Shown piece by piece: positions 1 to 64,000 of a stretch of 64,000 nucleotides of DNA. The notes below the pieces were generated by a model. That model worked only from the letters and a program-made list of their open reading frames with translations, did no database searches and was not told the origin of the DNA. This DNA is from a virus. Position 1 is the first letter of the stretch. The number at the start of each line of letters is the position of its first letter. The stretch is from the IMG/VR virus record IMGVR_UViG_3300031772_000009, positions 1 through 64,000 of that record; one strand, given 5' to 3'. A program made the position numbers and the translations under genes.

Positions 1-1
1 G

Positions 2-145
2 CAATTCGACAATTCCTATTATAGAGTCATTCTATATTTTACATTCTGGAAAGTACGAAGTTATATGAAGATAGAAGAACAAGTTGAAGACACCAATGAA
101 CTCGTAAAAGATTATCAAGACGTTCAAAAATCTATGAGGAAATAG
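2..145 (+). CDS. 3' end of a gene cut by the left edge
   Basis: An open frame runs from the window edge to a TAG, giving the last 47 residues of a protein rich in charged residues near its end. The next gene starts 2 bases after this stop, which fits an operon. No function can be assigned from the fragment. Confidence 0.6.
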   Translation, partial: QFDNSYYRVILYFTFWKVRSYMKIEEQVEDTNELVKDYQDVQKSMRK

Positions 146-147
146 CA

Positions 148-540
148 TTGCGAACTTATCCACCCAAAACCAGTGATACGTGTATTCTAGGACAAAAGGC
201 TAAAAATACCACTCATGAGTGGTATATAAAGGGTGGAACTTTCTGTAGTAGATGTCGAATAAAATTCACGTTTGAAGAAACCAACAAACTTCTTCTTAGA
301 GATACTGAGTTGGGTAGGAAACATGGTGTTCCACGATGTTGGAATTGTGGACAGTCGTTGAGGACAAGAAGCAAATCGTGTGACTGTGACGGTTTCTGGG
401 AAAGATTAAAGGAGAAACCAAAACTGAAATGTCCAAAATGTGGAACAGAAATGGTTGTTGGTGGTCAATTAGGATGGTCTGCTGAAGTTCTCTTTTGCCC
501 AAAATGTGAACCAAATAGGAAGAGTGAGAACCAGAAATGA
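148..540 (+). CDS. multi-zinc-ribbon protein, unknown function
   Basis: 130 aa from a TTG start; no in-frame ATG exists near the 5' end. Cysteine pairs appear as FCSRC, CWNC with a following CDCD, and a C-terminal CPKC...CPKC pair, so two to three zinc ribbons are likely. Its TGA overlaps the ATG of the following glycosyltransferase. It may bind nucleic acid or only be a structural zinc protein. Confidence 0.65.
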   Translation: MRTYPPKTSDTCILGQKAKNTTHEWYIKGGTFCSRCRIKFTFEETNKLLLRDTELGRKHGVPRCWNCGQSLRTRSKSCDCDGFWERLKEKPKLKCPKCGTEMVVGGQLGWSAEVLFCPKCEPNRKSENQK

Positions 541-1712
541 ACGAAGTTATTGGGATTTTTGCTGACCGTCCAGACATGGCAACTGGTATGGCTGTTGTCT
601 GTAGAAACTTAGCGTTGGGATTATCTCATTATCCAGCAAGAATAATCTATTTCGGAAGGTTTGGATGTGAAGTTGGATTCTCCAAGCAAACAACAGTTCA
701 TGACGACATTTTAAACTTTGATTACGTTCAGTGTGAAGGTAGAGTTTGGAAACCTAAAACAGTGATAGAAGCAGTGGAACATTACGGTGTAGACTACATC
801 TTCAGCGAAGACGACTTCTTTAGTGCTGGTGGTTTGGTTACTGCCTCACTGAAAACTAAGAAACCTTTGCACTTGCTTACTCCAATAGACAGTTTGCCAA
901 TTCATCCTAGAGCCTACGACATTTTCAAACGATGTAAGAAAGTTTACGTTCCAAACAGAAGTTACAAACTAATCAAAAATGGAGTGTTCTTGCCTCACGG
1001 AGTAGACACTAACCTATTCCATCCAGAAAATCACAATCATAACGAAAATAACACTTTCACTTTCTTGTGGGTTGGACGAGACGAACCACGAAAGGCAATG
1101 GGACGGGCAATAACGGCTCTGGAGAAAATCTACAGAAAAGTAGATTGTAAAATGATAATTCATAGTGACTGGAGAGCAGACATGGCGAAGAGGACAGCAC
1201 GTTTCTTACGTTACAAACGTGACCTTCCAGTAGTCATGACGCAAATGGAAGGTGGAAGCCATGCGAAACTTGGGCAAATCTATAATAATGCCGATGCCTT
1301 TATATGTACTAGCAAGGCTGGTGGTTTCGAAATGGGAATAACTGAAGCAATGGCTTGCGGTCTACCAGCAATAGTTACGGACTGGACTTTCATGCAAGAA
1401 CTGATTGACAGTATTTGTCCTTACATGTATCATAGTTGTTTAATAAAGGGTTGTGCAAACGGACTCTTAATTCCAATCTCAAGCACTTGTGAAGACTGGG
1501 TTGACTTGGGAGACGGTAGACGGTGGGGAATTCCTCTGGGAAGAAAATGGGGAAACATTTCAATTAACGCTTTAGCAGATGCAATGAGGTTCATGGTGAA
1601 TAATAGAGAGGTTGTAGATTGGATGGGACAGAAAGCGTTGGAGAAAGCCAAAAAGTATAACTGGAATGAGATTTCTGGAAAACTATACAAGGAGATAATC
1701 GAAAGTGAGTAA
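537..1712 (+). CDS. glycosyltransferase, GT4-like (GT-B fold)
   Basis: 391 aa. The linker region carries PHGVDTNLF, the usual sequence before the C-terminal Rossmann domain of GT4 enzymes. That domain has VGRDEPRK and the nucleotide-sugar site GGFEMGITEAMACGLP. It should transfer a sugar from an activated donor in the cytoplasm. It starts in an ATGA overlap and is the first of five GT-B-type enzymes in the first 12.5 kb, which points to a virus-encoded glycan pathway. Donor and acceptor cannot be told from sequence. Confidence 0.88.
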   Translation: MNEVIGIFADRPDMATGMAVVCRNLALGLSHYPARIIYFGRFGCEVGFSKQTTVHDDILNFDYVQCEGRVWKPKTVIEAVEHYGVDYIFSEDDFFSAGGLVTASLKTKKPLHLLTPIDSLPIHPRAYDIFKRCKKVYVPNRSYKLIKNGVFLPHGVDTNLFHPENHNHNENNTFTFLWVGRDEPRKAMGRAITALEKIYRKVDCKMIIHSDWRADMAKRTARFLRYKRDLPVVMTQMEGGSHAKLGQIYNNADAFICTSKAGGFEMGITEAMACGLPAIVTDWTFMQELIDSICPYMYHSCLIKGCANGLLIPISSTCEDWVDLGDGRRWGIPLGRKWGNISINALADAMRFMVNNREVVDWMGQKALEKAKKYNWNEISGKLYKEIIESE

Positions 1713-2103
1713 AACAAAAGATGAGGATATTCAGAAAGTCTATTACCAAAGAACGCATATTTCAATCAAGGGTTATCCAGTCCAGATACGAAGGGGAATA
1801 TGTAGTAGTTGTAATAGAAGTAAACATAAAGGAGAAATCAAAACTACGCAACTCCACCACACAAAATATGCTTTTGAAACAGAAACGGTTCTGAAGAATC
1901 CAATATTGGCATTAGAAAACACTCTTGAACTCTGTTTCGGATGCCATCCAGTTGCAGACGGATTACGAGATATACTTCTGTCAAATCCGAGGGGTGGACT
2001 TAGAAAGATAGAAAAAATCATACGAGTCATCAAATTTCTTCCAGAAGAACAACAGTTACACTTTACCCATTTGGCGAGGGAATGGTTGAAGGAGAGAAAA
2101 TAA
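1705..2103 (+). CDS. HNH-like zinc protein
   Basis: 132 aa from a GTG overlapping the previous gene. It has CSSCN, then QLHHTKY, then LCFGCHP, the order expected of an HNH core (zinc pair, HH, second zinc pair), but it lacks the typical terminal NCH. It lies within the glycan operon without its own promoter, unlike the mobile HNH genes elsewhere. Nuclease activity is uncertain. Confidence 0.5.
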   Translation: MSKTKDEDIQKVYYQRTHISIKGYPVQIRRGICSSCNRSKHKGEIKTTQLHHTKYAFETETVLKNPILALENTLELCFGCHPVADGLRDILLSNPRGGLRKIEKIIRVIKFLPEEQQLHFTHLAREWLKERK

Positions 2104-2526
2104 ATGATAGACTTACCAGAGAAACCCCTAATGGCATATTTATCATATCCATTTAGTGCAAACCCACGAAAATTCACGAAGGAAGTTTGCAAATCTGCCA
2201 AGGAAATAATGTTTAAATACCCGAATATTTTCATCATTGTGCCACATACGTCTGTGGATTATACATTGTATGGTCCACCGAGGAAACGGATTCAAGACTA
2301 TGGACAAAGAGACCATACGATTGCCGCACAACTTGAATTTTCAATCCTCTGGAACATAGACATATTCATTCAAGGAGTCCCAGACAATCCTTTAGTTAGT
2401 ATGGGATGTATCTGGGAACACAGTTTCGTTCAATGGCTCAACTCATGGAGAAAGAAACAAATAATCATAATCATGCTTGAAGACATGTTGAAGGAAGTAA
2501 GAAAAGATGCGAAAATCAAAAGTTAA
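2104..2526 (+). CDS. nucleoside 2-deoxyribosyltransferase-like (DUF4406-type) protein
   Basis: 140 aa. The N-terminal strand reads AYLSYPFSANP, followed by IIVPHTSVDY and a C-terminal SMGCIWEHSF segment, the arrangement of the small Rossmann-like NDT/DUF4406 fold in which a late Glu is catalytic. Such proteins act on nucleoside or nucleotide glycosidic bonds. A second member of the superfamily lies at 14416. The start directly follows the preceding stop. Confidence 0.6.
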   Translation: MIDLPEKPLMAYLSYPFSANPRKFTKEVCKSAKEIMFKYPNIFIIVPHTSVDYTLYGPPRKRIQDYGQRDHTIAAQLEFSILWNIDIFIQGVPDNPLVSMGCIWEHSFVQWLNSWRKKQIIIIMLEDMLKEVRKDAKIKS

Positions 2527-2737
2527 CGAGACGCATAAACGTAGTCTTTTCAAGGGAATTTCAATGCGTATTCTTGAAATCACTATAGACACAGTGTTGC
2601 TTTCCGTGTTGAATTTTGGAGTTGAAAAGGCATTAGTCGTTTCTATAGGAATTGAGGGACTCTGTTTCGTCATTCATTACATAAACGAAAGACTATGGAA
2701 TAAAGTAAATTGGGGGCGAAGAATAGAATATGAATAA
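2507..2737 (+). CDS. DUF2061-like small membrane protein
   Basis: 76 aa. A basic N-terminus precedes two hydrophobic stretches (about residues 22-37 and 40-54) and ends with HYINERLWNKV, which resembles the HERxW ending of DUF2061 membrane proteins. Function of that family is unknown. It overlaps its upstream neighbour by 20 bases. Confidence 0.6.
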   Translation: MRKSKVNETHKRSLFKGISMRILEITIDTVLLSVLNFGVEKALVVSIGIEGLCFVIHYINERLWNKVNWGRRIEYE

Positions 2738-2975
2738 CGGAAAGAAAGTTAGTGTAAAAAAGAAACTAAAAGCAAAGCAAATGTGGGTGGAACAGTTCTT
2801 CTATAAACTTGACGAATCAGAAAAACGAATAGACAGTTTAGAAAAACGAGTATCAGACATTTCAGTTACAGTTGCGTATGATATTGCAGAGTTGCGAAAA
2901 CGAATTGAATTAATAGAGGAATTTTTGGGTGGAGTAGAAAGCATTAAAAAGGTATTGAAAGATGCAAAAAGCTGA
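2730..2975 (+). CDS. coiled-coil protein
   Basis: 81 aa. After a Lys-rich N-terminus, heptad-like spacing in segments such as KRIDSLEKRVSDIS and ELRKRIELIEEFL indicates a coiled coil over most of the length. It overlaps both neighbours. No enzyme motif is seen; a structural or oligomerisation role is a guess. Confidence 0.6.
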   Translation: MNNGKKVSVKKKLKAKQMWVEQFFYKLDESEKRIDSLEKRVSDISVTVAYDIAELRKRIELIEEFLGGVESIKKVLKDAKS

Positions 2976-3294
2976 AGACCCAAACATTAGAAAAATCGTG
3001 GTTGGCAAAGACTGTTACAGTAAATACTGTGCCAAATGTTCATACTGTGTAAAAGCAGAATGGAGTCCCAAAGAAGGATTCAAGTATGGTTGGATAGACG
3101 TTTACTGTTGCATGAATAGTGGAAAATGTAACCCACAATCAATGTGTCCAAATGGAATAGGATGGGATATGTGTCTGGGAGAAGCATTCGAATTCGACCC
3201 AGAAAAAATATGGAAACCAATGTATATCCCCGTTCTGGGAGAAGGACTGGTTGCCGTTTCAATTCCTAAAAAGGAATGGTGGAAAGACGAATGA
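2962..3294 (+). CDS. cysteine-rich protein, unknown function
   Basis: 110 aa with about ten cysteines between residues 18 and 70 (CYSKYCAKCSYC, then CC, C, C and C). The density suggests zinc binding or disulfides; no signal peptide is visible, which favours zinc. Its TGA overlaps the ATG of the SemiSWEET-like gene. Confidence 0.55.
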   Translation: MQKAEDPNIRKIVVGKDCYSKYCAKCSYCVKAEWSPKEGFKYGWIDVYCCMNSGKCNPQSMCPNGIGWDMCLGEAFEFDPEKIWKPMYIPVLGEGLVAVSIPKKEWWKDE

Positions 3295-3542
3295 TAGAAT
3301 TGTTAAGTAACATTGGAAACACACTGGCTTTCATTGCTAGTATTCCACAGATAATAACGGCTTATAGAAATCGAAGAAACCTTAAAGGATTGTCTTCTTT
3401 GATGCTTTTCATTTGTTTCATGGCTTACCTCTTCTTCATAATGGTAGCATATTTGAATGGGGCATATGTAGGCGTTGTCTTATGTTTAATTAGTGAAGTG
3501 TTCCACGTTCTACAATTTTACTGGAAGAGAAGATATAGATGA
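3291..3542 (+). CDS. SemiSWEET-like PQ-loop sugar transporter
   Basis: 83 aa from the ATG in an ATGA overlap (an upstream in-frame ATG at 3276 would add five residues). It has three hydrophobic segments and a Pro-Gln pair at residues 19-20 in helix 1 (FIASIPQI), followed by the basic loop YRNRRNLKGLS. Length and topology match bacterial SemiSWEETs, which dimerise to carry sugars across a membrane. Placement between glycosyltransferases suggests it moves a sugar for the glycan pathway. Confidence 0.75.
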   Translation: MIELLSNIGNTLAFIASIPQIITAYRNRRNLKGLSSLMLFICFMAYLFFIMVAYLNGAYVGVVLCLISEVFHVLQFYWKRRYR

Positions 3543-4696
3543 TAGACAAAATATTGTGGTGGTGTCCCACTCCTTGGGAAAATGACGGTGGAGCAATCGT
3601 TACCTTTTACCAAATGAGAGAAATGAATCAACAATGTCCAGAAATCACAAACCATTTAATACCTAAAGTGTGGAGTCAAGCAGACCAAACTGAACTTCCA
3701 TTCTGTAAATTTCATAAGGCAACAACGAAATATTTTGGTCAAGTACCCAATGAAATCCCCAAAATTATGAAGAGAGAACAAATCAAACTGTTGGTTTTGT
3801 TCCATATTCCATGGGAATATTTTCCAATAATAGACAAGGTTCATAAGATGGGTGGCAAAGTGATTAATTGGCAAACCATCCACTGGACTAATGACGTGTT
3901 GTTTCTAAGCGATAAACTTAAAGATTTTGATTGGTGGATTCCGCCAACACAATACGCAATGGAAACTTTAGTAGGGGTAGGTGGACTAAGTAGGGGTAGG
4001 ATGACTGTTATTCCACATGGAGTTGACACTTCATATTTCTTTCCGCATGACACAAGTGAACTTCGAAACAATTTAGGAATTAAACCAGACCAGAAAATGA
4101 TATTGTTTGTTGGAAGAGTACAACTTACCAAAGGAATAATTCCAATGATGCTCACAGCAAGAAAACTCTGTGATAATTTTGACTGTCACATAGTCTTTAA
4201 AGCTGGAGTTCATGATGGAGTCTGGAAAGCAAAAGAAATGGCTCATCTACTGCATAAAATGACAAAGTGGGATTCAAGAATACATTTCCTTACAAATTGG
4301 ACTACGCCAAGTTTCATGGAAGAATTAACAGCCGCATGTGACATTCTAGTTTGTCCAAGCGGTCACGAAGGATTCAGTCTTCCACCGTTAGAAGCTATGG
4401 CTTGCAATAAACCAGTAGCAATAACAGACATTCCAGTTCATAGAGAACTTCTAGGCGGCAAAAACGGCATATGTGGCTTATTGATGCCGCCCTTCATGTC
4501 AACAGAATACGTTAACGATGTCCAAATGGTCACTATTCCTTCAGACGATATGATTTATGGCTCAATAAAATATTTGTTGGAGAATCCAGACGAAGCAAAG
4601 GTAATGGGAGAGGAAGGTTTAAAAAGAGCAAAGCAATATTATGATTTACGTGAAGTGTGTAAAAAATGGTTCTCTCTTCTCAATAATTTCATCTAA
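3539..4696 (+). CDS. glycosyltransferase, GT4-like
   Basis: 385 aa GT-B protein. It has VIPHGVDTSYFFP, the strand ILFVGRVQLTKG opening the second Rossmann domain, and the donor-site segment EGFSLPPLEAMACNKP. Length is typical for GT4. It starts in an ATGA overlap with the transporter gene and is the last gene before a promoter and an HNH gene. Confidence 0.9.
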   Translation: MIDKILWWCPTPWENDGGAIVTFYQMREMNQQCPEITNHLIPKVWSQADQTELPFCKFHKATTKYFGQVPNEIPKIMKREQIKLLVLFHIPWEYFPIIDKVHKMGGKVINWQTIHWTNDVLFLSDKLKDFDWWIPPTQYAMETLVGVGGLSRGRMTVIPHGVDTSYFFPHDTSELRNNLGIKPDQKMILFVGRVQLTKGIIPMMLTARKLCDNFDCHIVFKAGVHDGVWKAKEMAHLLHKMTKWDSRIHFLTNWTTPSFMEELTAACDILVCPSGHEGFSLPPLEAMACNKPVAITDIPVHRELLGGKNGICGLLMPPFMSTEYVNDVQMVTIPSDDMIYGSIKYLLENPDEAKVMGEEGLKRAKQYYDLREVCKKWFSLLNNFI

Positions 4697-4710
4697 ATTT
4701 TATAGAAAGA

Positions 4711-4742
4711 TTTAAATATGAGATAAGTTATATATTTCATAG
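4711..4742 (+). promoter_or_regulatory. archaeal TATA promoter before the HNH gene
   Basis: TTTAAATA at 4711-4718 lies about 22-25 bases before the expected transcript start at 4739-4743, which falls at the beginning of the HNH frame and suggests a leaderless mRNA. Confidence 0.6.
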
Positions 4743-5287
4743 TTGGTGTATTAACCATTAAAAAAATCTGTGTAAATTGTGGAAAGGAATATGATTGTGG
4801 AAGGAAAAGACAAAGAGGAGCGAGTGCTAAAACATGTTCTTTTCAATGTTTTCAAGAATGGCAAAAGAAATATAGGAAAAATTACTATGAAAAAAATAAA
4901 GAATTAATTCTAAAAAAACAGTTAGTATATATTCATAAAAAGAGACAAGAAAATCCAGAATGGTGGAAAGAATATCTTCTAAAATCAGCAATTAAATTGA
5001 AGATGTGGAACGAAAAACATCCAAATTATATTAATGAAAGAAATGCTAAAAGAAAAAAGGAACTAATTGATTTGCTTGGTGGAAAATGCCAAAAATGTGG
5101 ATATGATAAATGTACTGCGGCTTTAGATTTTCATCATGTAAATTCAAACGATAAAGAAAAAAAATACAAGGTAAAGAAATCAAGAGAATGGAGATTATAT
5201 AAAAAAGAAATAGAACAAAACATAAAAGAAGGAAAAGTTATTCTTTTATGTTCTAATTGTCATAGGGAGATACACCATGATAATTAA
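4739..5287 (+). CDS. HNH endonuclease with N-terminal zinc finger
   Basis: The C-terminus has the HNH core: GGKCQKCGYDKC, ALDFHHVN, LLCSNCHREIHH. The frame is open back to 4727 and the upstream part is clearly coding, with an N-terminal finger (ICVNCGKEYDCG, then TCSFQC) and a long basic helix. No ATG, GTG or TTG occurs in frame before the TTG at 4991 and ATG at 4997, which would remove the finger. Position 4739 is an in-frame ATA at the predicted transcript start and is given as the boundary. Closest relatives here are the HNH genes at 21857 and 32072. Confidence 0.7.
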   Translation: MVGVLTIKKICVNCGKEYDCGRKRQRGASAKTCSFQCFQEWQKKYRKNYYEKNKELILKKQLVYIHKKRQENPEWWKEYLLKSAIKLKMWNEKHPNYINERNAKRKKELIDLLGGKCQKCGYDKCTAALDFHHVNSNDKEKKYKVKKSREWRLYKKEIEQNIKEGKVILLCSNCHREIHHDN

Positions 5288-5317
5288 ATGGTTTGACTTG
5301 TTTGGGAAGTTGGAAGA

Positions 5318-5674
5318 ATGAAAAAGATAAAAGTTCCACATGTAATAGTCTTGATTAATCCGTCCAAACCAGAACCTCAACAAGATTTAAATGGTGAAAT
5401 CAAACTTTTCACTAATCAATTGGAAGAGTTTGCCCATTTAAATTTTTCAAAAGTTAAGAAGGAAAGAATGGTATATATAAGTGGGGTTAATGTTGACGGA
5501 GAATATCGTAAACGGGGATATGGAAGATTATTAGTTTCAATTTTTGAGTCTCTAGTTAAATCTTGGAGTTTAAAACAGATTTATCTAATCGTGGCTGATG
5601 ATGACGCTGAAAAGTTCTGGAAAAAAATGGGATATGTTGAAGAAGAAGATTACATGGTGAAAAAGATTAAATGA
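5318..5674 (+). CDS. GNAT-family N-acetyltransferase
   Basis: 118 aa. The acetyl-CoA motif A is visible as GEYRKRGYGRLL (about residues 62-74), preceded by a beta strand and followed by KFWKKMGYVEE, the usual last helix and strand. It transfers an acetyl group to an unknown amine; an amino sugar would fit the surrounding glycan genes. Confidence 0.82.
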   Translation: MKKIKVPHVIVLINPSKPEPQQDLNGEIKLFTNQLEEFAHLNFSKVKKERMVYISGVNVDGEYRKRGYGRLLVSIFESLVKSWSLKQIYLIVADDDAEKFWKKMGYVEEEDYMVKKIK

Positions 5675-6159
5675 AACCGAAAACCGAAAGTGAAAAGACG
5701 AACAGACTCATTCTTAAGCGACTTACTAGCATAGAATTTAGACTTGGAACACTGGAGAATACTTTGCGAATATTAGAAAGTGGAATTGATAAACCCAAAC
5801 GATATTTATTATTCGGTGAATGTGTGCCGCCACCATCAGTATGTAAAGACATATATGGAACAATGATTGGAAACTCAAGTTATGAGGGGTTCTTAGGAAG
5901 ACTTGCTGAATATTACAAATGTGAACGTATGAAATTGTTAGTAAATCCAGAAAGAAATAGAGAGGACACTATAGCAATGTATTATCCATATGAAAAGATA
6001 GCATATTCAAAAGATGCTACGGTTGCCCAAAGTACGGTTCTGCATGAGTGGTTTCATCATATGGTAAATCTTGGAGTCGTATATCTATCAGAAAAGGAAA
6101 AGAAAGAAGAGGAAGTTTACGCTAGAAATTTTACAGAAATGTTTTTGGGGAGAATATGA
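5671..6159 (+). CDS. zinc metallopeptidase-like protein (HEWFH)
   Basis: 162 aa. Residues 125-129 read HEWFH inside VLHEWFHHMV, the HExxH zinc site, and a run of Glu in EEEVYARNF about 18-20 residues later offers a gluzincin-type third ligand. The N-terminal 40 residues look coiled-coil. No signal peptide. Starts in an ATGA overlap. It resembles minimal gluzincins; substrate unknown. Confidence 0.7.
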   Translation: MKPKTESEKTNRLILKRLTSIEFRLGTLENTLRILESGIDKPKRYLLFGECVPPPSVCKDIYGTMIGNSSYEGFLGRLAEYYKCERMKLLVNPERNREDTIAMYYPYEKIAYSKDATVAQSTVLHEWFHHMVNLGVVYLSEKEKKEEEVYARNFTEMFLGRI

Positions 6160-6528
6160 ATGGATAAGACTAACGTTTCGTGTTCCAGACCATGTTCAGA
6201 CGGTAAACCATGTTTGCCCGATGAAGACAAATGCCCTTTGAAATACGAGATAGACTTGGATAATTTGGTTTTTGAAATCAGAAAGTCCACTCCTAAACAT
6301 TATCGTAGAGCCAAAGTCTGGGTTAAGAGGGACAAGGCAAGAATAATAATAACTGACGAAGAACGTTGGTTTGGATGGTTGGATATGTGTGTTATGTTGA
6401 ATCATGAGTTTCTACACTGGATACTTTGTTGTATTACTGGACAGAAGTGGGGACTCAAGAAATATGATGAATTCTTGGATAGTTTAGGTTTATACAATCA
6501 TGATGTCTTGATGGAGATATGGTTATGA
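6160..6528 (+). CDS. mini HExxH protein (HEFLH), zinc-finger N-terminus
   Basis: 122 aa. Four cysteines lie in the first 25 residues (CSRPC...C...C). Residues 82-86 are HEFLH in the helix LNHEFLHWIL, with Asp at the end of GLKKYD 17 residues after the second His, the spacing shared by a family through this window. It follows directly on the other HExxH gene. Peptidase activity is inferred only from the motif. Confidence 0.65.
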   Translation: MDKTNVSCSRPCSDGKPCLPDEDKCPLKYEIDLDNLVFEIRKSTPKHYRRAKVWVKRDKARIIITDEERWFGWLDMCVMLNHEFLHWILCCITGQKWGLKKYDEFLDSLGLYNHDVLMEIWL

Positions 6529-6728
6529 CAATTTGGCTAATCTTGGCTTTCTTGTTAGGTTTTTTCGTTCAGAGAATCATTATTGCTAGACATAAAGGAT
6601 TTATGAAGTTGGGTTCAAGTTGGAAATTGAACAATAACAAAATCTATAAATGGTTGCACAGAATCTTTTGTGAATGTTGTCCCAGAAGATTATACTGTGA
6701 TGAATACAAAAAGAGGATTAAGAAATGA
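6525..6728 (+). CDS. small single-pass membrane protein, Cys-rich tail
   Basis: 67 aa from the ATG in an ATGA overlap. A hydrophobic segment (WLILAFLLGFFVQRIII) is followed by a basic domain ending with CECCPRRLYC. It probably anchors a cytoplasmic zinc or disulfide knuckle at the membrane. Unknown function. Confidence 0.55.
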   Translation: MTIWLILAFLLGFFVQRIIIARHKGFMKLGSSWKLNNNKIYKWLHRIFCECCPRRLYCDEYKKRIKK

Positions 6729-7543
6729 AAATTGGCTGGATTGCAGACAACTTCTATCCAGATGTTAAACGTGGAGCAGAAATAGAAGATTACCTTCTAA
6801 TTCAAGAAGGACTCAGACGTGGACATAAAATAATCAAAATGGGAAAATTGAACAAAAACGTTGATGGGTTCATAGTGGCAAACTTCCTAGACAACATTAA
6901 TATTGGAGAATTGTTTGCTTATCTGTCACGTAAACCATACATCAAAATTGAACATGACTTGCGTGGACCAATGATTCCGTTTTATAAGATGCTTGCTAGT
7001 GAAGCGTTACTTGTTGTTTATCATAGTCCAATCCAACAAAGACTTATAGAGAAACATGGAGTGGTATATAAATGTTTCCTTCATCCAATGTGTGTTCCAA
7101 CAGAATTTAAGGATTTGAGATTGAAACGTAAACCAGAAACGGAAGTTCTCTATGTGGGAGACTATGCAAAGGAGAAAGGCTATCAAGAAATGGTAGAATG
7201 GCTTGAACAACGTCCAGAATACACAATTTGGCATTATGGTAGCGGATTTCCAAAACATCATCCAAGAATGAAAGAGATGGAGTCTATAGAACATGAAGAC
7301 ATGCCAAAGATTTACAACAAGTTTCAAACCTTAATCTTTCTTCCAGCCTTTCAACAAGCGTGTAGCCGAGTAATAGCCGAAGCATACCTCTGCAAAGTTC
7401 CAAACATAATCACTAATGGAAAAGACGGATTCACAAGTTACGGTTGGACAATGAACGATTACGATAAAGTGAGAGAAAGACTTATTAATGGTCACAAGAT
7501 ATTATGGGATAAAATTGAAGGGGAATTCGGCAATGCGTCATGA
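6725..7543 (+). CDS. glycosyltransferase, compact GT-B type
   Basis: 272 aa, shorter than most GT4 enzymes. The second half has VLYVGDYAKEKGYQEM, YGSGFPKHHP, and a donor-site segment ACSRVIAEAYLCKVPN. The N-terminal acceptor domain is reduced. Starts in an ATGA overlap. Confidence 0.8.
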   Translation: MKIGWIADNFYPDVKRGAEIEDYLLIQEGLRRGHKIIKMGKLNKNVDGFIVANFLDNINIGELFAYLSRKPYIKIEHDLRGPMIPFYKMLASEALLVVYHSPIQQRLIEKHGVVYKCFLHPMCVPTEFKDLRLKRKPETEVLYVGDYAKEKGYQEMVEWLEQRPEYTIWHYGSGFPKHHPRMKEMESIEHEDMPKIYNKFQTLIFLPAFQQACSRVIAEAYLCKVPNIITNGKDGFTSYGWTMNDYDKVRERLINGHKILWDKIEGEFGNAS

Positions 7544-7904
7544 ACATTATAAGATGAAAAGAAAGACATTACAAGAAGTTTTGGCGAATCCATACTTCAT
7601 CAAATTCATAGAAGACTTGAAAAATTGTTCAACTGTGAAAGAAATCTACATTGTTGGTTCAATGGTTAGGAAAGGAGTAAGTAACAAAGACGTTGATATA
7701 AAAGTTGTAAGGATTGAACAGAATATGGCTGGAGACAAAGAAATCTACAATTTGGTTGATTCCTTTCCACATTTGTCTCCACATAAAAAGAAGTTAACTG
7801 CAATAAAGTATTTCATGATTGGAGATATTCTAATCAATGTTTTCTGGAGTGAAATGAGATTTGATAAACCATATACTCTTTTATGGAGAAATGAAAGTGC
7901 CTAA
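7533..7904 (+). CDS. MNT-type nucleotidyltransferase
   Basis: 123 aa from the ATG overlapping the previous stop (an upstream in-frame ATG at 7488 is less likely). GSMVRKGVSNKDVDI at residues 42-56 is the polymerase-beta-like nucleotidyltransferase signature, Gly-Ser followed by two metal-binding Asp (53 and 55). It transfers a nucleotide to a small molecule or protein. Among glycan genes it could activate a sugar, but MNT proteins also serve in toxin-antitoxin pairs; no HEPN partner is seen. Confidence 0.7.
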   Translation: MRHEHYKMKRKTLQEVLANPYFIKFIEDLKNCSTVKEIYIVGSMVRKGVSNKDVDIKVVRIEQNMAGDKEIYNLVDSFPHLSPHKKKLTAIKYFMIGDILINVFWSEMRFDKPYTLLWRNESA

Positions 7905-8976
7905 AGTTAAAAAGTGTAGAAAATGTGGAAGAAAAATATCCTTTGCTGATGATAGAGATTACTGTGTTCCATGTGGCAAAATAGTAGTAGAAGAACAAAA
8001 ATTGCAAACACAACAGAACGAAAGAGAAAAACTGAATATGTATATACGACAGAAGGAAGAAGAACTTAGAAAGGAAGGTTTGGCTACAAGTAGAGGGTTT
8101 CTAAACGTTTTAGTAATTATTGATGCGTATGGATGGGCTTATGATTTCATCATGAGGGGGATTCAAAAATATAGTAAACATAATATTAGAATTGTGGCTA
8201 TTGCAGACATTACTAAAGAAGACGTGGAGTGGCTTGACGTTTTGTATTGTATGCATGGTTGCATATTGAATGATATATGCAATCATATTGGTCTTTTCAA
8301 AGACGTGAAAAGAAAATGTATTGGAATATTTAGTGAAGTGTATGACGAGGACATTATCAAGATGGTTGGATGGAATGTTGGAGTTGCAAACCAGAAAATC
8401 TATGATGATATAATGCGAAAAACTCCACGTATCCCATTGAAAGGATTATATGTTACAAGGGCTGGCGTTGACACTGAAATTTTCAAACCGATGGATAGAC
8501 CAGATAATAGATTCATTGTTGGTTGGGTTGGTTGGGCTGACCGTCCACTTAAACGTTACAGATTACTTAAAGACTTAAAGTTTCCATTTATAGTTCAAAC
8601 TAAATGGGGATGGAAATTCTTCGTTAAAGACCGTTCAAGAGATGAAATGATTGATTTCTACAGTAGAATAGACTGTTTGATAAACACAAGTGACTCGGAA
8701 GCGTTTCCTCTTCCAGTTCTTGAGGCGGCGGCAACTAGACTTCCAGTAGTGGCTACAAGGACGAGTGGAGTACCAGAATTCATAGATTCAGAATGGCTTG
8801 TTCCGATTAATCCAGAACATGTAGCCATGAGAGAAATGAATTCTAAACTTCAACTGTTAAAAGATAATTTATCGTTGCGAAAACAAGTTGGAGAACAAAA
8901 CTTGCAGAAAGTTTTAAATAGGTGGGCGTGGAAGTATATGGTAAAAGAGTTCGATAAAATGTTTGAAGAGTCATGA
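7891..8976 (+). CDS. glycosyltransferase, GT4-like with N-terminal zinc ribbon
   Basis: 361 aa from the ATG overlapping the previous gene by 14 bases. The first 35 residues form a zinc ribbon (CRKCGRK, CVPCGK), then a charged coiled coil to about residue 60, then a GT-B domain with TRAGVDTEIFKP and a donor site SEAFPLPVLEAAATRLP. The added ribbon is unusual for this family and may mediate assembly. Confidence 0.82.
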   Translation: MKVPKVKKCRKCGRKISFADDRDYCVPCGKIVVEEQKLQTQQNEREKLNMYIRQKEEELRKEGLATSRGFLNVLVIIDAYGWAYDFIMRGIQKYSKHNIRIVAIADITKEDVEWLDVLYCMHGCILNDICNHIGLFKDVKRKCIGIFSEVYDEDIIKMVGWNVGVANQKIYDDIMRKTPRIPLKGLYVTRAGVDTEIFKPMDRPDNRFIVGWVGWADRPLKRYRLLKDLKFPFIVQTKWGWKFFVKDRSRDEMIDFYSRIDCLINTSDSEAFPLPVLEAAATRLPVVATRTSGVPEFIDSEWLVPINPEHVAMREMNSKLQLLKDNLSLRKQVGEQNLQKVLNRWAWKYMVKEFDKMFEES

Positions 8977-9764
8977 TTATGAACAGCAAAATAGGAAAGA
9001 ATTGCAAAATAAGCGATAAAGCTAGGATTAATGTTTCAGAATACTTTGAAATTGGAGATAGAAGTATCATTCGTGATAATACAATAATCGAAGGTAGACA
9101 TATTGAAATAGGTAAAGAAGCATGGATAGACGAATATGCTCATATTGGGGGCGGAAGTTGTTTTGACTATCAATCCTTCCTAAAAGCTGGAGATTTCTTA
9201 CACATGGGCAAGTTCTCTCATGTAAATACGGCTAGAAGAGTTATAATAGGTAACGAATGTGGCATTGGTATAAACACTAAAATCTTTACTCATGGTGCAT
9301 ACCTTTCAGCCTATGAGGGGTTTCCGATACAGTTTGCCAATGTTGAAATTGGAGACAGAGTTTGGTTGCCTAATGCTTGGGTGAATCCCAATGTGAAAAT
9401 TGGAAACGATGTTGTTGTCGCCGCCATGTCTTTAGTTAATCGAGATTTACCAAGCGGTTGTTTGGCTGGTGGAATACCAGTAAAAATATTAAAGGAAAAT
9501 AGGTATCCTAGAAAGTTGTCTCAACAAGAGGAAGAACAATTGGTAATGAACATTGAGGATGATGTTCGAATGAAATTAAAGTTTGAAGAAAACAGAATTT
9601 ATCTTGAACATCCTAACACTACACAAGTTACGATGTTTGGTCTGAAAGAAAGAATAATTGAAGGAGTTGGAAATGAAAGAAGTGAAATTGTTAGAAATCA
9701 ATTGCGGAGATGTGGTATTAGGTTTAGATATTATATGGAAAATGGGAAGTATCTACCATGGTAG
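8973..9764 (+). CDS. left-handed beta-helix (hexapeptide) acyltransferase
   Basis: 263 aa. Hexapeptide repeats such as ISDKARINVSEYFEIGD, IIEGRHIEIGKEAWID and VWLPNAWVNPNVKIGND run through residues 5-170, with GIPVKILKENRYP closing the helix as in sugar O- or N-acetyltransferases. A further 90 residues extend the C-terminus. It should acylate a sugar hydroxyl or amine. Starts in an ATGA overlap. Confidence 0.85.
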   Translation: MIMNSKIGKNCKISDKARINVSEYFEIGDRSIIRDNTIIEGRHIEIGKEAWIDEYAHIGGGSCFDYQSFLKAGDFLHMGKFSHVNTARRVIIGNECGIGINTKIFTHGAYLSAYEGFPIQFANVEIGDRVWLPNAWVNPNVKIGNDVVVAAMSLVNRDLPSGCLAGGIPVKILKENRYPRKLSQQEEEQLVMNIEDDVRMKLKFEENRIYLEHPNTTQVTMFGLKERIIEGVGNERSEIVRNQLRRCGIRFRYYMENGKYLPW

Positions 9765-10375
9765 TATTAGCAATAGGAGCACATCCAGACGATATTGAAT
9801 TTGGTTGTTTTGGAACGTTGGCACGACTATCAAAAGTTCATGACATACACATTATTATCTTAACTCTGGGTGAATTGGCTGGTTCAAGCATTGTGAGAAT
9901 GGAAGAATGTAGACAGAGTGCAAAGTTGATTAATGCCACTCTACATTTCTTGGATTATGAAGAAGGAGACATATCTGTTAATGCTAGTAGTATTTTGAAA
10001 CTCAGAAATCACATTCGGTCAATTAATCCAAACATGATATTTACACTGTATCCTCAAGACACACATCAAGACCACAGAAATACTTCACAAATTACGGTTT
10101 CCGCTTGCCGTGATTGGAAACCAGATAGACAGAATATTGATGAAATACTATTTTACGAAGTAGTTAGCACAACGAATTTTCGTCCTAACATGTTTTATGA
10201 CATTACTGACTTTTTCCCTTTGAAAAAATCGGCTTTATCCATTCACTCATCCCAAAATGCAAAGATTTGCATGGATTTGAAAGTCTTGGAAGCATTGGCT
10301 CTCGTACATGCCAACAACTGTGGTTATAAAGACCGCTTATTCGAAGCGTTCTATCTATACAAAGCGGTTAAATGA
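9758..10375 (+). CDS. PIG-L/LmbE family N-deacetylase
   Basis: 205 aa. The zinc site AHPDD is at residues 8-12, with DTHQDHRNT further on, both hallmarks of zinc-dependent deacetylases acting on N-acetylglucosaminyl conjugates. Length is near the family norm. It overlaps the acyltransferase gene, so acetyl addition and removal are encoded side by side. Confidence 0.88.
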   Translation: MVVLAIGAHPDDIEFGCFGTLARLSKVHDIHIIILTLGELAGSSIVRMEECRQSAKLINATLHFLDYEEGDISVNASSILKLRNHIRSINPNMIFTLYPQDTHQDHRNTSQITVSACRDWKPDRQNIDEILFYEVVSTTNFRPNMFYDITDFFPLKKSALSIHSSQNAKICMDLKVLEALALVHANNCGYKDRLFEAFYLYKAVK

Positions 10376-11460
10376 GGGACTACATAATGGAAAGTGAGAA
10401 AGAGAAATATCGCCAAGCCTTTCAAAACTTCATTGGTAAGCAAGAAATAAATGATTTGATTTTTCCGAGAATATATTGGTTTGACGATGCGTTGTTAGAC
10501 CAATATGAAGTTGGTTTTCCAATACTCAAAAAATACAATTTAAAACATGGAGTAATTCTAGCAGTTCCAACCAGATATGTGGGCAAAACTTTTCCGTGGA
10601 CAGACCCATATGTAGATTTGCCAATGATGAATATTAGTCAAATAAAAGAAATGATGGAGTATGGTGTTTTAATTGCAAGTCACACTGTCACACATTCATG
10701 TTTTAAAGGCATGACTAAAGAAAGATTGGTTTGGGAATTAACTGAAAGCAAAAAATGGATAGAAACAAATTTGGGAGTCACTCCTAAAATTCTTGTTGTT
10801 CCCTTCAATGATTATTCTCAAGAACAAAAAGACATTATTCTTGAACATTATTCACATGTTAGACCATCCACAATCCCATCCATATCTGGTTATTACAACC
10901 TTCACCATAACTTTAGAGACGATAAAGAAAAGAAGTTGTCAAAAAGGTGGGGAAAAGAATTTTTTAAACTGTTAACTCCAGCTTTTGAAGACAAGATAAA
11001 AATGGAACGTTCAGTACGATTTTCATTGGGATTTTATGATTTGAAAACTGAGTTTGACAAGACCAAAATCAAGATTCCAGAAATCTCTCTTCCAGAAGGA
11101 TATAGAGTTTGTTTTGCTATTCCAGATAAGGATGGGAAACTTTGCGAGAAAGACAAACAAATATGGCATTCACTACATAGTAACGAAATGTTCGTCAAGA
11201 TTGTTCATCCAGAAAACGCCGAAGGAGTAATATTTGCTTATTATAAAGATGAGCCGATTGGATGTTTCGTTGTAAACACTTATGGAGACACAGTTGAATT
11301 TGAACATGCTATAGTAGTTGAATTTCATAGAAGGAAGGGAATATACAAAGCAATGATGGTTCTTGGTCTCCATTATGCTGTGCAAAAGCAAGAAATTAAA
11401 TGGATAATAGCGATTCCACTTCAAACGTTAGAATCTTTTTGGGACAAAGTAAGAGGATGA
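10372..11460 (+). CDS. polysaccharide deacetylase-like (CE4) domain fused to GNAT-like domain
   Basis: 362 aa. The N-terminal half resembles NodB/CE4 deacetylases: FDDALLD at 37-43, in place of the usual TFDDG, and the metal motif SHTVTH at 103-108, then VVPFND. From about residue 245 a second domain ends with EFHRRKGIYKAMM, which resembles the CoA-binding turn of GNAT acetyltransferases. A protein pairing a deacetylase with an acetyltransferase is unusual. The GNAT call is the weaker part. Confidence 0.65.
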   Translation: MRDYIMESEKEKYRQAFQNFIGKQEINDLIFPRIYWFDDALLDQYEVGFPILKKYNLKHGVILAVPTRYVGKTFPWTDPYVDLPMMNISQIKEMMEYGVLIASHTVTHSCFKGMTKERLVWELTESKKWIETNLGVTPKILVVPFNDYSQEQKDIILEHYSHVRPSTIPSISGYYNLHHNFRDDKEKKLSKRWGKEFFKLLTPAFEDKIKMERSVRFSLGFYDLKTEFDKTKIKIPEISLPEGYRVCFAIPDKDGKLCEKDKQIWHSLHSNEMFVKIVHPENAEGVIFAYYKDEPIGCFVVNTYGDTVEFEHAIVVEFHRRKGIYKAMMVLGLHYAVQKQEIKWIIAIPLQTLESFWDKVRG

Positions 11461-11464
11461 AAAA

Positions 11465-12403
11465 ATGAAAATTGTTTGGTTGGGAACTTTCAGAGAATGT
11501 CCATCTTGGAGATATTTCAGAAGAGACTTGAAAAATTACGTGGAACTAAAATGTTATGGAGAATCTCCTAACCCAAACCGTCTAAATGAAATGGGTGGGG
11601 ACACTTCTCATTTTTATAAAACGAACATAAATGACTGGATTGAAGGTTACGATGTTAAGGAAATAGAAAGGTTAGAGAATCCAGATTGGATATTTATCTG
11701 TGCTTACAGTAGTAAAATGAATTACTTAAACTTGGATAAAGTGCAAACTCCAAAAGCCATTTGGATAGGCGACCCGATTCAAGACAAAGTTAGAATTTTT
11801 CCAAAAATAAAGGAATGGAAAATAGATAAAGTGTTCTGTCATTATTGGACGGGAACAATTGAACCTTACATGGAAGAATATAAAGCCGATTATTATCATC
11901 TTCCACACTCAGTTGATACTAAAGTTTTCTATCCTACTGGGAAAGAAAGGTCTTTAGATTTGGCTTTTGCTGGATGTATTAACTCCTATTGGTATCCTCT
12001 TCGAGACAAATACATTAGACACTTAAATAATCTACGGAAACATAAAATACAAATCAGTGAACATTTTGGCACTATAGAAGAATACGTTGATTTGATAAAT
12101 CGAGCAAGATTCTTTCTTGCAGATGGTGGACTATATAGATATGCCGTTTGTAAATATTTTGAAATCATGGCTTGTCAAACCGTACCTATCGGTGCAGAAC
12201 CACTAGATGCAGACATTCTTCACATTAAATCAAATTTCAATCTAGCTCCCATGCGGGGAGACCATATCATTGAAGATTTTATTTATTGGATTGAAAACGA
12301 GAAAGAACGTGAATCTTTGGCTAAAGCGGCATATGAGACAGTCATGAAATATCACACTAACAAAATAAGAATAAAACAACTTTTGGAAATGTTGAAGAAA
12401 TGA
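11465..12403 (+). CDS. CgeB-like glycosyltransferase
   Basis: 312 aa. HSVDTKVFYPTG precedes a second Rossmann domain with LDLAFAGCIN and YAVCKYFEIMACQTVPIG, the layout of the DUF3880/CgeB group of GT-B proteins. It starts 4 bases after the previous stop with its own AUG context and ends the first half of the glycan cassette. Confidence 0.78.
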   Translation: MKIVWLGTFRECPSWRYFRRDLKNYVELKCYGESPNPNRLNEMGGDTSHFYKTNINDWIEGYDVKEIERLENPDWIFICAYSSKMNYLNLDKVQTPKAIWIGDPIQDKVRIFPKIKEWKIDKVFCHYWTGTIEPYMEEYKADYYHLPHSVDTKVFYPTGKERSLDLAFAGCINSYWYPLRDKYIRHLNNLRKHKIQISEHFGTIEEYVDLINRARFFLADGGLYRYAVCKYFEIMACQTVPIGAEPLDADILHIKSNFNLAPMRGDHIIEDFIYWIENEKERESLAKAAYETVMKYHTNKIRIKQLLEMLKK

Positions 12404-12405
12404 GG

Positions 12406-12452
12406 AAACCTTTATTAGTCTCTTTGAGGTCTTTATCTAAAGAGGTTATAAA
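12406..12452 (+). promoter_or_regulatory. promoter for the epimerase gene
   Basis: AAACCTTTATTAG at 12406-12418, then about 34 bases to the ATG. The same AAACCTTTATTAG core reappears at 57003. The spacer holds AGAGGTTATAAA just before the start. Confidence 0.5.
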
Positions 12453-13364
12453 ATGAAGATATTGGTAACTGGTGGTTCGGGATTCATAGGAAGCCACTTA
12501 GTAGATTTGCTTTTAGATAAAGGTTATCAAGTTAGTGTTGTAGATGGACATCCAGTGAAAAACAAAAATGCTGAATGGATTGATGGAGATTTGAGATGGA
12601 TAGGCGACTGTGACAAATCCGTAGAAGGAAAAGACGTAGTATTCCATCTAGCCGCTAGAATCAGCATTGACGAATCAATTGACCGTGTTTGGCACTATTT
12701 CAATGATAACTATCTGTCAACCATAAATATTTGTATGTCTTGTAAGAAATTCAACGTAAAACGTTTAGTTGACATTTCCTCTTGTGAAGTATATGGCAAT
12801 GTTCCTAAAGGCAAAGCAGACGAATCTAACCCTTGCAACCCAACATCGCCTTACGCCGCAAGCAAATATGCGGCTGAACGTAGTGCAATAGCATTTTGCA
12901 GTTCATTCAACATTCCAATAACTGTTATCCGTCCATTCAACGTCTTCGGAGAAAGACAAAAAGCTTTCCGTGGCGGTTCAGTGATTCCCACATTCATACA
13001 ATTAGCGTTACATGACAAACCTTTAATCATACATGGTGACGGCAACCAAATCAGAGACTATCTATATGTTAAAGACACTGTTGGTTTGTTATCACTTACG
13101 TTAGAAAGAGAGTTGGGAAACACTGAGATTCTAAACGTTGCTTCTGGAGATGGACGAACAATAAAAGACATAGCAGAAAAAATCATTGAATATACGAAAA
13201 GCAATTCTAAACTTGAATTCATTGATGACCCCAGAGGAAAAGCACAAATGTTGAGGAGTGTTGGAAATTCAGACAGAGCTAGGACGTTGTTAGGATGGAG
13301 ACCCATTTATGACTTTGATTCGGCTCTGAAAAAAACAATTGAGTTCTATAAAAAAACCGAGTGA
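12453..13364 (+). CDS. NAD-dependent nucleotide-sugar epimerase/dehydratase (extended SDR)
   Basis: 303 aa. The NAD site GGSGFIGSH is at residues 7-15; the catalytic set is Ser-109/110 with Tyr-134 and Lys-138 in SPYAASKYA. Late segments VIRPFNVFGERQ and GDGNQIRDYLYVKD are typical of UDP-glucose 4-epimerase-like enzymes. It probably makes the activated sugar used by the neighbouring glycosyltransferases. Confidence 0.92.
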   Translation: MKILVTGGSGFIGSHLVDLLLDKGYQVSVVDGHPVKNKNAEWIDGDLRWIGDCDKSVEGKDVVFHLAARISIDESIDRVWHYFNDNYLSTINICMSCKKFNVKRLVDISSCEVYGNVPKGKADESNPCNPTSPYAASKYAAERSAIAFCSSFNIPITVIRPFNVFGERQKAFRGGSVIPTFIQLALHDKPLIIHGDGNQIRDYLYVKDTVGLLSLTLERELGNTEILNVASGDGRTIKDIAEKIIEYTKSNSKLEFIDDPRGKAQMLRSVGNSDRARTLLGWRPIYDFDSALKKTIEFYKKTE

Positions 13365-13368
13365 TAAG

Positions 13369-13557
13369 ATGGAAAAACCCAAAGTTTGCAAAGCTAAAAA
13401 TTGTATGCATTGTCGTTATTGTGGAAAAACCATAGTTTGGCAAAAGGGATGCCGAAATTCTTTAAAAGACATGGTTCGTGGAAATATATTCATGGAATTA
13501 TGTATGGATTGCATGAAAAAAATTGCCAAGTATTGGTTGGAATTACATGGAATCTAA
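13369..13557 (+). CDS. small zinc-finger protein
   Basis: 62 aa. Cysteines pair as CMHCRYC and LCMDCMKK, a compact zinc site. It starts 4 bases after the epimerase stop and overlaps the next gene. Confidence 0.6.
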   Translation: MEKPKVCKAKNCMHCRYCGKTIVWQKGCRNSLKDMVRGNIFMELCMDCMKKIAKYWLELHGI

Positions 13558-13915
13558 AGATAAAAGAATGGAACTTAGACTGTGTAAGGGACCGAAAGAC
13601 CCCAACTTGTATTCTTGTAGACATGAATGGGGAGAAGTGAAAGAGGAAGGAGCAAAGGACAATCAGACTTACGCTAAATGTAAACATTGTGGTTTAGTCT
13701 GTCCAATTCCTAAAGGCGGAGAATACCCACCAGAATGTATAGAACATAGATTAAACAAAGTTCCCGAAATAACTAAAAAGAAAGATAATAGATGTCCTAA
13801 ATGCGGTCTTCTACCAGATTTATGCATGTGTGAACACGAAGATAAACTGAAACTGGTAAACGCTAAAGACTTTAATGACCCAAGAAGTGAAGGGTGTGGA
13901 GAGTGTGAAAAGTAA
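13547..13915 (+). CDS. zinc-ribbon protein with aIF1-like zinc knuckle
   Basis: 122 aa from the ATG overlapping the previous stop. A first site lies in YAKCKHCGLVCP, a second in RCPKCGLLPDLCMCE. The second looks like the N-terminal zinc knuckle of archaeal initiation factor aIF1, but no SUI1 domain follows, so it is not aIF1. Function unknown; it lies just upstream of an eS30 gene. Confidence 0.6.
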   Translation: MESKDKRMELRLCKGPKDPNLYSCRHEWGEVKEEGAKDNQTYAKCKHCGLVCPIPKGGEYPPECIEHRLNKVPEITKKKDNRCPKCGLLPDLCMCEHEDKLKLVNAKDFNDPRSEGCGECEK

Positions 13916-14196
13916 TGCCATATATTAAAAAAGCTTTAAGAGAACCAATAGATGAAAAATTAGACCTGTTAATAGGACGACTGAATGAAATGCTTACCTA
14001 TATAGATGGGAAAGACTTAGCCGCATGTCTAACTTACATAGTTTTCAAACTCATTCGTAGATACTATGAAAATGGTAAATGGTATGACAAGATGGACGCT
14101 GAGAAAGTTTGTGCATCAGCAATAGACGAATTCAAAAGACGATTCCTTCATCCATATGAAGAGATGAAAATTGCAGAAAATGGAGATGTTTATTAA
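13915..14196 (+). CDS. conserved-looking phage-type protein (DUF6899-like)
   Basis: 93 aa starting MPYIKKALREPID and containing GKDLAACLTYIVFKLIRRYY. This N-terminus and the following helices resemble small tailed-virus proteins grouped as DUF6899; I am moderately sure. Single-base overlaps on both sides bind it to its neighbours. Confidence 0.5.
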   Translation: MPYIKKALREPIDEKLDLLIGRLNEMLTYIDGKDLAACLTYIVFKLIRRYYENGKWYDKMDAEKVCASAIDEFKRRFLHPYEEMKIAENGDVY

Positions 14197-14414
14197 TGCC
14201 AAGAGGAAATGTAGACATGTCTGAGAAAACAAAAAGACATAAGGTATCTGGACATGGAAGTGTCTCTAAGGCTGGAAAAGTTAGGAATCAAACTCCCAAA
14301 GTTCCTAAAAGTGTAAGTCATTCTAAACGTAGTTGCCCCCGCCTCAAGAACAAAAAGAAATATTATAACCGAATGATTCTAAAGCGAAAGTGTGGTCAAA
14401 ACTGGGTGAAATGA
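14196..14414 (+). CDS. rps30e: ribosomal protein eS30 homologue
   Basis: 72 aa, strongly basic. Residues 20-36 read HGSVSKAGKVRNQTPKV, the hallmark of eS30 (archaeal form HGSxxKAGKVRxQTPK), and the end has CPRLKNKKKYYNRM and GQNWV, again as in archaeal eS30. In ribosomes eS30 sits on the small subunit near the A site. An extra 17 residues precede the core; an internal ATG at 14217 would shorten this to 10. Overlaps the upstream gene by 1 base. A viral copy could replace or compete with host eS30; that is inference. Confidence 0.9.
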   Translation: MPRGNVDMSEKTKRHKVSGHGSVSKAGKVRNQTPKVPKSVSHSKRSCPRLKNKKKYYNRMILKRKCGQNWVK

Positions 14415-14415
14415 T

Positions 14416-14847
14416 ATGTTCAAGATGTATTATGCATCAGCAGTAGATTGTAGTGTAGATTATGGTAAAGCTCAATTAAGACTTTTTAAGGAGTTATTCA
14501 AGAAGTATCCACAGATAGAAGTATGTGGTGCTGGAATAGGAGAATCACCAATAATAAGTCTTGACAGTAGCAAGACTCTGAAAAAGACTATAGTGGCTTA
14601 TGACCTAAGAAAACTTAGAGAATGTGATATACTATTAGTGGTTACGGATTTAGAAACTTATTGTGCTGGAACACACATGGAACTTGAATATGCTAGAAAC
14701 TTGGGACTATTGACTATAGTATTATGCGTTCATAAAAATGGCACTTGTAAATACGGTCTCAAGAATATTTTCATAGAAACGTTAGCAGATAAGGTAATCC
14801 ATTCTATCGAAGAATTAGAAGAAATACTTGAGGAGATAACGAAATAA
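14416..14847 (+). CDS. nucleoside 2-deoxyribosyltransferase-like protein
   Basis: 143 aa. The signature is DLRKLRECDILLVV followed by CAGTHMELEYARNLGL, matching the substrate-binding Asp and catalytic Glu of the NDT superfamily. The N-terminus MYYASAVD is the first strand with its loop. Together with the next gene it points to nucleotide-pool control. The 1-base overlap shows co-transcription. Confidence 0.75.
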   Translation: MFKMYYASAVDCSVDYGKAQLRLFKELFKKYPQIEVCGAGIGESPIISLDSSKTLKKTIVAYDLRKLRECDILLVVTDLETYCAGTHMELEYARNLGLLTIVLCVHKNGTCKYGLKNIFIETLADKVIHSIEELEEILEEITK

Positions 14848-15296
14848 TGCGGAAAAAAGAAACTTGCCGAATAAAGGATGTAGATATACAGACTGGAACA
14901 TTAAGAGAAGGAATCCATGATTATACAATTAAAGATAGTGGAAAAAGAACCGAATTCAAGACTGGAGCAGTAAGAGATTTGCAGACTGGAAAGGGACGTT
15001 TCGACCTAGTTCCACCAGCAACTTTGAGAGCCTTGGCAATCCATTATGAGAAGGGTTGTCTGAAGTATGGAGACCGTAACTGGGAACTCGGAATATCAAT
15101 TCATACTTTTCTCAATTCGGCTGAAAGACATTTGCTTCAAGTGATTGATGGACGAGACGATGAGAACCACTTGGTAGCTTCAATATGGAATCTTTTTTGT
15201 GCCTACGAAACAATATTGAGGATTCAAGAAGGAAGGTTGCCGAAGGAACTTTATGATTTGCCACGGAAGATTCGGCTTCCCAACCCATACGAATAA
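14847..15296 (+). CDS. dATP/dGTP diphosphohydrolase-like protein (MazG-type fold)
   Basis: 149 aa. The N-terminal part has TGAVRDLQTGKGRFDLVP and HYEKGCLKYGDRNW, then an all-helical segment with ERHLLQVIDGRDDENH, as in the phage family named dATP/dGTP diphosphohydrolase (formerly DUF5664), to which cyanophage MazZ belongs. It would hydrolyse dNTPs to dNMP. No PurZ is visible here, so no base-substitution pathway can be claimed. Confidence 0.75.
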   Translation: MRKKETCRIKDVDIQTGTLREGIHDYTIKDSGKRTEFKTGAVRDLQTGKGRFDLVPPATLRALAIHYEKGCLKYGDRNWELGISIHTFLNSAERHLLQVIDGRDDENHLVASIWNLFCAYETILRIQEGRLPKELYDLPRKIRLPNPYE

Positions 15297-15300
15297 ACAG

Positions 15301-15330
15301 AAGCCTTATAACCCACATCTTCTATATAGA
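15301..15330 (+). promoter_or_regulatory. structural-gene promoter (portal)
   Basis: AAGCCTTATAACCCACATCT, closely matching the box before 17977 and related to those before 58479 and 60885. This form differs from the CCATAAAG box of the small-gene operons. Confidence 0.6.
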
Positions 15331-15351
15331 ATATTATAATAAGTGACCATT

Positions 15352-17607
15352 ATGGACGAAAGTAGAAGAGAAAAAGGTAGAAAAGCAATAGAAAATAGAA
15401 GAATACGTGATGAAAACCGAGTAGACGCTCAAGTAAAATTTGTTGATGACTTTCAAAAGTTTATAGAGACCCAGAAAAAGAAGACTGGAATACCAGAAGA
15501 GGAACTCATAAACGAAGTCTTGTCAACCCATGTTTCAATGGTGGAGTTTGACGAGACAACTGGAAAGGCAAGCCTAGTTTTTGACGCTTGGAAAGGCGTG
15601 GTGGTTGGAGAAGAAACAAAAGTTAGCCAAGCCACTCTGAAAGACTTTCGTGACTTGAGAGAAAACTTTGCTCCAGTAAGTGCTGGAATAGAATGGCATA
15701 GAGACTTCACATCGGGTGGCGGATTTCTTGTTCAGATAGACGACCCAACAGACAAGAACCAAAATACTATGCGAGAAGAAATCAATCTGCTTAACCGAAA
15801 CGTTTATCAAGACCAATACGTGAAGGGACTCGACAACATTCTCGACATAGAAATAGATATTGCTTTGACTGACGGCTGTGCGGCGGCTGAAATAGTCTAT
15901 ACTAAAGAAGTCGCATTTGAAGATTATATAGACGAAATAGAAGAAGTAATGTTGGATGATGGGAAGAAAGTAAAAGTTTTAAAGCCTAAAGAAATGACGA
16001 GTGAATTATGGAAAGACCTCGGCGGAATTACCAGACTAAAAATCATTGAGGATTCATACACCCGTCTAGTTCCGTATCGCCATCCGAAAAGTGGGGAAAT
16101 ACTTTATTGGACTCTGGATGAGAAAGGTGGAAAGGACAATCAAGGTTTATCATATGAAGACATTGTGAGTAAGGAAAAGAAAGCCAATAAACCAATCATA
16201 AAGTTTCATCCTTGGGAAATCCTTTGGTTGTCATGGAATCAACGTGGAACAAACCTTAAAGGCATGAGCATGATTCAATCAGTCTACAAGATTGCCAAGA
16301 TGGTGCAAGAAATACAGACTTCAGTTGGAAAAGGTTTCAACAGATGGGCTAACAAGAAATACTTCTTCGTGTGTGGAAGTGAACGGAGACAATGGAACAA
16401 AGTTTACAGAACCGAATTCTTGAAAGCAATGGAGAAAATGATAAAGAACAACTGGGTTGGAATTCCAGTTCCAGCAGAATTCGAAATTAAAGAGATTGGT
16501 GGAGAACAATCAGTCTTTGATGGAAAGAATATATTAGACCACTTGATTGGAATGATTGCGGCTGGAATGCAGTATCCAAGAGAGTTCCTTGAGGTTGGAC
16601 GTACACAAGCAAGCGACAAGGCTTGGTTGGCATGGACAGTCCGTTATGGACGAAGCCAATTACAGATACGCCGAGCAATAGAACATCAACTTTGGGAGAG
16701 ACATTTATGGTGCAAGTTCGGAATGACTAAAAAGAAAAGCGTGAAGGGAGTCGAAAAAGAAAAGCAAGAAGACATTCCAATTTACGTTCCGAAACTTCAA
16801 TGGAAAGCGGAAGGTCAATGGTTGAAGGACGCAAAGATAAAGTTGCTTACTGGACTGTTGAATGTGGCTAACCCGATAGATTACCCGTTGAAGATGCCCG
16901 TCCAGAAGGAAATGGGAGCAACGATTGGCATTGGAGAAATAGACTGGAAAGACATAGAGGATTTGTTTGATACTCAAAACAAGATTAAGATTGCAAATGC
17001 AAAAATGGAACAGATGAAAGCGGAAGCGAAACTTGGCGAAATGGAAAAGATGAGTCAAGAAGAACTGATAAAGTTAGTTACGCCAGCACCAACTACTCCA
17101 CAGCCACAGACTTCAGAAGAGAAACTTCAAGAGCAAGAGAGGAAACGTACTGAAGCTGGAGTTTCAAGAACAACTAAAGAGACTGGAACACAGACAAAGA
17201 AGGGACAAGCTAAAGAGATGGGTGGAACAAGATTGGCTGAAACAGTTGAACAGTTAGAATTGCCACAAGACATACTTGACGGAATCAAGAAACTTGTGAA
17301 TGCTAGGTTACGTAAACAAGAAATGGAAAATGAGACAAGTGAAATAGTATTGGAGAACGCTAAAAAGATGAGTGAAGTGGCAAAAGTGGAATCTGAATCC
17401 AGTCAAAAAAAGACAGAGTTGACAGAGTTAGAATTGGAAGCCATAAAAGAGAAAGCAAAAACTGAAAAGGAATTGGCTGAGATGGAAAAAGAAAATACTA
17501 AAAAGAAAAGAGAATTAACAGAAATAGAGTTGGAAGACGCTAAAAAGAAGAGGGAACAACGAAAAGAACTTGATGAGGAAATCAAAAAGGTGAAGAAGAA
17601 ACAATGA
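15352..17607 (+). CDS. portal protein with long coiled-coil tail
   Basis: 751 aa from ATG (an in-frame GTG at 15343 could add three residues). Residues 90-470 have portal-type features: WHRDFTSGGGFLVQI, FHPWEILWLSWNQRG, then GMIAAGMQYPREFLEVGRTQAS and LQIRRAIEHQLW, as in DUF935/SPP1-like portals whose dodecamer forms the DNA entry channel. From about residue 545 the protein is a highly charged, low-complexity coiled coil (repeats like KKRELTEIELEDAKKKR), which makes it much longer than usual portals. Terminase genes expected beside it are absent. Confidence 0.82.
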   Translation: MDESRREKGRKAIENRRIRDENRVDAQVKFVDDFQKFIETQKKKTGIPEEELINEVLSTHVSMVEFDETTGKASLVFDAWKGVVVGEETKVSQATLKDFRDLRENFAPVSAGIEWHRDFTSGGGFLVQIDDPTDKNQNTMREEINLLNRNVYQDQYVKGLDNILDIEIDIALTDGCAAAEIVYTKEVAFEDYIDEIEEVMLDDGKKVKVLKPKEMTSELWKDLGGITRLKIIEDSYTRLVPYRHPKSGEILYWTLDEKGGKDNQGLSYEDIVSKEKKANKPIIKFHPWEILWLSWNQRGTNLKGMSMIQSVYKIAKMVQEIQTSVGKGFNRWANKKYFFVCGSERRQWNKVYRTEFLKAMEKMIKNNWVGIPVPAEFEIKEIGGEQSVFDGKNILDHLIGMIAAGMQYPREFLEVGRTQASDKAWLAWTVRYGRSQLQIRRAIEHQLWERHLWCKFGMTKKKSVKGVEKEKQEDIPIYVPKLQWKAEGQWLKDAKIKLLTGLLNVANPIDYPLKMPVQKEMGATIGIGEIDWKDIEDLFDTQNKIKIANAKMEQMKAEAKLGEMEKMSQEELIKLVTPAPTTPQPQTSEEKLQEQERKRTEAGVSRTTKETGTQTKKGQAKEMGGTRLAETVEQLELPQDILDGIKKLVNARLRKQEMENETSEIVLENAKKMSEVAKVESESSQKKTELTELELEAIKEKAKTEKELAEMEKENTKKKRELTEIELEDAKKKREQRKELDEEIKKVKKKQ

Positions 17608-17939
17608 GACAAGAAAAACTATTTCAGTATTTTAAAGACCCACAACTTACACAGCCAATATACAATTTAGAGTTTCCAGAACCAGTGGTGGCTGGACGAG
17701 AAAAGGGAGAATTGACGGTTTACGCCCACAATATTAGTTCAGCAGAACTTTATGATTTAGAGTTCACTCCTAAAGACCCAGACCTCAAAATAGACAAAAG
17801 TAGCGACAAGGTGAACCCTAAAGAAACTATAATACTAAAGTTTACTTTCACTCCAGCAGAAGACAGAAAAGAACCGTTAAACACGGAGTTTACCGTGACT
17901 ACCAAGGGAATCATCAGAGCAAATCCGAAAGCCTTATAA
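17604..17939 (+). CDS. Ig-like beta-sandwich protein, likely virion component
   Basis: 111 aa in an ATGA overlap with the portal gene. Alternating strands with AGREKGELTVYAHNISS and IILKFTFTPAEDRKEPL look like a single Ig/CARDB-type domain. Such domains often decorate capsids, but no direct evidence links it to the virion apart from position. Confidence 0.5.
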   Translation: MRQEKLFQYFKDPQLTQPIYNLEFPEPVVAGREKGELTVYAHNISSAELYDLEFTPKDPDLKIDKSSDKVNPKETIILKFTFTPAEDRKEPLNTEFTVTTKGIIRANPKAL

Positions 17940-17950
17940 CTCCCATCTCA
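17929..17950 (+). promoter_or_regulatory. structural-gene promoter
   Basis: AAAGCCTTATAACTCCCATC, nearly identical in core to 15301-15320; the ATG follows about 35 bases after the TATA. Confidence 0.6.
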
Positions 17951-17976
17951 TCTATATAAGTTAAGAAGTTGATAAT

Positions 17977-18534
17977 ATGAACAGAAAAGAATCGTTTGGA
18001 TTTGCAGACTCAATCGAATGGGTACATAAAGACAAAGACGGCAACGTAATCAAGAGATACAATTCTGATACTCGCTGGAATAGATTCTTAAAGAGAGTTC
18101 ACTTGAAAAGACGTAACTGTTTAACCTATGACGGCATGAGAATCGTTGCTGGATTGATGACTGTGGATGTTGGCAATACTGCATTTGACTATATCGGCAT
18201 TGGAACTGGAGCAGTAGCCGCCGATGTATCGGATAGAGCATTAGGAACTCAGAAGTCAAGATTGGGCGGAGCATTATGTACGGGAACTATCGTGAAGACC
18301 GATGCGGGATGCACATTTGATACTATGCAATTAGTTGTGGTATTCTCAAAGGCGAATGACGCTGGATTAACTGGTGCGGTGCAGAACATTACTGAAGTTG
18401 GAGTATTCAACCATACAAGCAATGTGACTGATACGATGCTGTTTAGACAAGTATTTGCGGCTGAAGCCATGAACTGGGATTTACTCGATACTTTAACGAT
18501 GACTTGTAAGATGCAAGTCAAGCAAGGTACATGA
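17977..18534 (+). CDS. tail-fibre-associated structural protein
   Basis: 185 aa. YIGIGTGAVAADVSDRALG, then TEVGVFNHTSN and LFRQVFAAEAMNWDLLDTL form a pattern seen in many phage and haloarchaeal-virus proteins annotated as tail-fibre or tail-collar proteins. Its place between portal and repeat fibre agrees. The exact role is not known. Confidence 0.65.
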   Translation: MNRKESFGFADSIEWVHKDKDGNVIKRYNSDTRWNRFLKRVHLKRRNCLTYDGMRIVAGLMTVDVGNTAFDYIGIGTGAVAADVSDRALGTQKSRLGGALCTGTIVKTDAGCTFDTMQLVVVFSKANDAGLTGAVQNITEVGVFNHTSNVTDTMLFRQVFAAEAMNWDLLDTLTMTCKMQVKQGT

Positions 18535-18554
18535 CATTCTAAGGTAATCTAAAT

Positions 18555-18665
18555 ATGGTCAATGAAATTAAAGACGAATATACTGGAAAGTTTACAAATT
18601 ATCTAATGGCTATTCTTCTTTTAGTTTCTATAGCCGTTAATAAAATTATAGAGGGTAGAGAATAA
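18555..18665 (+). CDS. 36-residue membrane protein
   Basis: A single hydrophobic helix (YLMAILLLVSIAVNKII) between short charged ends; the stop overlaps the fibre ATG by one base. Small size and position near late genes would fit a holin-like or assembly role, but this is only inference. Confidence 0.55.
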   Translation: MVNEIKDEYTGKFTNYLMAILLLVSIAVNKIIEGRE

Positions 18666-20491
18666 TGACTAATTGGCTTACTGGTTGGGGATTTAGGAAG
18701 AGCCACATTATTACGGCAAGTGCTGGTGCTGGAACTAACTATCAGACTTGCATCAAAGTCTATAAGACTACGGGGACAGATGGTACTGAAACTGTTAATG
18801 GTGTTACTGCTGGAAAGGTATATGTTGGTTCTAATTGCAGAAACGACTTTGGAGACATTAGATTTACAGATAATGATGGAGATACTTTGCTTGACTGTTG
18901 GATGGAAGAATTATCAAGTGGAGTATATGCCATTTTCTGGGTTGAAGTGGCTGATACTCTTGAATCTAATGCAACCATCTATGTCTATTATAGCAAATCA
19001 GACGCTACTTATCCTTATCTTGCAACTGTCTTAGCTCAAGGAGAAGCTACATTTAGGTTCTTTGATGACTTTCTTGCGGCTAATATAGATTGGACTAACA
19101 AATGGCAATCAACCAAGCAGACAAATTTCTCAATTGAGAGTGGTGCATTGAAGATTGTGATGGGTACTACTGACACAGAGCTAATCAACACAAAGAACTC
19201 TTATGGTGATGGATATGCTTCAAGTGCATTAATTCGTGCGGCTACAAGTGGCAAACGAGTCTTGAATATGAATAATGATATTCCAGCCACTTGGAGAGAT
19301 AAGGATGCTGGAAGAGTGCTTTGGGTAATTGGGAAACTTCAATGTGCATTGAATGGTACACCCAGTGAACTTGTTGAAAGTCAAGACTTAACAAATTACT
19401 ATAAGAGTAAAATATATTGTCCAGCTTCTGGTGATGCTACGGTTACTCTGTTGAAAGCTGGAGTAGTAAAGCTAACAAGAACAGCCGCACCAGCTTACAG
19501 AACCGTCTATGTAAGCTTTAGCACTTGGGATGGTACGGGATATGTGGATGATGTATATGTTAGAAAATATGTTAGTCCAGAACCAGCACATAGCACTTGG
19601 GGAACAGAAGAAGTTCCAGCAGTAGCCCACTCTCTAACAATTACTGAAATAATCGGTTGTGTAGACAGTAAAAGTAGAAACAAAACAATCAATAGAACCT
19701 ATTCGGAACTGTTGGGATTAACAGATAGTAAATCCAGAATCAAATCATATTTTAGAACCATAACTGAATTGTTGGGTTTGAAAGATAGTAAAAGCAGAGT
19801 AAAATCATATTATAGAACCATAACTGAACTACTTGGACTAAAAGATTTAAGTAAAAGTTGGATTCACGGAAAGTTTCTAACTATAATTGAAATTATAGGT
19901 TTGAAAGATAGTAAGTCAAGAGTAAAGAGTATTCATAGAACCATAACGGAAAAACTAGGATTAAAAGAAACTAGAAGTCGAAGTAAAACAATCAGTAGAG
20001 TCATAACTGAACTGATTGGGATGAAGGATGCTGTTACGAAAGTTGCTTGGCATTGGAGTTTACCACCCGTACCACCAGTAATAACTGCCGCCGTTGGCAA
20101 AATCAAACATGTGTTGCTTGACAAGTTTCTGGGTTGGCTTGAGCAACCAGCAGAAGACAACCCTAGAGTACAGTGTGACGTGAAAGTAAGTTGGACTCAG
20201 ACCAACAGAGTTGCTTCCAGCATAAAAGATTTATTCACTGAAACAGTAACTATAAGAGGCAAACTGGCTCACGTCTTCACGGAAACAATGCCTATAACCG
20301 CCGCACTTTTACACGAATTTACTGAAAGTGTCCAGATTAGGGGTTCTATCATTCAAAAGTTTGAGGAGACAGTCCACATAACTGGAGACCTAATGAAAGC
20401 AGTGATTGAGGACGGACTAAAAGTTTTCGGTGAAGTTACTCCGTTATTGGAGAAACTCCGAGAATTGAAACGTAGGATAGAAGAAAATTAG
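18665..20491 (+). CDS. fibre/adhesin: DUF2341-like head plus two tandem repeat arrays
   Basis: 608 aa. Residues 1-110 resemble DUF2341 (WGFRKSHIITASAG, FGDIRFTDNDGDTLLDCWME, FWVEVADTLESNATIYVYY), followed by a lectin-like jelly-roll region. Residues about 324-460 are seven 20-residue repeats with consensus TITELLGLKDSKSRVKSYYR. After a proline-rich linker, residues about 520-585 hold four to five 14-residue repeats of the type LFTETVTIRGKLAH. The layout suits a receptor-binding fibre with a repetitive shaft. Confidence 0.8.
   Translation: MTNWLTGWGFRKSHIITASAGAGTNYQTCIKVYKTTGTDGTETVNGVTAGKVYVGSNCRNDFGDIRFTDNDGDTLLDCWMEELSSGVYAIFWVEVADTLESNATIYVYYSKSDATYPYLATVLAQGEATFRFFDDFLAANIDWTNKWQSTKQTNFSIESGALKIVMGTTDTELINTKNSYGDGYASSALIRAATSGKRVLNMNNDIPATWRDKDAGRVLWVIGKLQCALNGTPSELVESQDLTNYYKSKIYCPASGDATVTLLKAGVVKLTRTAAPAYRTVYVSFSTWDGTGYVDDVYVRKYVSPEPAHSTWGTEEVPAVAHSLTITEIIGCVDSKSRNKTINRTYSELLGLTDSKSRIKSYFRTITELLGLKDSKSRVKSYYRTITELLGLKDLSKSWIHGKFLTIIEIIGLKDSKSRVKSIHRTITEKLGLKETRSRSKTISRVITELIGMKDAVTKVAWHWSLPPVPPVITAAVGKIKHVLLDKFLGWLEQPAEDNPRVQCDVKVSWTQTNRVASSIKDLFTETVTIRGKLAHVFTETMPITAALLHEFTESVQIRGSIIQKFEETVHITGDLMKAVIEDGLKVFGEVTPLLEKLRELKRRIEEN
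19632..20052 (+). repeat. coding tandem repeat, seven 60-base units
   Basis: Seven degenerate 60-base units encode the 20-residue fibre repeat. Third copy and fifth copy differ mostly at third positions, and the fourth unit carries a one-residue insertion, so copy number may vary between relatives. Confidence 0.8.
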
Positions 20492-20493
20492 CG

Positions 20494-20700
20494 AAACCCT
20501 TATATTCTTGTTTTCCTATTTTATTCAACGGTATGCGGGACAATTCGAAGTGAATAAGGGTTAATCAATGAAGATGGACTCACGTTCATCCAAGTTGGTT
20601 TCATGCGAGACCACCCTAAAACAGAGTTGAAAGCCATGACGCAAAAGCCATAATGATGGCGTAATGTGCGAGCCTACCTTGCATCCGTCTTTTTTATAGA
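20494..20700 (+). ncRNA. candidate non-coding RNA
   Basis: A promoter box AAACCCTTATATTC at 20494-20507 is followed by about 190 bases without a convincing frame. Short hairpins are visible: GGTTTC-ATGC-GAGACC, and GCCAT-AATG-ATGGC. It ends at a T-run (GTCTTTTTTATA) just before the promoter of the next gene. Function unknown. Confidence 0.5.
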
Positions 20701-20745
20701 AACCCTTAATAGTCTCTTCTTATATTCTTATGACATAGTGATAAA
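20699..20745 (+). promoter_or_regulatory. promoter for GT-A gene
   Basis: AAACCCTTAATAG at 20699-20711; the gene starts after AGTGATAAAATG, where GTGAT matches the archaeal Shine-Dalgarno core. Confidence 0.5.
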
Positions 20746-21543
20746 ATGCCTAAGACTAAAAAGATAGAAGAGAAATCAGATAAACCACAACCACCTAAAG
20801 CAGTGGTTTTGATTAGTACAGTTTCAAATATTGGTATGAGGAACGAGTACAGCGTTAACGCCATGATTCATTTGGCTTGGGTTTGCGGAGCATATGGAAT
20901 CCAGATAATCGCTGGAACATACGATGAATGCCCAATTAGCGTAGCAAGAAACATGGCTTGCGAAGAAATGCTTAAGAACCCCAAGATAACACATTTGTTC
21001 TTTGTTGATTCGGACTGTGTTCCAGACCCAGACACAATACTAAAGTTTCTCAGTTACGATTTACCAGTAGTTAGCGGCTGGTATCTAAGCAGAAAAGGTA
21101 GCGGTCTTCCAGTAGTGTTCAAACTTGAAGAATCCACAGAACACAAAACCATGCCTTCAATAGTTGCCCTTCACGACTTGTTCCCGAAATGGCGGAGTTA
21201 CAAGCTTGACGAACTGTTGACTTTACAGAAAGAAAAGAATGGACTAACAAAAGTGGACGGCGTAGGTGCTGGATGCTTACTGATTAAACGTGAAACACTC
21301 TCCCACCTTGACCAGCCATATTTCTTTGAAGACAACACCAAAAAATATGGTTTCGGAGAAGACTTGTTCTTCAGCCTCAACTGTAAACTCCACGACATTC
21401 CAATCTATGTTGACTTGAACAAGTTCTGCAAACACTGGACTTGGGGACTCATAGACATGCGACACGTCCAAGCATTGCTTCAACGGTCAAGACAAGAACA
21501 ACAACAAACAAAAACCCAACAACCCGAAAATCGCCCTATGTAA
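20746..21543 (+). CDS. glycosyltransferase with GT-A fold (GT2-like)
   Basis: 265 aa. FFVDSDCVPDPDTI has the DxD-type metal site at the end of a strand, VVSGWYLSRKG follows, and GAGCLLIKRETL with FGEDLFFSLNC gives the late GT-A elements (the ED acidic pair). The C-terminal 25 residues are Gln-rich. It stands apart from the GT-B cassette, right after the fibre gene, so glycosylation of virion or host surface are both possible. Confidence 0.8.
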   Translation: MPKTKKIEEKSDKPQPPKAVVLISTVSNIGMRNEYSVNAMIHLAWVCGAYGIQIIAGTYDECPISVARNMACEEMLKNPKITHLFFVDSDCVPDPDTILKFLSYDLPVVSGWYLSRKGSGLPVVFKLEESTEHKTMPSIVALHDLFPKWRSYKLDELLTLQKEKNGLTKVDGVGAGCLLIKRETLSHLDQPYFFEDNTKKYGFGEDLFFSLNCKLHDIPIYVDLNKFCKHWTWGLIDMRHVQALLQRSRQEQQQTKTQQPENRPM

Positions 21544-21595
21544 CTCGATGGGGGTCTGTTAAAAACTAGGAGTATGTTTTTGGGGGTAACTGTTG

Positions 21596-21817
21596 ATGGA
21601 AGGTAATATGACTCCGAAAGACAAAGAAAAGTTTGAGAGGATATGGAAGAAACTTGGCGAAAAAGAACTGAGCAATGACGATTTGAAACGGCTTGTCTAT
21701 TGGTTAATAATTGCATTGGGAGCAGAAGGTTGGTTTACTTTAGAATTAAAGGAAACGGCGAAACGTTTTGGAATCTTAGAATTACTTGAAGAAGGACTAA
21801 AATCTCCATCTGAATAA
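21596..21817 (+). CDS. small helical protein, unknown function
   Basis: 73 aa, strongly helical (KFERIWKKLGEKELSNDD). Its end, ELKETAKRFGI, is echoed by the C-terminus of the next HNH protein (ELKETVKRLGI), which suggests the HNH gene inserted here and carries a copy of this sequence. A TTG directly upstream at 21593 could also start it. Confidence 0.55.
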   Translation: MEGNMTPKDKEKFERIWKKLGEKELSNDDLKRLVYWLIIALGAEGWFTLELKETAKRFGILELLEEGLKSPSE

Positions 21818-21821
21818 ACAT

Positions 21822-21845
21822 AAGACTTATATCTCTCTTTTTACT
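21822..21845 (+). promoter_or_regulatory. promoter for leaderless HNH gene
   Basis: AAGACTTATATCTC at 21822-21835; the ATG at 21857 lies about 26 bases after the TATA, consistent with a leaderless transcript. Confidence 0.5.
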
Positions 21846-21856
21846 TTATATTCTTT

Positions 21857-22414
21857 ATGTCTCAAGAAAATGAAAGATGTCATGAAAGACATAGAGAATA
21901 CTGTAGAAAATGGCGACAAACCCATAAAGAACAACTTAGAGAATATAACAAAAAATATAGAACCACTGAAAAATATAAGAAAAAACATAGAGAGTACTAT
22001 AAACATAATTCCAAAAAACATAATGAATATACTAAGAAATGGAGAGAACAAAACAAAGACCATGTTAAAGAATACACCAGAAAATACTATTTATTACATA
22101 AAAAAGAGAAGAATGTAGACCGCATGAATAGATTCCGAGAGTTAAAACAGAAATATGTTAACTTATTGGGTGGTAAATGTCAAATTTGCGGATATAATAA
22201 AGATAATGGAGCATTACACTTTCATCATTTAAATCCAGATGAGAAAGAAAGAACAAAGGAAGCTTTAAGAGTAGCTTTTGAGCCTAAAATAAGAAATGGA
22301 AGTATCCAGTTACTTTGTGCTAATTGTCATCAAGAAATACATGATGGATTCACGAATGAATTAAAGGAGACGGTTAAGAGACTAGGAATAGAAGACTGGT
22401 TCAAGAGAGAGTAG
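21857..22414 (+). CDS. HNH endonuclease
   Basis: 185 aa. A long basic, Lys/Tyr/His-rich N-terminal helix precedes the core GGKCQICGYNKD, ALHFHHLNPDEKE and LLCANCHQEIHD. The C-terminal 20 residues (ELKETVKRLGIEDWF) repeat the end of the upstream gene. It is more AT-rich than its neighbours and has its own promoter, as expected for a free-standing homing endonuclease. Confidence 0.82.
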   Translation: MSQENERCHERHREYCRKWRQTHKEQLREYNKKYRTTEKYKKKHREYYKHNSKKHNEYTKKWREQNKDHVKEYTRKYYLLHKKEKNVDRMNRFRELKQKYVNLLGGKCQICGYNKDNGALHFHHLNPDEKERTKEALRVAFEPKIRNGSIQLLCANCHQEIHDGFTNELKETVKRLGIEDWFKRE

Positions 22415-22416
22415 CC

Positions 22417-22767
22417 GTGGACAAGAATAATCCTCAAGACCTCTACGACTGGTTCATAAGAGTGAGAATGGACGAACCACGTAACTGTAAAGAGTTACTT
22501 GATTGTGTAAAGGCATTCTTGTATTATATGGAAAATATGTATAGAAATCCAGAATCTAGTCAACTTTCACCAATCCTAAATCAACTAAGGCAAAAAGCTG
22601 GCAAAAACAGAACTGAATTTATCAGAAAGAAATTACTGTTGGGAGAGGACTTGGCGTGGTCTAGTCACGACTTGGAAGAAATAAGACGTGAAATTCATTT
22701 GGAAATTAAGAGGTTAGAGAAGAGAAAACGGAGACAAGCGTGGGAGTTAAGACATGCCAAGAGATGA
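22417..22767 (+). CDS. paralogous small helical protein A
   Basis: 116 aa from GTG (MDKNNPQDLYDWFIRVRMDEP). It is a tandem duplicate of the next gene: both share EPRNC, ELLDCV, RKKLL, EDLAWS and a basic C-terminus. This copy has about 14 extra residues mid-protein. No known domain recognised. Confidence 0.65.
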   Translation: MDKNNPQDLYDWFIRVRMDEPRNCKELLDCVKAFLYYMENMYRNPESSQLSPILNQLRQKAGKNRTEFIRKKLLLGEDLAWSSHDLEEIRREIHLEIKRLEKRKRRQAWELRHAKR

Positions 22768-22772
22768 AATAA

Positions 22773-23081
22773 ATGGATAAGAATAATCCAGAAGACCTTT
22801 ACAATTGGTTCATGAAAATTCGTATGGCTGAACCACGGAACTGTCAAGAACTTCTGGACTGTGTAAATGCAATCTTAGCGTATATGGAAGAACAATACAG
22901 AAAAGGAGATTCCAGTTACCAATCCAACATTACATTTCTAAGAAAGAAACTTTTGTTTAGGGAAGACTTGGCTTGGTCTGTTGAAGAGTTGGACAGAATA
23001 CGGGGCATAGTTCACTGGGAAATGAAGAGTATAAAGAGACGAAAACGTAAAGAAGAAAAGAAAGCTAAGAGAAAAGCTTAA
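22773..23081 (+). CDS. paralogous small helical protein B
   Basis: 102 aa, tandem paralogue of 22417 (MDKNNPEDLYNWFMKIRMAEP; FLRKKLLFREDLAWS; Lys/Arg-rich tail). The start is an ATG 6 bases after the previous stop. Divergence between copies shows both have been kept for some time. Confidence 0.65.
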   Translation: MDKNNPEDLYNWFMKIRMAEPRNCQELLDCVNAILAYMEEQYRKGDSSYQSNITFLRKKLLFREDLAWSVEELDRIRGIVHWEMKSIKRRKRKEEKKAKRKA

Positions 23082-23169
23082 ATAGTCTGTCACTGTCTTG
23101 AGTTTATAATGGACTAACTAATTACAAAAAACAGAATCTTTGCAATTGCTTACTAACCATTCGTTAACA

Positions 23170-23350
23170 GCGAACATTTATATACTCTAGCGAATATTGA
23201 TGGTTTTATGGAGAATGTTTATAAGTTTGGAATGATATTATATCTTTGTTTGTTGTCCCCAGTGTTCGTTAAGGACGCTGGTGTTTCATAGTCATCGGTT
23301 GTGAAGGCGACCCGTGAGTAACGTGAAGCCGACCAACCTTTGATATTTTC
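23170..23350 (+). ncRNA. candidate structured RNA with two hairpins
   Basis: The 317 bases between genes hold two TATA-like boxes (ACATTTATATAC near 23177 and ATGTTTATAAG near 23216) and no convincing frame. A 9-bp hairpin CCAGTGTTC-GTTAA-GGACGCTGG lies at 23259-23281. A nested hairpin at 23297-23338 has GGTTG/CAACC, GGC/GCC and CGT/ACG. A T-rich stretch follows. I take the RNA as roughly 23242-23345. Confidence 0.55.
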
Positions 23351-23399
23351 CCATAAAGATTTATAAGAGACGAAGTTATTAGGGTAGACAGTGATTGAA
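23351..23399 (+). promoter_or_regulatory. CCATAAAG-type promoter
   Basis: CCATAAAGATTTATAAGAG at 23351-23369, about 30 bases before the start region AGTGATTGAAATGG of the next gene. Confidence 0.65.
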
Positions 23400-23618
23400 A
23401 TGGTTGAGAAAATTAAAGTTGGATTGTTTGCACTTTTCCTTTCGCTCTGGATTCTAAATTTCTTTGGAGTCTACAAATACTTTGAGTGGCTGTTCGGACA
23501 AGAACTTTTGACTACTGTTGGAATAGTTGGAACAGTATTGGTTTTACCACTTCTTATTGTAGAATTCTTTCTCGGTATACTTATGCTTGGAGTATTTAAG
23601 GGAATAATGGAAGCCTAA
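23400..23618 (+). CDS. two-helix membrane protein
   Basis: 72 aa with hydrophobic segments at about residues 7-25 and 38-62. An in-frame GTG at 23391 is an alternative start, but GTGAT there more likely serves as ribosome-binding sequence. First gene of an operon to 24643. Confidence 0.55.
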   Translation: MVEKIKVGLFALFLSLWILNFFGVYKYFEWLFGQELLTTVGIVGTVLVLPLLIVEFFLGILMLGVFKGIMEA

Positions 23619-23633
23619 AAAGGCGAACCAGAA

Positions 23634-23939
23634 ATGGGATTGAAACAGAAAATCAGACAAGGAAAAGCCATTCATCTTAAATGTGGAACACCTATTTCGT
23701 TGCTTCCTCTTGGTTGGTTTTGTACTACGTGTAGTTCTTACATTGATAAGAGTATTGTTGTTCGAATTGAGGATGTAGATAAACTGTTGGATGAAGCCTT
23801 TAGAAAATGTGCTTACGTTGATTATAACGGGAAACCAGTATTTCTATGCTCTACTTGTAGCTTTTATCATGGTATGAAAAAAGGATGTTTATGGGAAGAA
23901 GATAGAAAAAAAATTAAATGGTTAAAAAAGGAAGCATAA
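23634..23939 (+). CDS. zinc-binding protein
   Basis: 101 aa. Cysteines pair as WFCTTCSSY and LCSTCSFYHG with further Cys, indicating one or two zinc sites. Unknown function; overlaps the next gene by 22 bases. Confidence 0.55.
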   Translation: MGLKQKIRQGKAIHLKCGTPISLLPLGWFCTTCSSYIDKSIVVRIEDVDKLLDEAFRKCAYVDYNGKPVFLCSTCSFYHGMKKGCLWEEDRKKIKWLKKEA

Positions 23940-24112
23940 CTGTGCATTTAGGTTTAGACGACATATTGTTTGCTCTGATTTTCATAATCTTCAATGCTTT
24001 CTTGGTTTCGATAGTGGATGGTTTACTACTGAAGTTGTGCTTTGCTGGATGGACGCTTTCAGTATTAGCCTTTGCAACCTACATAATTATTACGAGAGAT
24101 GAAAATGATTAA
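23918..24112 (+). CDS. two-helix membrane protein
   Basis: 64 aa with two hydrophobic segments (about 10-30 and 36-57) and a charged C-terminus RDEND. No family recognised. Confidence 0.5.
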   Translation: MVKKGSITVHLGLDDILFALIFIIFNAFLVSIVDGLLLKLCFAGWTLSVLAFATYIIITRDEND

Positions 24113-24476
24113 GATAACGAGTGACTTAGGCGAATTTCGGGAGAGAGAACACTATCACGAATGGATTGAGCCTTGGACATTCGGAGTATATAAAGGCAAC
24201 ACGATATGGTATAGATACCGTCCTAAACCTTTAAGCGTTACACTCACGATACTACATGAAATCATACACTTGATTATTGATAAAAGTCTATCTGTAAACC
24301 ATGCAACTTTATGTCTGTCAACTTTATGTCTGTTCAGAGATTTCTTAGACGGAACATTAGACTTCATTAATGGAATCTTGCGTTACCGAGAATGGCGTGT
24401 CTCAATCCATGCAAATCTACAATATTACGTTAAAGCCAACTTTAGACACTGGTGGACTTGGGTGCGGTGCAAATGA
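24099..24476 (+). CDS. mini HExxH protein (HEIIH)
   Basis: 125 aa. Residues 53-57 are HEIIH in the helix TILHEIIHLIID. Unlike most members of the family in this window it lacks the Asp 16 residues later; His-68 or a later residue might serve as third ligand. A basic C-terminus follows. Overlaps both neighbours. Confidence 0.55.
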   Translation: MKMIKITSDLGEFREREHYHEWIEPWTFGVYKGNTIWYRYRPKPLSVTLTILHEIIHLIIDKSLSVNHATLCLSTLCLFRDFLDGTLDFINGILRYREWRVSIHANLQYYVKANFRHWWTWVRCK

Positions 24477-24643
24477 AGGAATCACTAATTATTACTTGGA
24501 ATGGAATTCCGATGTTCATTCCAGCTAAAAATGCGACTAGACAGTTAATGATAGAGTTATGGTTTGACGGTGATAAAATCCTAAAGGAATTAGGTATACA
24601 GAAACTTAAGAAAAGAGACCCAAGAAAGGCATACATAGTATAG
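24473..24643 (+). CDS. small protein, unknown function
   Basis: 56 aa from the ATG in an ATGA overlap. Mixed strand/helix pattern (SLIITWNGIPMFIPAKN), basic tail. Last gene of its operon. Confidence 0.5.
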   Translation: MKESLIITWNGIPMFIPAKNATRQLMIELWFDGDKILKELGIQKLKKRDPRKAYIV

Positions 24644-24657
24644 GAGTGAGAAATAGT

Positions 24658-24684
24658 CCATAAACGTTTATATACCAGAACGTG
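24658..24684 (+). promoter_or_regulatory. CCATAAAG-type promoter
   Basis: CCATAAACGTTTATATAC at 24658-24675, about 30 bases before the ATG of the following membrane-protein gene. Confidence 0.7.
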
Positions 24685-24705
24685 TGAGATATATAGGATG
24701 AGAAA

Positions 24706-24873
24706 ATGTTTGACCCGATAGAGTTTGACCCTACCCCATTCAACGAAATATGGAAGAAGATGAGCAGTGACGTAGCATTAATACTGGTTGGCATATTCGT
24801 AATCTTGCTCATAGCATACATCGTAGATTTTACATGTCGCTGGTACGAAATAGGAAGGAAGTATAGAACATGA
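24706..24873 (+). CDS. 55-residue single-pass membrane protein
   Basis: Acidic N-terminus MFDPIEFDPTPF, then one hydrophobic helix (VALILVGIFVILLIAYIV) and a short basic tail. The stop overlaps the next ATG. First gene after a strong promoter. Confidence 0.6.
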   Translation: MFDPIEFDPTPFNEIWKKMSSDVALILVGIFVILLIAYIVDFTCRWYEIGRKYRT

Positions 24874-25136
24874 AAGCAATTGTAACTGTAAAACTTCCGA
24901 GAAATACGAGACATGACCCACGAAATAAAGAGTTTGGAGTGTGTCCACTCTCCAAGTTTCTTAAAATTTACATGTGTTGTTCAGACGTTACTGGAGAACA
25001 CCACTCTTACATTGAGACTGGAACATGTATGAACGATATAGAATGTAAAGCTAAAGGTAAATTCAGACATGTTACCAGAATAGAAGTTGCGGATGAGTGG
25101 GAACAACCAAAACATATAGAGGTAGAACATCTATGA
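24870..25136 (+). CDS. Cys-containing protein, unknown function
   Basis: 88 aa with seven cysteines spread over residues 25-60 (CPL, CC, C, C), ending acidic. ATGA overlaps on both sides. No family recognised. Confidence 0.5.
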   Translation: MKAIVTVKLPRNTRHDPRNKEFGVCPLSKFLKIYMCCSDVTGEHHSYIETGTCMNDIECKAKGKFRHVTRIEVADEWEQPKHIEVEHL

Positions 25137-25390
25137 AGAAACAAACAGTCTGTATAAATTGTAAAAAGACTTTCTGGAGTAAAGCAATCAAGAACAAAGT
25201 CACTAAGAAAATAGAGGCTCTCGACAATATCTGTCAACTTTGCAAGAACGGAATTAAGCAGAGACAGATGAAACGTGGAGAAACCATTAGGGTTATTCCA
25301 GCAGAGTTTGAGAGATATATAAGATTCCGAGAACTTTATATTGCTGAAGCAAAACGTAGACAAGAAGAAAAGGAAAAGAATGTGAGATAA
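25133..25390 (+). CDS. zinc-finger protein with basic helix
   Basis: 85 aa. CINCKKTF and CQLCKNG form a zinc site, then a charged helix. Could bind nucleic acid. Start from the ATGA overlap. Confidence 0.55.
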   Translation: MKKQTVCINCKKTFWSKAIKNKVTKKIEALDNICQLCKNGIKQRQMKRGETIRVIPAEFERYIRFRELYIAEAKRRQEEKEKNVR

Positions 25391-25824
25391 TGGGATTCGA
25401 TATAGACGTATTGGTTAAGGCTTACGAAGTTTGGAAGAAAACTCCGCTAGGCAAACAGATGGTAGAGGAAGAGAAGACTTGGATTCCAATTGAAATACCG
25501 AAAGACCAATTGCCTATGGGTTGGCATCTTACAGATGGTGGAATAAAAGATGGTTACTTTATTTACTCTAACGAAGGTTACTCTAACGAAGTTCACGTAG
25601 AATCGTCATGGGATGGAATACCAGTTCATATGGGTGGATACCCAGACCATTATCATATTACCGTTTCAGTTGTTGAAGACGATAACTCATTTGACGAGGA
25701 AAACGAAACAGACTCAAGCGAATCCAGAGAAATCGGCAAGTATAATGTCAAGAAGTTAGGCTGGAAGAAAGCCTTCGAGATGGCTAACAACTTAGCCTTA
25801 TACCACATGAAGGACTCAATATGA
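25390..25824 (+). CDS. unknown protein
   Basis: 144 aa, acidic mid-region (DDNSFDEENETDSSES), with WGIPVHMGGYPDHYHITV-like strand segments before it. No domain recognised. It overlaps the previous stop by one base. Confidence 0.55.
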   Translation: MGFDIDVLVKAYEVWKKTPLGKQMVEEEKTWIPIEIPKDQLPMGWHLTDGGIKDGYFIYSNEGYSNEVHVESSWDGIPVHMGGYPDHYHITVSVVEDDNSFDEENETDSSESREIGKYNVKKLGWKKAFEMANNLALYHMKDSI

Positions 25825-25834
25825 AGGTGATTAA

Positions 25835-26107
25835 ATGGTAAAGAAAGTAGTTAAGTGTATTTGCGGAACAAACAACCCGATAAACACGGATAAACACAAT
25901 TATAGAGAGAAACGATGCCGAAACTGTCTACGAGTAATTGACAACCAGAGTCCCAAACAGAGAGTTCTAAGCGTGTTCCAAATGAAAAAGAAGGAAGCAA
26001 AGAAACTTAGCAGAGAACGATTCATCAATCGGCTACTTACTCAGAAGATGTCAATGAAAGAAATAGAGAAACGTTTGGATAAACAATTTGATTTTGAGAA
26101 AAACTAA
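25835..26107 (+). CDS. zinc-knuckle protein
   Basis: 90 aa, basic. CICGTNN and CRNCLR suggest a treble-clef-like zinc site, then helical KKEAKKLSRERF. Preceded by AAGGTGAT, a good Shine-Dalgarno sequence. Confidence 0.55.
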   Translation: MVKKVVKCICGTNNPINTDKHNYREKRCRNCLRVIDNQSPKQRVLSVFQMKKKEAKKLSRERFINRLLTQKMSMKEIEKRLDKQFDFEKN

Positions 26108-26136
26108 CCTTCCCTTTTGTTTTAGTGAGGAATAGT

Positions 26137-26160
26137 CCATAAAGCTTTATATAGGGCAAG
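26137..26160 (+). promoter_or_regulatory. CCATAAAG-type promoter
   Basis: CCATAAAGCTTTATATAGG at 26137-26155; the gene starts 23 bases later, so the mRNA may be nearly leaderless. Confidence 0.7.
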
Positions 26161-26177
26161 TGTATGATATATAAGTG

Positions 26178-26342
26178 ATGAAAATGAAAGTCGTTAAAGT
26201 CCAAATCACGAAGTTGAGTGGAGTTAAAGATGTGTGGGCAATCAAAATCATCGGAGAAGTTGAGGGAGTAATGATGCCTATGGAGTCTCTGGAAGCCTCG
26301 TTCTATTCAGAAACCGAACCTAAAGTGGAAGTGATAAAATGA
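26178..26342 (+). CDS. small beta protein, unknown function
   Basis: 54 aa (MKMKVVKVQITKLSG start). The last residues, EPKVEVIK, are echoed by a micro-frame after the following HNH gene (KPKVEITK), so the HNH gene seems to have inserted at its 3' end. Confidence 0.55.
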   Translation: MKMKVVKVQITKLSGVKDVWAIKIIGEVEGVMMPMESLEASFYSETEPKVEVIK

Positions 26343-26740
26343 CTCATAGCAAAGAATATATGCGAAAATGGAGACATGAACATCCAAAACAATGTAAGGA
26401 ACATCAAAGAAAATGGAGAAAAGAACATCCAGAACAAATTCAAAAATACTATCGAGAACATAGAGAACACGAATTGGAACGAATGAAAAAATACCGTCAA
26501 GAATATAGGGAAAAGATTTTTGCTAAACTAGGGAATAAATGTGTTAAATGTGGATTCTCAGACCCCAGAGTCTTACAGATAGACCACGTTCACGGTCACG
26601 GAATAAAAGAATGTAGAGGAATAGGTTCTAACTCGACAAAATTCTATAAAAAGGTTCTTGCAGACACTAAAGGGAATTACCAGATTCTCTGTGCAAATTG
26701 TAATTGGATAAAGAGACATGAAAATAGAGAAGAGAGATAA
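26339..26740 (+). CDS. HNH endonuclease
   Basis: 133 aa. A basic helix with repeated KEHPEQ-like stretches precedes GNKCVKCGF, QIDHVHGHGIKE and LLCANCN-type ILCANCNWIKRHEN. It belongs to the same subgroup as 48343 (QIDHVHGHG). Flanked by an imperfect direct repeat (26317-26342 and 26747-26772). Confidence 0.82.
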   Translation: MTHSKEYMRKWRHEHPKQCKEHQRKWRKEHPEQIQKYYREHREHELERMKKYRQEYREKIFAKLGNKCVKCGFSDPRVLQIDHVHGHGIKECRGIGSNSTKFYKKVLADTKGNYQILCANCNWIKRHENREER

Positions 26741-26742
26741 AC

Positions 26743-26772
26743 ATGAAACCTAAAGTGGAGATAACAAAATGA
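26743..26772 (+). other. echo of the 3' end of the gene at 26178
   Basis: A nine-codon frame MKPKVEITK ends in TGA overlapping the next ATG. Its DNA (AACCTAAAGTGGA, then ATAACAAAATGA) copies 26317-26342 with a few changes. It reads as the displaced original gene end left by HNH insertion. Confidence 0.5.
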
Positions 26773-26951
26773 AAAGAAATAAAGATGGAAACGATATAAA
26801 TTTCACAGTTAGATGTTTAGACTGTAGAAAGCAATTGTCTGTCTCTATTGGATATGGCATTCCAGAGGAAAGTGAAGACAATAAAGTATTAGACTTCGTT
26901 AGGCTTCATCATAATGGACATAGAATAAAAATGATGGAGATAACTAAATGA
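26769..26951 (+). CDS. zinc-site small protein
   Basis: 60 aa. VRCLDCRKQLS gives one cysteine pair, and a His-rich FVRLHHNGHRIKM a possible second half. ATGA overlaps connect it with both neighbours. Confidence 0.5.
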   Translation: MKRNKDGNDINFTVRCLDCRKQLSVSIGYGIPEESEDNKVLDFVRLHHNGHRIKMMEITK

Positions 26952-27109
26952 CAGAGTTATACTATCATGACCCCAAAGGTGGAAAGAAACATATTAAAGA
27001 GATAATCATTCACATGTTTGGAGAAGACGGTGAATGGCTGTGGTTCGAAATGGTTTTTGACGATGGTTCTAGTCTTCAGTCTTACAACTTTAAGGGAGTC
27101 TACACATGA
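26948..27109 (+). CDS. small beta-rich protein
   Basis: 53 aa (MTELYYHDPKGGKKH...). Strand-like segments EIIIHMFG and WLWFEMVFDDG. Bounded by ATGA overlaps on both sides. No family recognised. Confidence 0.5.
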   Translation: MTELYYHDPKGGKKHIKEIIIHMFGEDGEWLWFEMVFDDGSSLQSYNFKGVYT

Positions 27110-27366
27110 CAGAGAAAGATAAGCTAACAAGAGACGATTTTATTCCAGTAGACGGGGCAACGACACCTAAAGAACCTATAAGTTGGAAGTGGTTCTTTAA
27201 GGGAATAGTCAAAATATTCTACGTTTTATTGACAGAACCTAGAATACATGTAAAGAAAAGCCCAGTAAACATTAAGAAACTTGGGGAACAACAGAAGATT
27301 GATGAAGAGGAACAAGAAGACTTAGATAACCTTGACACAGAAATGCTGGACTTTTTAGGAGATTAA
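27106..27366 (+). CDS. unknown protein with hydrophobic centre
   Basis: 86 aa; a short hydrophobic stretch (KWFFKGIVKIFYVLLT) then a very acidic end (DEEEQEDLDNLDTEMLD). It may associate with a membrane. Confidence 0.5.
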   Translation: MTEKDKLTRDDFIPVDGATTPKEPISWKWFFKGIVKIFYVLLTEPRIHVKKSPVNIKKLGEQQKIDEEEQEDLDNLDTEMLDFLGD

Positions 27367-27370
27367 AAAC

Positions 27371-27664
27371 ATGAAGTTTCAATGCCAAAATCCAGAATGT
27401 AAAAAAATATTCGTATACGCCGCAAAACGGACATCAACCGAATATAATCCCAACTACTCAGTGAAAGACCTACTTGAAACACATGAATGTCCATTCTGTA
27501 AAAGTCCGAACTTTGAAGAGTATGCCGAACCTAAAGTCATCGAGAAGATTTCAAGTGTCAAAAACGTGGAACTTGCCGAGGTTGACGGGTGGATAGCCCA
27601 AGGATACGAAGTTAAAGAATTATACGCAAAAACGGCAACAATGATAAAGAAGGAGAAAACATAA
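27371..27664 (+). CDS. zinc-ribbon protein
   Basis: 97 aa. CQNPECKKIF and CPFCKSPNF form a zinc ribbon in the first 55 residues; the rest is a mixed alpha/beta domain. It directly precedes the ATPase gene. Confidence 0.6.
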   Translation: MKFQCQNPECKKIFVYAAKRTSTEYNPNYSVKDLLETHECPFCKSPNFEEYAEPKVIEKISSVKNVELAEVDGWIAQGYEVKELYAKTATMIKKEKT

Positions 27665-27665
27665 T

Positions 27666-28457
27666 ATGCTTACAGCCGAGATTTTACAAGAGATACTCGA
27701 TACTGGAATCGTTCTAGCTGGAGCTAAAAAGTGTGGAAAGAGTAATGCTTCTAAGGTTTTGGCTAGTGAAATAATAAAGGAACATCCAAACATTCAAGTC
27801 CGAATCTTTGACACTTGCCAAAATTGGGTTCACGGTTTCGAACCCGTCCTATGCCAAAAGATAAACGATGAGACAAGATATTTATACACTGGAAAAAGAA
27901 ACGTGTTGTACGACATTGAACTTATGGACATGGAAAAAATAATGGATGACATTGGAAAGATTGTTAGCCATGACTACAATGAACAGAGACTTTTGAAGAC
28001 GCAAAACAAGATGGACAGATGGATAGTCTACTTTATTGAGGAAGCCCAGAACGTTCTTGGAACTTATAGTTTGTCACGGGAGTCTGGAAAACTCTGGATA
28101 AAAATGATTAGTGAAGGACGCAATTTCAATATGGCATTTGTCTTCATAGGTCAACGTCTTGCAGACATATCTACAAAAGTAATAGAAAGAGCTAATGGCT
28201 ACCTATTTGGAAGAACATTTGGAGATAATGATAAGAAGAAGATAACTAGAATAGTTGGAGATGCAATAATGGATAAGGGTCTGGGAGACAATGAAGACTA
28301 TATAAAAATTACTGGAAATAAGATTGTTGAGGAAGTTTCTAAGCTGGAAACTGGAGAGTTTATCTACTTTAACGGTAAAGTTGGGAGACATATAAAATTT
28401 CCATGCTATACTTCTGACTCAACTCCAATACCATTATCAATAGAAACGCTTAAATAG
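27666..28457 (+). CDS. HerA/FtsK-superfamily ATPase
   Basis: 263 aa. Walker A is GAKKCGKSN (about residues 18-26), Walker B is IVYFIEEAQ (about 118-126), and IGQRLADIST supplies the polar Gln of motif 'sensor' strands, with EGRNFNMAFVF before it as in HerA-like proteins. The size is close to small viral packaging ATPases of this superfamily such as STIV B204, but tailed viruses normally package with a terminase, so a helicase, conjugation-like or segregation role is equally possible. Confidence 0.7.
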   Translation: MLTAEILQEILDTGIVLAGAKKCGKSNASKVLASEIIKEHPNIQVRIFDTCQNWVHGFEPVLCQKINDETRYLYTGKRNVLYDIELMDMEKIMDDIGKIVSHDYNEQRLLKTQNKMDRWIVYFIEEAQNVLGTYSLSRESGKLWIKMISEGRNFNMAFVFIGQRLADISTKVIERANGYLFGRTFGDNDKKKITRIVGDAIMDKGLGDNEDYIKITGNKIVEEVSKLETGEFIYFNGKVGRHIKFPCYTSDSTPIPLSIETLK

Positions 28458-28491
28458 TAGAGTTACTATAATAATTATAGGTGAAATTAGT

Positions 28492-28983
28492 TTGGTATTG
28501 ACCGAAGAACAAAAAGAGAAGCAAAGGAAATATATGCGGGAATGGGCAAGAAAGGACAGAACCAAAAGTCCAGAGAAATATAGACAAGCAAGTAAGCGAT
28601 ATAGAGAAAAACTTGGAAAAGAAGAATATAATCGAAGACAAAGGGAATGGAACAAAAGAAACCCAGAAAAACAACTAGAACGTGATAGAAATTATAGAAA
28701 CAAACACAGACAAAAATATAATGAGGCAAGACTAAATCAAATAAAAAGAAAATGGATTGAAGTTATGACTATTCTGGGAGATGTTTGTAGTATTTGTAAA
28801 CATAAAGGCAAAAGAAGAGTATCTTGTCATGAAATTTATGGAAAACCTCATAAGGGGAATCCTTGGTACGTCCTTAAACATATTGAGAGGTTTATTCCTC
28901 TTTGTGATACATGTCATAAATCAGTTCACAGATACCATGAATATAAAAAGGAAATAGAAGAGTTAGAAAAGAAGATGATATAA
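28492..28983 (+). CDS. HNH endonuclease (divergent)
   Basis: 163 aa from TTG, preceded by GGTGAA. The Lys/Arg-rich N-terminal helix (SPEKYRQASKRYREK) is like the other HNH proteins here. The core is altered: CSICKHKGKRRVSCHEIYG, then LCDTCHKSVHR, so the first HH is reduced to CHE. Activity may be changed. Confidence 0.7.
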   Translation: MVLTEEQKEKQRKYMREWARKDRTKSPEKYRQASKRYREKLGKEEYNRRQREWNKRNPEKQLERDRNYRNKHRQKYNEARLNQIKRKWIEVMTILGDVCSICKHKGKRRVSCHEIYGKPHKGNPWYVLKHIERFIPLCDTCHKSVHRYHEYKKEIEELEKKMI

Positions 28984-28985
28984 CC

Positions 28986-29153
28986 ATGCCAAGATTAGAA
29001 TGTCCAGACTGTCTGGGAAAAGGATATGTGATAGTGAAAAGAATAAAACCACGTATTAGAGACGGAATATTTCAACGTGTAATATGTCCAAAGTGTAATG
29101 GGACTGGTTTGCTTCCTTCAGTATTTACGGGTGTAAAATTTGAAAGTCTGTAA
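28986..29153 (+). CDS. DnaJ-type zinc-finger protein
   Basis: 55 aa. Two CxxCxGxG motifs (CPDCLGKG and CPKCNGTG) make a single DnaJ-like central zinc-finger without a J-domain. Such free units can bind unfolded chains or RNA-binding partners; role unknown. Confidence 0.7.
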   Translation: MPRLECPDCLGKGYVIVKRIKPRIRDGIFQRVICPKCNGTGLLPSVFTGVKFESL

Positions 29154-29181
29154 AGGACATGTTAAAAGTCTACGAAGGGGC

Positions 29182-29250
29182 ATGACATACCAAATAGTTA
29201 ATAAGAAAGACTGTGAAATATGTAAGTTACTAGATAAACATGACTGGTGA
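29182..29250 (+). CDS. micro-protein with CxxC
   Basis: 22 aa (MTYQIVNKKDCEICKLLDK...). The stop overlaps the next ATG by 11 bases, as is usual here, and CEIC could bind zinc. Too short to be certain. Confidence 0.3.
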   Translation: MTYQIVNKKDCEICKLLDKHDW

Positions 29251-29443
29251 AAATATGAATAGACTTTGGAGAATAAAGCATTGGTTCAAGTATGAACCTT
29301 CAATAGCTTTTGATTGGTTCATGGCTAAACTATTCCATATACTAGCTGAACTTACTGATAGAATAGGACGTTTAATATGTTGGCTTGGTAACTTGGATTG
29401 GGAGACTATTAAAAAAGAAGAGGAAGAAAAAGAAGATGAGTAA
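29240..29443 (+). CDS. small helical protein, unknown function
   Basis: 67 aa, amphipathic and Trp-rich (RLWRIKHWFKYEP), ending with a run of Glu/Lys. It overlaps the AAA ATPase gene by 8 bases and may act with it. Confidence 0.5.
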   Translation: MTGENMNRLWRIKHWFKYEPSIAFDWFMAKLFHILAELTDRIGRLICWLGNLDWETIKKEEEEKEDE

Positions 29444-30773
29444 AGAACCAAATCCAGAAGAAAATGGAGAAGTAAAAAGAGGAAGTGTCTCAACAGTCTA
29501 TAACGAGAACATAGAGCATTTTGCTCAAACTTTACTGGAAGTTTTGGGCAAATTCAAAAGTCTGAGAGAACAACGTTACACGGAATTTTTTGCCACTGAT
29601 GATAAAGATATGAGTCGTATCTATATTGAATATCCACCATATCAACGTGCAGAAGCCATTTATGCCCATAACCGTTTCCTAGACGAACAAATAAAGTGTG
29701 GCAAAATTAAAGAGTCTGTAAGAATCGAAAATTATGATAGTGGCAAAGAAGTTTCTTCCTCATATGAGACAATACGGATTTCACGGGAAAAATACGAGAA
29801 CTTTTTGACTGAAGGATACCAATATTTCATTTGGGATGGCATAAGACTAACTCAAGAGATTTACTTTTCTGGAAGTAGCAGATATGTTCGTTTGTACTTT
29901 AGAAAAGCCGATACTGAAAAAGTAACAGAATTCATAACACAACTTCGCCTGTTCATGAAAAGCAATGCCTTGTTTAAAGGAGAAAAACTTCTGTTTACAC
30001 GTAGAGGTTGGGTGGAAATGCTGGAATATCCAAAGTTGGACTGGAATGATGTTATTCTGTCTCCACAAATAAAAAGAGAATTCGAACTCAACTTACTCAC
30101 TCCACTCAATGAAGGAGTAGACTGTATAGTAAAAGGCATTCCATGGAGAAGAGGACTATTGCTTGGTGGTTTGGCTGGAACTGGAAAAACGCAAGTTTGC
30201 AGAGTGCTTTGCAACCAATTAAAGGATGTGACGGTTCTTTGGGCGACACCTAAAGCCATTCAAGATGAAGATGATATAGCCATGCTTTTCGATGCGGCTA
30301 GACACTACTATCCAACACTGATAATAATTGAGGACATAGATTTTATAGGCGTAAGTAGAGATTTCTCTCAAGACCCAAGTTTAGGAGAACTACTTAGCCA
30401 ATTAGACGGTAACGACCCCAACTTTGGAATATTCGTTATTGCAACTACGAACAGACCAGAAATGCTTGACTCTGCTCTTGCAAACCGTCCAAGCCGTTTT
30501 GACGTTTTGATAGAGTTCAAACTTCCAGACAAAGAATCTTGCAAGAACTTGATAAAACTGTTCAGTAAAAACATGGTGTTTGACAAAGAATTAGATTTGG
30601 AAAACTTGGCATTGTCAATGAGAGATTTGACTGGAGCACAAATCAAGGAGTCATTCGTGTATGCTAGACTTGTAACAATATACAATAAAAAAGAGACGGT
30701 TGCAATTGAGGACGTTCTGAAGAGAGCGGAAAACTACAAATCAAAAAATGGTGCAGAGGCGTACAGAAAATAA
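29436..30773 (+). CDS. classical AAA ATPase
   Basis: 445 aa. Residues 1-190 form a non-conserved N-domain. Walker A GGLAGTGKTQ lies near residue 246, Walker B IIIEDIDFIG near 297, sensor 1 ATTNRPE near 335, and the arginine-finger segment RPSRFD near 352, followed by a small helical lid. This is the classical AAA clade (Cdc48/Rpt/Bcs1-like), which remodels or unfolds proteins as a hexamer. Nearby HExxH genes make an unfoldase-peptidase link possible, but nothing shows it. Confidence 0.85.
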   Translation: MSKEPNPEENGEVKRGSVSTVYNENIEHFAQTLLEVLGKFKSLREQRYTEFFATDDKDMSRIYIEYPPYQRAEAIYAHNRFLDEQIKCGKIKESVRIENYDSGKEVSSSYETIRISREKYENFLTEGYQYFIWDGIRLTQEIYFSGSSRYVRLYFRKADTEKVTEFITQLRLFMKSNALFKGEKLLFTRRGWVEMLEYPKLDWNDVILSPQIKREFELNLLTPLNEGVDCIVKGIPWRRGLLLGGLAGTGKTQVCRVLCNQLKDVTVLWATPKAIQDEDDIAMLFDAARHYYPTLIIIEDIDFIGVSRDFSQDPSLGELLSQLDGNDPNFGIFVIATTNRPEMLDSALANRPSRFDVLIEFKLPDKESCKNLIKLFSKNMVFDKELDLENLALSMRDLTGAQIKESFVYARLVTIYNKKETVAIEDVLKRAENYKSKNGAEAYRK

Positions 30774-30880
30774 TGGTTGACCATCCAATTCTGGAACGTC
30801 CATTCATAAATGACGATGAACGTCCTCAGAGACTAAACAGAAAGAACCCGTTTAATTTAGGCGGAGAAGAAAACGACTGA
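30773..30880 (+). CDS. 35-residue protein, unknown function
   Basis: MVDHPILERPFINDDERPQ..., polar and Asn/Pro-rich, probably unstructured. The start overlaps the ATPase stop by one base. Confidence 0.45.
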   Translation: MVDHPILERPFINDDERPQRLNRKNPFNLGGEEND

Positions 30881-30887
30881 TAAAACT

Positions 30888-30912
30888 TCATGAAGACTTA
30901 AATAATGGAAGT
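30888..30912 (+). promoter_or_regulatory. CCATAAAG-type promoter variant
   Basis: TCATGAAGACTTAAATAATGG at 30888-30907 with ATG 19 bases later. Confidence 0.55.
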
Positions 30913-30925
30913 GTGTAAGACAGTT

Positions 30926-31081
30926 ATGAAACAGAAAAATGAAAAACCGATAAGCTTTACATCGTATGAGAAGACTTGTGAGTTTCATTTTGCAACAGTA
31001 ACGAGAGTTTGTTATTGTGGCAAAACCGATGGGGCTTGCAGTAAGATAACATGTTGGAAGTTTAAAGAGAATGAAGAATGA
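30926..31081 (+). CDS. small Cys-rich protein
   Basis: 51 aa with six cysteines, including CYCGKTDGACSKITC. Probably a zinc site. It is the first gene after a promoter and overlaps the phosphatase gene by 11 bases. Confidence 0.5.
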   Translation: MKQKNEKPISFTSYEKTCEFHFATVTRVCYCGKTDGACSKITCWKFKENEE

Positions 31082-31499
31082 CGCAATAAAAAGGACGTTT
31101 GAGCTTCATGGAAATGATAAGATGAACAAGATAACGGAATATTTGGCTACTTGCGACATCGCCACTCTCACACATGAAGGGTGGGTGGTAGTTGACGTTC
31201 GTGATATAACAGACTTTGAGAAGGACGTTGAGAAGGTGAAGTATAAGATTCTTCTAGTTACCAGACTAATAGCGATGGGAGCAAAAGTGTGTGTGAGATG
31301 TGCTTGCGGAATAAACAGAAGCAATGCCATAGCTCTTTCGGCAATGTGTTATCTCTGCAACAAAAGCGAGTATCTGGACACTGATTGGGACAGACACTAC
31401 AACTTCATTAAGAAAACTGTTCCAGCAATGCAGATACTTCCAGAACTGGAAGAAACAGTTAAGAAAGCACTTAAAGAACTTTACGCTGGATGGAAGTAA
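31071..31499 (+). CDS. dual-specificity/tyrosine phosphatase-like protein
   Basis: 142 aa. VRCACGINRSNAIA contains the CX5R loop (Cys-77 to Arg-83) followed by Ser, and VVVDVRDITDFEKD upstream resembles the strand and general-acid loop region of small PTPs. The usual His before the Cys is Arg. Such enzymes dephosphorylate proteins or the 5' end of RNA; with a RNA ligase encoded 5 kb away, RNA 5'-phosphatase activity is one possibility. Confidence 0.72.
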   Translation: MKNDAIKRTFELHGNDKMNKITEYLATCDIATLTHEGWVVVDVRDITDFEKDVEKVKYKILLVTRLIAMGAKVCVRCACGINRSNAIALSAMCYLCNKSEYLDTDWDRHYNFIKKTVPAMQILPELEETVKKALKELYAGWK

Positions 31500-31702
31500 A
31501 AAGAATGAAGATGACTAACAGAGAATATAAACTTGTTTGTAGAGAACTTACTGAAAGAATGAAGGATACTATCATTACATTTCCACGTAAAGATAATTTT
31601 GAAGGGTTGGATTTGGGTGATACTTCTACTATAAGTATTACTTTTGTTGGTGCGGATATAATGCAGATATTAGGAAGAATAAGAAGAGGGAAACTAAAAT
31701 GA
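31490..31702 (+). CDS. unknown protein
   Basis: 70 aa (an ATG at 31505 is an alternative start). EYKLVCRELTERMKD helix and SISITFVGADIMQILGR strand-helix. No family recognised; overlaps neighbours. Confidence 0.5.
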   Translation: MEVKRMKMTNREYKLVCRELTERMKDTIITFPRKDNFEGLDLGDTSTISITFVGADIMQILGRIRRGKLK

Positions 31703-32004
31703 ACTGTCCACACTGTAACTCTGAATTGGAACTGGACAAGACTGGAGCATTAGTTTGTCCGAAGTGTCACTGTGTCTTCCGAGTCTGTCTTGTTCGTTAC
31801 GAACCAAAATGCTATGCCAAACAGTATCCACACTCATCTGTAAAACAAGAACAGAAAAAGAGAAAGAAACGTGGAAGACCTAAAGACCCGATAAAAGCAT
31901 TGCATGAATCAATGGAAGAAAACAAAGAAGTGCTTGAAGCATTAAGTCATGGTCATCTTAAGAAGCGGGGGAGACCTAGAAAGATAAAGGAAAAGGTAAG
32001 TTAA
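31699..32004 (+). CDS. zinc ribbon plus two AT-hook-like motifs
   Basis: 101 aa. An N-terminal zinc ribbon (CPHC...CPKCHC) is followed by two basic KKRGRP motifs (at about residues 54-59 and 89-94). RGRP is the DNA minor-groove-binding core of AT-hooks, so it probably binds AT-rich DNA as a regulator or architectural protein. Confidence 0.68.
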   Translation: MNCPHCNSELELDKTGALVCPKCHCVFRVCLVRYEPKCYAKQYPHSSVKQEQKKRKKRGRPKDPIKALHESMEENKEVLEALSHGHLKKRGRPRKIKEKVS

Positions 32005-32033
32005 GATGTGCCAAATAAACAAGATGAAAATAA

Positions 32034-32060
32034 CCATAAAGTTTAAATAGTGGAAATGAT
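32034..32060 (+). promoter_or_regulatory. CCATAAAG-type promoter
   Basis: CCATAAAGTTTAAATAGTGG at 32034-32053; the ATG of the HNH gene is 18 bases later. Confidence 0.7.
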
Positions 32061-32071
32061 TATTATATGTC

Positions 32072-32593
32072 ATGGTGAACAAAATGAAGCGTATGACTTG
32101 CCAACATGGTATCTCACCTAAAAGTAAATGTAGAAAATGTCGTAGTGAATGGGAAAGAAAATATTCAAATAAAAGATATAATGATGACCAGATTTATAGA
32201 GAAAGAAGATTGGAACAAAATAGACGATATGGAATGGAACATAGAGATAAACAGAAAATGAGAAAGAAAAATTATTATGAACATAATAAAGAGAAACTTT
32301 TACAAAAAAGAAAAGAACGCTATATAAGAGAAAGATTAGAATTAATGAGAAAATGGAAAGAAACAAAGAAAAAATTAGTTGGTTTGCTTGGTGGAAAATG
32401 TCAACAATGTGGTTATAGTAAATGTTTCTCAGCTTTAGATTTTCACCATATCAATCCCGATGATAAAGAATGTAATGAAGAATGGGCTAGATATCCAGAA
32501 AAATTTATTCAAAAAATTAAGGATGGTAAGGTTCGATTGCTCTGCTCAAATTGCCATAGAGAAGTTCATCATCCAAATTATGGAGATAATTAA
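32072..32593 (+). CDS. HNH endonuclease
   Basis: 173 aa. An N-terminal zinc motif (CQHGISPKSKCRKC) leads into a long basic helix and the core GGKCQQCGYSKC, ALDFHHINPDDKE, LLCSNCHREVHH. Very close to the HNH genes at 4739 and 21857, so these are recent paralogues. Own promoter, AT-rich. Confidence 0.85.
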   Translation: MVNKMKRMTCQHGISPKSKCRKCRSEWERKYSNKRYNDDQIYRERRLEQNRRYGMEHRDKQKMRKKNYYEHNKEKLLQKRKERYIRERLELMRKWKETKKKLVGLLGGKCQQCGYSKCFSALDFHHINPDDKECNEEWARYPEKFIQKIKDGKVRLLCSNCHREVHHPNYGDN

Positions 32594-32594
32594 T

Positions 32595-32879
32595 ATGTGT
32601 GATATTTCATCTATGAAAATCCATAGAAGGTGTAAAACACTATTAGAACCAATATTATTATATGTTCAATGGAAACCAGATTTAATGGTTGGTATATGTA
32701 AGTCGTGTTGGGAGAGGATTCCACCAGACTTAACATGGGGAGACGACAAGATTCCTACTATGGAAGAGATTTTTGGTAGACGAATTAAAGAGGAGCAAGA
32801 AGCTACGGTTACGGAGTATCGTCTTAAAGATAAGAAAGGCGTAATTCAGAATGAGAGTGAAGAGGAAGACGTTGAGTAA
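32595..32879 (+). CDS. unknown protein with CxxC
   Basis: 94 aa from the ATG just after the HNH stop. GICKSCWERIPPDLTWGDD is followed by an acidic tail (NESEEEDVE). No family recognised. Confidence 0.5.
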   Translation: MCDISSMKIHRRCKTLLEPILLYVQWKPDLMVGICKSCWERIPPDLTWGDDKIPTMEEIFGRRIKEEQEATVTEYRLKDKKGVIQNESEEEDVE

Positions 32880-32883
32880 AAGC

Positions 32884-32910
32884 CCATGAAGGTTTATATA
32901 GTAGAAAGAG
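32884..32910 (+). promoter_or_regulatory. CCATAAAG-type promoter
   Basis: CCATGAAGGTTTATATAGT at 32884-32902, 32 bases before the next ATG. Confidence 0.7.
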
Positions 32911-32934
32911 AAATAGATAGGTAGGGAAAATAAA

Positions 32935-33186
32935 ATGGCTGAAATCGTACATAATACTATTAGAGCTTCTTATCCAATTTGGATAGTGTGTGATAAGTGT
33001 AATGAGAGAGTCGAACTTGTTAGAGCACGTTCATGTATTGAAAAAGGGGAATACATAACAGTAATAGATATAAACCATAAATGTAAGGAAAAGGAGAAGG
33101 CTTCTACAATTAAGGATAAAAAAAGAATTATAGAGGGATGTTCACGTATATATGAGAAACCAAAAAGAGAACCACCAACACCATAG
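32935..33186 (+). CDS. zinc-site small protein
   Basis: 83 aa. VCDKCNERVELV and HKCKEKEK form a likely zinc site; Lys/Arg-rich end. First gene of an operon that continues to about 36640. Confidence 0.5.
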   Translation: MAEIVHNTIRASYPIWIVCDKCNERVELVRARSCIEKGEYITVIDINHKCKEKEKASTIKDKKRIIEGCSRIYEKPKREPPTP

Positions 33187-33198
33187 AAGGTTGAGTAA

Positions 33199-33411
33199 AT
33201 GACTAATCTGGGATTTGAAATAAGAGAAACAATGTGTATTCATGCGGAATATTCACGTTCTGCTACAGATAAAGTAATAGAAATACTTTATAATGGAAAA
33301 CTGATTCAGACTTACAAGATGAACGTGACCGCTCCGTTTGAACTTACCGAGAAAGACTTGATAGATTTACTATACAAAATCCACGGTGTAATAATAGGCA
33401 AAAAAGAGTGA
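33199..33411 (+). CDS. unknown protein
   Basis: 70 aa; strand-like VIEILYNGKLIQTYKM then a helix with LIDLLYKIHGVI. Similar in length and layout to 34620, but no family recognised. Confidence 0.5.
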   Translation: MTNLGFEIRETMCIHAEYSRSATDKVIEILYNGKLIQTYKMNVTAPFELTEKDLIDLLYKIHGVIIGKKE

Positions 33412-33414
33412 TGA

Positions 33415-33651
33415 ATGATGAAAGCAGTTTTGATGTTTGGTGGACTTAAACAGTATATCGCCGTGAAACAGCCAATACCATCTAGACTTAAAATTTCAAT
33501 AGGTGAACCATTAAGTAGTATGGAGTTGATTCACAACCCAGAAGCTACAGTAACTATGAAAATATTAGAGTTTGAGTTTACTGGTAAATGGGAAGCATGT
33601 CCAATATGCGGTGAAATGTTACCGATATACGAGGTAGTTTCTAATGAATAA
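33415..33651 (+). CDS. beta-rich protein with C-terminal zinc site
   Basis: 78 aa (ATG 33418 also possible). Ends with EACPICGEMLPIYE, a CxxC motif. Overlaps the next gene by 8 bases. Confidence 0.5.
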   Translation: MMKAVLMFGGLKQYIAVKQPIPSRLKISIGEPLSSMELIHNPEATVTMKILEFEFTGKWEACPICGEMLPIYEVVSNE

Positions 33652-34069
33652 AGAGGAAGAAATTTGGAAATGTGGGTTTGGAAGTCAATGTTCCAAAGTA
33701 AGCAGAATGGGTATAGAATGTTGTCCATGTGCATATCTTACCGTAACTCCTAAAGTTGCCTCAACTTTGCTTTATCTGGAAACTTGTCTGGTAGACCAAT
33801 ATGGAAGAGTGGAAGGTAGAAGGATGAACAATGAAGATTTGGAAATAATAGAGAAACTTGTAAAGGACAAGTTCATACATTTTGGACGTTTATCTTTTAA
33901 AGCTATAAAGAGATGGAGAGACGCTAATATTGGAAAACTTTATACTTACTACGTTAGATTTACTCCGCAAGCATGGCAATTAACTCATAGGTTTAGACGT
34001 GAAAGGTCTGAAAGGATGATTGGAAAACAAAACGCTGAGTTATTAGCAGAGATGAATAAAAATGGATAA
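33644..34069 (+). CDS. unknown Cys-containing protein
   Basis: 141 aa. The first 30 residues have five cysteines (KCGFGSQC...CCPC); the rest is helical and basic (RFRRERSERM). Possibly nucleic-acid-binding. Confidence 0.5.
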   Translation: MNKEEEIWKCGFGSQCSKVSRMGIECCPCAYLTVTPKVASTLLYLETCLVDQYGRVEGRRMNNEDLEIIEKLVKDKFIHFGRLSFKAIKRWRDANIGKLYTYYVRFTPQAWQLTHRFRRERSERMIGKQNAELLAEMNKNG

Positions 34070-34253
34070 TAACAAACCAAGATTTAAAGTTGAAAAGGCT
34101 TTAAGGGATTCTATAGCTTCACAATTGCTTAATGATACAGTAGACTGTGTAATGCAGATACTAGAGGATGAAAAACAAGACTCTTTTGATGAAGGATATA
34201 ATCAAGGTAAGATAGACGGTGAAAAAGAAGCTAAGTCTGGAGTTGGTAATTAA
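34062..34253 (+). CDS. small acidic helical protein
   Basis: 63 aa. FDEGYNQGKIDGEKEA at the end resembles the end of the next small gene (YEKGKEDGDSG), so the two may be distant paralogues. Confidence 0.45.
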   Translation: MDNNKPRFKVEKALRDSIASQLLNDTVDCVMQILEDEKQDSFDEGYNQGKIDGEKEAKSGVGN

Positions 34254-34390
34254 TGGATAAACTAAAAGCTTTAGAAGAAATATTGAAGGTTCTTAAAGAC
34301 ACAGAGAATAATATAGAATCCATACTAAATGAACTATGGGATGAAGCTTATGAGAAAGGAAAAGAAGATGGTGATTCTGGGGGTTGGTAG
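34253..34390 (+). CDS. small coiled-coil protein
   Basis: 45 aa (MDKLKALEEILKVLKD...), amphipathic helix, Gly-rich end. Starts in a one-base overlap with the previous stop. Confidence 0.45.
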   Translation: MDKLKALEEILKVLKDTENNIESILNELWDEAYEKGKEDGDSGGW

Positions 34391-34392
34391 GC

Positions 34393-34617
34393 ATGGATAA
34401 ACTGGAAAATAGTGAACAAATGGCAAAGGCGATAGTAGAACACTTGATGGAATGTAATGTAATAAGAATCTATGCAAAATTGAAACGTTATATTACGATG
34501 AATCCTTACATAACACAAGAAATGTTAGAGAAGTATGTTCGGGAATCAATCTTGAAGTATCTGTTGAAAGAGGAATTGGAATTGATAAAAGAATATTTCG
34601 ATAAGGAACGTGAATAA
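34393..34617 (+). CDS. helical protein, unknown function
   Basis: 74 aa from ATG (an upstream TTG at 34384 is possible). All-helical, with RIYAKLKRYITMNPYITQ and EELELIKEYFDKE. No family recognised. Confidence 0.45.
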   Translation: MDKLENSEQMAKAIVEHLMECNVIRIYAKLKRYITMNPYITQEMLEKYVRESILKYLLKEELELIKEYFDKERE

Positions 34618-34619
34618 AA

Positions 34620-34835
34620 ATGGTGAAGATAGAGTTTAGACAGAAAAATCGTGATGGCACAGAAGCCATAGTGTACGACAACGAAGAGAACAAGTTGGAA
34701 GCCATAGTGTTTGTTGGTAAAGCACCGAGAATCAGCAAGATGTATGTTGTTCCTAAAGACAAGCTTAAAGAGGTTCTCCAGCAAATCTATGAATGTAAAT
34801 CAATACTTAAATATGAGGAGAAGCCGAAACCATGA
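34620..34835 (+). CDS. small alpha/beta protein
   Basis: 71 aa: strands KIEFRQKNRDG, AIVYDNEENKLEAIVF, then a helix KDKLKEVLQQIYECK. No family recognised; ATGA overlap with the next gene. Confidence 0.45.
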   Translation: MVKIEFRQKNRDGTEAIVYDNEENKLEAIVFVGKAPRISKMYVVPKDKLKEVLQQIYECKSILKYEEKPKP

Positions 34836-35191
34836 AACCAATTACAGAAAAAGAACTACTTAAACTACTCCTAAAATGTTCACGTCACGATATGCATCCT
34901 AAAGTTTGCAAGGACTGTAATCAATCTCATCACCATGTTATTTGTATCTATGATTTGTTAATGAGTTTGGATGGTGGGTTTAAACTTAACGAGAAATTTC
35001 AACAAATGCTGGCGGAGACGAAACATCCAATGAAAATCCTTGAGACAGCAATGAAGAAGCATGATACTGTACTCAGAAGACTTGGCAACGGAAGCAGAAT
35101 CGTGAAGAAATGTAGGTATTGTGGTAGTGAAAACATATTAGTTTCTAAAGACCATGCAGACTACTGTATGGACTGTAGAAAGGTTCAGTAG
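34832..35191 (+). CDS. zinc-ribbon protein
   Basis: 119 aa. A His/Cys cluster lies near the N-terminus (KVCKDCNQSHHHVIC), and a C-terminal ribbon reads KCRYCGSENILVS...CMDCRK. Probably a nucleic-acid-binding protein. Confidence 0.55.
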   Translation: MKPITEKELLKLLLKCSRHDMHPKVCKDCNQSHHHVICIYDLLMSLDGGFKLNEKFQQMLAETKHPMKILETAMKKHDTVLRRLGNGSRIVKKCRYCGSENILVSKDHADYCMDCRKVQ

Positions 35192-35203
35192 GTGATGGAA
35201 TAG

Positions 35204-35278
35204 ATGCCACATTCAAGTAAGGGAATATTCAGTCTCAGAAATATCTGGAAAGCAATAAAGAAGTTGTTTAAACAATGA
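35204..35278 (+). CDS. 24-residue basic micro-protein
   Basis: MPHSSKGIFSLRNIWKAIKK..., a short amphipathic basic helix. The stop overlaps the next ATG by four bases, which is the main reason to keep it. Confidence 0.35.
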   Translation: MPHSSKGIFSLRNIWKAIKKLFKQ

Positions 35279-35409
35279 AAAAACTATATATATGTCCAGT
35301 TAGGGATAATTGTCCATATCATTATGATGCTTGCACAGACCCAACCAAATTCTGTAGAATAATAGAAGATACACCAGAACACTTCCAAAAGGAGATAAAC
35401 AAACAGTGA
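35275..35409 (+). CDS. small Cys-containing protein
   Basis: 44 aa with four cysteines (YICPVRDNCPYH, DACTDPTKFC), a likely zinc or disulfide knuckle. ATGA-like overlaps on both sides. Confidence 0.5.
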   Translation: MKKLYICPVRDNCPYHYDACTDPTKFCRIIEDTPEHFQKEINKQ

Positions 35410-35705
35410 CACCGTTAAAAAGATGTGAGGGTTTCGGAGTAAAATTTAGCGAGACAGACGAGATTTGCAAGCAATGTGATGATGCTATGGAGTGTATGCA
35501 AGAATTTCTGGACGAACAATTCAAAATTGGTAGTGGACAAAGATTTCCCGTTGAGACCGCATTGAAGGTTAGAGAGAAGCCGCCAATCAGTATAATGTTT
35601 CCGAAGGTTGGAGACGACAACATAAGTTTTTCCATCTATTTTAACAAGGAATGGCTGAAGAAACAACTCTTCGGAGACCGAGATAACGATAAGAAGGAAG
35701 GTTAA
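35406..35705 (+). CDS. unknown protein
   Basis: 99 aa from GTG in an overlap. Four cysteines in the first 30 residues (CEGF, CKQCDDAMEC), then a beta segment IMFPKVGDDNISFSIYF. No family recognised. Confidence 0.5.
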   Translation: MTPLKRCEGFGVKFSETDEICKQCDDAMECMQEFLDEQFKIGSGQRFPVETALKVREKPPISIMFPKVGDDNISFSIYFNKEWLKKQLFGDRDNDKKEG

Positions 35706-35890
35706 TGAAGATTAATCTGTGGATAGAACCAAAAGATGAGGAGCAATTCAGAGAAGACTTGAGAAAGTTCTTGAATGACCACGCTAAGAATTATGAAGAA
35801 ACAATAGTCATAGATGGTAAGGCTGTAGTTCAAGAAACAAACGAATATAGTAAAGCTTGGTACTATAAAATCGAGAAGGAAGAAAAATGA
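35705..35890 (+). CDS. small acidic alpha/beta protein
   Basis: 61 aa: KINLWIEPKDEEQFRED, then a helix and strand TIVIDGKAVVQE. One-base and four-base overlaps with neighbours. Confidence 0.45.
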   Translation: MKINLWIEPKDEEQFREDLRKFLNDHAKNYEETIVIDGKAVVQETNEYSKAWYYKIEKEEK

Positions 35891-36057
35891 AGTTTGTGAT
35901 TGGTAGAAAAAGTAAAAGTATCGAAAAGAGCATGGATATTATTGATGACTACCTATATGACGAACATGGAAACGCTAAAGACCGAGAGTTTTACTTTACC
36001 ATATTTCCTAGACCAGAAATAAATGATTACGCATTAAGCAAAAGGGTTGAAAGATAA
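35887..36057 (+). CDS. small protein, unknown function
   Basis: 56 aa (MKFVIGRKSKSIEKS...). Ends with EFYFTIFPRPEIND. The ligase gene starts 1 base after its stop. Confidence 0.45.
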   Translation: MKFVIGRKSKSIEKSMDIIDDYLYDEHGNAKDREFYFTIFPRPEINDYALSKRVER

Positions 36058-36058
36058 A

Positions 36059-36640
36059 ATGTCGAGAAAGAAAGAAATTCCATGGGAACGTTATTCTCAT
36101 ATACCAATCTTAGAGGGAAACAGAAGGTTGCAAAGACAATTGCTTGGTCTAAGATTACACTTCACGATTAAACATGACGGACAAAACGTTACTATTTGGC
36201 TGAGAAAAAAGAAATACTGCAAGAAGAAAACAGAGATAATAATTTCTAGTCACAACCAAGAAAACGCTTTCTCAGACATAGTGGCTTGTGTTCAAAAGAC
36301 AGAAGAATACCAGAAGATTCTTGAACTCATAGCAGACAATCCAACTTTCAGAGTGGTTGCTGAAGAATGTGCTAAAGGAGCAAGCATCACGGGAATAAGG
36401 CAATATTCAAAGGCAACGTTAATCGTAGTTGACATCTTTGACACGGCAATAATGAACTACTTATCCTATACTCAAGTCTATCAATTCTGTTATCATTATC
36501 ATATACCAATCGTTGAACTTTACGCTACGACAAGACACAGAACAATCAAGGACTTGATGAAGTTTTCACACCACGTTCTGGAATACTGTAATAAACCTAA
36601 ATGTCAATGTCTTGATTGTGGTAAAATATTTGAAAACTAA
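36059..36640 (+). CDS. minimal RNA ligase-like nucleotidyltransferase
   Basis: 193 aa. The adenylation motif I is KHDG at residues 38-41 in TIKHDGQNVTIW. RVVAEECAKG (98-107) fits the motif with Glu residues, and TLIVVDIFD the later VVF-type strand. A clear C-terminal motif V (KxK) is lacking and a zinc ribbon (CQCLDCGK) ends the protein, so it is shorter than Rnl2-type ligases. It may seal RNA ends or act only as an AMP transferase. Confidence 0.7.
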   Translation: MSRKKEIPWERYSHIPILEGNRRLQRQLLGLRLHFTIKHDGQNVTIWLRKKKYCKKKTEIIISSHNQENAFSDIVACVQKTEEYQKILELIADNPTFRVVAEECAKGASITGIRQYSKATLIVVDIFDTAIMNYLSYTQVYQFCYHYHIPIVELYATTRHRTIKDLMKFSHHVLEYCNKPKCQCLDCGKIFEN

Positions 36641-36670
36641 CCAAAAGATTTAAATACATGGTTAATAATT
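36641..36670 (+). promoter_or_regulatory. CCAAAAG-type promoter
   Basis: CCAAAAGATTTAAATAC at 36641-36657, starting right after the ligase stop; HNH ATG 39 bases later. Confidence 0.65.
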
Positions 36671-36695
36671 ATAATACTCAAAGAGATGATTAAAA

Positions 36696-37328
36696 ATGGG
36701 TTTGATATGCAATATATGCAATTTAGAAAAGTCACCCGAGGATTTTTATACTCTTTATAAATATGTAAAGAAAAATGGGGAAGAAAGTATTTATAAAAAT
36801 CTTGTTTGTAAAAAATGTATTCCACTCATTAGAAGAGAAAGATACTATAATGATGAAGTTTATAGAACAAAGCGTTTATTGGAAAATAAACTTTGTAAAG
36901 AGAAAAAACGAGAAGAATATTTAAAGAAGAGAAGAGAATGGAGAGCAAGAAATAGGGATAAGATAAACAAAAAATTGAGAGATTTTCACGCTCAACATAA
37001 AAAGGAAAAATCGGAATATTATTTAAGGAAATTAAAATATAGTAAAGAATATGCAAAATCACATAGAAGAGAAAAAAACGTTTGGCAACAAGATTATCAT
37101 GAGAAATTGAGAAGAGAACTCGTCCAAAAATTAGGTGGAAAATGTATTAGATGTGAAGAGAAAGATGTTGATGTATTAGAATTCGACCATATTGAGCCAA
37201 TATTACAGAGAGAACGTTCATTTTATGGAGTAAAACTTCATCCAGAATTATATCAGCTTCTTTGTGCTAATTGTCATTGTAAAAAAACAAGAGAAGATAT
37301 GAAGGTGATATTATGTCAAAAACAATAA
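36696..37328 (+). CDS. HNH endonuclease, long form
   Basis: 210 aa. N-terminal zinc finger (CNICNLEKSPEDF, then CKKC), a long basic helical region, and the core GGKCIRCEEKDVDVLEFDHIEP...LLCANCHCKKTRED. It has its own promoter and is AT-rich. The DH replaces HH in the core, an accepted variant. Confidence 0.82.
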   Translation: MGLICNICNLEKSPEDFYTLYKYVKKNGEESIYKNLVCKKCIPLIRRERYYNDEVYRTKRLLENKLCKEKKREEYLKKRREWRARNRDKINKKLRDFHAQHKKEKSEYYLRKLKYSKEYAKSHRREKNVWQQDYHEKLRRELVQKLGGKCIRCEEKDVDVLEFDHIEPILQRERSFYGVKLHPELYQLLCANCHCKKTREDMKVILCQKQ

Positions 37329-37684
37329 AGAAATGTCCTTATTGTGGTAGTAAAAATATCTTCGAATACGGCAAGGATGAGGGCATGGTGATAAAGGCGT
37401 TCAATAAGGACGGAGAATACATCATGGCGAAAATAAAGCTGGATTTGCCACGCCCAATAGTTGAAAGGGTTAGAGAAGGACCGCCGAAACTTCCAGTGAT
37501 TCCAGAGAGTGAGATTATGGGAGCGATAAGCCATGTGCAAGCAGACTTTGGACTCGATGGAACTCCGTCTCATGACATGCCACTTATTGCGAAAGCAATT
37601 GCAGAGGAATGTAGGAAACATTTCTATTCTAGCCGTGGAAATCTATTCACGTATTACCAAAAATATCTGGAGAATCGAAAATGA
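37313..37684 (+). CDS. zinc-ribbon protein, unknown function
   Basis: 123 aa. CPYCGSKNIFEYG at the N-terminus, then a mostly helical domain. Overlaps the HNH 3' end by 16 bases and the next gene by 4. Preceded by AAGGTGAT. Confidence 0.55.
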   Translation: MSKTIKKCPYCGSKNIFEYGKDEGMVIKAFNKDGEYIMAKIKLDLPRPIVERVREGPPKLPVIPESEIMGAISHVQADFGLDGTPSHDMPLIAKAIAEECRKHFYSSRGNLFTYYQKYLENRK

Positions 37685-37908
37685 TTAAAGATGAAGAGAA
37701 GTTCCAAGTTGGTGATTATATAGGATTCAATATTTTCGGGACAGATTTAAGAGGAACTGGAGAAGTTCTTGGAAAGGCATTAGAAGGTATTTGTCCCATG
37801 TGGATAGTATTAATAGATGAGAGACCTACAGATACAATGCGAAAAATAAAAGAGAAAGCACTTATAATTCAAGAGAACTTTATGACATTAATGGAGCGTA
37901 AAAAGTAA
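37681..37908 (+). CDS. small beta-barrel-like protein
   Basis: 75 aa. KFQVGDYIGFNIFGTDLRG and GTGEVLGKALEG suggest a small SH3-like barrel. No family recognised. Confidence 0.45.
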   Translation: MIKDEEKFQVGDYIGFNIFGTDLRGTGEVLGKALEGICPMWIVLIDERPTDTMRKIKEKALIIQENFMTLMERKK

Positions 37909-38367
37909 ATGGAACTTGATAACATTAAAGTGAGTGCAACCGTGATAGTCATATCTAAAGACAATAAGGCTCTTATAGTGCAGAGACCACCAGACAAAGC
38001 ATTTCCGAATCTGTGGACGGTTGCGGGTGGCAAGATTCAAGACACTGATGGAATATTGGAAAGTGAGGGGTTTCGTTATTATTCAGTAGAAGAATGTGCA
38101 AGTCGTGAACTTTGGGAAGAAACTGGAATTACTGTTGAACTTGAGAAACTGAAATATCTTTGCTCAATTACTACGATATGGGGAAAGACAAGGCGTATTA
38201 TCTTAAGTTTCTATATTGTTCTGAACGTGAATGCTAAAGATATAGACATAAGATTAACTGAATGTCAAGCTTACAGATGGATACAAGAACATGAAATTCC
38301 ACAATATGGATTCATTCCAGACATCGGTGGAGAAATCAGAGAAGTCTTCAAACGAATTAAGAAGTGA
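37909..38367 (+). CDS. Nudix hydrolase
   Basis: 152 aa. The Nudix box is split by an insertion: AGGKIQD, then EECASRELWEETGI, giving the REXXEE catalytic segment. Family members cleave nucleoside diphosphates linked to another group; substrates may be dNTPs, nucleotide sugars or RNA caps. It abuts the previous stop. Confidence 0.85.
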   Translation: MELDNIKVSATVIVISKDNKALIVQRPPDKAFPNLWTVAGGKIQDTDGILESEGFRYYSVEECASRELWEETGITVELEKLKYLCSITTIWGKTRRIILSFYIVLNVNAKDIDIRLTECQAYRWIQEHEIPQYGFIPDIGGEIREVFKRIKK

Positions 38368-38377
38368 GACAAAAAAG

Positions 38378-39004
38378 ATGAGTAAAACTATTATAGTTCT
38401 GATTATTCTAGCAATAATTATAGTGGGTTTCATTGGGTGGCAACTGTCTTTGCCTTTCAACACTCAAACATTTCACTACAAGCAGTTATACAACGAGATG
38501 AGTAAACCAGAATATCTTCAAAGTCTCAGAGAATTCTGTAAGAATGAACTTGGCGATTCTATTGACGGCTTGAACTATTCTCAGCTAGTAACTTGGGAAC
38601 GCAAATATCTAACGTACACACGAAATGAATTCACCAGACGAGAAATGCCAATTGACATTCTAAACTCCTACATTACTGATGGAGTGGCTTTCGGTAGGTG
38701 TGGAGAGTTTGCTTTGCTCTATACGGGACTGTGCCTTGCTAATAACATTCCAGTTAGATTAATATTAGACGAATCAAGTTGGACAAACAAGAGCAAGACT
38801 GGCGGTGCTGGAGACCACGTTTGGAATCAGATATATGAGAATGACAGATGGATTACGGTAGACCCCACCGAGCAACGGTTCGATGACCCAAAAATGTATG
38901 TCCGAGACTGGAATAAGGAAGTCAATAACGTGGTAGCCGTCTGGAAGGATGCTTCTGGAAACATGGCTACTGAAGACGTTACGAAAGTCTACTGTGAGAA
39001 ATAG
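38378..39004 (+). CDS. membrane-anchored transglutaminase-like cysteine protein
   Basis: 208 aa. An N-terminal helix (IIVLIILAIIIVGFIG) anchors it, followed by an outside domain with Cys-108 (FGRCGEFALLYTGLCL), His-147 (GDHVWNQIY) and Asp-162 (WITVDPTE), the catalytic triad order of transglutaminase-like and PNGase-like proteins. It could cleave or cross-link surface proteins or remove glycans. Start chosen at the ATG after AAAAAAG, 10 bases beyond the Nudix stop. Confidence 0.82.
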   Translation: MSKTIIVLIILAIIIVGFIGWQLSLPFNTQTFHYKQLYNEMSKPEYLQSLREFCKNELGDSIDGLNYSQLVTWERKYLTYTRNEFTRREMPIDILNSYITDGVAFGRCGEFALLYTGLCLANNIPVRLILDESSWTNKSKTGGAGDHVWNQIYENDRWITVDPTEQRFDDPKMYVRDWNKEVNNVVAVWKDASGNMATEDVTKVYCEK

Positions 39005-39005
39005 T

Positions 39006-39030
39006 CCATAAAGGTTTATATAGTAGAAAC
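39006..39030 (+). promoter_or_regulatory. CCATAAAG-type promoter
   Basis: CCATAAAGGTTTATATAGT at 39006-39024. Confidence 0.7.
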
Positions 39031-39047
39031 GTTATGGTGAAGATAGG

Positions 39048-39175
39048 AGTATTATAAAGCGGTGTTGAGTGGAGTTAAGTCAAGTGGTGTGGAGATAAGT
39101 GGAGTAAACTAAAGTAAACCACAGAACCTACCCACCCATTTCCCGAATAAAAATCTGGAATGAGGTCTAAAAAAT
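39048..39175 (+). promoter_or_regulatory. repeat-rich 5' leader
   Basis: About 125 untranslated bases precede the next gene. Several GTGGAG/GTGGTG-type repeats occur (near 39067-39110), and GTGG at about 39100 can pair with CCAC at about 39120. Whether it regulates the downstream gene is unknown. Confidence 0.35.
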
Positions 39176-39346
39176 ATGAGAGCTATTGAGACGGTAACAA
39201 TCTTGGACAAATCTACTGGAGAACTTTTTTTAATCAGATGTGGAAGTTGTGGAAATCCGATTTACCATATAATTTTCTTTGGATGTTCCGTTGATTATTG
39301 CCCAATTTGCCACCGAGCAAAAGGCAAAATTCTACACAATAATTGA
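39176..39346 (+). CDS. small zinc-ribbon protein
   Basis: 56 aa. RCGSCGNPIYH and DYCPICHRAKG form a single zinc ribbon. Long leader upstream and a strong hairpin just downstream, so it is probably a monocistronic unit. Confidence 0.6.
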   Translation: MRAIETVTILDKSTGELFLIRCGSCGNPIYHIIFFGCSVDYCPICHRAKGKILHNN

Positions 39347-39354
39347 ACCTTCCA

Positions 39355-39390
39355 AAAAGTCGCCTATGTGCGACCCCACTTTTTCTTCTA
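39355..39390 (+). terminator. hairpin terminator
   Basis: GTCGC-CTATGT-GCGAC at 39359-39374 followed by CCCCACTTTTTC. The core AAAAAGTCGCCTATGTGC recurs at 46347-46364. Confidence 0.55.
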
Positions 39391-39395
39391 TTTTG

Positions 39396-39423
39396 GAGAG
39401 GGGGGCAAGTGCTTACCCCTCTC
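39396..39423. terminator. 8-bp hairpin between convergent genes
   Basis: GAGAGGGG (39396-39403) pairs perfectly with CCCCTCTC (39416-39423). It lies between converging transcripts (39346 plus, 39599 minus). The 39424-39598 remainder has two smaller hairpins around TGAAC-AGCC-GTTCA. Confidence 0.5.
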
Positions 39424-39598
39424 TTACATTCTTTCAGTGGTTGCACTACTGAACAGCCGTTCAGTTTTTAGAACGGTCTTCCTTTGCTCAGTACACTATT
39501 TAAATGCTCATCGCTATTGAGCATTCCCTTTTCTGGAAACTTAACTGTTTTCTAGCTTTTTTTCGGTGGAAAGTGGTCACATATCGGCGGGTCAAATT

Positions 39599-39919
39599 TC
39601 ACTGAGTTCTGAGGCGTTTCTGATATGGATTACTTGTTATATTGTGGCTTTCACCATGGTAAACAGAGACCACCATAACGCCTTTCTCATATGACTCACA
39701 CCACACTACGGTTAGACCATTCCAGAAACTAGAATGATGTGGTTTCTTATTCCATGCCCTAGACTTGTCATTCTGATTAGAACGGTCAAATTTGGCAATT
39801 CCGTTCAGCAAGACCTCTTTCACTTCTTGTTCCGTGATGTTCTCCAGAGCCATCTTCTGTTTTGCATGTTGACTATAATACAAGCCATTTTCTACTAAAG
39901 TTTCCAATTGCATAACCAT
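39599..39919 (-). CDS. DUF4258-like protein (possible RelE-type toxin fold)
   Basis: 106 aa. YSQHAKQKMALENITEQEV matches the opening of DUF4258 (fxxHAxxRMxxRxIs), with a later LTVVWCESYEKGVMVVSVY strand pair. Some such proteins are toxin components, but no antitoxin is adjacent. It is a lone minus-strand gene facing away from the 40037 operon, with a divergent promoter region of about 115 bases. Confidence 0.6.
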   Translation of the reverse strand: MVMQLETLVENGLYYSQHAKQKMALENITEQEVKEVLLNGIAKFDRSNQNDKSRAWNKKPHHSSFWNGLTVVWCESYEKGVMVVSVYHGESHNITSNPYQKRLRTQ

Positions 39920-39987
39920 ATCTACACGGTTCGACTATATAAACTTGGCATGGAGTTACAGACACGTTTCAGAATTTCGGAATAAAA

Positions 39988-40015
39988 CCATTAAAGCTTA
40001 AATAGTGGAAGCATA
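39988..40015 (+). promoter_or_regulatory. CCATAAAG-type promoter
   Basis: CCATTAAAGCTTAAATAGT at 39988-40006; ATG 30 bases later. Confidence 0.65.
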
Positions 40016-40036
40016 AGGATATATAAGTGATGTAAG

Positions 40037-40306
40037 ATGAGATTCAAATTTTACTTTCCTAGAATAACAGAATGTATTGTTGACGGATTAAAGATTAGAA
40101 GGCGTGTTTCACATGATATTTTTGTGAGATGTGACGGAATATTCGACATGGACAGTAAAGGAAGAGTAATATTCGTTTTTGGCAAAAGTCACACTTTCAA
40201 AAGCGTCATTGACACGATAAACCATGAAAGCCTACATTGGGTTCTGGACAAGATTGAGGGATATGACGTTTCTCAAGCATTTGATAAGATAATTGGTTTT
40301 GAATAA
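40037..40306 (+). CDS. mini HExxH protein (HESLH)
   Basis: 89 aa. HESLH at residues 63-67 in DTINHESLHWVLDKIEG, with Asp-83 exactly 16 residues after the second His. The N-terminus is beta-rich (KFYFPRITECIVDGLKI). Closest partners are 50169 and 47386. Its size is near that of minigluzincins (about 100 aa), but the third ligand would be Asp. Confidence 0.65.
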   Translation: MRFKFYFPRITECIVDGLKIRRRVSHDIFVRCDGIFDMDSKGRVIFVFGKSHTFKSVIDTINHESLHWVLDKIEGYDVSQAFDKIIGFE

Positions 40307-40308
40307 AA

Positions 40309-40737
40309 ATGACAACAGAACAACGAAAAGAACAAATGAGAAAATATAATCGAGTATATCATCAAGAACATAAAGAACAACTTAAAGAATACCGTAAACA
40401 ATGGTATAAAAACCATCCAGAATACTTTAGAGAATATAACAAGAAATGGCATAAAGAACATCCAGAACAATCTAAAGAATCTAAAAGAAAATATATTCGT
40501 AAACTTCACGATAGAGTTATTGATTTTCTTGGTGGAAAGTGTGTAAGTTGTGGAATAACCGATAAACGAGTATTACAAGTAAACCATATCAATAATGATG
40601 GAACAGAGGAAATCAAAAAGATTGGTACAAGACCATTTTATTTTGCTATTCTCCAGAATAAAAGACCGATTAATGATTTAGATGTTAGATGTGCCAATTG
40701 TAATATTCTCTATAGATGGAAAGATAAGAAAAGATAA
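40309..40737 (+). CDS. HNH endonuclease
   Basis: 142 aa. A basic N-terminal helix with KEHPEQ-like segments leads to GGKCVSCGI, QVNHINNDGTEE and RCANCNILYRW. Same subgroup as 26339 and 48343, but here HN replaces DH. It lies between two HExxH genes. Confidence 0.8.
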   Translation: MTTEQRKEQMRKYNRVYHQEHKEQLKEYRKQWYKNHPEYFREYNKKWHKEHPEQSKESKRKYIRKLHDRVIDFLGGKCVSCGITDKRVLQVNHINNDGTEEIKKIGTRPFYFAILQNKRPINDLDVRCANCNILYRWKDKKR

Positions 40738-40744
40738 TTAAGGA

Positions 40745-41059
40745 ATGATAAAAATGAGTAAGGATAAGGAGATATTCGGTTTAACCATAGCGTCTTTTCA
40801 ATGTAATGCATTACAATATGATGAGAAAACCAGAACAATTCGTTTGCCTAACTTGTCATGGGTTAAACGTAAATTTGGATATTTACCAAAAGAAAGTGAA
40901 CTTGCGGGTATAAAACATCTTTGTCAATCTTTCACGCATGAATTCCTACATTTTTGGCTACATGAAAACATAGGTTATGGAGCCATGTATGAATGGGATA
41001 ATATAGACAAAAACAGAGAAAACACGGAATATTTAATATCCTCTATAGGAAGTCTCTAA
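40745..41059 (+). CDS. mini HExxH protein (HEFLH)
   Basis: 104 aa (ATG 40754 also possible). HEFLH at 65-69 in SFTHEFLHFWLHENIG, then Asp-86 (EWDNI), 16-17 residues on. N-terminus beta-rich. Overlaps neither neighbour but the next ATG uses the base after its stop. Confidence 0.62.
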   Translation: MIKMSKDKEIFGLTIASFQCNALQYDEKTRTIRLPNLSWVKRKFGYLPKESELAGIKHLCQSFTHEFLHFWLHENIGYGAMYEWDNIDKNRENTEYLISSIGSL

Positions 41060-41218
41060 ATGAGTAATTTCATAGATTCATGGTATATCGTAAAACGAAT
41101 ACAAGATAGAGGCAAAATCTTCAATGTGTTTCACAGAAGATTCTTTCACAGATTAATCTGTCCATATCTGGAAATCACACTGTATAGGTTGTGGAAAAAT
41201 GGCTCTAAAGTGTTGTGA
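41060..41218 (+). CDS. small basic aromatic protein
   Basis: 52 aa (MSNFIDSWYIVKRIQDRGK...), rich in Arg, Phe and Tyr. No family recognised. Overlaps the next gene by 20 bases. Confidence 0.45.
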   Translation: MSNFIDSWYIVKRIQDRGKIFNVFHRRFFHRLICPYLEITLYRLWKNGSKVL

Positions 41219-41357
41219 CAAATGCGGAAAACAAGTTTCTACGGATAAAATACGTCTGTATCGGAATATAGAAGGGAAAAGAATGTCCATATCGTGGATT
41301 TGCGAAAGTTGCTGGAGAAAAGAAGAAAAGAATCGGAAAAACACCATAAAACTTTAA
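41199..41357 (+). CDS. zinc-finger micro-protein
   Basis: 52 aa. CCDKCGKQ and WICESCWRK form a zinc site. Its end overlaps the promoter of the next operon. Confidence 0.55.
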   Translation: MALKCCDKCGKQVSTDKIRLYRNIEGKRMSISWICESCWRKEEKNRKNTIKL

Positions 41358-41370
41358 ATAGGTCGAAATG
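41344..41370 (+). promoter_or_regulatory. CCATAAAG-type promoter
   Basis: CCATAAAACTTTAAATAGG at 41344-41362, 31 bases before ATG. Confidence 0.7.
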
Positions 41371-41393
41371 GTGAATAGGGTAAGGTCGAAAAA

Positions 41394-41642
41394 ATGTCAA
41401 GAATCTTTAAAGTGAATGAAAACATAGAAATTGTCTGTGACTCTGTAGGCACAAGATACGGTTTTAGGCATGATGCAAGACTGTTCGTTAACGGATATGA
41501 GAAAGAAAAAGCGAAATGTTGTTACTATAATCGGACATGGGAAAGATTTGCATTTGAATCTGTCGTACTAAAACTGTTAGAACAAACAGAGCTTTTGACT
41601 GAATCTGAAAAAGAACAGTTTAAATCTACTCTTAGAGGTTGA
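41394..41642 (+). CDS. unknown protein
   Basis: 82 aa. Strands IEIVCDSVGTRYGF and RLFVNGYEKEK, then a helix with ESVVLKLLEQTELL. First gene of an operon to 45572. Confidence 0.5.
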   Translation: MSRIFKVNENIEIVCDSVGTRYGFRHDARLFVNGYEKEKAKCCYYNRTWERFAFESVVLKLLEQTELLTESEKEQFKSTLRG

Positions 41643-41647
41643 AAAAC

Positions 41648-42025
41648 ATGAAGATACAAGAACTGAAAGAAAAACTGAAGTCTGAAATAAAACCGTCTGA
41701 TTCATGGTTACAGAATCAATTTCCAGCTAATCCAAACGAAAGATATTCGAAACTAACATATAACAACTTCCAGAACATAGAAGACTGTTTCGGTAAAGAA
41801 GCAAGTAATGAACTAAAAGCTTTTCTTGCTAAAAATCCTACGAAAGCGGTAGTTGTGGCTGAACTCACAAAGAAGGGAAATGTAAAAAAGAGACCGAGAC
41901 TATTTACAGATTTGGGTTCTGGTTATTGTCATTGGGCAACATACTACGGACAATATGAACTATTTGCTTGTGCTACGCATATGGAAGGATTCATAGAAGT
42001 TTTCCAGAACATGGGAGAGAACTAA
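41648..42025 (+). CDS. unknown protein
   Basis: 125 aa from ATG (upstream TTG at 41639). N-terminal helices then strands VVVAELTKKG and FTDLGSGYCHWATYYGQ. No family recognised. Confidence 0.5.
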   Translation: MKIQELKEKLKSEIKPSDSWLQNQFPANPNERYSKLTYNNFQNIEDCFGKEASNELKAFLAKNPTKAVVVAELTKKGNVKKRPRLFTDLGSGYCHWATYYGQYELFACATHMEGFIEVFQNMGEN

Positions 42026-42026
42026 A

Positions 42027-42245
42027 ATGTCTGTAAAAAATGACATAGTTGAAAAGATAATGCGGTATGAAGATGGAAGAATGTCGAAAGAAGAAGTTCT
42101 GGAATTCTTTGCGGAATTAATAAAAGACGGAACATGTTGGCATTTACAGGGGTCCTATGGTCGTACTGCAAGAGATTTCATAGAGTCTGGATTTGTTGAC
42201 TCAAACGGAAATATCTTACGTAGATATGGAGAGGAAGAGGGTTAA
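42027..42245 (+). CDS. small helical protein
   Basis: 72 aa (MSVKNDIVEKIMRYEDGRM...). Three predicted helices with a basic loop GRTARDF. A DNA-binding role is possible but unsupported. Confidence 0.5.
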   Translation: MSVKNDIVEKIMRYEDGRMSKEEVLEFFAELIKDGTCWHLQGSYGRTARDFIESGFVDSNGNILRRYGEEEG

Positions 42246-42246
42246 C

Positions 42247-42501
42247 ATGCCACCAATAAAAAACCTAATCATTGAGACATTGAAAGTAAAACTAACAGAT
42301 GCACAGATAGAGGAAATAGAAGAGTCTGTTAGACAAGATATTTTTCACAGTACGTTAGATTGGCAAACTAGAAGCCAACTGAAAAGAGGAATTAGAGAAG
42401 CTTATCAGCTTCTCAAAAAATGTGGAAGTTTTCCAGAACATAAAGAACTTTCGGAAAATACTCATGAAGACTTAAATACTAGAAAACGAGATAAGAGGTA
42501 A
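42247..42501 (+). CDS. helical protein, unknown function
   Basis: 84 aa from the ATG just after the previous stop. IETLKVKLTDAQIEEIEES and a basic C-terminus. Confidence 0.5.
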   Translation: MPPIKNLIIETLKVKLTDAQIEEIEESVRQDIFHSTLDWQTRSQLKRGIREAYQLLKKCGSFPEHKELSENTHEDLNTRKRDKR

Positions 42502-42512
42502 GGTTGAAAAAC

Positions 42513-43463
42513 ATGCGAATAAGCAATATTAAACCACAAGATAAGACCGCTCATTTAGAACAAGAAATTGAGAGAGTTTTCCGAGACGTAATGAATGTCC
42601 AAATAAGTCGCATTGGTTCACAGCTTAGTCTCCAATTCAGACTTTTAGAACTTAAGCCAAACAGAAGTCAATACGACTTATCAGAGAATTGGTATGTCGT
42701 TGAAAGAAGAGGGATATTCTATCCAAACAGTACACAGAAAAGACTAATCGCTAAGAATATTGCTCTAGGATGTGAAAATCCAATTAATAGAGCTAAGTTT
42801 CTGCAAGAAGAGGATTGGATTCTGGTAAACAAGACTCTGAATCGGATTTGTGACAAACTAGGAATATCTGCAACTATAAGAAGTTCTCTAATCAAAATCC
42901 GAGACGGAAAACAGAACGTGTGGCTCTCAAACTATCTGGAGTTGCTGAAAGACATAGTAGAAGTGAAAGGTGAAGACTACACCTACAGTAAAGCACTTAG
43001 GAAGACTATAGACGAATCTAAGATAGAAGACAAATACAAATTTGAAAGCGTCTTCTTGACTGAACCGTTTGAGGTTGACGAAAACACACGGATAACACAG
43101 AAGATATTCACAGACTATGACGAATTGGATGCTTTAGCGAAAACTCATGGTTACATTGATAAAGGCAATACATCCGAATATTGTGGATGGATAGCCACTA
43201 TGGGAGACGAATTCCATAATCCGATAAGTATGCTTAGAGAGGCTATGCAGAAACTTAGAGACACACAAAAGAAACATGGAGACGCAATAATGGGTTTCTG
43301 TCAAACGGGAAACTTCAGCATTGGCTATACGGTCTACACTAAGACACAAAAATCCGAAATTGAACTTACGACAAAACGTGTGCAAAGAGCTTATGAACTA
43401 GAAAAAGCTGGAGAAAAAGAGGAATTCCATTATCGTAATTCTCAGCCAGAAGTGGAGAAATAA
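42513..43463 (+). CDS. unknown 316-residue protein
   Basis: One of the larger proteins of this region. Helical N-terminal half with RLIAKNIALGCENPINRAKF; the second half has EVDENTRITQKIFTDYDEL and NFSIGYTVYTKTQK. No catalytic motif recognised. It could be a replication or virion protein; a structure prediction would be most useful here. Confidence 0.6.
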   Translation: MRISNIKPQDKTAHLEQEIERVFRDVMNVQISRIGSQLSLQFRLLELKPNRSQYDLSENWYVVERRGIFYPNSTQKRLIAKNIALGCENPINRAKFLQEEDWILVNKTLNRICDKLGISATIRSSLIKIRDGKQNVWLSNYLELLKDIVEVKGEDYTYSKALRKTIDESKIEDKYKFESVFLTEPFEVDENTRITQKIFTDYDELDALAKTHGYIDKGNTSEYCGWIATMGDEFHNPISMLREAMQKLRDTQKKHGDAIMGFCQTGNFSIGYTVYTKTQKSEIELTTKRVQRAYELEKAGEKEEFHYRNSQPEVEK

Positions 43464-43465
43464 AC

Positions 43466-43681
43466 ATGCATCATACTATAGATAGAATAAGCGGAAAACC
43501 AGAAGACTATGTTATCTGTCAAGTATGCGGTTCATGGAATTGGTATGAAAACGAAAATTGTGTAAACTGTGATGTTCATTTAGATGGGAAATGTAGAAAA
43601 GCTACAGAGGAAGACGCTAAAAAGCTTGAGAGAACCTTTGACAAATATGATGTGAATGAAAGTATCGAATTGGATGTGTGA
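43466..43681 (+). CDS. zinc-ribbon protein
   Basis: 71 aa. ICQVCGSWNWYENENC and VNCDVH resemble a RanBP2-type or short zinc ribbon; acidic end. Confidence 0.55.
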   Translation: MHHTIDRISGKPEDYVICQVCGSWNWYENENCVNCDVHLDGKCRKATEEDAKKLERTFDKYDVNESIELDV

Positions 43682-43683
43682 AT

Positions 43684-44211
43684 ATGCAGAAAGAACCTAG
43701 TAAGCTGGAATGCTTAGAAGCATATATAGAATACAACAAAAACAACTATTCAGCCTACACTAAAGTAGAAACAGCCAAGATTCTGATTGAGAGAGAACGG
43801 ATAGCCATAAGAAAAGAAACAATGCTTAGACCTTCACATGAAGTTGTCTTAGAGGTTCACTTACCAGAAAAGGTTGACACTCCTAGAAAACTTAGAAATT
43901 ATTTCCTAAAGCATTTCGGAATAGACATAGGAATAGAGGAAGACAATGAAGACAGTTACGAGAAACTGTTTTACAATGCAGACTTAAGAAGCTGGATGGG
44001 AGACGTTTGGGATTTATACGAGAATCCAATACGGATATGCTTCTTACCGAAATACTTCCTAGACTACAGAGACTATAAGGAATTTGAGGAAATAGACCTT
44101 AGTGGAAGCTACAGTAAAACATGGAGACAGATAGTTAGACAGAGTGACATACTAGACACGACTTCCGAGAAAATAGTGAGTGAGGCTCTAGGAAAACCAA
44201 TTAGGAAGTGA
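43684..44211 (+). CDS. unknown protein
   Basis: 175 aa from ATG (GTG at 43678 overlaps the previous stop). Mixed alpha/beta, acidic. Segment HEVVLEVHLPEKVDTPRKL followed by a long helical part. No family recognised. Confidence 0.5.
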   Translation: MQKEPSKLECLEAYIEYNKNNYSAYTKVETAKILIERERIAIRKETMLRPSHEVVLEVHLPEKVDTPRKLRNYFLKHFGIDIGIEEDNEDSYEKLFYNADLRSWMGDVWDLYENPIRICFLPKYFLDYRDYKEFEEIDLSGSYSKTWRQIVRQSDILDTTSEKIVSEALGKPIRK

Positions 44212-44216
44212 TTGAA

Positions 44217-44405
44217 ATGGCAAAAAACATGACTGATAAAGACCTTAAGAAACGGTATTTAGACCTTTACAGCCAAATCTATCAAGTCAAATGCTTTAGT
44301 GCAAAAGACGTTACAGAACTAAACGACATTGAAACCGAATTGATAGAAAGAGGTTACGACATAACTGAAAACACAAAAATCGTGAAATGGAAAAACAATA
44401 AATAG
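44217..44405 (+). CDS. small helical protein
   Basis: 62 aa from ATG; GTGATTGAA just upstream overlaps the previous stop and supplies the ribosome-binding core. MTDKDLKKRYLDLYSQI helix. Confidence 0.45.
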   Translation: MAKNMTDKDLKKRYLDLYSQIYQVKCFSAKDVTELNDIETELIERGYDITENTKIVKWKNNK

Positions 44406-44416
44406 GAGATGAGAAA

Positions 44417-44650
44417 ATGGTAACTCTGATTAGGAGATATTCGACAAAGGACGGACACTTACTTAAGAGACCAACAAAAACGTCTCTGTTCCGCTTTTTA
44501 CACGACAACCAGATAGCTGATTCGCCTAGACTGAAGACACCAAAAACAAAAGACGAAAATTTTCCATGTGACGAATGCACAGAACCTTTACCGTGTGACG
44601 CTGAAAACTTAGAACAATGCAAAAAGAAAAGAGGCGTAGAAGAGGAATAA
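44417..44650 (+). CDS. Cys-containing protein
   Basis: 77 aa; C-terminal cysteines CDECTEPLPCDAENLEQC. N-terminus basic (LIRRYSTKDGHLLKR). Unknown function. Confidence 0.45.
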   Translation: MVTLIRRYSTKDGHLLKRPTKTSLFRFLHDNQIADSPRLKTPKTKDENFPCDECTEPLPCDAENLEQCKKKRGVEEE

Positions 44651-44652
44651 AA

Positions 44653-44832
44653 ATGAAGTGTAGAGCTTGTGGAGTAAGAATTATCATTTTTTCAGATGGT
44701 TGGACTCCACATGTGTTAGAGATTCCTAGTTATGGTTATACTGAATATCACAGATGTAAAGCTCTAGGCATTAATGCGAAAATGCTTCCCAAATCAGTCT
44801 GCAAACAATTCGGAATAGAACCAGAGGAATAG
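44653..44832 (+). CDS. small zinc-site protein
   Basis: 59 aa from ATG directly after the previous stop. MKCRACGVRIIIFSDG, then HRCKALG and later Cys; one zinc site likely. Confidence 0.5.
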   Translation: MKCRACGVRIIIFSDGWTPHVLEIPSYGYTEYHRCKALGINAKMLPKSVCKQFGIEPEE

Positions 44833-44836
44833 AAAC

Positions 44837-45037
44837 ATGAGCATGAAAATAGAACATGATAGAAATGGTGACTACTCAATCAAACTTGCTGGAATGCGAA
44901 AACGGTTTACAGCTAAAACCACTGAAGAATTAACGCTTGCCATAGAACATTATTTTGGCAAAACTGCACATTTCACTAGAGAAAACAATTGGAAGGGTTT
45001 AACAGACTGTCCACTATGCAGAAAATATGAGGAATAG
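44837..45037 (+). CDS. unknown protein with CxxC end
   Basis: 66 aa. MSMKIEHDRNGDYSIKLAG start, basic middle, end CPLCRKYEE. Possibly a half zinc ribbon. Confidence 0.45.
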   Translation: MSMKIEHDRNGDYSIKLAGMRKRFTAKTTEELTLAIEHYFGKTAHFTRENNWKGLTDCPLCRKYEE

Positions 45038-45041
45038 AAAA

Positions 45042-45203
45042 ATGGAAGATTTGTTACCAAATCAAGAAGAAAAATGTCCTAGATGTCATGGAGTTAGTTA
45101 TTGGTTTGCAACTTCAGAAACCGATGAGCCTATTTATTTCTGTAATCGCTGTAAACGTCAATTTAAGATTGATAGAAAACAACAAATGAGGCTGAGTAAA
45201 TGA
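45042..45203 (+). CDS. zinc-ribbon protein
   Basis: 53 aa. CPRCHGVSYWF and YFCNRCKRQF make a classical zinc ribbon like those of transcription-related or transposase proteins; basic tail. Confidence 0.6.
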   Translation: MEDLLPNQEEKCPRCHGVSYWFATSETDEPIYFCNRCKRQFKIDRKQQMRLSK

Positions 45204-45334
45204 AAGCTGAAAAAATGAAAATGAAGACTGAAACATTGAAATATGGAACGTGTCAACATTGTAACCGTCTAGTCGAATCAACAAGAAATGCCATAATTGT
45301 ATGTCTCCAAGAAGGTGATAGAAATGAAGTTTAA
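45200..45334 (+). CDS. small CxxC protein
   Basis: 44 aa with CQHCNRLV. ATGA overlap with the previous gene and an 11-base overlap with the next. Preceded in frame by no other start. Confidence 0.45.
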   Translation: MKAEKMKMKTETLKYGTCQHCNRLVESTRNAIIVCLQEGDRNEV

Positions 45335-45572
45335 AAACTTGATGGGGATATTCGGGTTACTGTTTGCTCTATGGGGTTTCTTGTGGATAGTCTTAATGCC
45401 TAATTACACATATTCTTTCGTTGAATATACCACGCTTAGAGATGAGACCGTAACAACAATCGTAAGAAGTCTCAACATGCCATACGCTTTTGCATTGATA
45501 GTCATTGGCGTTCTTTTCGCCATTGTTGGGCTGTTCATTCCAGAAAACATTGTAATAGCCTCAGAAGACTAA
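45324..45572 (+). CDS. two-helix membrane protein
   Basis: 82 aa. Hydrophobic segments at about 7-25 and 54-75 flank an outside loop (NYTYSFVEYTTLRDETV). The layout is like 48814 (two helices around a Tyr-rich loop), so they may be related. ATG follows AAGGTGATAGAA. Confidence 0.6.
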   Translation: MKFKNLMGIFGLLFALWGFLWIVLMPNYTYSFVEYTTLRDETVTTIVRSLNMPYAFALIVIGVLFAIVGLFIPENIVIASED

Positions 45573-45600
45573 TCTTCCTCTTTTTCTTTTCGTAATTTCT

Positions 45601-45625
45601 CCATAAAAGCTTATATACTTGATTG
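45601..45625 (+). promoter_or_regulatory. CCATAAAG-type promoter for structured RNA
   Basis: CCATAAAAGCTTATATAC at 45601-45618; predicted transcript start near 45637-45640, the exact beginning of helix A of the RNA below. Confidence 0.65.
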
Positions 45626-45636
45626 TGTACTGTATT

Positions 45637-45785
45637 ATTGCACACAAGTTAGAGAAAGGCTGTACCAGAAAGAAGGACTGTACCAGAAAACCTTTCTCCC
45701 ATAGCATAAAACTCTATTGTGTGTGAGTGGCTATGGACTAAAGATTCGGTTTGGGGAGACCGTTAATACTCCCCTCTCTTTCTCA
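45637..45785 (+). ncRNA. structured RNA with H-type pseudoknot and terminator
   Basis: No plus-strand gene. Helix A: 45640-45647 with 45717-45724 (8 bp, one G-U). Helix B: GAGAAAGG 45652-45659 with CCTTTCTC 45691-45698. Helix C: CCATAGC 45699-45705 with GCTATGG 45730-45736. A and C interlock as a pseudoknot. The B loop holds two copies of CTGTACCAGAAA (45660-45671 and 45678-45689). GGGGAG 45753-45758 with CTCCCC 45769-45774 plus a T-rich tail forms a terminator. Confidence 0.7.
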
Positions 45786-45898
45786 TATTGACCTAATTCT
45801 TTCTCATGTCGTTCCCTATATCTTTTATTCGCTTGTTTTCTTCTTTCTTTGAAATTTCCTTCATAGATTGTTTTTCTCTCGTAAATTCCTTTCGGCAT
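45731..45898 (-). pseudogene. HNH-type N-terminal remnant
   Basis: 55-residue frame starting MPKGIYERKTIYEGN and containing RRKQANKRYRERHEKELGQY, much like the basic helices of the HNH proteins at 26339 and 28492, but without any HNH core. It lies opposite the 3' part of the structured RNA. The promoter at 45909-45927 is nearly symmetrical and could serve both strands. Confidence 0.4.
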
Positions 45899-45908
45899 TG
45901 TGTTTACA

Positions 45909-46015
45909 CCATAAAGACTTATATAGGAGTATGCTATAGTATTCTATTAAGAGTACGTCTGGATAGGAACGTAAGCCGAATCCAGCAAAGACACCACTAC
46001 CATACTAAGAAGCCA
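45909..46015 (+). ncRNA. promoter plus short candidate RNA
   Basis: CCATAAAGACTTATATAGG at 45909-45927 predicts a transcript from about 45945. It contains the hairpin CTGGAT (45959-45964) / ATCCAG (45980-45985) and no credible start codon. Frames crossing this area look non-coding. Confidence 0.45.
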
Positions 46016-46462
46016 AACAATAGGCAAACAGCGACAATTAATAATTTAAAAGGATATTTGATATTTGCAGAGAAAGAGGGGAAAGATGCTCTCAATGTCA
46101 TGCATATCTCTAAATAAGTCTCCCACCTAGAAAGAGCAACATTACTTTTTATAAGGCTCAAAAAAAACTAACTTTCCTCTAGGATTACCCTTATCAAAGT
46201 TTCTGGAATCCTTACTAAACTCTGAAAAAAATGTTAAGAAAATCAACTAAAAACATAATGGAAAAACCGTTTCATAAAATTGAAATACTTATAAGCCAAT
46301 TCAATCCTATGAAAAGCTGTTTCAGAAACCAAAATTGGAAACCCAAAAAAAGTCGCCTATGTGCAACCTCTCCCCTCTCTAGTTTAACTTTCAGTTTAAC
46401 TTTGGCTGGTTAAACTGAATAGAGACATATGACAGTTTAACCGTTGAATGTCATGATTTGGT
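46016..46462. repeat. non-coding region with AGTTTAAC repeats
   Basis: AGTTTAAC occurs at 46381 and 46393, inverted at 46409, again at 46434, and as GGTTTAAC at 46460 (further copies at 46991 and 47051). Copies 46393 and 46409 form an 8-bp hairpin. AAAAAGTCGCCTATGTGC at 46347-46364 repeats the terminator at 39355. The upstream 300 bases look AT-rich and non-coding. The repeats might be protein-binding sites. Confidence 0.55.
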
Positions 46463-46807
46463 TTAACTCAGATTTTCTACAATTCCATGAATTTTTATCG
46501 TTGTTCCCATTGTACTAAATTCGATTATATTATTCGGTTTTTTATTTTGGTGTTTTCGTGATGCTTTTATGAAAAGAACCTTTTTAAAGTCTGATTTTCG
46601 ATATTTGGGCTTTTTCTGGAGTCGTTCATTATGGAAGGAACATTCAACGGAAATAACCTCTTTTCGCTTAAAGTCAACGATTATGAGGTCTGGAATCGGT
46701 CTAACCTCAAATATCTGCATGTCTTCTGAATGTCCTAGTTTAAAGATTCTTTTTGTCTTTTCGATTAATTTCTGATGTTCTCTTATTTTCTTTTGGAATA
46801 TAGACAC
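46463..46807 (-). CDS. unknown protein, faintly nuclease-like
   Basis: 114 aa. IPDLIIVDFKRKEVISVEC gives PD and a later E-x-C, a spacing that recalls PD-(D/E)XK nucleases, but the catalytic Lys is missing. The rest is very basic (KKPKYRKSDFKK). Lone minus-strand gene between non-coding segments. Confidence 0.5.
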   Translation of the reverse strand: MSIFQKKIREHQKLIEKTKRIFKLGHSEDMQIFEVRPIPDLIIVDFKRKEVISVECSFHNERLQKKPKYRKSDFKKVLFIKASRKHQNKKPNNIIEFSTMGTTIKIHGIVENLS

Positions 46808-47181
46808 TTTTCTATCATCTCCCTATTTCTCGTTAAGTTTTCTAGCGTAGACCTAGACAGCAACAGAGACCGAAAGCCTAGTTTCTAGGTCTTCCATATT
46901 CAGAAACAATGATAGAAACATGACTACTTAAAGGCTTATGGTCTTTTTCCGAAAGCCTTTTCCATGACTATATAAGAATCCATGACTATAGGTTTAACTC
47001 TCTCTTGCCCGCCAAATTCTCCATGATTATTTAAAGCATAGAGAATTTTAGGTTTAACTTTAGATAATAATGAAAAATGTAACATATCATGTTTACCATG
47101 CTTTTAACATTCACGACATGATATGTATGCTTAAGTAGTGGTTTTCCCATGTACCCATAAGGAAAAAAAAACTACCATGAC
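46808..47181. other. non-coding region with inverted repeats
   Basis: GACCTAGA (46850-46857) pairs with TCTAGGTC (46884-46891). CAACAGAGAC at 46861-46870 recurs three times at 53.6-53.9 kb. CCATGACTATA is repeated near 46971 and 46980. ACATATCATG (47082-47091) and CATGATATGT (47117-47126) are a perfect 10-bp inverted repeat. No genes seen; a regulatory or replication site is possible. Confidence 0.55.
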
Positions 47182-47260
47182 AACGAGAAAAGAAAAGAAT
47201 GCGATAACGCTTAACCGTCTCTTGTGCGGTTTAAGGTTATGAATGCGGTCTTTTCTTGTT
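47182..47260. other. long imperfect hairpin
   Basis: AACGAGAAAAGA (47182 on) pairs with TCTTTTCTTGTT (to 47260) with one G-U, and inner ATAAC, CTTAA and CCG pair with the opposite arm, giving about 22 bp with bulges. It may be an RNA hairpin; its right end touches the 27-base inverted repeat. Confidence 0.5.
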
Positions 47261-47284
47261 AGAGCTTTCGGAAATGCCTTAACA
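47258..47284. repeat. left copy of 27-base inverted repeat
   Basis: Matches the reverse complement of 53295-53321 at 25 of 27 positions (core CTTTCGGAAATGCCTTAACA). The two copies bound the 47386-53290 gene block. Confidence 0.8.
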
Positions 47285-47333
47285 AAAGCATACACAGATA
47301 AGACATAAGTTTCAATCCTTTTTTTGTTTGATA

Positions 47334-47357
47334 GAGTTAGAGCAGAAACTCTAACTC
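47334..47357 (+). promoter_or_regulatory. 9-bp leader hairpin
   Basis: GAGTTAGAG-CAGAAA-CTCTAACTC at 47334-47357, 28 bases before the ATG of the next gene. Could be a leader structure or a terminator of an upstream RNA (a T-run at 47319-47326 precedes it). Confidence 0.5.
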
Positions 47358-47385
47358 CAAATTAATAAAAAAGAAGGTATGAAAA

Positions 47386-47739
47386 ATGAAGGTGTTATTT
47401 GGTAACTCAGCTAATAGAAAAGAAGACTATTCAGCTATAGAGATAAGAGACTGTGAAGCATACGGAAAATTTGAACCGTTAACACAGTCAATCATTCTTA
47501 ATTTGCCAAAAGATATGATAGAGAATGAGACCGTAAAAGCCTATAGTAACGAAAGAAAAACTTTAGAGTTTTACGACATGTTAACCTTAACGCTAGAGCT
47601 ATTAGACCATGAGACGCTACATAAGATAATAGCTGATATAGAAGGAATTTTAACCTCAGCAAAATTGGATAACACAAACATAGAAGAACTAGAAGATAAC
47701 CTCTTTAATAATGAACCCTTAAGAGGTAATGAAGAATGA
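47386..47739 (+). CDS. mini HExxH protein (HETLH)
   Basis: 117 aa. HETLH at 75-79 in LLDHETLHKIIADIEG; Asp-95 lies 16 residues after the second His (SAKLDN). TVKAYSNERKTLEFYDML before it matches TIKVYHMREKQWV in 50169, so the two are paralogues over much of their length. First gene of the inverted-repeat block. Confidence 0.65.
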   Translation: MKVLFGNSANRKEDYSAIEIRDCEAYGKFEPLTQSIILNLPKDMIENETVKAYSNERKTLEFYDMLTLTLELLDHETLHKIIADIEGILTSAKLDNTNIEELEDNLFNNEPLRGNEE

Positions 47740-47981
47740 ACAATGAGAATCTTAAAGCCTATTACGAATTACAAGAACGTCTTAAGCAATACGAAAAAGA
47801 AGACAGAGAAAAGAAAAGGCTAAAGGCAAAAACCTTAAGGCTATTGCGAAAGAAACGAAAGCTGGAGAGACAGCTAAAAGCAACAGAAAAGGAATATGTA
47901 GACTTGCTTTATAACGATAAGGTCTTTTCCTATTTCGAAAGACGTAGATTCTTAGAGAAACATAATAAAGAAGGTGATTGA
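47736..47981 (+). CDS. basic coiled-coil protein
   Basis: 81 aa, very Lys/Arg-rich with heptads (LRKKRKLERQLKATEKE). ATGA overlap with the previous gene. Possibly nucleic-acid-binding. Confidence 0.5.
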   Translation: MNNENLKAYYELQERLKQYEKEDREKKRLKAKTLRLLRKKRKLERQLKATEKEYVDLLYNDKVFSYFERRRFLEKHNKEGD

Positions 47982-48125
47982 ATGCCAACATGTGAAATAT
48001 GCGGAAAAGAAACAAGTAGCGTTAAGCTCTCCAGAATTAGCCTAACGACTTATGGCAATACCTCACAAGTCGAAAGGTTAATGTGTAAGTCATGCAGAGA
48101 CCTAGAGAAAAAGGGTTTACTCTAA
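47982..48125 (+). CDS. zinc-finger micro-protein
   Basis: 47 aa. CEICGKETSSVKLS and MCKSCRDLEKK give one zinc site. The start follows AAGGTGATTGA. Confidence 0.55.
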   Translation: MPTCEICGKETSSVKLSRISLTTYGNTSQVERLMCKSCRDLEKKGLL

Positions 48126-48138
48126 AGAGGTTTTGAGA

Positions 48139-48300
48139 ATGTCGAAATATGACTTAGAAAAGCCTAAACGCTACAGAGTAAAAGCGAAACATGGAATAAA
48201 CACAGAAAAGAGTAACTCAGTAAACTTAAGCCATATGAAACTAAAAGAAATATACGCTCTGTTTCACTATAAAAATCTTGTCCGTTCTACAGTGAAATAA
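48139..48300 (+). CDS. small basic protein
   Basis: 53 aa (MSKYDLEKPKRYRVKAKHG...), basic and helical at the end. No family recognised; last gene before an HNH promoter. Confidence 0.45.
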   Translation: MSKYDLEKPKRYRVKAKHGINTEKSNSVNLSHMKLKEIYALFHYKNLVRSTVK

Positions 48301-48342
48301 AACGGAAAAGACTTTTAACTGTCAAACATATAATAGTCTATC

Positions 48343-48729
48343 ATGTTTGACAGAAAAACCTATCAGAGAAAATGGAGACAAGAACATCCAAAACAAAAGA
48401 GAGAATATGATAGAAAATACCGTGAAAGACATATAGGACTATATCAAAAACATAAAGAGAAAATCAAATTCGAAAGGCAAAATATGAGACGTAAAGTTTT
48501 TGAACATTTAGGAAATAAATGTGTTTCTTGTGGTGAATCTGATTTTAGATGTCTACAGATAGACCACGTTCACGGACACGGAGTTAAAGAGATTAGAAAA
48601 CTATGCGGAAACAGTAAAGCCTATTACGACAAAATTCTTAACGATACTAACGGAAACTATCAATTGCTCTGTGCAAATTGTAATTGGAAAAAACGATACG
48701 ATAATAAGGAATATTCGAAATATCCTTAA
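48343..48729 (+). CDS. HNH endonuclease
   Basis: 128 aa. Basic helix then GNKCVSCGE, QIDHVHGHGVKE and LLCANCNWKKRYDN; the same subgroup as 26339, with about half its residues identical in the core. Leaderless-type start about 45 bases after AGACTTTTAACTG. AT-rich like the other HNH genes. Confidence 0.83.
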   Translation: MFDRKTYQRKWRQEHPKQKREYDRKYRERHIGLYQKHKEKIKFERQNMRRKVFEHLGNKCVSCGESDFRCLQIDHVHGHGVKEIRKLCGNSKAYYDKILNDTNGNYQLLCANCNWKKRYDNKEYSKYP

Positions 48730-48813
48730 AAATCTACAATTCTAATTTTTCTTAGAATTGAACAAGTTTTATTCTTCTTAGAACGGAAAAAGTAAAAAAA
48801 GAAGTGTTGAAAA

Positions 48814-49050
48814 ATGAACAGAAAAATAATAGTGTTGGGTTTAACAATATGCGTTATTGGCATTCTGCTTTATAACGCATATGAAACCATAACGATAAGG
48901 CGGAGAGGTGGAAATAATCCAGATGGAACAACTTACCATTATTCAACATATGAGACAGTATATCCATATCGTTACAATAGCTTAATAGTTGTTCTTTTGG
49001 GTATTGTAACTTTCCTTATCGGTTTGGCAATTCCTAAAAGGAAAGTGTGA
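48814..49050 (+). CDS. two-helix membrane protein
   Basis: 78 aa. Helices at about 4-20 and 56-73 flank an exposed, Tyr-rich loop (GTTYHYSTYETVYPYRY). Topology resembles 45324. Function unknown. Confidence 0.55.
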   Translation: MNRKIIVLGLTICVIGILLYNAYETITIRRRGGNNPDGTTYHYSTYETVYPYRYNSLIVVLLGIVTFLIGLAIPKRKV

Positions 49051-49053
49051 AAA

Positions 49054-49152
49054 ATGGATAATCAAGATTTAGGTAAACTGTACCTAATAGCCTTACTGAA
49101 ACGTGAAGGAAAAACAGAAATAGAAATAAGCAAAATCTTAAAGGATGTGTGA
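49054..49152 (+). CDS. 32-residue helical protein
   Basis: MDNQDLGKLYLIALLKREG...EIEISKILKDV, like the first helices of a winged-helix or resolvase-type HTH (TEIEISKIL). Overlaps the next gene's ribosome-binding region. Confidence 0.4.
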   Translation: MDNQDLGKLYLIALLKREGKTEIEISKILKDV

Positions 49153-49154
49153 AT

Positions 49155-49451
49155 ATGGAAGATAAAGACCTTAGACAAGAACATGAAGCTTATCTTAAAG
49201 TTATGGAAGGATACAGAAATTTTGACAAGACCGTTAAATGTTTACACAGAAAAGCTAAGACTCAAACAGCGTTTAAACAGCTAGAAGACAGTAACTTAGA
49301 AATAGCTGAAGTGATGTGCTTAGAGTGTCAACAGTTTATAGGTTTTGTCTACAGAAAAATAAAGACTGTACGACAAGAAAAGATAATTGCTAAGTTTCTA
49401 GTTTACGCTGTAGACAAGAACGAATATACAACAGAAAAACGGAGAGTCTAA
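49155..49451 (+). CDS. CxxC protein, unknown function
   Basis: 98 aa. MCLECQQFIGFVY and an upstream CLHRK suggest a zinc site at mid-length, with helical flanks. ATG 3 bases after the previous stop. Confidence 0.5.
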   Translation: MEDKDLRQEHEAYLKVMEGYRNFDKTVKCLHRKAKTQTAFKQLEDSNLEIAEVMCLECQQFIGFVYRKIKTVRQEKIIAKFLVYAVDKNEYTTEKRRV

Positions 49452-49454
49452 AGA

Positions 49455-50165
49455 ATGACTTACCTTAAATTCTACGGATACGAAAAAGAAAAATTCCCTA
49501 ACCAAAACAAGACGCATATACCAGATAAGAACGTTTCAAAATTCGCTCAGAAAATAGCTAAACACTTTAAAGTTTCTCTAAGAGCAGTAAGACTAAGATG
49601 TTATAGAAATAGCGGAATTGCTCATTGTGGAATATGCGAAATAGGTTTAAGCCATAATCCAACAGTCTTGTTAATCATTCATGAGATAGGACACTTATTC
49701 ACATACCAAAAACTGAATGAAGCTAAACATAACAAGAACTTAATGCTTTTCATAAAGAGAGCATGTAGATATGCAGAAAAAATGGGATATTGGAGTTTAG
49801 AAGCTTCTGAAACTGAAAAATTTGAGCGGAAAAAGCCTAAACAATTCCTAGTTTATAGTAAGTGTCCAAATTGCGGTTTTGTGAATGATTGGGTAATGCC
49901 AAAAGAACACAGAGCATTTTATAAGACTCACTATGCGGTTAATACGGTTCACGATATGACTTGTTCACAATGCAGAGTAAGAACGAAACACACGATAACA
50001 CAACAGAAACTTATCACTTTCGAAAATAGATTAGCTGAACAGCTAGAGAGACGTAGAAACTTCAGCAACTACGCTTTAATGATTATTCCAGAAACAGAAA
50101 AGGCTTTAGCTATTCCAGAAACTAAAGCAATAACGGTCTATAAAATACCTCTAGGATGTGTCTAA
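49455..50165 (+). CDS. SprT-like zinc metalloprotein
   Basis: 236 aa. HEIGH at residues 76-80 (LLIIHEIGHLFTY) is followed by His-92 (AKHNKNL), fitting a three-His site, and by a zinc ribbon with CPNCGFVNDW and CSQCRVRTKH. HExxH plus a C-terminal zinc ribbon is the SprT/Spartan layout (DNA-protein crosslink peptidases). It is larger than the other HExxH proteins in the window and may have a different origin. Confidence 0.65.
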   Translation: MTYLKFYGYEKEKFPNQNKTHIPDKNVSKFAQKIAKHFKVSLRAVRLRCYRNSGIAHCGICEIGLSHNPTVLLIIHEIGHLFTYQKLNEAKHNKNLMLFIKRACRYAEKMGYWSLEASETEKFERKKPKQFLVYSKCPNCGFVNDWVMPKEHRAFYKTHYAVNTVHDMTCSQCRVRTKHTITQQKLITFENRLAEQLERRRNFSNYALMIIPETEKALAIPETKAITVYKIPLGCV

Positions 50166-50168
50166 AAC

Positions 50169-50489
50169 ATGGAAAATATACGGATAAGCAATAAAGATAC
50201 TGCTTTAGCTTTTGTTTCACCTTACAACAAAACCACCATATTTCTCAATATTCCAAAACATCTTTTCCTAGATTCAGAAACAATAAAAGTATATCATATG
50301 AGAGAGAAACAATGGGTAAAGAAAAAATTGATAAATGAGATTTTTTCACTATTAGAACATGAATCTTTACACATTGTCTTAGACAAAACCGTAAGTGCAG
50401 AAGCTAGCGAAAAACTAGACAATCCTATTGATAATGAAACTTTAGAAACTATACTATATCGTGAACAATGGCTAAATTATGAGGTTTAA
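50169..50489 (+). CDS. mini HExxH protein (HESLH)
   Basis: 106 aa. HESLH at 64-68 (LLEHESLHIVLDK), Asp-84 (EKLDN) 16 residues on. ISNKDTALAFVSPYNKTTIFLN is the beta-rich N-part also seen in 50494. Starts 3 bases after the previous stop. Confidence 0.67.
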   Translation: MENIRISNKDTALAFVSPYNKTTIFLNIPKHLFLDSETIKVYHMREKQWVKKKLINEIFSLLEHESLHIVLDKTVSAEASEKLDNPIDNETLETILYREQWLNYEV

Positions 50490-50493
50490 GAAT

Positions 50494-50799
50494 ATGACAG
50501 AAGATAACTATAAACTAGAGTTTAGGACCGCACAGAGACGGACAACTTTAACCTTTATTAATCCTAAAGTTTCAACGGACACGATTTTCATAAACGATAA
50601 TGCACTAGAAGAAAATCTTTATCTTTTCGAAAAATATATAGAGGAATTGCTAGAGCATGAGAGTATCCATCTAGCCATTTTATACGCTGTTGGAAAGAGT
50701 GAGAGCAGAGCATATGATAAGATGTATATGTTTATGGACCGTGTTTTAGTAATAATGAGGTCTCAAAATGACAAGAAACAAGAAACTCAGAAAATATAA
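50494..50799 (+). CDS. mini HExxH protein (HESIH)
   Basis: 101 aa from the ATG just after the previous stop (another at 50479 overlaps it). LLEHESIHLAILYAVG carries HESIH, and the Asp of RAYDKM lies 16 residues later. TTLTFINPKVSTDTIFIND matches the N-part of 50169. The two adjacent genes are clear tandem paralogues. Confidence 0.67.
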   Translation: MTEDNYKLEFRTAQRRTTLTFINPKVSTDTIFINDNALEENLYLFEKYIEELLEHESIHLAILYAVGKSESRAYDKMYMFMDRVLVIMRSQNDKKQETQKI

Positions 50800-50920
50800 G
50801 AAACATCTATCAAGTAAAAAGTTTAAGCTTCTGATAGAGGTTTTGCTGATAGATGTAGAAAAACCTACAGTGTCTTTTAAGTCACTGTCAAAAGTAGAAA
50901 CGATAAGAATAAAACAATAA
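50768..50920 (+). CDS. small basic protein
   Basis: 50 aa, starting with MTRNKKLRKYKKHLSSKKFK; strongly basic N-terminus then strands. Overlaps the HExxH gene by 32 bases. Confidence 0.45.
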   Translation: MTRNKKLRKYKKHLSSKKFKLLIEVLLIDVEKPTVSFKSLSKVETIRIKQ

Positions 50921-51045
50921 TGGAGAGTGATAAGAGAATGAAGATAGAAAAGGTTAAGATATTCCTAAAGTCTAAACATTGTTTTGTCTATACGGACAAA
51001 CAGAGTTTTGAGGTAGCTTTCGAAAAAGTCGAAATAATCGAATAA
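50920..51045 (+). CDS. small beta protein
   Basis: 41 aa (ATG 50938 is a shorter alternative, after AGAGTGATAAGAGA). KVKIFLKSKHCFVYTDKQ and EVAFEKVEIIE strands. Unknown. Confidence 0.4.
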   Translation: MESDKRMKIEKVKIFLKSKHCFVYTDKQSFEVAFEKVEIIE

Positions 51046-51071
51046 AACAAAATGGGAGAGTGAAAAGAAAA

Positions 51072-51275
51072 ATGGAAATAGACAACAGAGAGCAATACCT
51101 AATAATAGGTTGTCTTAATACGGTTAGGTTGTTAGCTGAAAAGAACGTACAAGATTTAGAACAAGAACAACATAAGAGACCGTTAAGGGAATTTGAGAGA
51201 TTAGCCTTATTAAGACTCAAAAGTGAAGTAGAAGACATAAAGAAACTACATGATAAAATAGTTTGTGGAAGGTGA
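51072..51275 (+). CDS. helical protein
   Basis: 67 aa, long charged helices (LLAEKNVQDLEQEQHK; LLRLKSEVEDIKKLHDKI). Unknown. GTG at 51060 could extend it by four residues. Confidence 0.5.
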   Translation: MEIDNREQYLIIGCLNTVRLLAEKNVQDLEQEQHKRPLREFERLALLRLKSEVEDIKKLHDKIVCGR

Positions 51276-51283
51276 AAAAGAGA

Positions 51284-51802
51284 ATGAATAAAACACAGAA
51301 AAGAATATTGGAGAGACTGTTTAAACGGTCTCTGAAAGACCTAGAGAAACTTAGTGTTTTCGCAAAATCCAAAACTGAAAAGGCTTTAGCGAATAGACTT
51401 CTTAAGCTGTTCTATAAGAAACAGAGAAACTATAAGGTTAGTTATTGGTTAGCTGAACCTTATAGTTTTGGAGAGCTTAGGGAAGAAACAACGATAAGAG
51501 CTTTTAGCCTAAACCATGCAATACACATAACGCTTAATGAACAGATAAGACCAATAATGCGGAAATATTGCGATATACAAGACAATACCATAACCTACAT
51601 AAAGAGTTATGACAGAAACGATTTCTCAGAGAATTATCTATCTGAATCTTTCGTTGTGGAAGACCTAGAAGACCTTAAGGATATTTGCATGACAGCTAAT
51701 GCTTTAATCCTAGTGCATAGAACAAACCGTAAGAATCCTTACTATACTAGATTGTGGAAGACCTTAAGACAAAACAAGAATCCAATAATAAAGAAGGCTT
51801 AA
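51284..51802 (+). CDS. unknown basic protein
   Basis: 172 aa from ATG. Basic helical N-terminus (KRILERLFKRSLKDLEK), then an alpha/beta middle part with SLNHAIHITLNEQIRPIM. There is no HExxH. No family recognised. Confidence 0.5.
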   Translation: MNKTQKRILERLFKRSLKDLEKLSVFAKSKTEKALANRLLKLFYKKQRNYKVSYWLAEPYSFGELREETTIRAFSLNHAIHITLNEQIRPIMRKYCDIQDNTITYIKSYDRNDFSENYLSESFVVEDLEDLKDICMTANALILVHRTNRKNPYYTRLWKTLRQNKNPIIKKA

Positions 51803-51805
51803 AGC

Positions 51806-51907
51806 ATGGAAAAAGCAAAATGTAAAACATGTTATCCAATATTCGGAAATTGTCCATTTTTCTTATGGATTCAAAAATGTAAACCAAAAGAAAAGAAGGT
51901 GATATGA
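51806..51907 (+). CDS. 33-residue Cys protein
   Basis: CKTCYPIFGNCPFFLWIQKC: four cysteines with aromatic residues between, like 35275 and 52577. Ends on AAGGTGATATGA, so the stop overlaps the next gene's ribosome-binding site. Confidence 0.45.
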   Translation: MEKAKCKTCYPIFGNCPFFLWIQKCKPKEKKVI

Positions 51908-52084
51908 ATGTTTACGAAACAACACTATATAGCTATTGCAAAAATGGTTAGTGATGTAAAAACTGAACATGGAGATAACATAACGCTACAGCAATTAGAA
52001 TATAAACTTAGAGAATATTTCTCAGAAGACAATCCCAATTTTGATAGAGTAAGATTCTCTGAAGCATGTAAATCTAGGATGTGA
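51908..52084 (+). CDS. small helical protein
   Basis: 58 aa (MFTKQHYIAIAKMVSDVK...). Two helices and the segment NFDRVRFSEACKSRM; layout recalls short host-killing or regulatory phage peptides, but no family recognised. Confidence 0.45.
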   Translation: MFTKQHYIAIAKMVSDVKTEHGDNITLQQLEYKLREYFSEDNPNFDRVRFSEACKSRM

Positions 52085-52088
52085 AACA

Positions 52089-52265
52089 ATGAAACAATTA
52101 ACTAGGGAAGGAATAATAGAACTAAAGAGACAATATGAAGAAAAGTGCAGAGCATGTTATAAGAGACATAAAGGTAAAACCTTTAACTGTAGAACGTGCT
52201 ACTTAAGATTAATGCAAGAAGACTTAAACAAAATACCAAAAACACCAATAAGAAGGTATAGATAA
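52089..52265 (+). CDS. small zinc-site protein
   Basis: 58 aa. KCRACYKRHKG and NCRTCYLRL form a zinc site between basic helices. Confidence 0.5.
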   Translation: MKQLTREGIIELKRQYEEKCRACYKRHKGKTFNCRTCYLRLMQEDLNKIPKTPIRRYR

Positions 52266-52565
52266 ATGACACAAATAAAAATCTATATTCCTTCAGTCTT
52301 TCGACACTCTAAAGCAGTAAACGACTTCATAAACACAATGCTTAAAGAGTTTAACGGTTTGACTGTCTACGATTGTTTAGGATATTGGGTTAATCCAGAA
52401 AATCAAATAGAAACAGAGACCGTTAAAGTCTATGAATTCTTAACGCTATATTCAAACATGGAAGATATAGACTCTATAGTTTCTACTGAATGCAAAAAGC
52501 TTAAGCTGTTGCTGAACCAAAACAGCGTTTTGTATGCTATAGACAATAAACCCTTTTTCGTTTAG
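52266..52565 (+). CDS. unknown alpha/beta protein
   Basis: 99 aa. ETVKVYEFLTLYSNMEDID resembles TVKAYSNERKTLEFYDML of 47386, but the HExxH is absent (TECKKL in the matching place), so it may be a degenerate relative of the mini-zincin family. Confidence 0.5.
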   Translation: MTQIKIYIPSVFRHSKAVNDFINTMLKEFNGLTVYDCLGYWVNPENQIETETVKVYEFLTLYSNMEDIDSIVSTECKKLKLLLNQNSVLYAIDNKPFFV

Positions 52566-52576
52566 AAGGTGAAATA

Positions 52577-52687
52577 ATGACAGAATGCGAAACTTGTAAA
52601 CTGAAAAGCAATTGCACACAAACCGATAAAGACTTATGCATAGACTTTTTTTTCAATCATGTAAAAACTAGGATGGTGATAACGTGA
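52577..52687 (+). CDS. 36-residue Cys protein
   Basis: CETCKLKSNCTQTDKDLC: Cys-knuckle like 51806 and 35275. The stop overlaps the next GTG by four bases. Confidence 0.45.
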   Translation: MTECETCKLKSNCTQTDKDLCIDFFFNHVKTRMVIT

Positions 52688-53118
52688 AAAGAGAAAAAGA
52701 AAAACCTTTAAAATTTGGATTCTGTTTTAACTGTGATGAGCATAGAATCTTAAACGAAAATAATTTATGCTCTGAGTGTACTGAACAAAAGGACCAAAAA
52801 GAATATTCCGAAAAAGAAGGTTTAGCTGAGACAGTCTTAAACGAATTAGCTAAGACACACAACGACTTTAAGACAGTACAAGACAGAAAATATACAGTCT
52901 ACACAATATTTCGTTATCACAACACACCTTTTAAGGTTGAAAAGATGGTAGGTTCAAATCAAGTCTTACTTTATGACAATGAAGACAAGACCATATATGA
53001 CAGTGATAATGAGACGCAAGAACAGAGAAACGACTTTAGAAGGTGGCTAGAGAAACAGATTATTTGTTTACTGTTGTGTGTCTTACCTAATGGTTTAAAC
53101 GACACAATAGGAACATAA
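52684..53118 (+). CDS. zinc-finger N-terminus plus unknown domain
   Basis: 144 aa from GTG. FCFNCDEHR and LCSECTEQK give a zinc ribbon in the first 40 residues; the remainder is helical with KVEKMVGSNQVLLYDNE. Unknown function. Confidence 0.5.
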   Translation: MKREKEKPLKFGFCFNCDEHRILNENNLCSECTEQKDQKEYSEKEGLAETVLNELAKTHNDFKTVQDRKYTVYTIFRYHNTPFKVEKMVGSNQVLLYDNEDKTIYDSDNETQEQRNDFRRWLEKQIICLLLCVLPNGLNDTIGT

Positions 53119-53131
53119 AGAAGGTGAACAC

Positions 53132-53290
53132 ATGGGAAAAATAAGAATTATAGACAAGAAACAGAAAAGAGAATTGATAGCTAAAGCCCATTTTTGGTTT
53201 GGTTCAACAGAAGACATATTTAGAGACGGTCTAATAATTGAGCATGACACAGAGAGAGCTTTAACTTACGTCTTTAAGCCTATTCCCTAA
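53132..53290 (+). CDS. small protein, last gene of the block
   Basis: 52 aa (MGKIRIIDKKQKRELIAKA...). Preceded by AAGGTGAACAC. Its stop is five bases from the right copy of the 27-base inverted repeat. Confidence 0.5.
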   Translation: MGKIRIIDKKQKRELIAKAHFWFGSTEDIFRDGLIIEHDTERALTYVFKPIP

Positions 53291-53294
53291 ACAA

Positions 53295-53321
53295 TGTTAA
53301 GGCATTTCCGAAAGTTCTATC
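53295..53321. repeat. right copy of 27-base inverted repeat
   Basis: Reverse complement of 47258-47284 with 2 mismatches. It sits directly after the last gene of the block. Confidence 0.8.
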
Positions 53322-54175
53322 TTTTTCTATATTCGGTTTTGTTTCGCCGTAAAATCATTTTAAGGGTAAGAAGACCGAAAATAACGACTTGTTTTAAGCT
53401 TCTTTTGCCAAATAAAGCCCAATAATTATAGGTTCAACCAATCGCTTAATATTCGGACACCATGAAAAGCATGGATAAAAACCGAAATAGAAACGTAAGC
53501 CTTTTCTTGTGGTCTCTGCATTTAGTCTAAGTTTCTATCTAAGTTTCTGTCTCTGTCTTTCCGCTCTGTTTGGTCTAGGCTAAACACTCAAACACTAGAG
53601 GTCTTACTATACTATCACAACACACAAGACCGAGACGTTAACGCTTAGACAACAGAGACGGATAACGCTTTAGTTTCACTGTCATTCTAGGCTTACGGTC
53701 TAGTATCTGGACAACAGAGACCGTATAGACCGAGACCGTATAGACTAGACCTCTATACTATCAACATATCACTACATATTCATTAAGCCTCTAAACATAT
53801 TACCCAATAGACACACACCACCATTAACTAGCTTACCATATGGTTCAATAGTGTTATGCGTCTCTGTTGTCATGGATGTTAATAGGTTATTACTATTGTT
53901 ATATAACTATTGTCATAACAAGCCACTGCATACCCTAATGTCTACCACTCCACCACCCATTAAGAAATAGACCATAACAACGTTAAAACGTATAGGTGTC
54001 GTATGTTGGACGGGCAGTTTGGGTGGATGGTGGGTCTATGTGGTGCTGGAACGTAGTGGATTATTCTAAGTTATTCTGTGGGATTCGGCGTTCTTCTCAG
54101 TTATACATTTGCTATTCTATGGTATTATGATAAGATAGTAGGTCGTTCTGGTTGTCCAAGATATAAAAACAGAAG
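53322..54175. repeat. non-coding island with short repeats
   Basis: GACAACAGAGAC occurs at 53648-53659 and 53710-53721, and inverted at 53860-53871. GAGACCGTATAGAC is repeated at 53717-53730 and 53732-53745. AAGTTTCT is doubled near 53530. No plausible gene on either strand. Composition differs from the purine-rich coding strand. Candidate origin, packaging or regulatory site. Confidence 0.6.
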
Positions 54176-54252
54176 GTGTATATGAGGGGTATGTACTATT
54201 GATTAATAATAAAAAAAACCAGAGAGGACGTTACTACTCCCCCCATATACAC
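54176..54252. repeat. 14-bp inverted repeat around an AT-rich spacer
   Basis: GTGTATATGAGGGG (54176-54189) and CCCCCCATATACAC (54239-54252) pair at 13 of 14 positions across 49 bases that include an A/T-rich run (ATTAATAATAAAAAAAA). Suits a cruciform or unwinding element. Confidence 0.6.
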
Positions 54253-54369
54253 GTATCGTTTTTAAATGTTTGTGGTTATGCGTTTGTGGCAATAAACACT
54301 GAATATTGACAAAAGTGTATTGTCGCCACTGAGAGATAGAGAGAAGAGAATGTTTTCACAGTTCGGTGA

Positions 54370-54438
54370 AACTATATAAATAGGAGTGAAAGTTACTCCA
54401 CTGTGGCGGTGGAGAGAAAGAAAAATAGGTTAAGTCGC
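54370..54438 (+). promoter_or_regulatory. promoter and short RNA toward the minus-strand gene
   Basis: ACTATATAAATAGG at 54371-54384 is a strong TATA box. The predicted transcript carries alternative hairpins GGAGT/ACTCC (54383-54399) and CTCCAC/GTGGAG (54396-54414) and then runs antisense into the gene at 54439-54648. Confidence 0.5.
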
Positions 54439-54648
54439 TTAAACGGTTGGAATGATGTATGTTATGATGACAGTGACTTTTCCTTGGCTACTAACTTCGC
54501 TTGCGAGACCCCTTATTTCTACTGGACCATAAGATAGTCGTCTAAGACGAATTTCATCAACGATTTCTTGAGACGTTCCAACGAGAATTTCAATCGTGTT
54601 GCCCTTGCTGTCTTCACTGCAATGTGATACATAACTTGCTACAGCCAT
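54439..54648 (-). CDS. small beta protein
   Basis: 69 aa. Alternating strands GNTIEILVGTS, VEIRGLASE and KVTVIITYIIP. Lone minus-strand gene; its 3' end faces a plus-strand promoter that could make an antisense RNA. No family recognised. Confidence 0.55.
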   Translation of the reverse strand: MAVASYVSHCSEDSKGNTIEILVGTSQEIVDEIRLRRLSYGPVEIRGLASEVSSQGKVTVIITYIIPTV

Positions 54649-54706
54649 TTTAATTCACGTTTATACAATGGAGAAACATTGTTAAAAGCTTTTTGTCAAG
54701 GCAACG

Positions 54707-54716
54707 TTTATATATG
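54707..54716 (+). promoter_or_regulatory. TATA box of the tRNA-like RNA
   Basis: TTTATATA at 54707-54714, preceded by GGCAACG; 25 bases before the first base of the acceptor stem. Confidence 0.65.
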
Positions 54717-54738
54717 CCGTTTGCACTAGGTATTAAAT

Positions 54739-54818
54739 GCGGAGATAGTTCAAAAGTCCAGAACGGTTGGCATCCCGCCAACAGATGACAGACAACGGAA
54801 TCTAGTCTCTCCGCACCA
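54739..54818 (+). ncRNA. tRNA-like RNA with encoded CCA
   Basis: Acceptor GCGGAGA (54739-54745) pairs perfectly with TCTCCGC (54808-54814), followed by A and CCA. D-arm GTTC/GAAC (9-base loop), anticodon arm GTTGG/CCAAC with 7-base loop CATCCCG, and T-arm GACAA/TAGTC with one mismatch and a 7-base loop. By position the anticodon would be TCC (Gly). U33, the GG of the D-loop and TTC of the T-loop are missing, so it is not a normal tRNA. It ends 4 bases before the next GTG start. Confidence 0.6.
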
Positions 54819-54822
54819 AAAA

Positions 54823-55194
54823 GTGATTGACTTGACGACTGAACAATTGAGGGAACTTCGAGAGAAACTTGAGAAGTGTTGGTGTAAAGAAACAATTTGG
54901 CATAAAAATACTTGGAATCCAGACAAACTTTCTAAGGGTCAATGTTACGTTACCGCATTACTAATTCAAAATATTTTGGGTGGAAGAATTTTTCATGGTA
55001 CTGTTGAGAATGAAAATCATTACTGGAATGAACTTCCAGACGGGACAGAAGTAGATTTGACTTCAGACCAATTTGACGATGGAGACGGAATTCATGTTCA
55101 TCTAAAACATTTCTTTTTGAGTGTTGTCACTCCTAATAAAAGAAACAAACGTTACTTAATATTGAAGGAGAAATATCTTGCCGTCAATAAGTAA
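54823..55194 (+). CDS. YunG-like protein
   Basis: 123 aa from GTG. KGQCYVTALLIQNILGG, HYWNELPDGTEVDLT and DQFDDGD match the YunG family (Cys and His conserved, cysteine-protease-like appearance), whose function is unknown. The tRNA-like element forms its 5' leader. Confidence 0.75.
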   Translation: MIDLTTEQLRELREKLEKCWCKETIWHKNTWNPDKLSKGQCYVTALLIQNILGGRIFHGTVENENHYWNELPDGTEVDLTSDQFDDGDGIHVHLKHFFLSVVTPNKRNKRYLILKEKYLAVNK

Positions 55195-55909
55195 AAGGAC
55201 AGAACCATGTTTCGTCTGTGGAAAACAAGGTAAATATGGCGTGTTCGGAAGATATTACTGTGAAGAATGTTATGCTAAACGTCCCCACCGTGGTCATGGA
55301 AGCGGCGGCATGATTGCACTTTCAGAAGAGGAACTCCAATATGAACTCAACAAGGACATTTCATACCACGGCAAACCGTATTTTTTGAAAGTTCCTAAAG
55401 GACACAAAGTTTTTGCTAGTCTGTTTCTTTCACATTATCCAGAGAGTAAAGGCATAGTTGGAAGAAGCATAAACTATCTGATTCTATACGGAAATAGAAT
55501 AGTTGGAATAATAGGACTGATGAATCCGCCTTACGCCATAGAATCAATAGACGACTATTTTGGAATAAACAAAGACAATCGTAATGCCAAAAACTTAGAG
55601 ATAGCAAATAATCATGTGTTCAGACTGGTAAGCAACGAACCTAACCTTGCAAGCCGATGTTTGCGACTGTTAAGAAAGGTTGGAGTCAAGGATTGGCAAG
55701 ACAAATACGGCGTGGTTCTGAAAGGTCTACTCACGTTTGTTGAGCCGCCGAGAAACGGAATTTGTTATTTGGCTGACAACTGGAAATATCTTGGCATGAC
55801 TAAAGGTTTCGGGACTACTCAACGTTCAAACAGATGGGAAAATAGAAAGTGGGTTAAGAAGTCTAAAAAACATATATTTGTTATCAAACTGGTCGTAGGT
55901 GTTCAATAA
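55178..55909 (+). CDS. DUF4338 (DruA-type) protein with zinc ribbon
   Basis: 243 aa from TTG overlapping the previous gene. An N-terminal ribbon (CFVCGKQGKYG, CEECYAK) is followed by NNHVFRLVSNEPNLASRCL and the late hallmark YLADNWKYLGMTKGFG, which match DUF4338, the domain of DruA in the Druantia anti-phage system and of proteins linked to mobile elements. Biochemical function is unsettled. No other Druantia gene (such as druE helicase) is nearby. Confidence 0.72.
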   Translation: MPSISKRTEPCFVCGKQGKYGVFGRYYCEECYAKRPHRGHGSGGMIALSEEELQYELNKDISYHGKPYFLKVPKGHKVFASLFLSHYPESKGIVGRSINYLILYGNRIVGIIGLMNPPYAIESIDDYFGINKDNRNAKNLEIANNHVFRLVSNEPNLASRCLRLLRKVGVKDWQDKYGVVLKGLLTFVEPPRNGICYLADNWKYLGMTKGFGTTQRSNRWENRKWVKKSKKHIFVIKLVVGVQ

Positions 55910-55911
55910 AA

Positions 55912-56001
55912 ATGAACATATTGGAGTTTATTGAACACTGTAAGAAGTGTCCGAGACGAAGTAAATGTCATTTCATGGGTTGTATATTGGATGAAAGGTA
56001 A
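55912..56001 (+). CDS. 29-residue Cys micro-protein
   Basis: CKKCPRRSKCHFMGC: four closely spaced cysteines, a zinc knuckle like 35275. Starts 2 bases after the previous stop and overlaps the next gene by 11. Confidence 0.5.
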   Translation: MNILEFIEHCKKCPRRSKCHFMGCILDER

Positions 56002-56143
56002 CATAGGTATCGGAATAATCGTCAAATGTCAACGATGTGGCAAGTTGGGCGATGACCGTGACATTTCAACCATATTATTTCCAGATGGAAGCGAGAAAAC
56101 TCTATGTGAAGAATGTTTCCAAAAGGAGACTAAACAGAAATGA
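55991..56143 (+). CDS. zinc-ribbon protein
   Basis: 50 aa. KCQRCGKLGDD and LCEECFQKE form a zinc ribbon. ATGA overlap with the HNH gene. Confidence 0.55.
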   Translation: MKGNIGIGIIVKCQRCGKLGDDRDISTILFPDGSEKTLCEECFQKETKQK

Positions 56144-56448
56144 AATGGGGATATATTGGAAGAAAACAAAGAAAGAGAGTTTTAGAGAGGGATGAACATA
56201 AATGTTTTATTTGTTGGCGAAAATATCAATTGACAATCCATCATCATTATGATTTTACTGGAAAGATTCTTCCTAAACGTGAAAATGTTTTATGTAATCT
56301 ACCATACCATGAACCAAGAGATTGTGATTTAGTTACACTGTGTAAAGTTTGTCATGGAAAAATCCAAGTTTGTGAGAAGGGAAGTCCTCTATATAGATTA
56401 GTTACTGAATATCTTGCCAACTTGAGTTTAAAGGAGAACCAAAAATGA
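56140..56448 (+). CDS. HNH endonuclease, compact type
   Basis: 102 aa. It differs from the other HNH proteins here: ERDEHKCFICWRKYQLTIHHHYD, with HH after a CxxC, and LVTLCKVCHGKIQ as the second half. No long basic helix and no own promoter. It resembles the common phage HNH that aids DNA packaging or nicking. Confidence 0.8.
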   Translation: MKWGYIGRKQRKRVLERDEHKCFICWRKYQLTIHHHYDFTGKILPKRENVLCNLPYHEPRDCDLVTLCKVCHGKIQVCEKGSPLYRLVTEYLANLSLKENQK

Positions 56449-56570
56449 CTTGTATCAAATGTTTGATTCCCTATCTAGTATTCAAGATTGTTCCATTTGA
56501 TTTTGGTTATTGGGTTGCCACTGAGATTTTCGTAAAACTCCATAATGGAAAAGATTCGTGTATTGGATGA
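56445..56570 (+). CDS. small hydrophobic protein
   Basis: 41 aa. CIKCLIPYLVFKIVP at the start has a CxxC and hydrophobic residues. ATGA overlaps on both sides. Unknown. Confidence 0.45.
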   Translation: MTCIKCLIPYLVFKIVPFDFGYWVATEIFVKLHNGKDSCIG

Positions 56571-56719
56571 GAAAGCCAACCGAGACTGAACTTGGAATTT
56601 ACTATGGTCACGAACTCTATGCTAGACTGAACGGGAAAGAAACGTGTATGTGTGAACAATGCTCCGAGATTAGACCAAAGATTGAGTATATGCTCTGGAA
56701 ACAAAACCAAAAGGTTTAA
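56567..56719 (+). CDS. small CxxC protein
   Basis: 50 aa with MCEQCSEIRPKIEYML. Its end overlaps the promoter of the next RNA. Unknown. Confidence 0.45.
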   Translation: MRKPTETELGIYYGHELYARLNGKETCMCEQCSEIRPKIEYMLWKQNQKV

Positions 56720-56893
56720 ATAGGAGATTGTATATTATATTTAGTACCGATACCGAACCTTACCACGGCAAACCATGTTGCTCTGGAGAGAGGGTGCTAC
56801 TCTCATGGAAGGTCTTTGAACGAAGACTGGGAGTGTGCAATACTGTTCCAATGTTCATGGAATAAGCAATCGGGTCGGCAACTCTTTTTATTT
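56707..56893 (+). ncRNA. candidate RNA 1 of a tandem set
   Basis: Promoter CCAAAAGGTTTAAATAGG at 56707-56724 predicts a start near 56743. Hairpins: CCATG/CATGG (56773-56808) containing GAGAG/CTCTC, GGTCTT-TGAACG-AAGACT (56811-56828), TTCCA-ATGTTCA-TGGAA (56846-56862). It ends in CTCTTTTTATTT. No credible frame. Confidence 0.55.
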
Positions 56894-56901
56894 GTAACAA
56901 A

Positions 56902-57000
56902 CTTTATATATCGGATTTTACATAGTGTTTCTTAGCGAACTAGAAAAACACTGGATGGCAACTTCAAGTGTGGTTGCCACCACGTTGTTTGCTATTTTCT
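56902..57000 (+). ncRNA. candidate RNA 2 of a tandem set
   Basis: TATA box CTTTATATA at 56902-56910. AGTGTTT (56924-56930) pairs with AAACACT (56946-56952), and TGGCAAC (56956-56962) with GTTGCCA (56973-56979). T-rich end at 56993-57000. Part of the first helix may lie before the transcript start. Confidence 0.5.
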
Positions 57001-57002
57001 CG

Positions 57003-57128
57003 AAACCTTTATTAGTCGCCTAGACCATATCATGTTTTAGTCCGTAAGGAGCAACCCGAAAGGGTGGGATACGCTCCCCAAGGCTATTAATGGCGGAAGC
57101 CATCCGAAAGAAAGAATGAAAGAAGGTG
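57003..57128 (+). promoter_or_regulatory. promoter and structured 5' leader with GNRA-type loops
   Basis: GAAACCTTTATTAGTC starts at 57002. The leader from about 57037 has TCC-GTAA-GGA, or alternatively GGAGC (57048-57052)/GCTCC (57073-57077) enclosing ACCC-GAAA-GGGT (57054-57065), then ATGGC-GGAA-GCCAT (57090-57103). It ends with AAGGTGAT, the ribosome-binding site of the next gene. The alternative pairing of GGA suggests a possible switch. Confidence 0.55.
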
Positions 57129-57482
57129 ATGGATACGAAAAAGAACGATTCGGTCTTGATGCAGAAACGCCTAATTTTGGAGTATGTAGACGAAAAAGGA
57201 AACTATACAAAGTCTGAAGGTAGAGAAATTGAACAACTCGGATTCTACATTCGTATGATGCACACAGATTTTATTCCATGTGAATGTTGCCAAAGACGTT
57301 TAATAAAAGAAATGATGAAATCAAAACAGTGGAGTATAGGAAACAAAGAAACCGAACCACCAGTGGAACTTTGGAGAAAATTTGAAATTGAAGATAGTTC
57401 TTGGAAAGAATTGGAGAAACGTAAGGCAACAAAAGAAGACAAAGAAAGACTAGGCGATTTCGGCATAACAACCTATGAATAA
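57129..57482 (+). CDS. unknown protein with CxxC
   Basis: 117 aa. FIPCECCQRRLIKEMM carries a cysteine cluster; EYVDEKGNYTKSEGRE strand region before, charged helix after. Its structured leader makes it the likely target of any RNA switch. Confidence 0.5.
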   Translation: MDTKKNDSVLMQKRLILEYVDEKGNYTKSEGREIEQLGFYIRMMHTDFIPCECCQRRLIKEMMKSKQWSIGNKETEPPVELWRKFEIEDSSWKELEKRKATKEDKERLGDFGITTYE

Positions 57483-57483
57483 A

Positions 57484-57510
57484 CCATAACACTTAAATAT
57501 CTCTTTTCCA
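57484..57510 (+). promoter_or_regulatory. promoter
   Basis: CCATAACACTTAAATATCTC at 57484-57503, intermediate between the two promoter types of this window. Confidence 0.55.
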
Positions 57511-57531
57511 TATTTCTTTACAGTGATTAAA

Positions 57532-57756
57532 ATGAGAAAACGTATTTCAGACGAATTTGAAATAAGGATTGGTGAAGATTGGAGAACACGGTCTGGCTTC
57601 ATTTGTGATTCTAAAAGAAAAGGTGCAAAACTTCCAGAACCTTTTGAAGACCATAGAATAGACAATTGGATTATAGGAGAATTTCAGTTAAAGCATTTCA
57701 ATAATTATCGTGTAAAAGTAACAGTAACTCTACTTGAGAAGAAGGAGAAAACATGA
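57532..57756 (+). CDS. unknown beta-rich protein
   Basis: 74 aa from ATG (GTG at 57523 is in frame, but GTGAT probably binds the ribosome). Ends with strands NNYRVKVTVTLLEKKEK. Overlaps the next gene by 4 bases. Confidence 0.5.
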   Translation: MRKRISDEFEIRIGEDWRTRSGFICDSKRKGAKLPEPFEDHRIDNWIIGEFQLKHFNNYRVKVTVTLLEKKEKT

Positions 57757-57842
57757 GTTGGACTTGTCCTAATTGTGGAGCAAATGTTTGTGACTGTAGC
57801 AAATCATGTCCCAAATGCAGAACTCCTAAACCAGTGAGTTGA
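57753..57842 (+). CDS. 29-residue zinc-ribbon micro-protein
   Basis: CPNCGANVCDCSKSCPKC: six cysteines in 18 residues. A minimal double zinc knuckle. Starts in an ATGA overlap. Similar in pattern to the next gene. Confidence 0.55.
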   Translation: MSWTCPNCGANVCDCSKSCPKCRTPKPVS

Positions 57843-57846
57843 TATT

Positions 57847-57954
57847 ATGTTAAGATGGAAATGTGAATGTGGCGAAACAAACTGTTCATGCCGCCGAACT
57901 TGCAAGAAATGTAATAAACATAGACCAGAACATCCAGAATGGATAATGAAGTAA
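57847..57954 (+). CDS. 35-residue zinc-knuckle micro-protein
   Basis: WKCECGETNCSCRRTCKKC, another dense Cys array, tandem to and perhaps derived from the one before. Confidence 0.5.
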   Translation: MLRWKCECGETNCSCRRTCKKCNKHRPEHPEWIMK

Positions 57955-57956
57955 CA

Positions 57957-57985
57957 GAAACCCTTAAATATGACGTTAACCATTT
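57957..57985 (+). promoter_or_regulatory. promoter
   Basis: AGAAACCCTTAAATATGACG at 57956-57975, about 33 bases before the next ATG. Confidence 0.5.
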
Positions 57986-58006
57986 TACTTTCAAAGTGAA
58001 TAAGAC

Positions 58007-58390
58007 ATGATAGAAGAAATAGTTAAGAATATAGCTTTGGGAGCATTCTATGGCACACAAGCGGCTCTGTTCGGATACATGAAGGACGAAAACTTACCGT
58101 TAAGTTGGACGGCTGTTTTCACAAAGAAATTCTGGGAAACCTTTAGTCCAGTTAAAGCGTTCAAGACAATTGTTTTGGGTGCTTTCATGGGAGCATTCGG
58201 AACATTCAGCGTATTAAACATTGAGAATAAATGGCTTGACCCAACAGAAACACTCATCGTCTACAACTTTGCTTACTCGGCAATAGTTATGGGTGTTGAC
58301 CAATTCATAAAGTTAGTTGTGCGTAGAACACCAATAGTACGTGCTTGGAATTACCTCAAGGCAAAATGGAATTCTCTACCAATACAGTAA
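58007..58390 (+). CDS. membrane protein of the late region
   Basis: 127 aa with hydrophobic helices at about 8-25, 50-70 and 80-105 separated by basic loops; no charged catalytic residues. Placed before capsid-maturation genes. It could be a holin or membrane-associated virion protein, but no family match is seen. Confidence 0.55.
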   Translation: MIEEIVKNIALGAFYGTQAALFGYMKDENLPLSWTAVFTKKFWETFSPVKAFKTIVLGAFMGAFGTFSVLNIENKWLDPTETLIVYNFAYSAIVMGVDQFIKLVVRRTPIVRAWNYLKAKWNSLPIQ

Positions 58391-58391
58391 A

Positions 58392-58428
58392 GTCACGTTT
58401 TAATTGTGACTTCTAACGCCTTTCTTTT
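58392..58428 (+). terminator. hairpin terminator
   Basis: GTCAC (58392-58396) and GTGAC (58406-58410) around TTTTAATT, followed by CTTTCTTTTT. Confidence 0.55.
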
Positions 58429-58432
58429 TAGC

Positions 58433-58460
58433 ATAACACTTATAACCATCTTTTGCAATA
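58433..58460 (+). promoter_or_regulatory. structural-gene promoter
   Basis: ATAACACTTATAACCATC at 58433-58450, same type as 15301 and 17929. Confidence 0.55.
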
Positions 58461-58478
58461 CTAATTATAGTGAAACAT

Positions 58479-58880
58479 ATGAAATTTGACGAATCAGTAT
58501 TAAAAGCAATGGTTGAATTGGAAGGGTACAGTTTCGAGGAAGCCCAACTGTCATATGCTAAACGAGAGAATCTACCAGACTCGGCGTTTTGTGGTCCACA
58601 TAGGACTTATCCAGCCCATGATGCGGCTCATGTTAGAAACGGTCTAGCACGTCTTGGAACTTTCGGTCATAGACTTTCTCCAGCAGTGAGAGCAACTATT
58701 TTGCGTTGTCTAAAGGCAAGAGCGAAACGTTTCGGAATAGAAGTTTCCGAGACAAATGAAGGAAAACTTTGTTTGGCAAAATATGACGAGGAATTGGATA
58801 GTAAGACAAGACAGAAGTGGCTTATAGAAATCGAAGAAACTCGTAAGTGGTACGAAGAGACCGTATCCAAAAAGGAATGA
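58479..58880 (+). CDS. DUF6582-like head-maturation-associated protein
   Basis: 133 aa from ATG (GTG 58470 in frame). NLPDSAFCGPHRTYPAHDAAHVRNGLARLGTF is the DUF6582-type motif of phage head-region proteins (pDSaF...yPihdaaHvrnAlar), here followed by a charged helical end. The motif itself is about 30 residues spanning 58560-58660. Its exact function is unknown, but it commonly accompanies prohead proteases, as here. Confidence 0.68.
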   Translation: MKFDESVLKAMVELEGYSFEEAQLSYAKRENLPDSAFCGPHRTYPAHDAAHVRNGLARLGTFGHRLSPAVRATILRCLKARAKRFGIEVSETNEGKLCLAKYDEELDSKTRQKWLIEIEETRKWYEETVSKKE

Positions 58881-59116
58881 TGGATATGGAAAAAGCATCA
58901 GAACCGCCACAATATGCAACCCCATCCGATATTCGTTGGTTACAACAGCAAATAGAACGTGCTGAACGAAGAACACGAATACTCCTAGACATGTTAGTAG
59001 CAAAGAAAATCATTACTGAAGCCGAAGCCAAAATCTTCAATGAAACAAAAACAAATTCCGAAGAAATACTCGAATGGTATCTCGCTGAACTGAAAAAGAA
59101 AGAATCAACTAAGTAG
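58877..59116 (+). CDS. small helical protein, unknown function
   Basis: 79 aa from the ATG in an ATGA overlap. Two long helices (DIRWLQQQIERAERRTRIL; EAEAKIFNETKTNSEEIL). Might be a small scaffold or head protein. Confidence 0.5.
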   Translation: MMDMEKASEPPQYATPSDIRWLQQQIERAERRTRILLDMLVAKKIITEAEAKIFNETKTNSEEILEWYLAELKKKESTK

Positions 59117-59134
59117 GGGGTTTTCCCTATTCCA

Positions 59135-59674
59135 ATAAACGTTTCGTGGAAATCTATTTATGATGACGTTTTATCAGAACTATATCTGAATTTTGGAATA
59201 ACCGCTCAAAAATTAGAACCTATATTTGGAGTTTGCTCATATACTCTACGGAAACAACTTAAACGATTGGGTATATTGAGAACAAGGTCTGATTGTCTCA
59301 AACTTATGTGGAAATCTGGAAATATAACATTTAATTATGATAAATCTGGATTTAAGAAAGGAAACAATCACCCAGACTGGAAAGGTGGAAAACATAAAGA
59401 TTCTAAAGGATATAATATTATTCTTGCTCCAGAAAATCCATTTTCAGCAAATGATGGATATATTTTAGAGCATAGATTGATTTGGTTTTCTATTCATCCA
59501 GAAACCCCGAAAGATTGGATAATTCATCATTTAAATGGTATAAGAGATGACAACAGAATTGAAAATCTCTTTGCTTGTTCAAGGAGAAGACATATAAAGG
59601 AGTTTCCTAATACTTATATCAAAGCATTACAAAATAGCATAAGAGAATTAGAAGGTGAATTAATACGCCAATAA
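59135..59674 (+). CDS. HNH_3-type homing endonuclease, start unclear
   Basis: About 180 aa. The region 59190-59280 encodes a HTH-like segment (ITAQKLEPIFGVCSYTLRK). The core is WKGGKHKDSKGYNII, YILEHRLIW, IIHHLNGIRDDNRIENL, the HNH_3 layout. No ATG lies in frame; TTG at 59267 would remove the HTH. The frame is open back to the previous stop at 59114, and 59135 (ATA) is used as the boundary. Its beginning PINVSWKS is repeated at the start of the next gene. Confidence 0.72.
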   Translation: MNVSWKSIYDDVLSELYLNFGITAQKLEPIFGVCSYTLRKQLKRLGILRTRSDCLKLMWKSGNITFNYDKSGFKKGNNHPDWKGGKHKDSKGYNIILAPENPFSANDGYILEHRLIWFSIHPETPKDWIIHHLNGIRDDNRIENLFACSRRRHIKEFPNTYIKALQNSIRELEGELIRQ

Positions 59675-59676
59675 AT

Positions 59677-59952
59677 GTGAGTTGGAAATCAATGATTCAA
59701 GGAATGGCTAAACAGTATAAGACTGGAAAAGTTACGTGTAGAGATTTTTCTGACGGTTCTACGTCTTGTGCTTCTAGTCAAGCATGGAGCGTATTTTTTG
59801 CTACTCTCCGAAAACATGGATGGGACGAAAAAAGTTCTCGTCCAAATTCTGTTACTGAAACCGTTTTTACTGGAGCGGTAGAAGAGACAATGAAAGACAT
59901 TGTTGATTGGTTTGCAGAAAGTGTTGGATATTGTGGAGAATGTAACAAATGA
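59677..59952 (+). CDS. unknown protein of the capsid region
   Basis: 91 aa from GTG; the frame is open upstream and reads PINVSWKS, the same as in the HNH gene before it. Segments CRDFSDGSTSCASSQAWSVF and IVDWFAESVGYCGEC. ATGA overlap with the protease-like gene. Confidence 0.55.
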   Translation: MSWKSMIQGMAKQYKTGKVTCRDFSDGSTSCASSQAWSVFFATLRKHGWDEKSSRPNSVTETVFTGAVEETMKDIVDWFAESVGYCGECNK

Positions 59953-60605
59953 CAGAAGAAAACATTTCATTCTTTTTCATAACGAAAGAAGTCACATTTC
60001 AAGAAACCAAATCAACAGATAAATATGCAATTATTGAAGCTACAGTTATGGAACTTGATAAGATAAGTGAAGGAAACAACAGAGTTTATCAGTTTGAAGA
60101 AGGAGACGAAATAGCAAAAAGTCTAATCGGAAAACCAGTTTACTATGGAATAAATCTCTTTGGAAAACATGAAAATCCATTAGTATCTGGAAAGAATGTA
60201 GACCCAGTAGGAATCGTAGAATTTGCAGAAGTTGTTGGAAAAAAGATTAAAGCCACAATTAAAATCATAAGTGCGTCACTGATTGAAACGTTGAAGAGAG
60301 GAACGAAATATCTTTTCAGTGTAGGCGGAAATGCAATAACGGACACAATGAAAAAGATAGGAGAAAAAGTTATTCATGTCCTTTCTGGAGCAAGATGTAA
60401 TCATTTACAAATCGTTGATGTTGAGACTCAAGTTGGATTTCCAGACGCTAAAATGGAGAAACTTATCGAGATTCAAGAAACCGTTATGATTTGTGAGGGC
60501 GGAGTATGCCACTGTCCACAACCAGAAGAGACAAAGCGAAAGCCTAAAATATCAGAGGAAACAATTGAATATAGTAACGGCGTTAACCTTGAATATGAAG
60601 AGTAA
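59949..60605 (+). CDS. prohead protease-like protein
   Basis: 218 aa. IAKSLIGKPVYYG, then His-74 in GKHENPL, PVGIVEFAEVVGKKIKATIKI, and Ser-124 in YLFSVGGNA, then GARCNHLQIV: the order of the herpesvirus/HK97/T4-type prohead serine protease fold with catalytic His and Ser. The C-terminal 45 residues are Cys-containing and charged. It should cleave scaffold and capsid protein during head maturation. Major capsid is not seen nearby. Confidence 0.72.
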   Translation: MTEENISFFFITKEVTFQETKSTDKYAIIEATVMELDKISEGNNRVYQFEEGDEIAKSLIGKPVYYGINLFGKHENPLVSGKNVDPVGIVEFAEVVGKKIKATIKIISASLIETLKRGTKYLFSVGGNAITDTMKKIGEKVIHVLSGARCNHLQIVDVETQVGFPDAKMEKLIEIQETVMICEGGVCHCPQPEETKRKPKISEETIEYSNGVNLEYEE

Positions 60606-60834
60606 CAAACCACCAAAACCAGAACATCGTAATCTTCGCATTCCAAAACGTTTAGACGACATGATTGTTGATGTTCAACAGTTACTCAACTCTAATTCTT
60701 ACACTGAATCTCTTTTATGGATTCTTATAGACTGGGAGAAATATAGGTATCTGGAAGAGAAGAAACGTCTACTAGAACTTCATGCTATACAATATCAACT
60801 TCTCCAGAATGAACTGGAACGCAAAAAACAATAA
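60595..60834 (+). CDS. ribbon-helix-helix-like protein
   Basis: 79 aa from an ATG overlapping the previous gene by 11. RNLRIPKRLDDMIVDVQ followed by SYTESLLWILIDW looks like a short strand and two helices of a RHH/CopG unit. Could be a DNA-binding regulator of late genes, though a small structural protein is possible. Confidence 0.5.
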   Translation: MKSNKPPKPEHRNLRIPKRLDDMIVDVQQLLNSNSYTESLLWILIDWEKYRYLEEKKRLLELHAIQYQLLQNELERKKQ

Positions 60835-60884
60835 TACTTATAACCACGTTTCATGTCTATATCACATAGTATGAGGTAGATGAT
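60832..60884 (+). promoter_or_regulatory. structural-gene promoter
   Basis: AATACTTATAACCACGTTTC from 60834, same type as 58433; gene begins about 36 bases after the TATA. Confidence 0.55.
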
Positions 60885-61289
60885 ATGGCTGGTCCGTATA
60901 AATGTAAACGGATGCGTATCGTTGTAGGCACGACCACGTTAGGCGTTGTTGAAGCCTTCGATATAGAGTTGATTAGGGAAGGTGGAGTAACTCCACACTA
61001 CGATAGTGAAACTGGAAAACATGCTGTTGGAACTAGACATGCAACTTTCAGACTTAGACGTTGGTTCTATGCTGACGCTGGAGAAGAGAATTTAATCTAC
61101 GACTTGTTCCAAGGTGACGGAGTAGACCCAGACCACTTTGACATGAGTGGAGAATTGTCTGGTGTCGCTGGAAGCAGAATAACATTGATAAGTTGTTGCA
61201 TCTATAGTTATGCACCGAGAACTGGTGGAGCAAATGACATCGTAGCAGAAGAAGCCCGTGGCGAAGCTATAGACTGGTTTAAAACCTAA
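60885..61289 (+). CDS. tail-tube-like (major tail) protein candidate
   Basis: 134 aa. AFDIELIREGGVTPHYDSETG, then RHATFRLRRWFYAD and ENLIYDLFQGDG, and the final SYAPRTGGAND: a small beta-barrel with a long loop, as in tail-tube proteins of siphoviruses and archaeal tailed viruses. It has its own promoter, as expected for an abundant protein. Other barrel virion proteins cannot be excluded. Confidence 0.62.
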   Translation: MAGPYKCKRMRIVVGTTTLGVVEAFDIELIREGGVTPHYDSETGKHAVGTRHATFRLRRWFYADAGEENLIYDLFQGDGVDPDHFDMSGELSGVAGSRITLISCCIYSYAPRTGGANDIVAEEARGEAIDWFKT

Positions 61290-61325
61290 ACTCTAAACGC
61301 ATCTTTTATCTATCTAAACAAAACG

Positions 61326-61625
61326 TTACGTTGGAGTCTGAAAGAATATTTTATCAGACTTCTTGCCAACAAACACTATTCTGTAACCTTGACAGATTTT
61401 TGTCCACTTGGCTAAATTGTCAATAGTGTATGCGATTATCTCGTCTTTGAATAGATTGTAAATTGCAATATGGATTGATTCATGTACTAAAATTTCTTCT
61501 ATGAGGTCTTCAATTGGTTGACCCCTAAAAGTCTTTCTCTCCCTCAAGATTATCTCGTTGTTGACTGAAGTAACCATTGTCCCCTTGATATATGGTTCTG
61601 TCCTCTTCGCCACCCTAACTTTCAT
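61326..61625 (-). CDS. mini HExxH protein (HESIH)
   Basis: 99 aa from the ATG after a GGAG sequence (the frame opens at 61652). HESIH at residues 48-52 in EILVHESIHIAIYNLF; Asp in TIDNL follows 17 residues later. This is the only member on the minus strand; it ends the minus cassette lying between tail genes. Confidence 0.65.
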   Translation of the reverse strand: MKVRVAKRTEPYIKGTMVTSVNNEIILRERKTFRGQPIEDLIEEILVHESIHIAIYNLFKDEIIAYTIDNLAKWTKICQGYRIVFVGKKSDKIFFQTPT

Positions 61626-61983
61626 TTTTATACTCCTTGTTAACAATTTCAAAATAGTATTTTGGATAAAGTTGAGAAAGTTTCTTTAAAGCGTCTGGTA
61701 ACGATAACTTATCCAGTTCTATTGACGGGTCAATCTTTGTCGCAACGTAAGCCAACACTCTAAATCTTCGGTATCTTTCCAATTGTGGATTGTTAATTTC
61801 GGCTTCTTCATCCTTGAATATGTCTGGACAGTTTTCTAACATCCAAATCAAATTGACGAGGTTTCTGTCTATATGTTTTTGGATTCTACCCATCATTGCA
61901 CTATAACGTCTGGGGTTATCTTCTTTGGTAACTTCTCCAGTCAAAACTTGTTCCAGAAATTTCCGTTCTATATTAGTTATCAC
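61615..61983 (-). CDS. helical protein, unknown function
   Basis: 122 aa, mostly helical (ERKFLEQVLTGEVTKED; LPDALKKLSQLYPKYY). Overlaps the HExxH gene by 11 bases and the DUF488 gene by 4. No family recognised. Confidence 0.5.
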   Translation of the reverse strand: MITNIERKFLEQVLTGEVTKEDNPRRYSAMMGRIQKHIDRNLVNLIWMLENCPDIFKDEEAEINNPQLERYRRFRVLAYVATKIDPSIELDKLSLPDALKKLSQLYPKYYFEIVNKEYKNES

Positions 61984-62402
61984 GGTTCAGTCCCCAGAAT
62001 CATTCTCAATAGAATAAATCTGTGGCAAGGTGGATTCTTCTCATAGCAGATAAGTCTAACATTGGTTTTTTCAGAAAGAGATTTTATTTTCAACATTGTC
62101 CTAATAGCTTTTGGGTTAGCCATCTCGTTTATGTAACGTCTTTCGTATCCAGTCCAATCTATTTTTCCAGACTGGTAATCATTGAGAAGTTCCCATGATG
62201 GTGCAAGAATAGAACCAGTCGTTCTAGTAACATATATCTTTATCTCGTCTTTCGGGTAGTTCTTCAAGTTAGCCAAATATCCTTCAAGTAACATATCAAT
62301 CAGTTCAGTAGTAGTCAAACCGATTAATAAACATTCCTCTTTTTTAAAGGGTCTTTCTCTTTTTTTCGATGTATTTATGTAAATACATATGACAAGAACC
62401 AC
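61980..62402 (-). CDS. DUF488-like protein
   Basis: Up to 140 aa; the true start may lie after the HNH stop at 62344, as the first 20 residues overlap it. RTTGSILAPSWELLNDYQSG, then KSLSEKTNVRLICYEKNPPCHR match DUF488, in which a Cys-x-x-x-Cys-His-Arg ending is typical. Family function is unknown. Confidence 0.7.
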   Translation of the reverse strand: MVLVICIYINTSKKRERPFKKEECLLIGLTTTELIDMLLEGYLANLKNYPKDEIKIYVTRTTGSILAPSWELLNDYQSGKIDWTGYERRYINEMANPKAIRTMLKIKSLSEKTNVRLICYEKNPPCHRFILLRMILGTEP

Positions 62403-62838
62403 AAAGAGTTATTGTCTCTTCTGGATAATATCGAACATGATGAAGTAATAAAGTGACTATGTTTTCTTCCCTCTCTTTTCCACAAACCTCACATTTATTA
62501 CCTATTTTCATATTACGAATATTTATTCTGGATTGTTGTCTTTTAGCTATTTCCATAATTAGATTTCTTCTCTCATCTGGAAGTTCATTAAATAATGGCT
62601 TGTCTTTTATTATGCATTTTGGGTCTTTTGGCGGTCTTCCCTTTTTAGTATTCTGTGGAAATTTTCTCATTCGTTCCTTCATTTTTTCATATTGAGACGG
62701 ATTGTTTTTCCAATAATCAATCATGTATTTTTTCATATATTTTTTAGTGGCTTGTCTATAACAATTGCTTGAACAATATTTTTGATTTGGATAGGATGTT
62801 TCGAATAGATTTCCACAAACTAAACATGTTTTTCTCAT
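62344..62838 (-). CDS. HNH endonuclease
   Basis: 164 aa. N-terminal zinc finger (CLVCGNLFETS, CSSNC), AT-hook-like KKGRPPKDP, then the core GNKCEVCGKE, LLLHHVRYYPEE, LCGSCHMYLHK. First gene of the minus cassette with promoter TTTATAAG at about 62860 on that strand. Confidence 0.82.
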   Translation of the reverse strand: MRKTCLVCGNLFETSYPNQKYCSSNCYRQATKKYMKKYMIDYWKNNPSQYEKMKERMRKFPQNTKKGRPPKDPKCIIKDKPLFNELPDERRNLIMEIAKRQQSRINIRNMKIGNKCEVCGKEREENIVTLLLHHVRYYPEETITLCGSCHMYLHKYIEKKRKTL

Positions 62839-62839
62839 A

Positions 62840-64000: not shown

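Follow-up and report, generated by a model that had tools for sequence, protein, structure and literature searches.

Several viruses carry genes for ribosomal proteins. Haloarchaeal tailed viruses encode L21e (PMC8651126) and the Kunpengvirus of Bathyarchaeia encodes bL19 (PMC10848311), both proteins of the large subunit, and phages encode ribosomal proteins that include bS21 (PMC6375957). An eS30 coding sequence has also been listed in a virus genome, that of FBR murine sarcoma virus, where fau (FUBI-eS30) is an inverted cDNA that gives an untranslated antisense RNA (Mizuno et al. 2019, PMC6375957). Here we describe an eS30 gene that lies in sense orientation within a run of genes of an archaeal tailed virus. 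Its product is a small-subunit protein of the decoding side and joins L21e and bL19, the two ribosomal proteins that we found described for archaeal viruses. Phage bS21 is likewise a virus-supplied small-subunit protein, but the phage families concerned are bacterial and their bS21 is not known to be extended N-terminally at the A site. A full-text literature search, in which subscription papers were thinly covered, revealed no archaeal or bacterial virus described with eS30. The preliminary description of this DNA, which knew of no described viral eS30, was too sweeping in view of the murine sarcoma virus entry, although the sequence there is antisense and untranslated.

The window, that is, the whole stretch of 64,000 nucleotides analysed here, comprises bases 1–64000 of the 91,361-base IMG/VR record IMGVR_UViG_3300031772_000009. 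Three hallmarks, a large terminase (1.6e-21), a major head protein of HK97 type (2.8e-11) and tail proteins, identify the record as an archaeal tailed dsDNA virus (Caudoviricetes), which also encodes a UvsX/RadA-type recombinase. An IMG/VR search with its terminase and portal candidate gave no relatives, none of 201 bathyarchaeial genomes contained a relative of the terminase, and tblastn searches of the INPHARED phages with eS30, DUF6899 and the terminase found no match.

The preliminary description identified one short ORF of the window as eS30 and proposed a search against Pfam Ribosomal_S30 (PF04758). This search gave 48.3 bits (E=1.2e-12) against a cut-off of 27, and the best solved homologues are the archaeal eS30 chains 9fhl (1.4e-8) and 9e71 (1.3e-7), followed by eukaryotic eS30. 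In an alignment of 18 sequences, made up of the window copy, two other viral copies and fifteen cellular ones, the window eS30 retains all 15 invariant columns, including HGS and KAGKVRNQTPK. Cellular eS30 of TACK and Asgard archaea (PDB 9fhl) has the same core, HGSxxKAGKVRNQTPK, followed by a basic C-terminal part in which a single helix is predicted, and the versions from Bathyarchaeia are closest to the window copy. The ending GQNWV, which had been called archaeal, is indeed found as GQNWV(K) in many Bathyarchaeia. The protein has a pI of about 11, and a low-confidence AlphaFold2 model (pLDDT 67.5) places one helix at residues 48–61. With the NCBIfam equivalog model NF006817 the window eS30 scores 53 bits, below the cut-off of 75. 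This cut-off is an unfair test of membership outside Crenarchaeota, because cellular proteins miss it too: three of four bathyarchaeial eS30s tested reach 72.7–74.1 bits and both Asgard eS30s fall short (57.5 and 70.2 bits), while crenarchaeal ones pass with 104–105 bits. The shortfall is shared with cellular eS30s, and the match of the window protein is therefore real.

The eS30 gene is tightly packed between its neighbours (Table 1). It was said to lie inside a nucleotide-metabolism operon; the tightly packed run of viral genes is there, but only two of its members resemble nucleotide-metabolism genes. The upstream DUF6899 gene has a homologue in a second eS30-bearing contig (2.3e-16 with PF21840; 39% identity to the window gene). 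In the cellular contigs that we read, an Elp3-type gene is close to eS30, and this gene is missing beside the window eS30. The flanking genes thus bear out the viral linkage: eS30 lies in a viral gene run, on the same record as the terminase, HK97-type capsid and tail protein genes.

Table 1 Positions of eS30, its neighbours and motif-bearing ORFs in the window
Feature	Position	Strand	Evidence or remark
Hexapeptide acyltransferase and PIG-L deacetylase pair	8973..10375	+	PF00132, PF02585; host link
DUF6899 gene	13915..14196	+	PF21840, 1.6e-12; stop overlaps eS30 start by one base
eS30 gene, 72 aa, ATG to TGA	14196..14414	+	PF04758, PDB matches, invariant core
N-terminal extension, residues 1–19 (or 8–19 from second ATG)	14196..14252	+	Precedes invariant HGS
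Invariant eS30 core	14253..14300	+	HGSVSKAGKVRNQTPK
Nucleoside 2-deoxyribosyltransferase-like gene	14416..14847	+	PF05014, E=2.1e-5, under curated cut-off; begins one base past eS30 stop
dATP/dGTP diphosphohydrolase, common phage gene	14847..15296	+	PF18909, 8.6e-18; matches in 410 phage records
Portal protein candidate (viral head gene)	15343..17607	+	Weak match to phrog_30703 portal, E=0.0056; immediately follows the eS30 gene run
HExxH ORFs	5671-6159, 6160-6528, 24099-24476, 40037-40306, 40745-41059		
HExxH ORFs, continued	47386-47739, 49455-50165, 50169-50489, 50479-50799, 61326-61652(-)		
HNH-like ORFs	4997-5287, 21857-22414, 26339-26740, 28492-28983, 32072-32593		
HNH-like ORFs, continued	36696-37328, 48343-48729, 56140-56448, 62344-62838(-)		Two more in record bases 64001-91361

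Among 2.9 million IMG/VR contigs, eS30 was found in two further ones, a 133 kb contig (L002, IMGVR_UViG_3300009499_000295) and an 8.3 kb contig (L003). Because it is so rare, eS30 is no general requirement of viruses. All three eS30 contigs have large terminase matches, so that eS30 and terminase are encoded together each time and the protein is a virus-encoded ribosomal protein. The window virus and the L002 virus have about 20 further genes in common, among them those for capsid, terminase and DUF6899, and their AAA proteins are 39% identical. In L003, the eS30 gene lies directly 3′ of the major capsid gene, whose product matches the capsids of tailed viruses of haloarchaea, HCTV-1 among them, and its eS30 is divergent (30.9 bits), with a very long branch. 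Thus, eS30 recurs in related archaeal tailed viruses.

These contigs also bear on whether the window record joins host and virus sequence artificially, which the preliminary description named as grounds for rejecting its reading. The record does come from a metagenome assembly. However, the window eS30 overlaps a viral neighbour on one side and is a single base from the next gene on the other, the cellular neighbour is absent, and two independent, terminase-bearing viral contigs carry eS30 as well, so that a chimaera is very unlikely indeed.

The positions of the viral copies invite a different idea, namely that a basic, largely unfolded protein such as eS30 serves the virus outside the ribosome, either by binding RNA or DNA or as a component of the virion, for example packaged with the genome. 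The capsid gene next to eS30 in L003, the portal candidate near it in the window and the high pI would suit this role, but the viral protein retains all ribosome-specific invariant residues, which goes beyond the needs of general nucleic-acid binding, and we regard the idea as improbable.

The L002 virus showed two further features. A viral Lon-like AAA protease at bases 77604–79781 of the window record (L004:13604–15781) is 48% identical to the L002 copy. In addition, nineteen predicted ORFs of L002, mostly at 13–28 kb and 49–51 kb, contain the motif [FYWHI]NP[ST]xR, which lies within the last 16 residues in 13 of them (mean of 0.085 after shuffling). Since the codons of the motif vary synonymously, it resembles a peptide tag common to the C-termini of these proteins and may be a signal for targeting.

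To our knowledge, eS30 is restricted to TACK and Asgard archaea and eukaryotes, and the preliminary description took the gene to point to a TACK/Asgard-type host. In the phylogeny that it recommended, a tree of 91 sequences whose 56 columns are too few to tell how often eS30 was captured, the window and L002 eS30s pair (82/83) and the L003 copy, with its very long branch, has no stable position. The pair falls in a branch (92/76) that is mostly bathyarchaeial and also holds Odinarchaeota, Baldrarchaeota and one thaumarchaeal sequence, a weak placement given the 56 columns. The eS30 gene is present in 210 of 257 bathyarchaeial genomes. Window bases 8991–9981, within the acyltransferase and deacetylase pair, are 76% identical to the DNA of a bathyarchaeial genome over 991 bp with the same gene order, and another bathyarchaeial genome encodes a homologue of the capsid protein (33%, 4e-31); no similar match came from four archaeal genomes outside Bathyarchaeia, a small control. 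Because of this DNA match and the capsid homologue, the host appears to be a TACK archaeon and most likely a member of Bathyarchaeia, in line with the first part of the earlier suggestion. The 991-bp match belongs to a larger glycan-synthesis cluster (window 537–13364; glycosyltransferase, acyltransferase, PIG-L deacetylase and sugar epimerase) that is partly common to bathyarchaeial genomes. Two bathyarchaeial genomes, G244 and G245, have second eS30 copies, and no phage hallmark genes were recognisable by eye in the stretches that we read there.

Comparison of the 16 core codons between the window and L002 genes shows seven synonymous differences and one conservative nonsynonymous one (V/I); between the window and L003 genes, six are synonymous and two nonsynonymous. 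The codons have drifted while the protein sequence held, which indicates that the eS30 core is under selection at the protein level, as expected of a gene in use. This argues against a recently acquired host gene that is carried along without function. Such a passenger would not be surprising in that the gene is short and rare in viruses and that the window virus bears other host-like genes, but besides the conserved core with its many synonymous changes, eS30 occurs in three viral contigs, two of them from related viruses, and is packed tightly between other genes. We consider a functionless passenger about as improbable as a use outside the ribosome.

The window copy differs from its relatives at the N-terminus, where an extension of 10–17 residues had been noticed. 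The extension is real: 19 residues precede the invariant HGS or, from the only other start (the second ATG, Met8, at 14217), 12, compared with 2–4 in the cellular archaeal eS30 loci examined, which begin M-P-T/S-HGS or have a similarly short N-terminus. After Met8, the reading frame has no ATG, GTG or TTG before it reaches HGS, and the extension is therefore independent of the choice of start. A purine-rich stretch lies about 10 bases upstream of each ATG (GGAG at 14182 and GAGG at 14203). The extension has a net charge of +3 and no predicted structure in the low-confidence model. The window copy alone is extended; the L002 and L003 eS30s are not. Thus, it is a variant with an extended N-terminus in which HGS does not fall within the first few residues. 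A short N-terminus is common in cellular archaeal eS30 but does not define the family, because eukaryotic FUBI-eS30 precursors also bear N-terminal sequence. One cellular eS30 locus (L006) had seemed to share the extension, but this gene has an MPTHGS start, and the match upstream of it is out of frame and broken by a stop codon. Genomes G044 and G108 have long open frames ahead of eS30 that had suggested fusions, but there too the gene has the ordinary MPTHGS start.

In solved ribosomes, the end that is extended here faces the decoding centre. The eS30 of S. solfataricus is located in the mRNA entry channel with Pro2 contacting helix h44, and the authors suggested that binding of aIF1A may require a local change that moves the eS30 tail out of the way (PMC11698992). 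In mammals, the N-terminal histidine of eS30 enters the decoding site once cognate tRNA is bound (PMC5119991). The viral protein keeps this histidine and the core and is lengthened exactly at the A-site/h44 end. The most economical reading is that viral eS30 enters host 30S subunits and changes translation, and both tuning and blocking of translation would fit the sequence.

Our preferred reading, to which we assign a probability of about 0.6, is that the protein is a working eS30, acquired from a bathyarchaeial host, which enters the 30S subunit during infection, and that its extended N-tail changes translation towards viral messages. We infer that a tailed archaeal virus captured the gene and that viral eS30 is made during infection. 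Newly built host 30S subunits would take it up at their shoulder, next to the mRNA entry channel, where it would replace host eS30 in part of the ribosomes. The longer basic N-tail of the window-virus protein would then be placed at h44 and the A site, where it could alter decoding, initiation (through access of aIF1A) or the choice of mRNA to the benefit of viral messages. That the virus goes as far as remodelling the host decoding centre through the tail in the A site, yielding virus-specialised ribosomes with altered decoding or initiation, is a tentative and rather doubtful proposal. Because two of the three viral copies lack the extension, it is not needed for a role common to them and could be drift.

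The main rival to tuning is a dominant-negative effect, in which viral eS30 enters the 30S subunit, where its long N-tail obstructs late 30S maturation or the A site and thereby shuts down host translation. Non-cleavable N-terminal fusions to human eS30 do disturb 40S maturation and are absent from polysomes (PMC8354635), and it is this end that is extended in the viral protein. However, the virus itself depends on host ribosomes, FUBI is far larger than 16 basic residues, and the other two viral copies have no extension; we judge such a block unlikely, though less so than a role outside the ribosome or a passenger gene. As far as can be read from these comparisons, tuning of translation by viral eS30 in host 30S subunits is most likely and ranks above the A-site block. 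Viral eS30 bears on the open question of whether viruses build specialised ribosomes, and a viral protein that keeps the core and is lengthened only at the A-site end is a natural experiment on that part of the ribosome.

The window virus encodes further small proteins of note (Table 1). Nine other small zinc-ribbon or basic ORFs in the window and one in the rest of the record were compared with Pfam, and none was a ribosomal protein. Ten mostly small proteins contain an HExxH motif, compared with an average of 1.5 in shuffled sequences, and are putative zinc metallopeptidases; three of them were checked against Pfam and had no match. Finally, ORFs for free-standing HNH-like endonucleases, identified by a simple motif match, are numerous, and several of them have similar basic N-terminal repeats.
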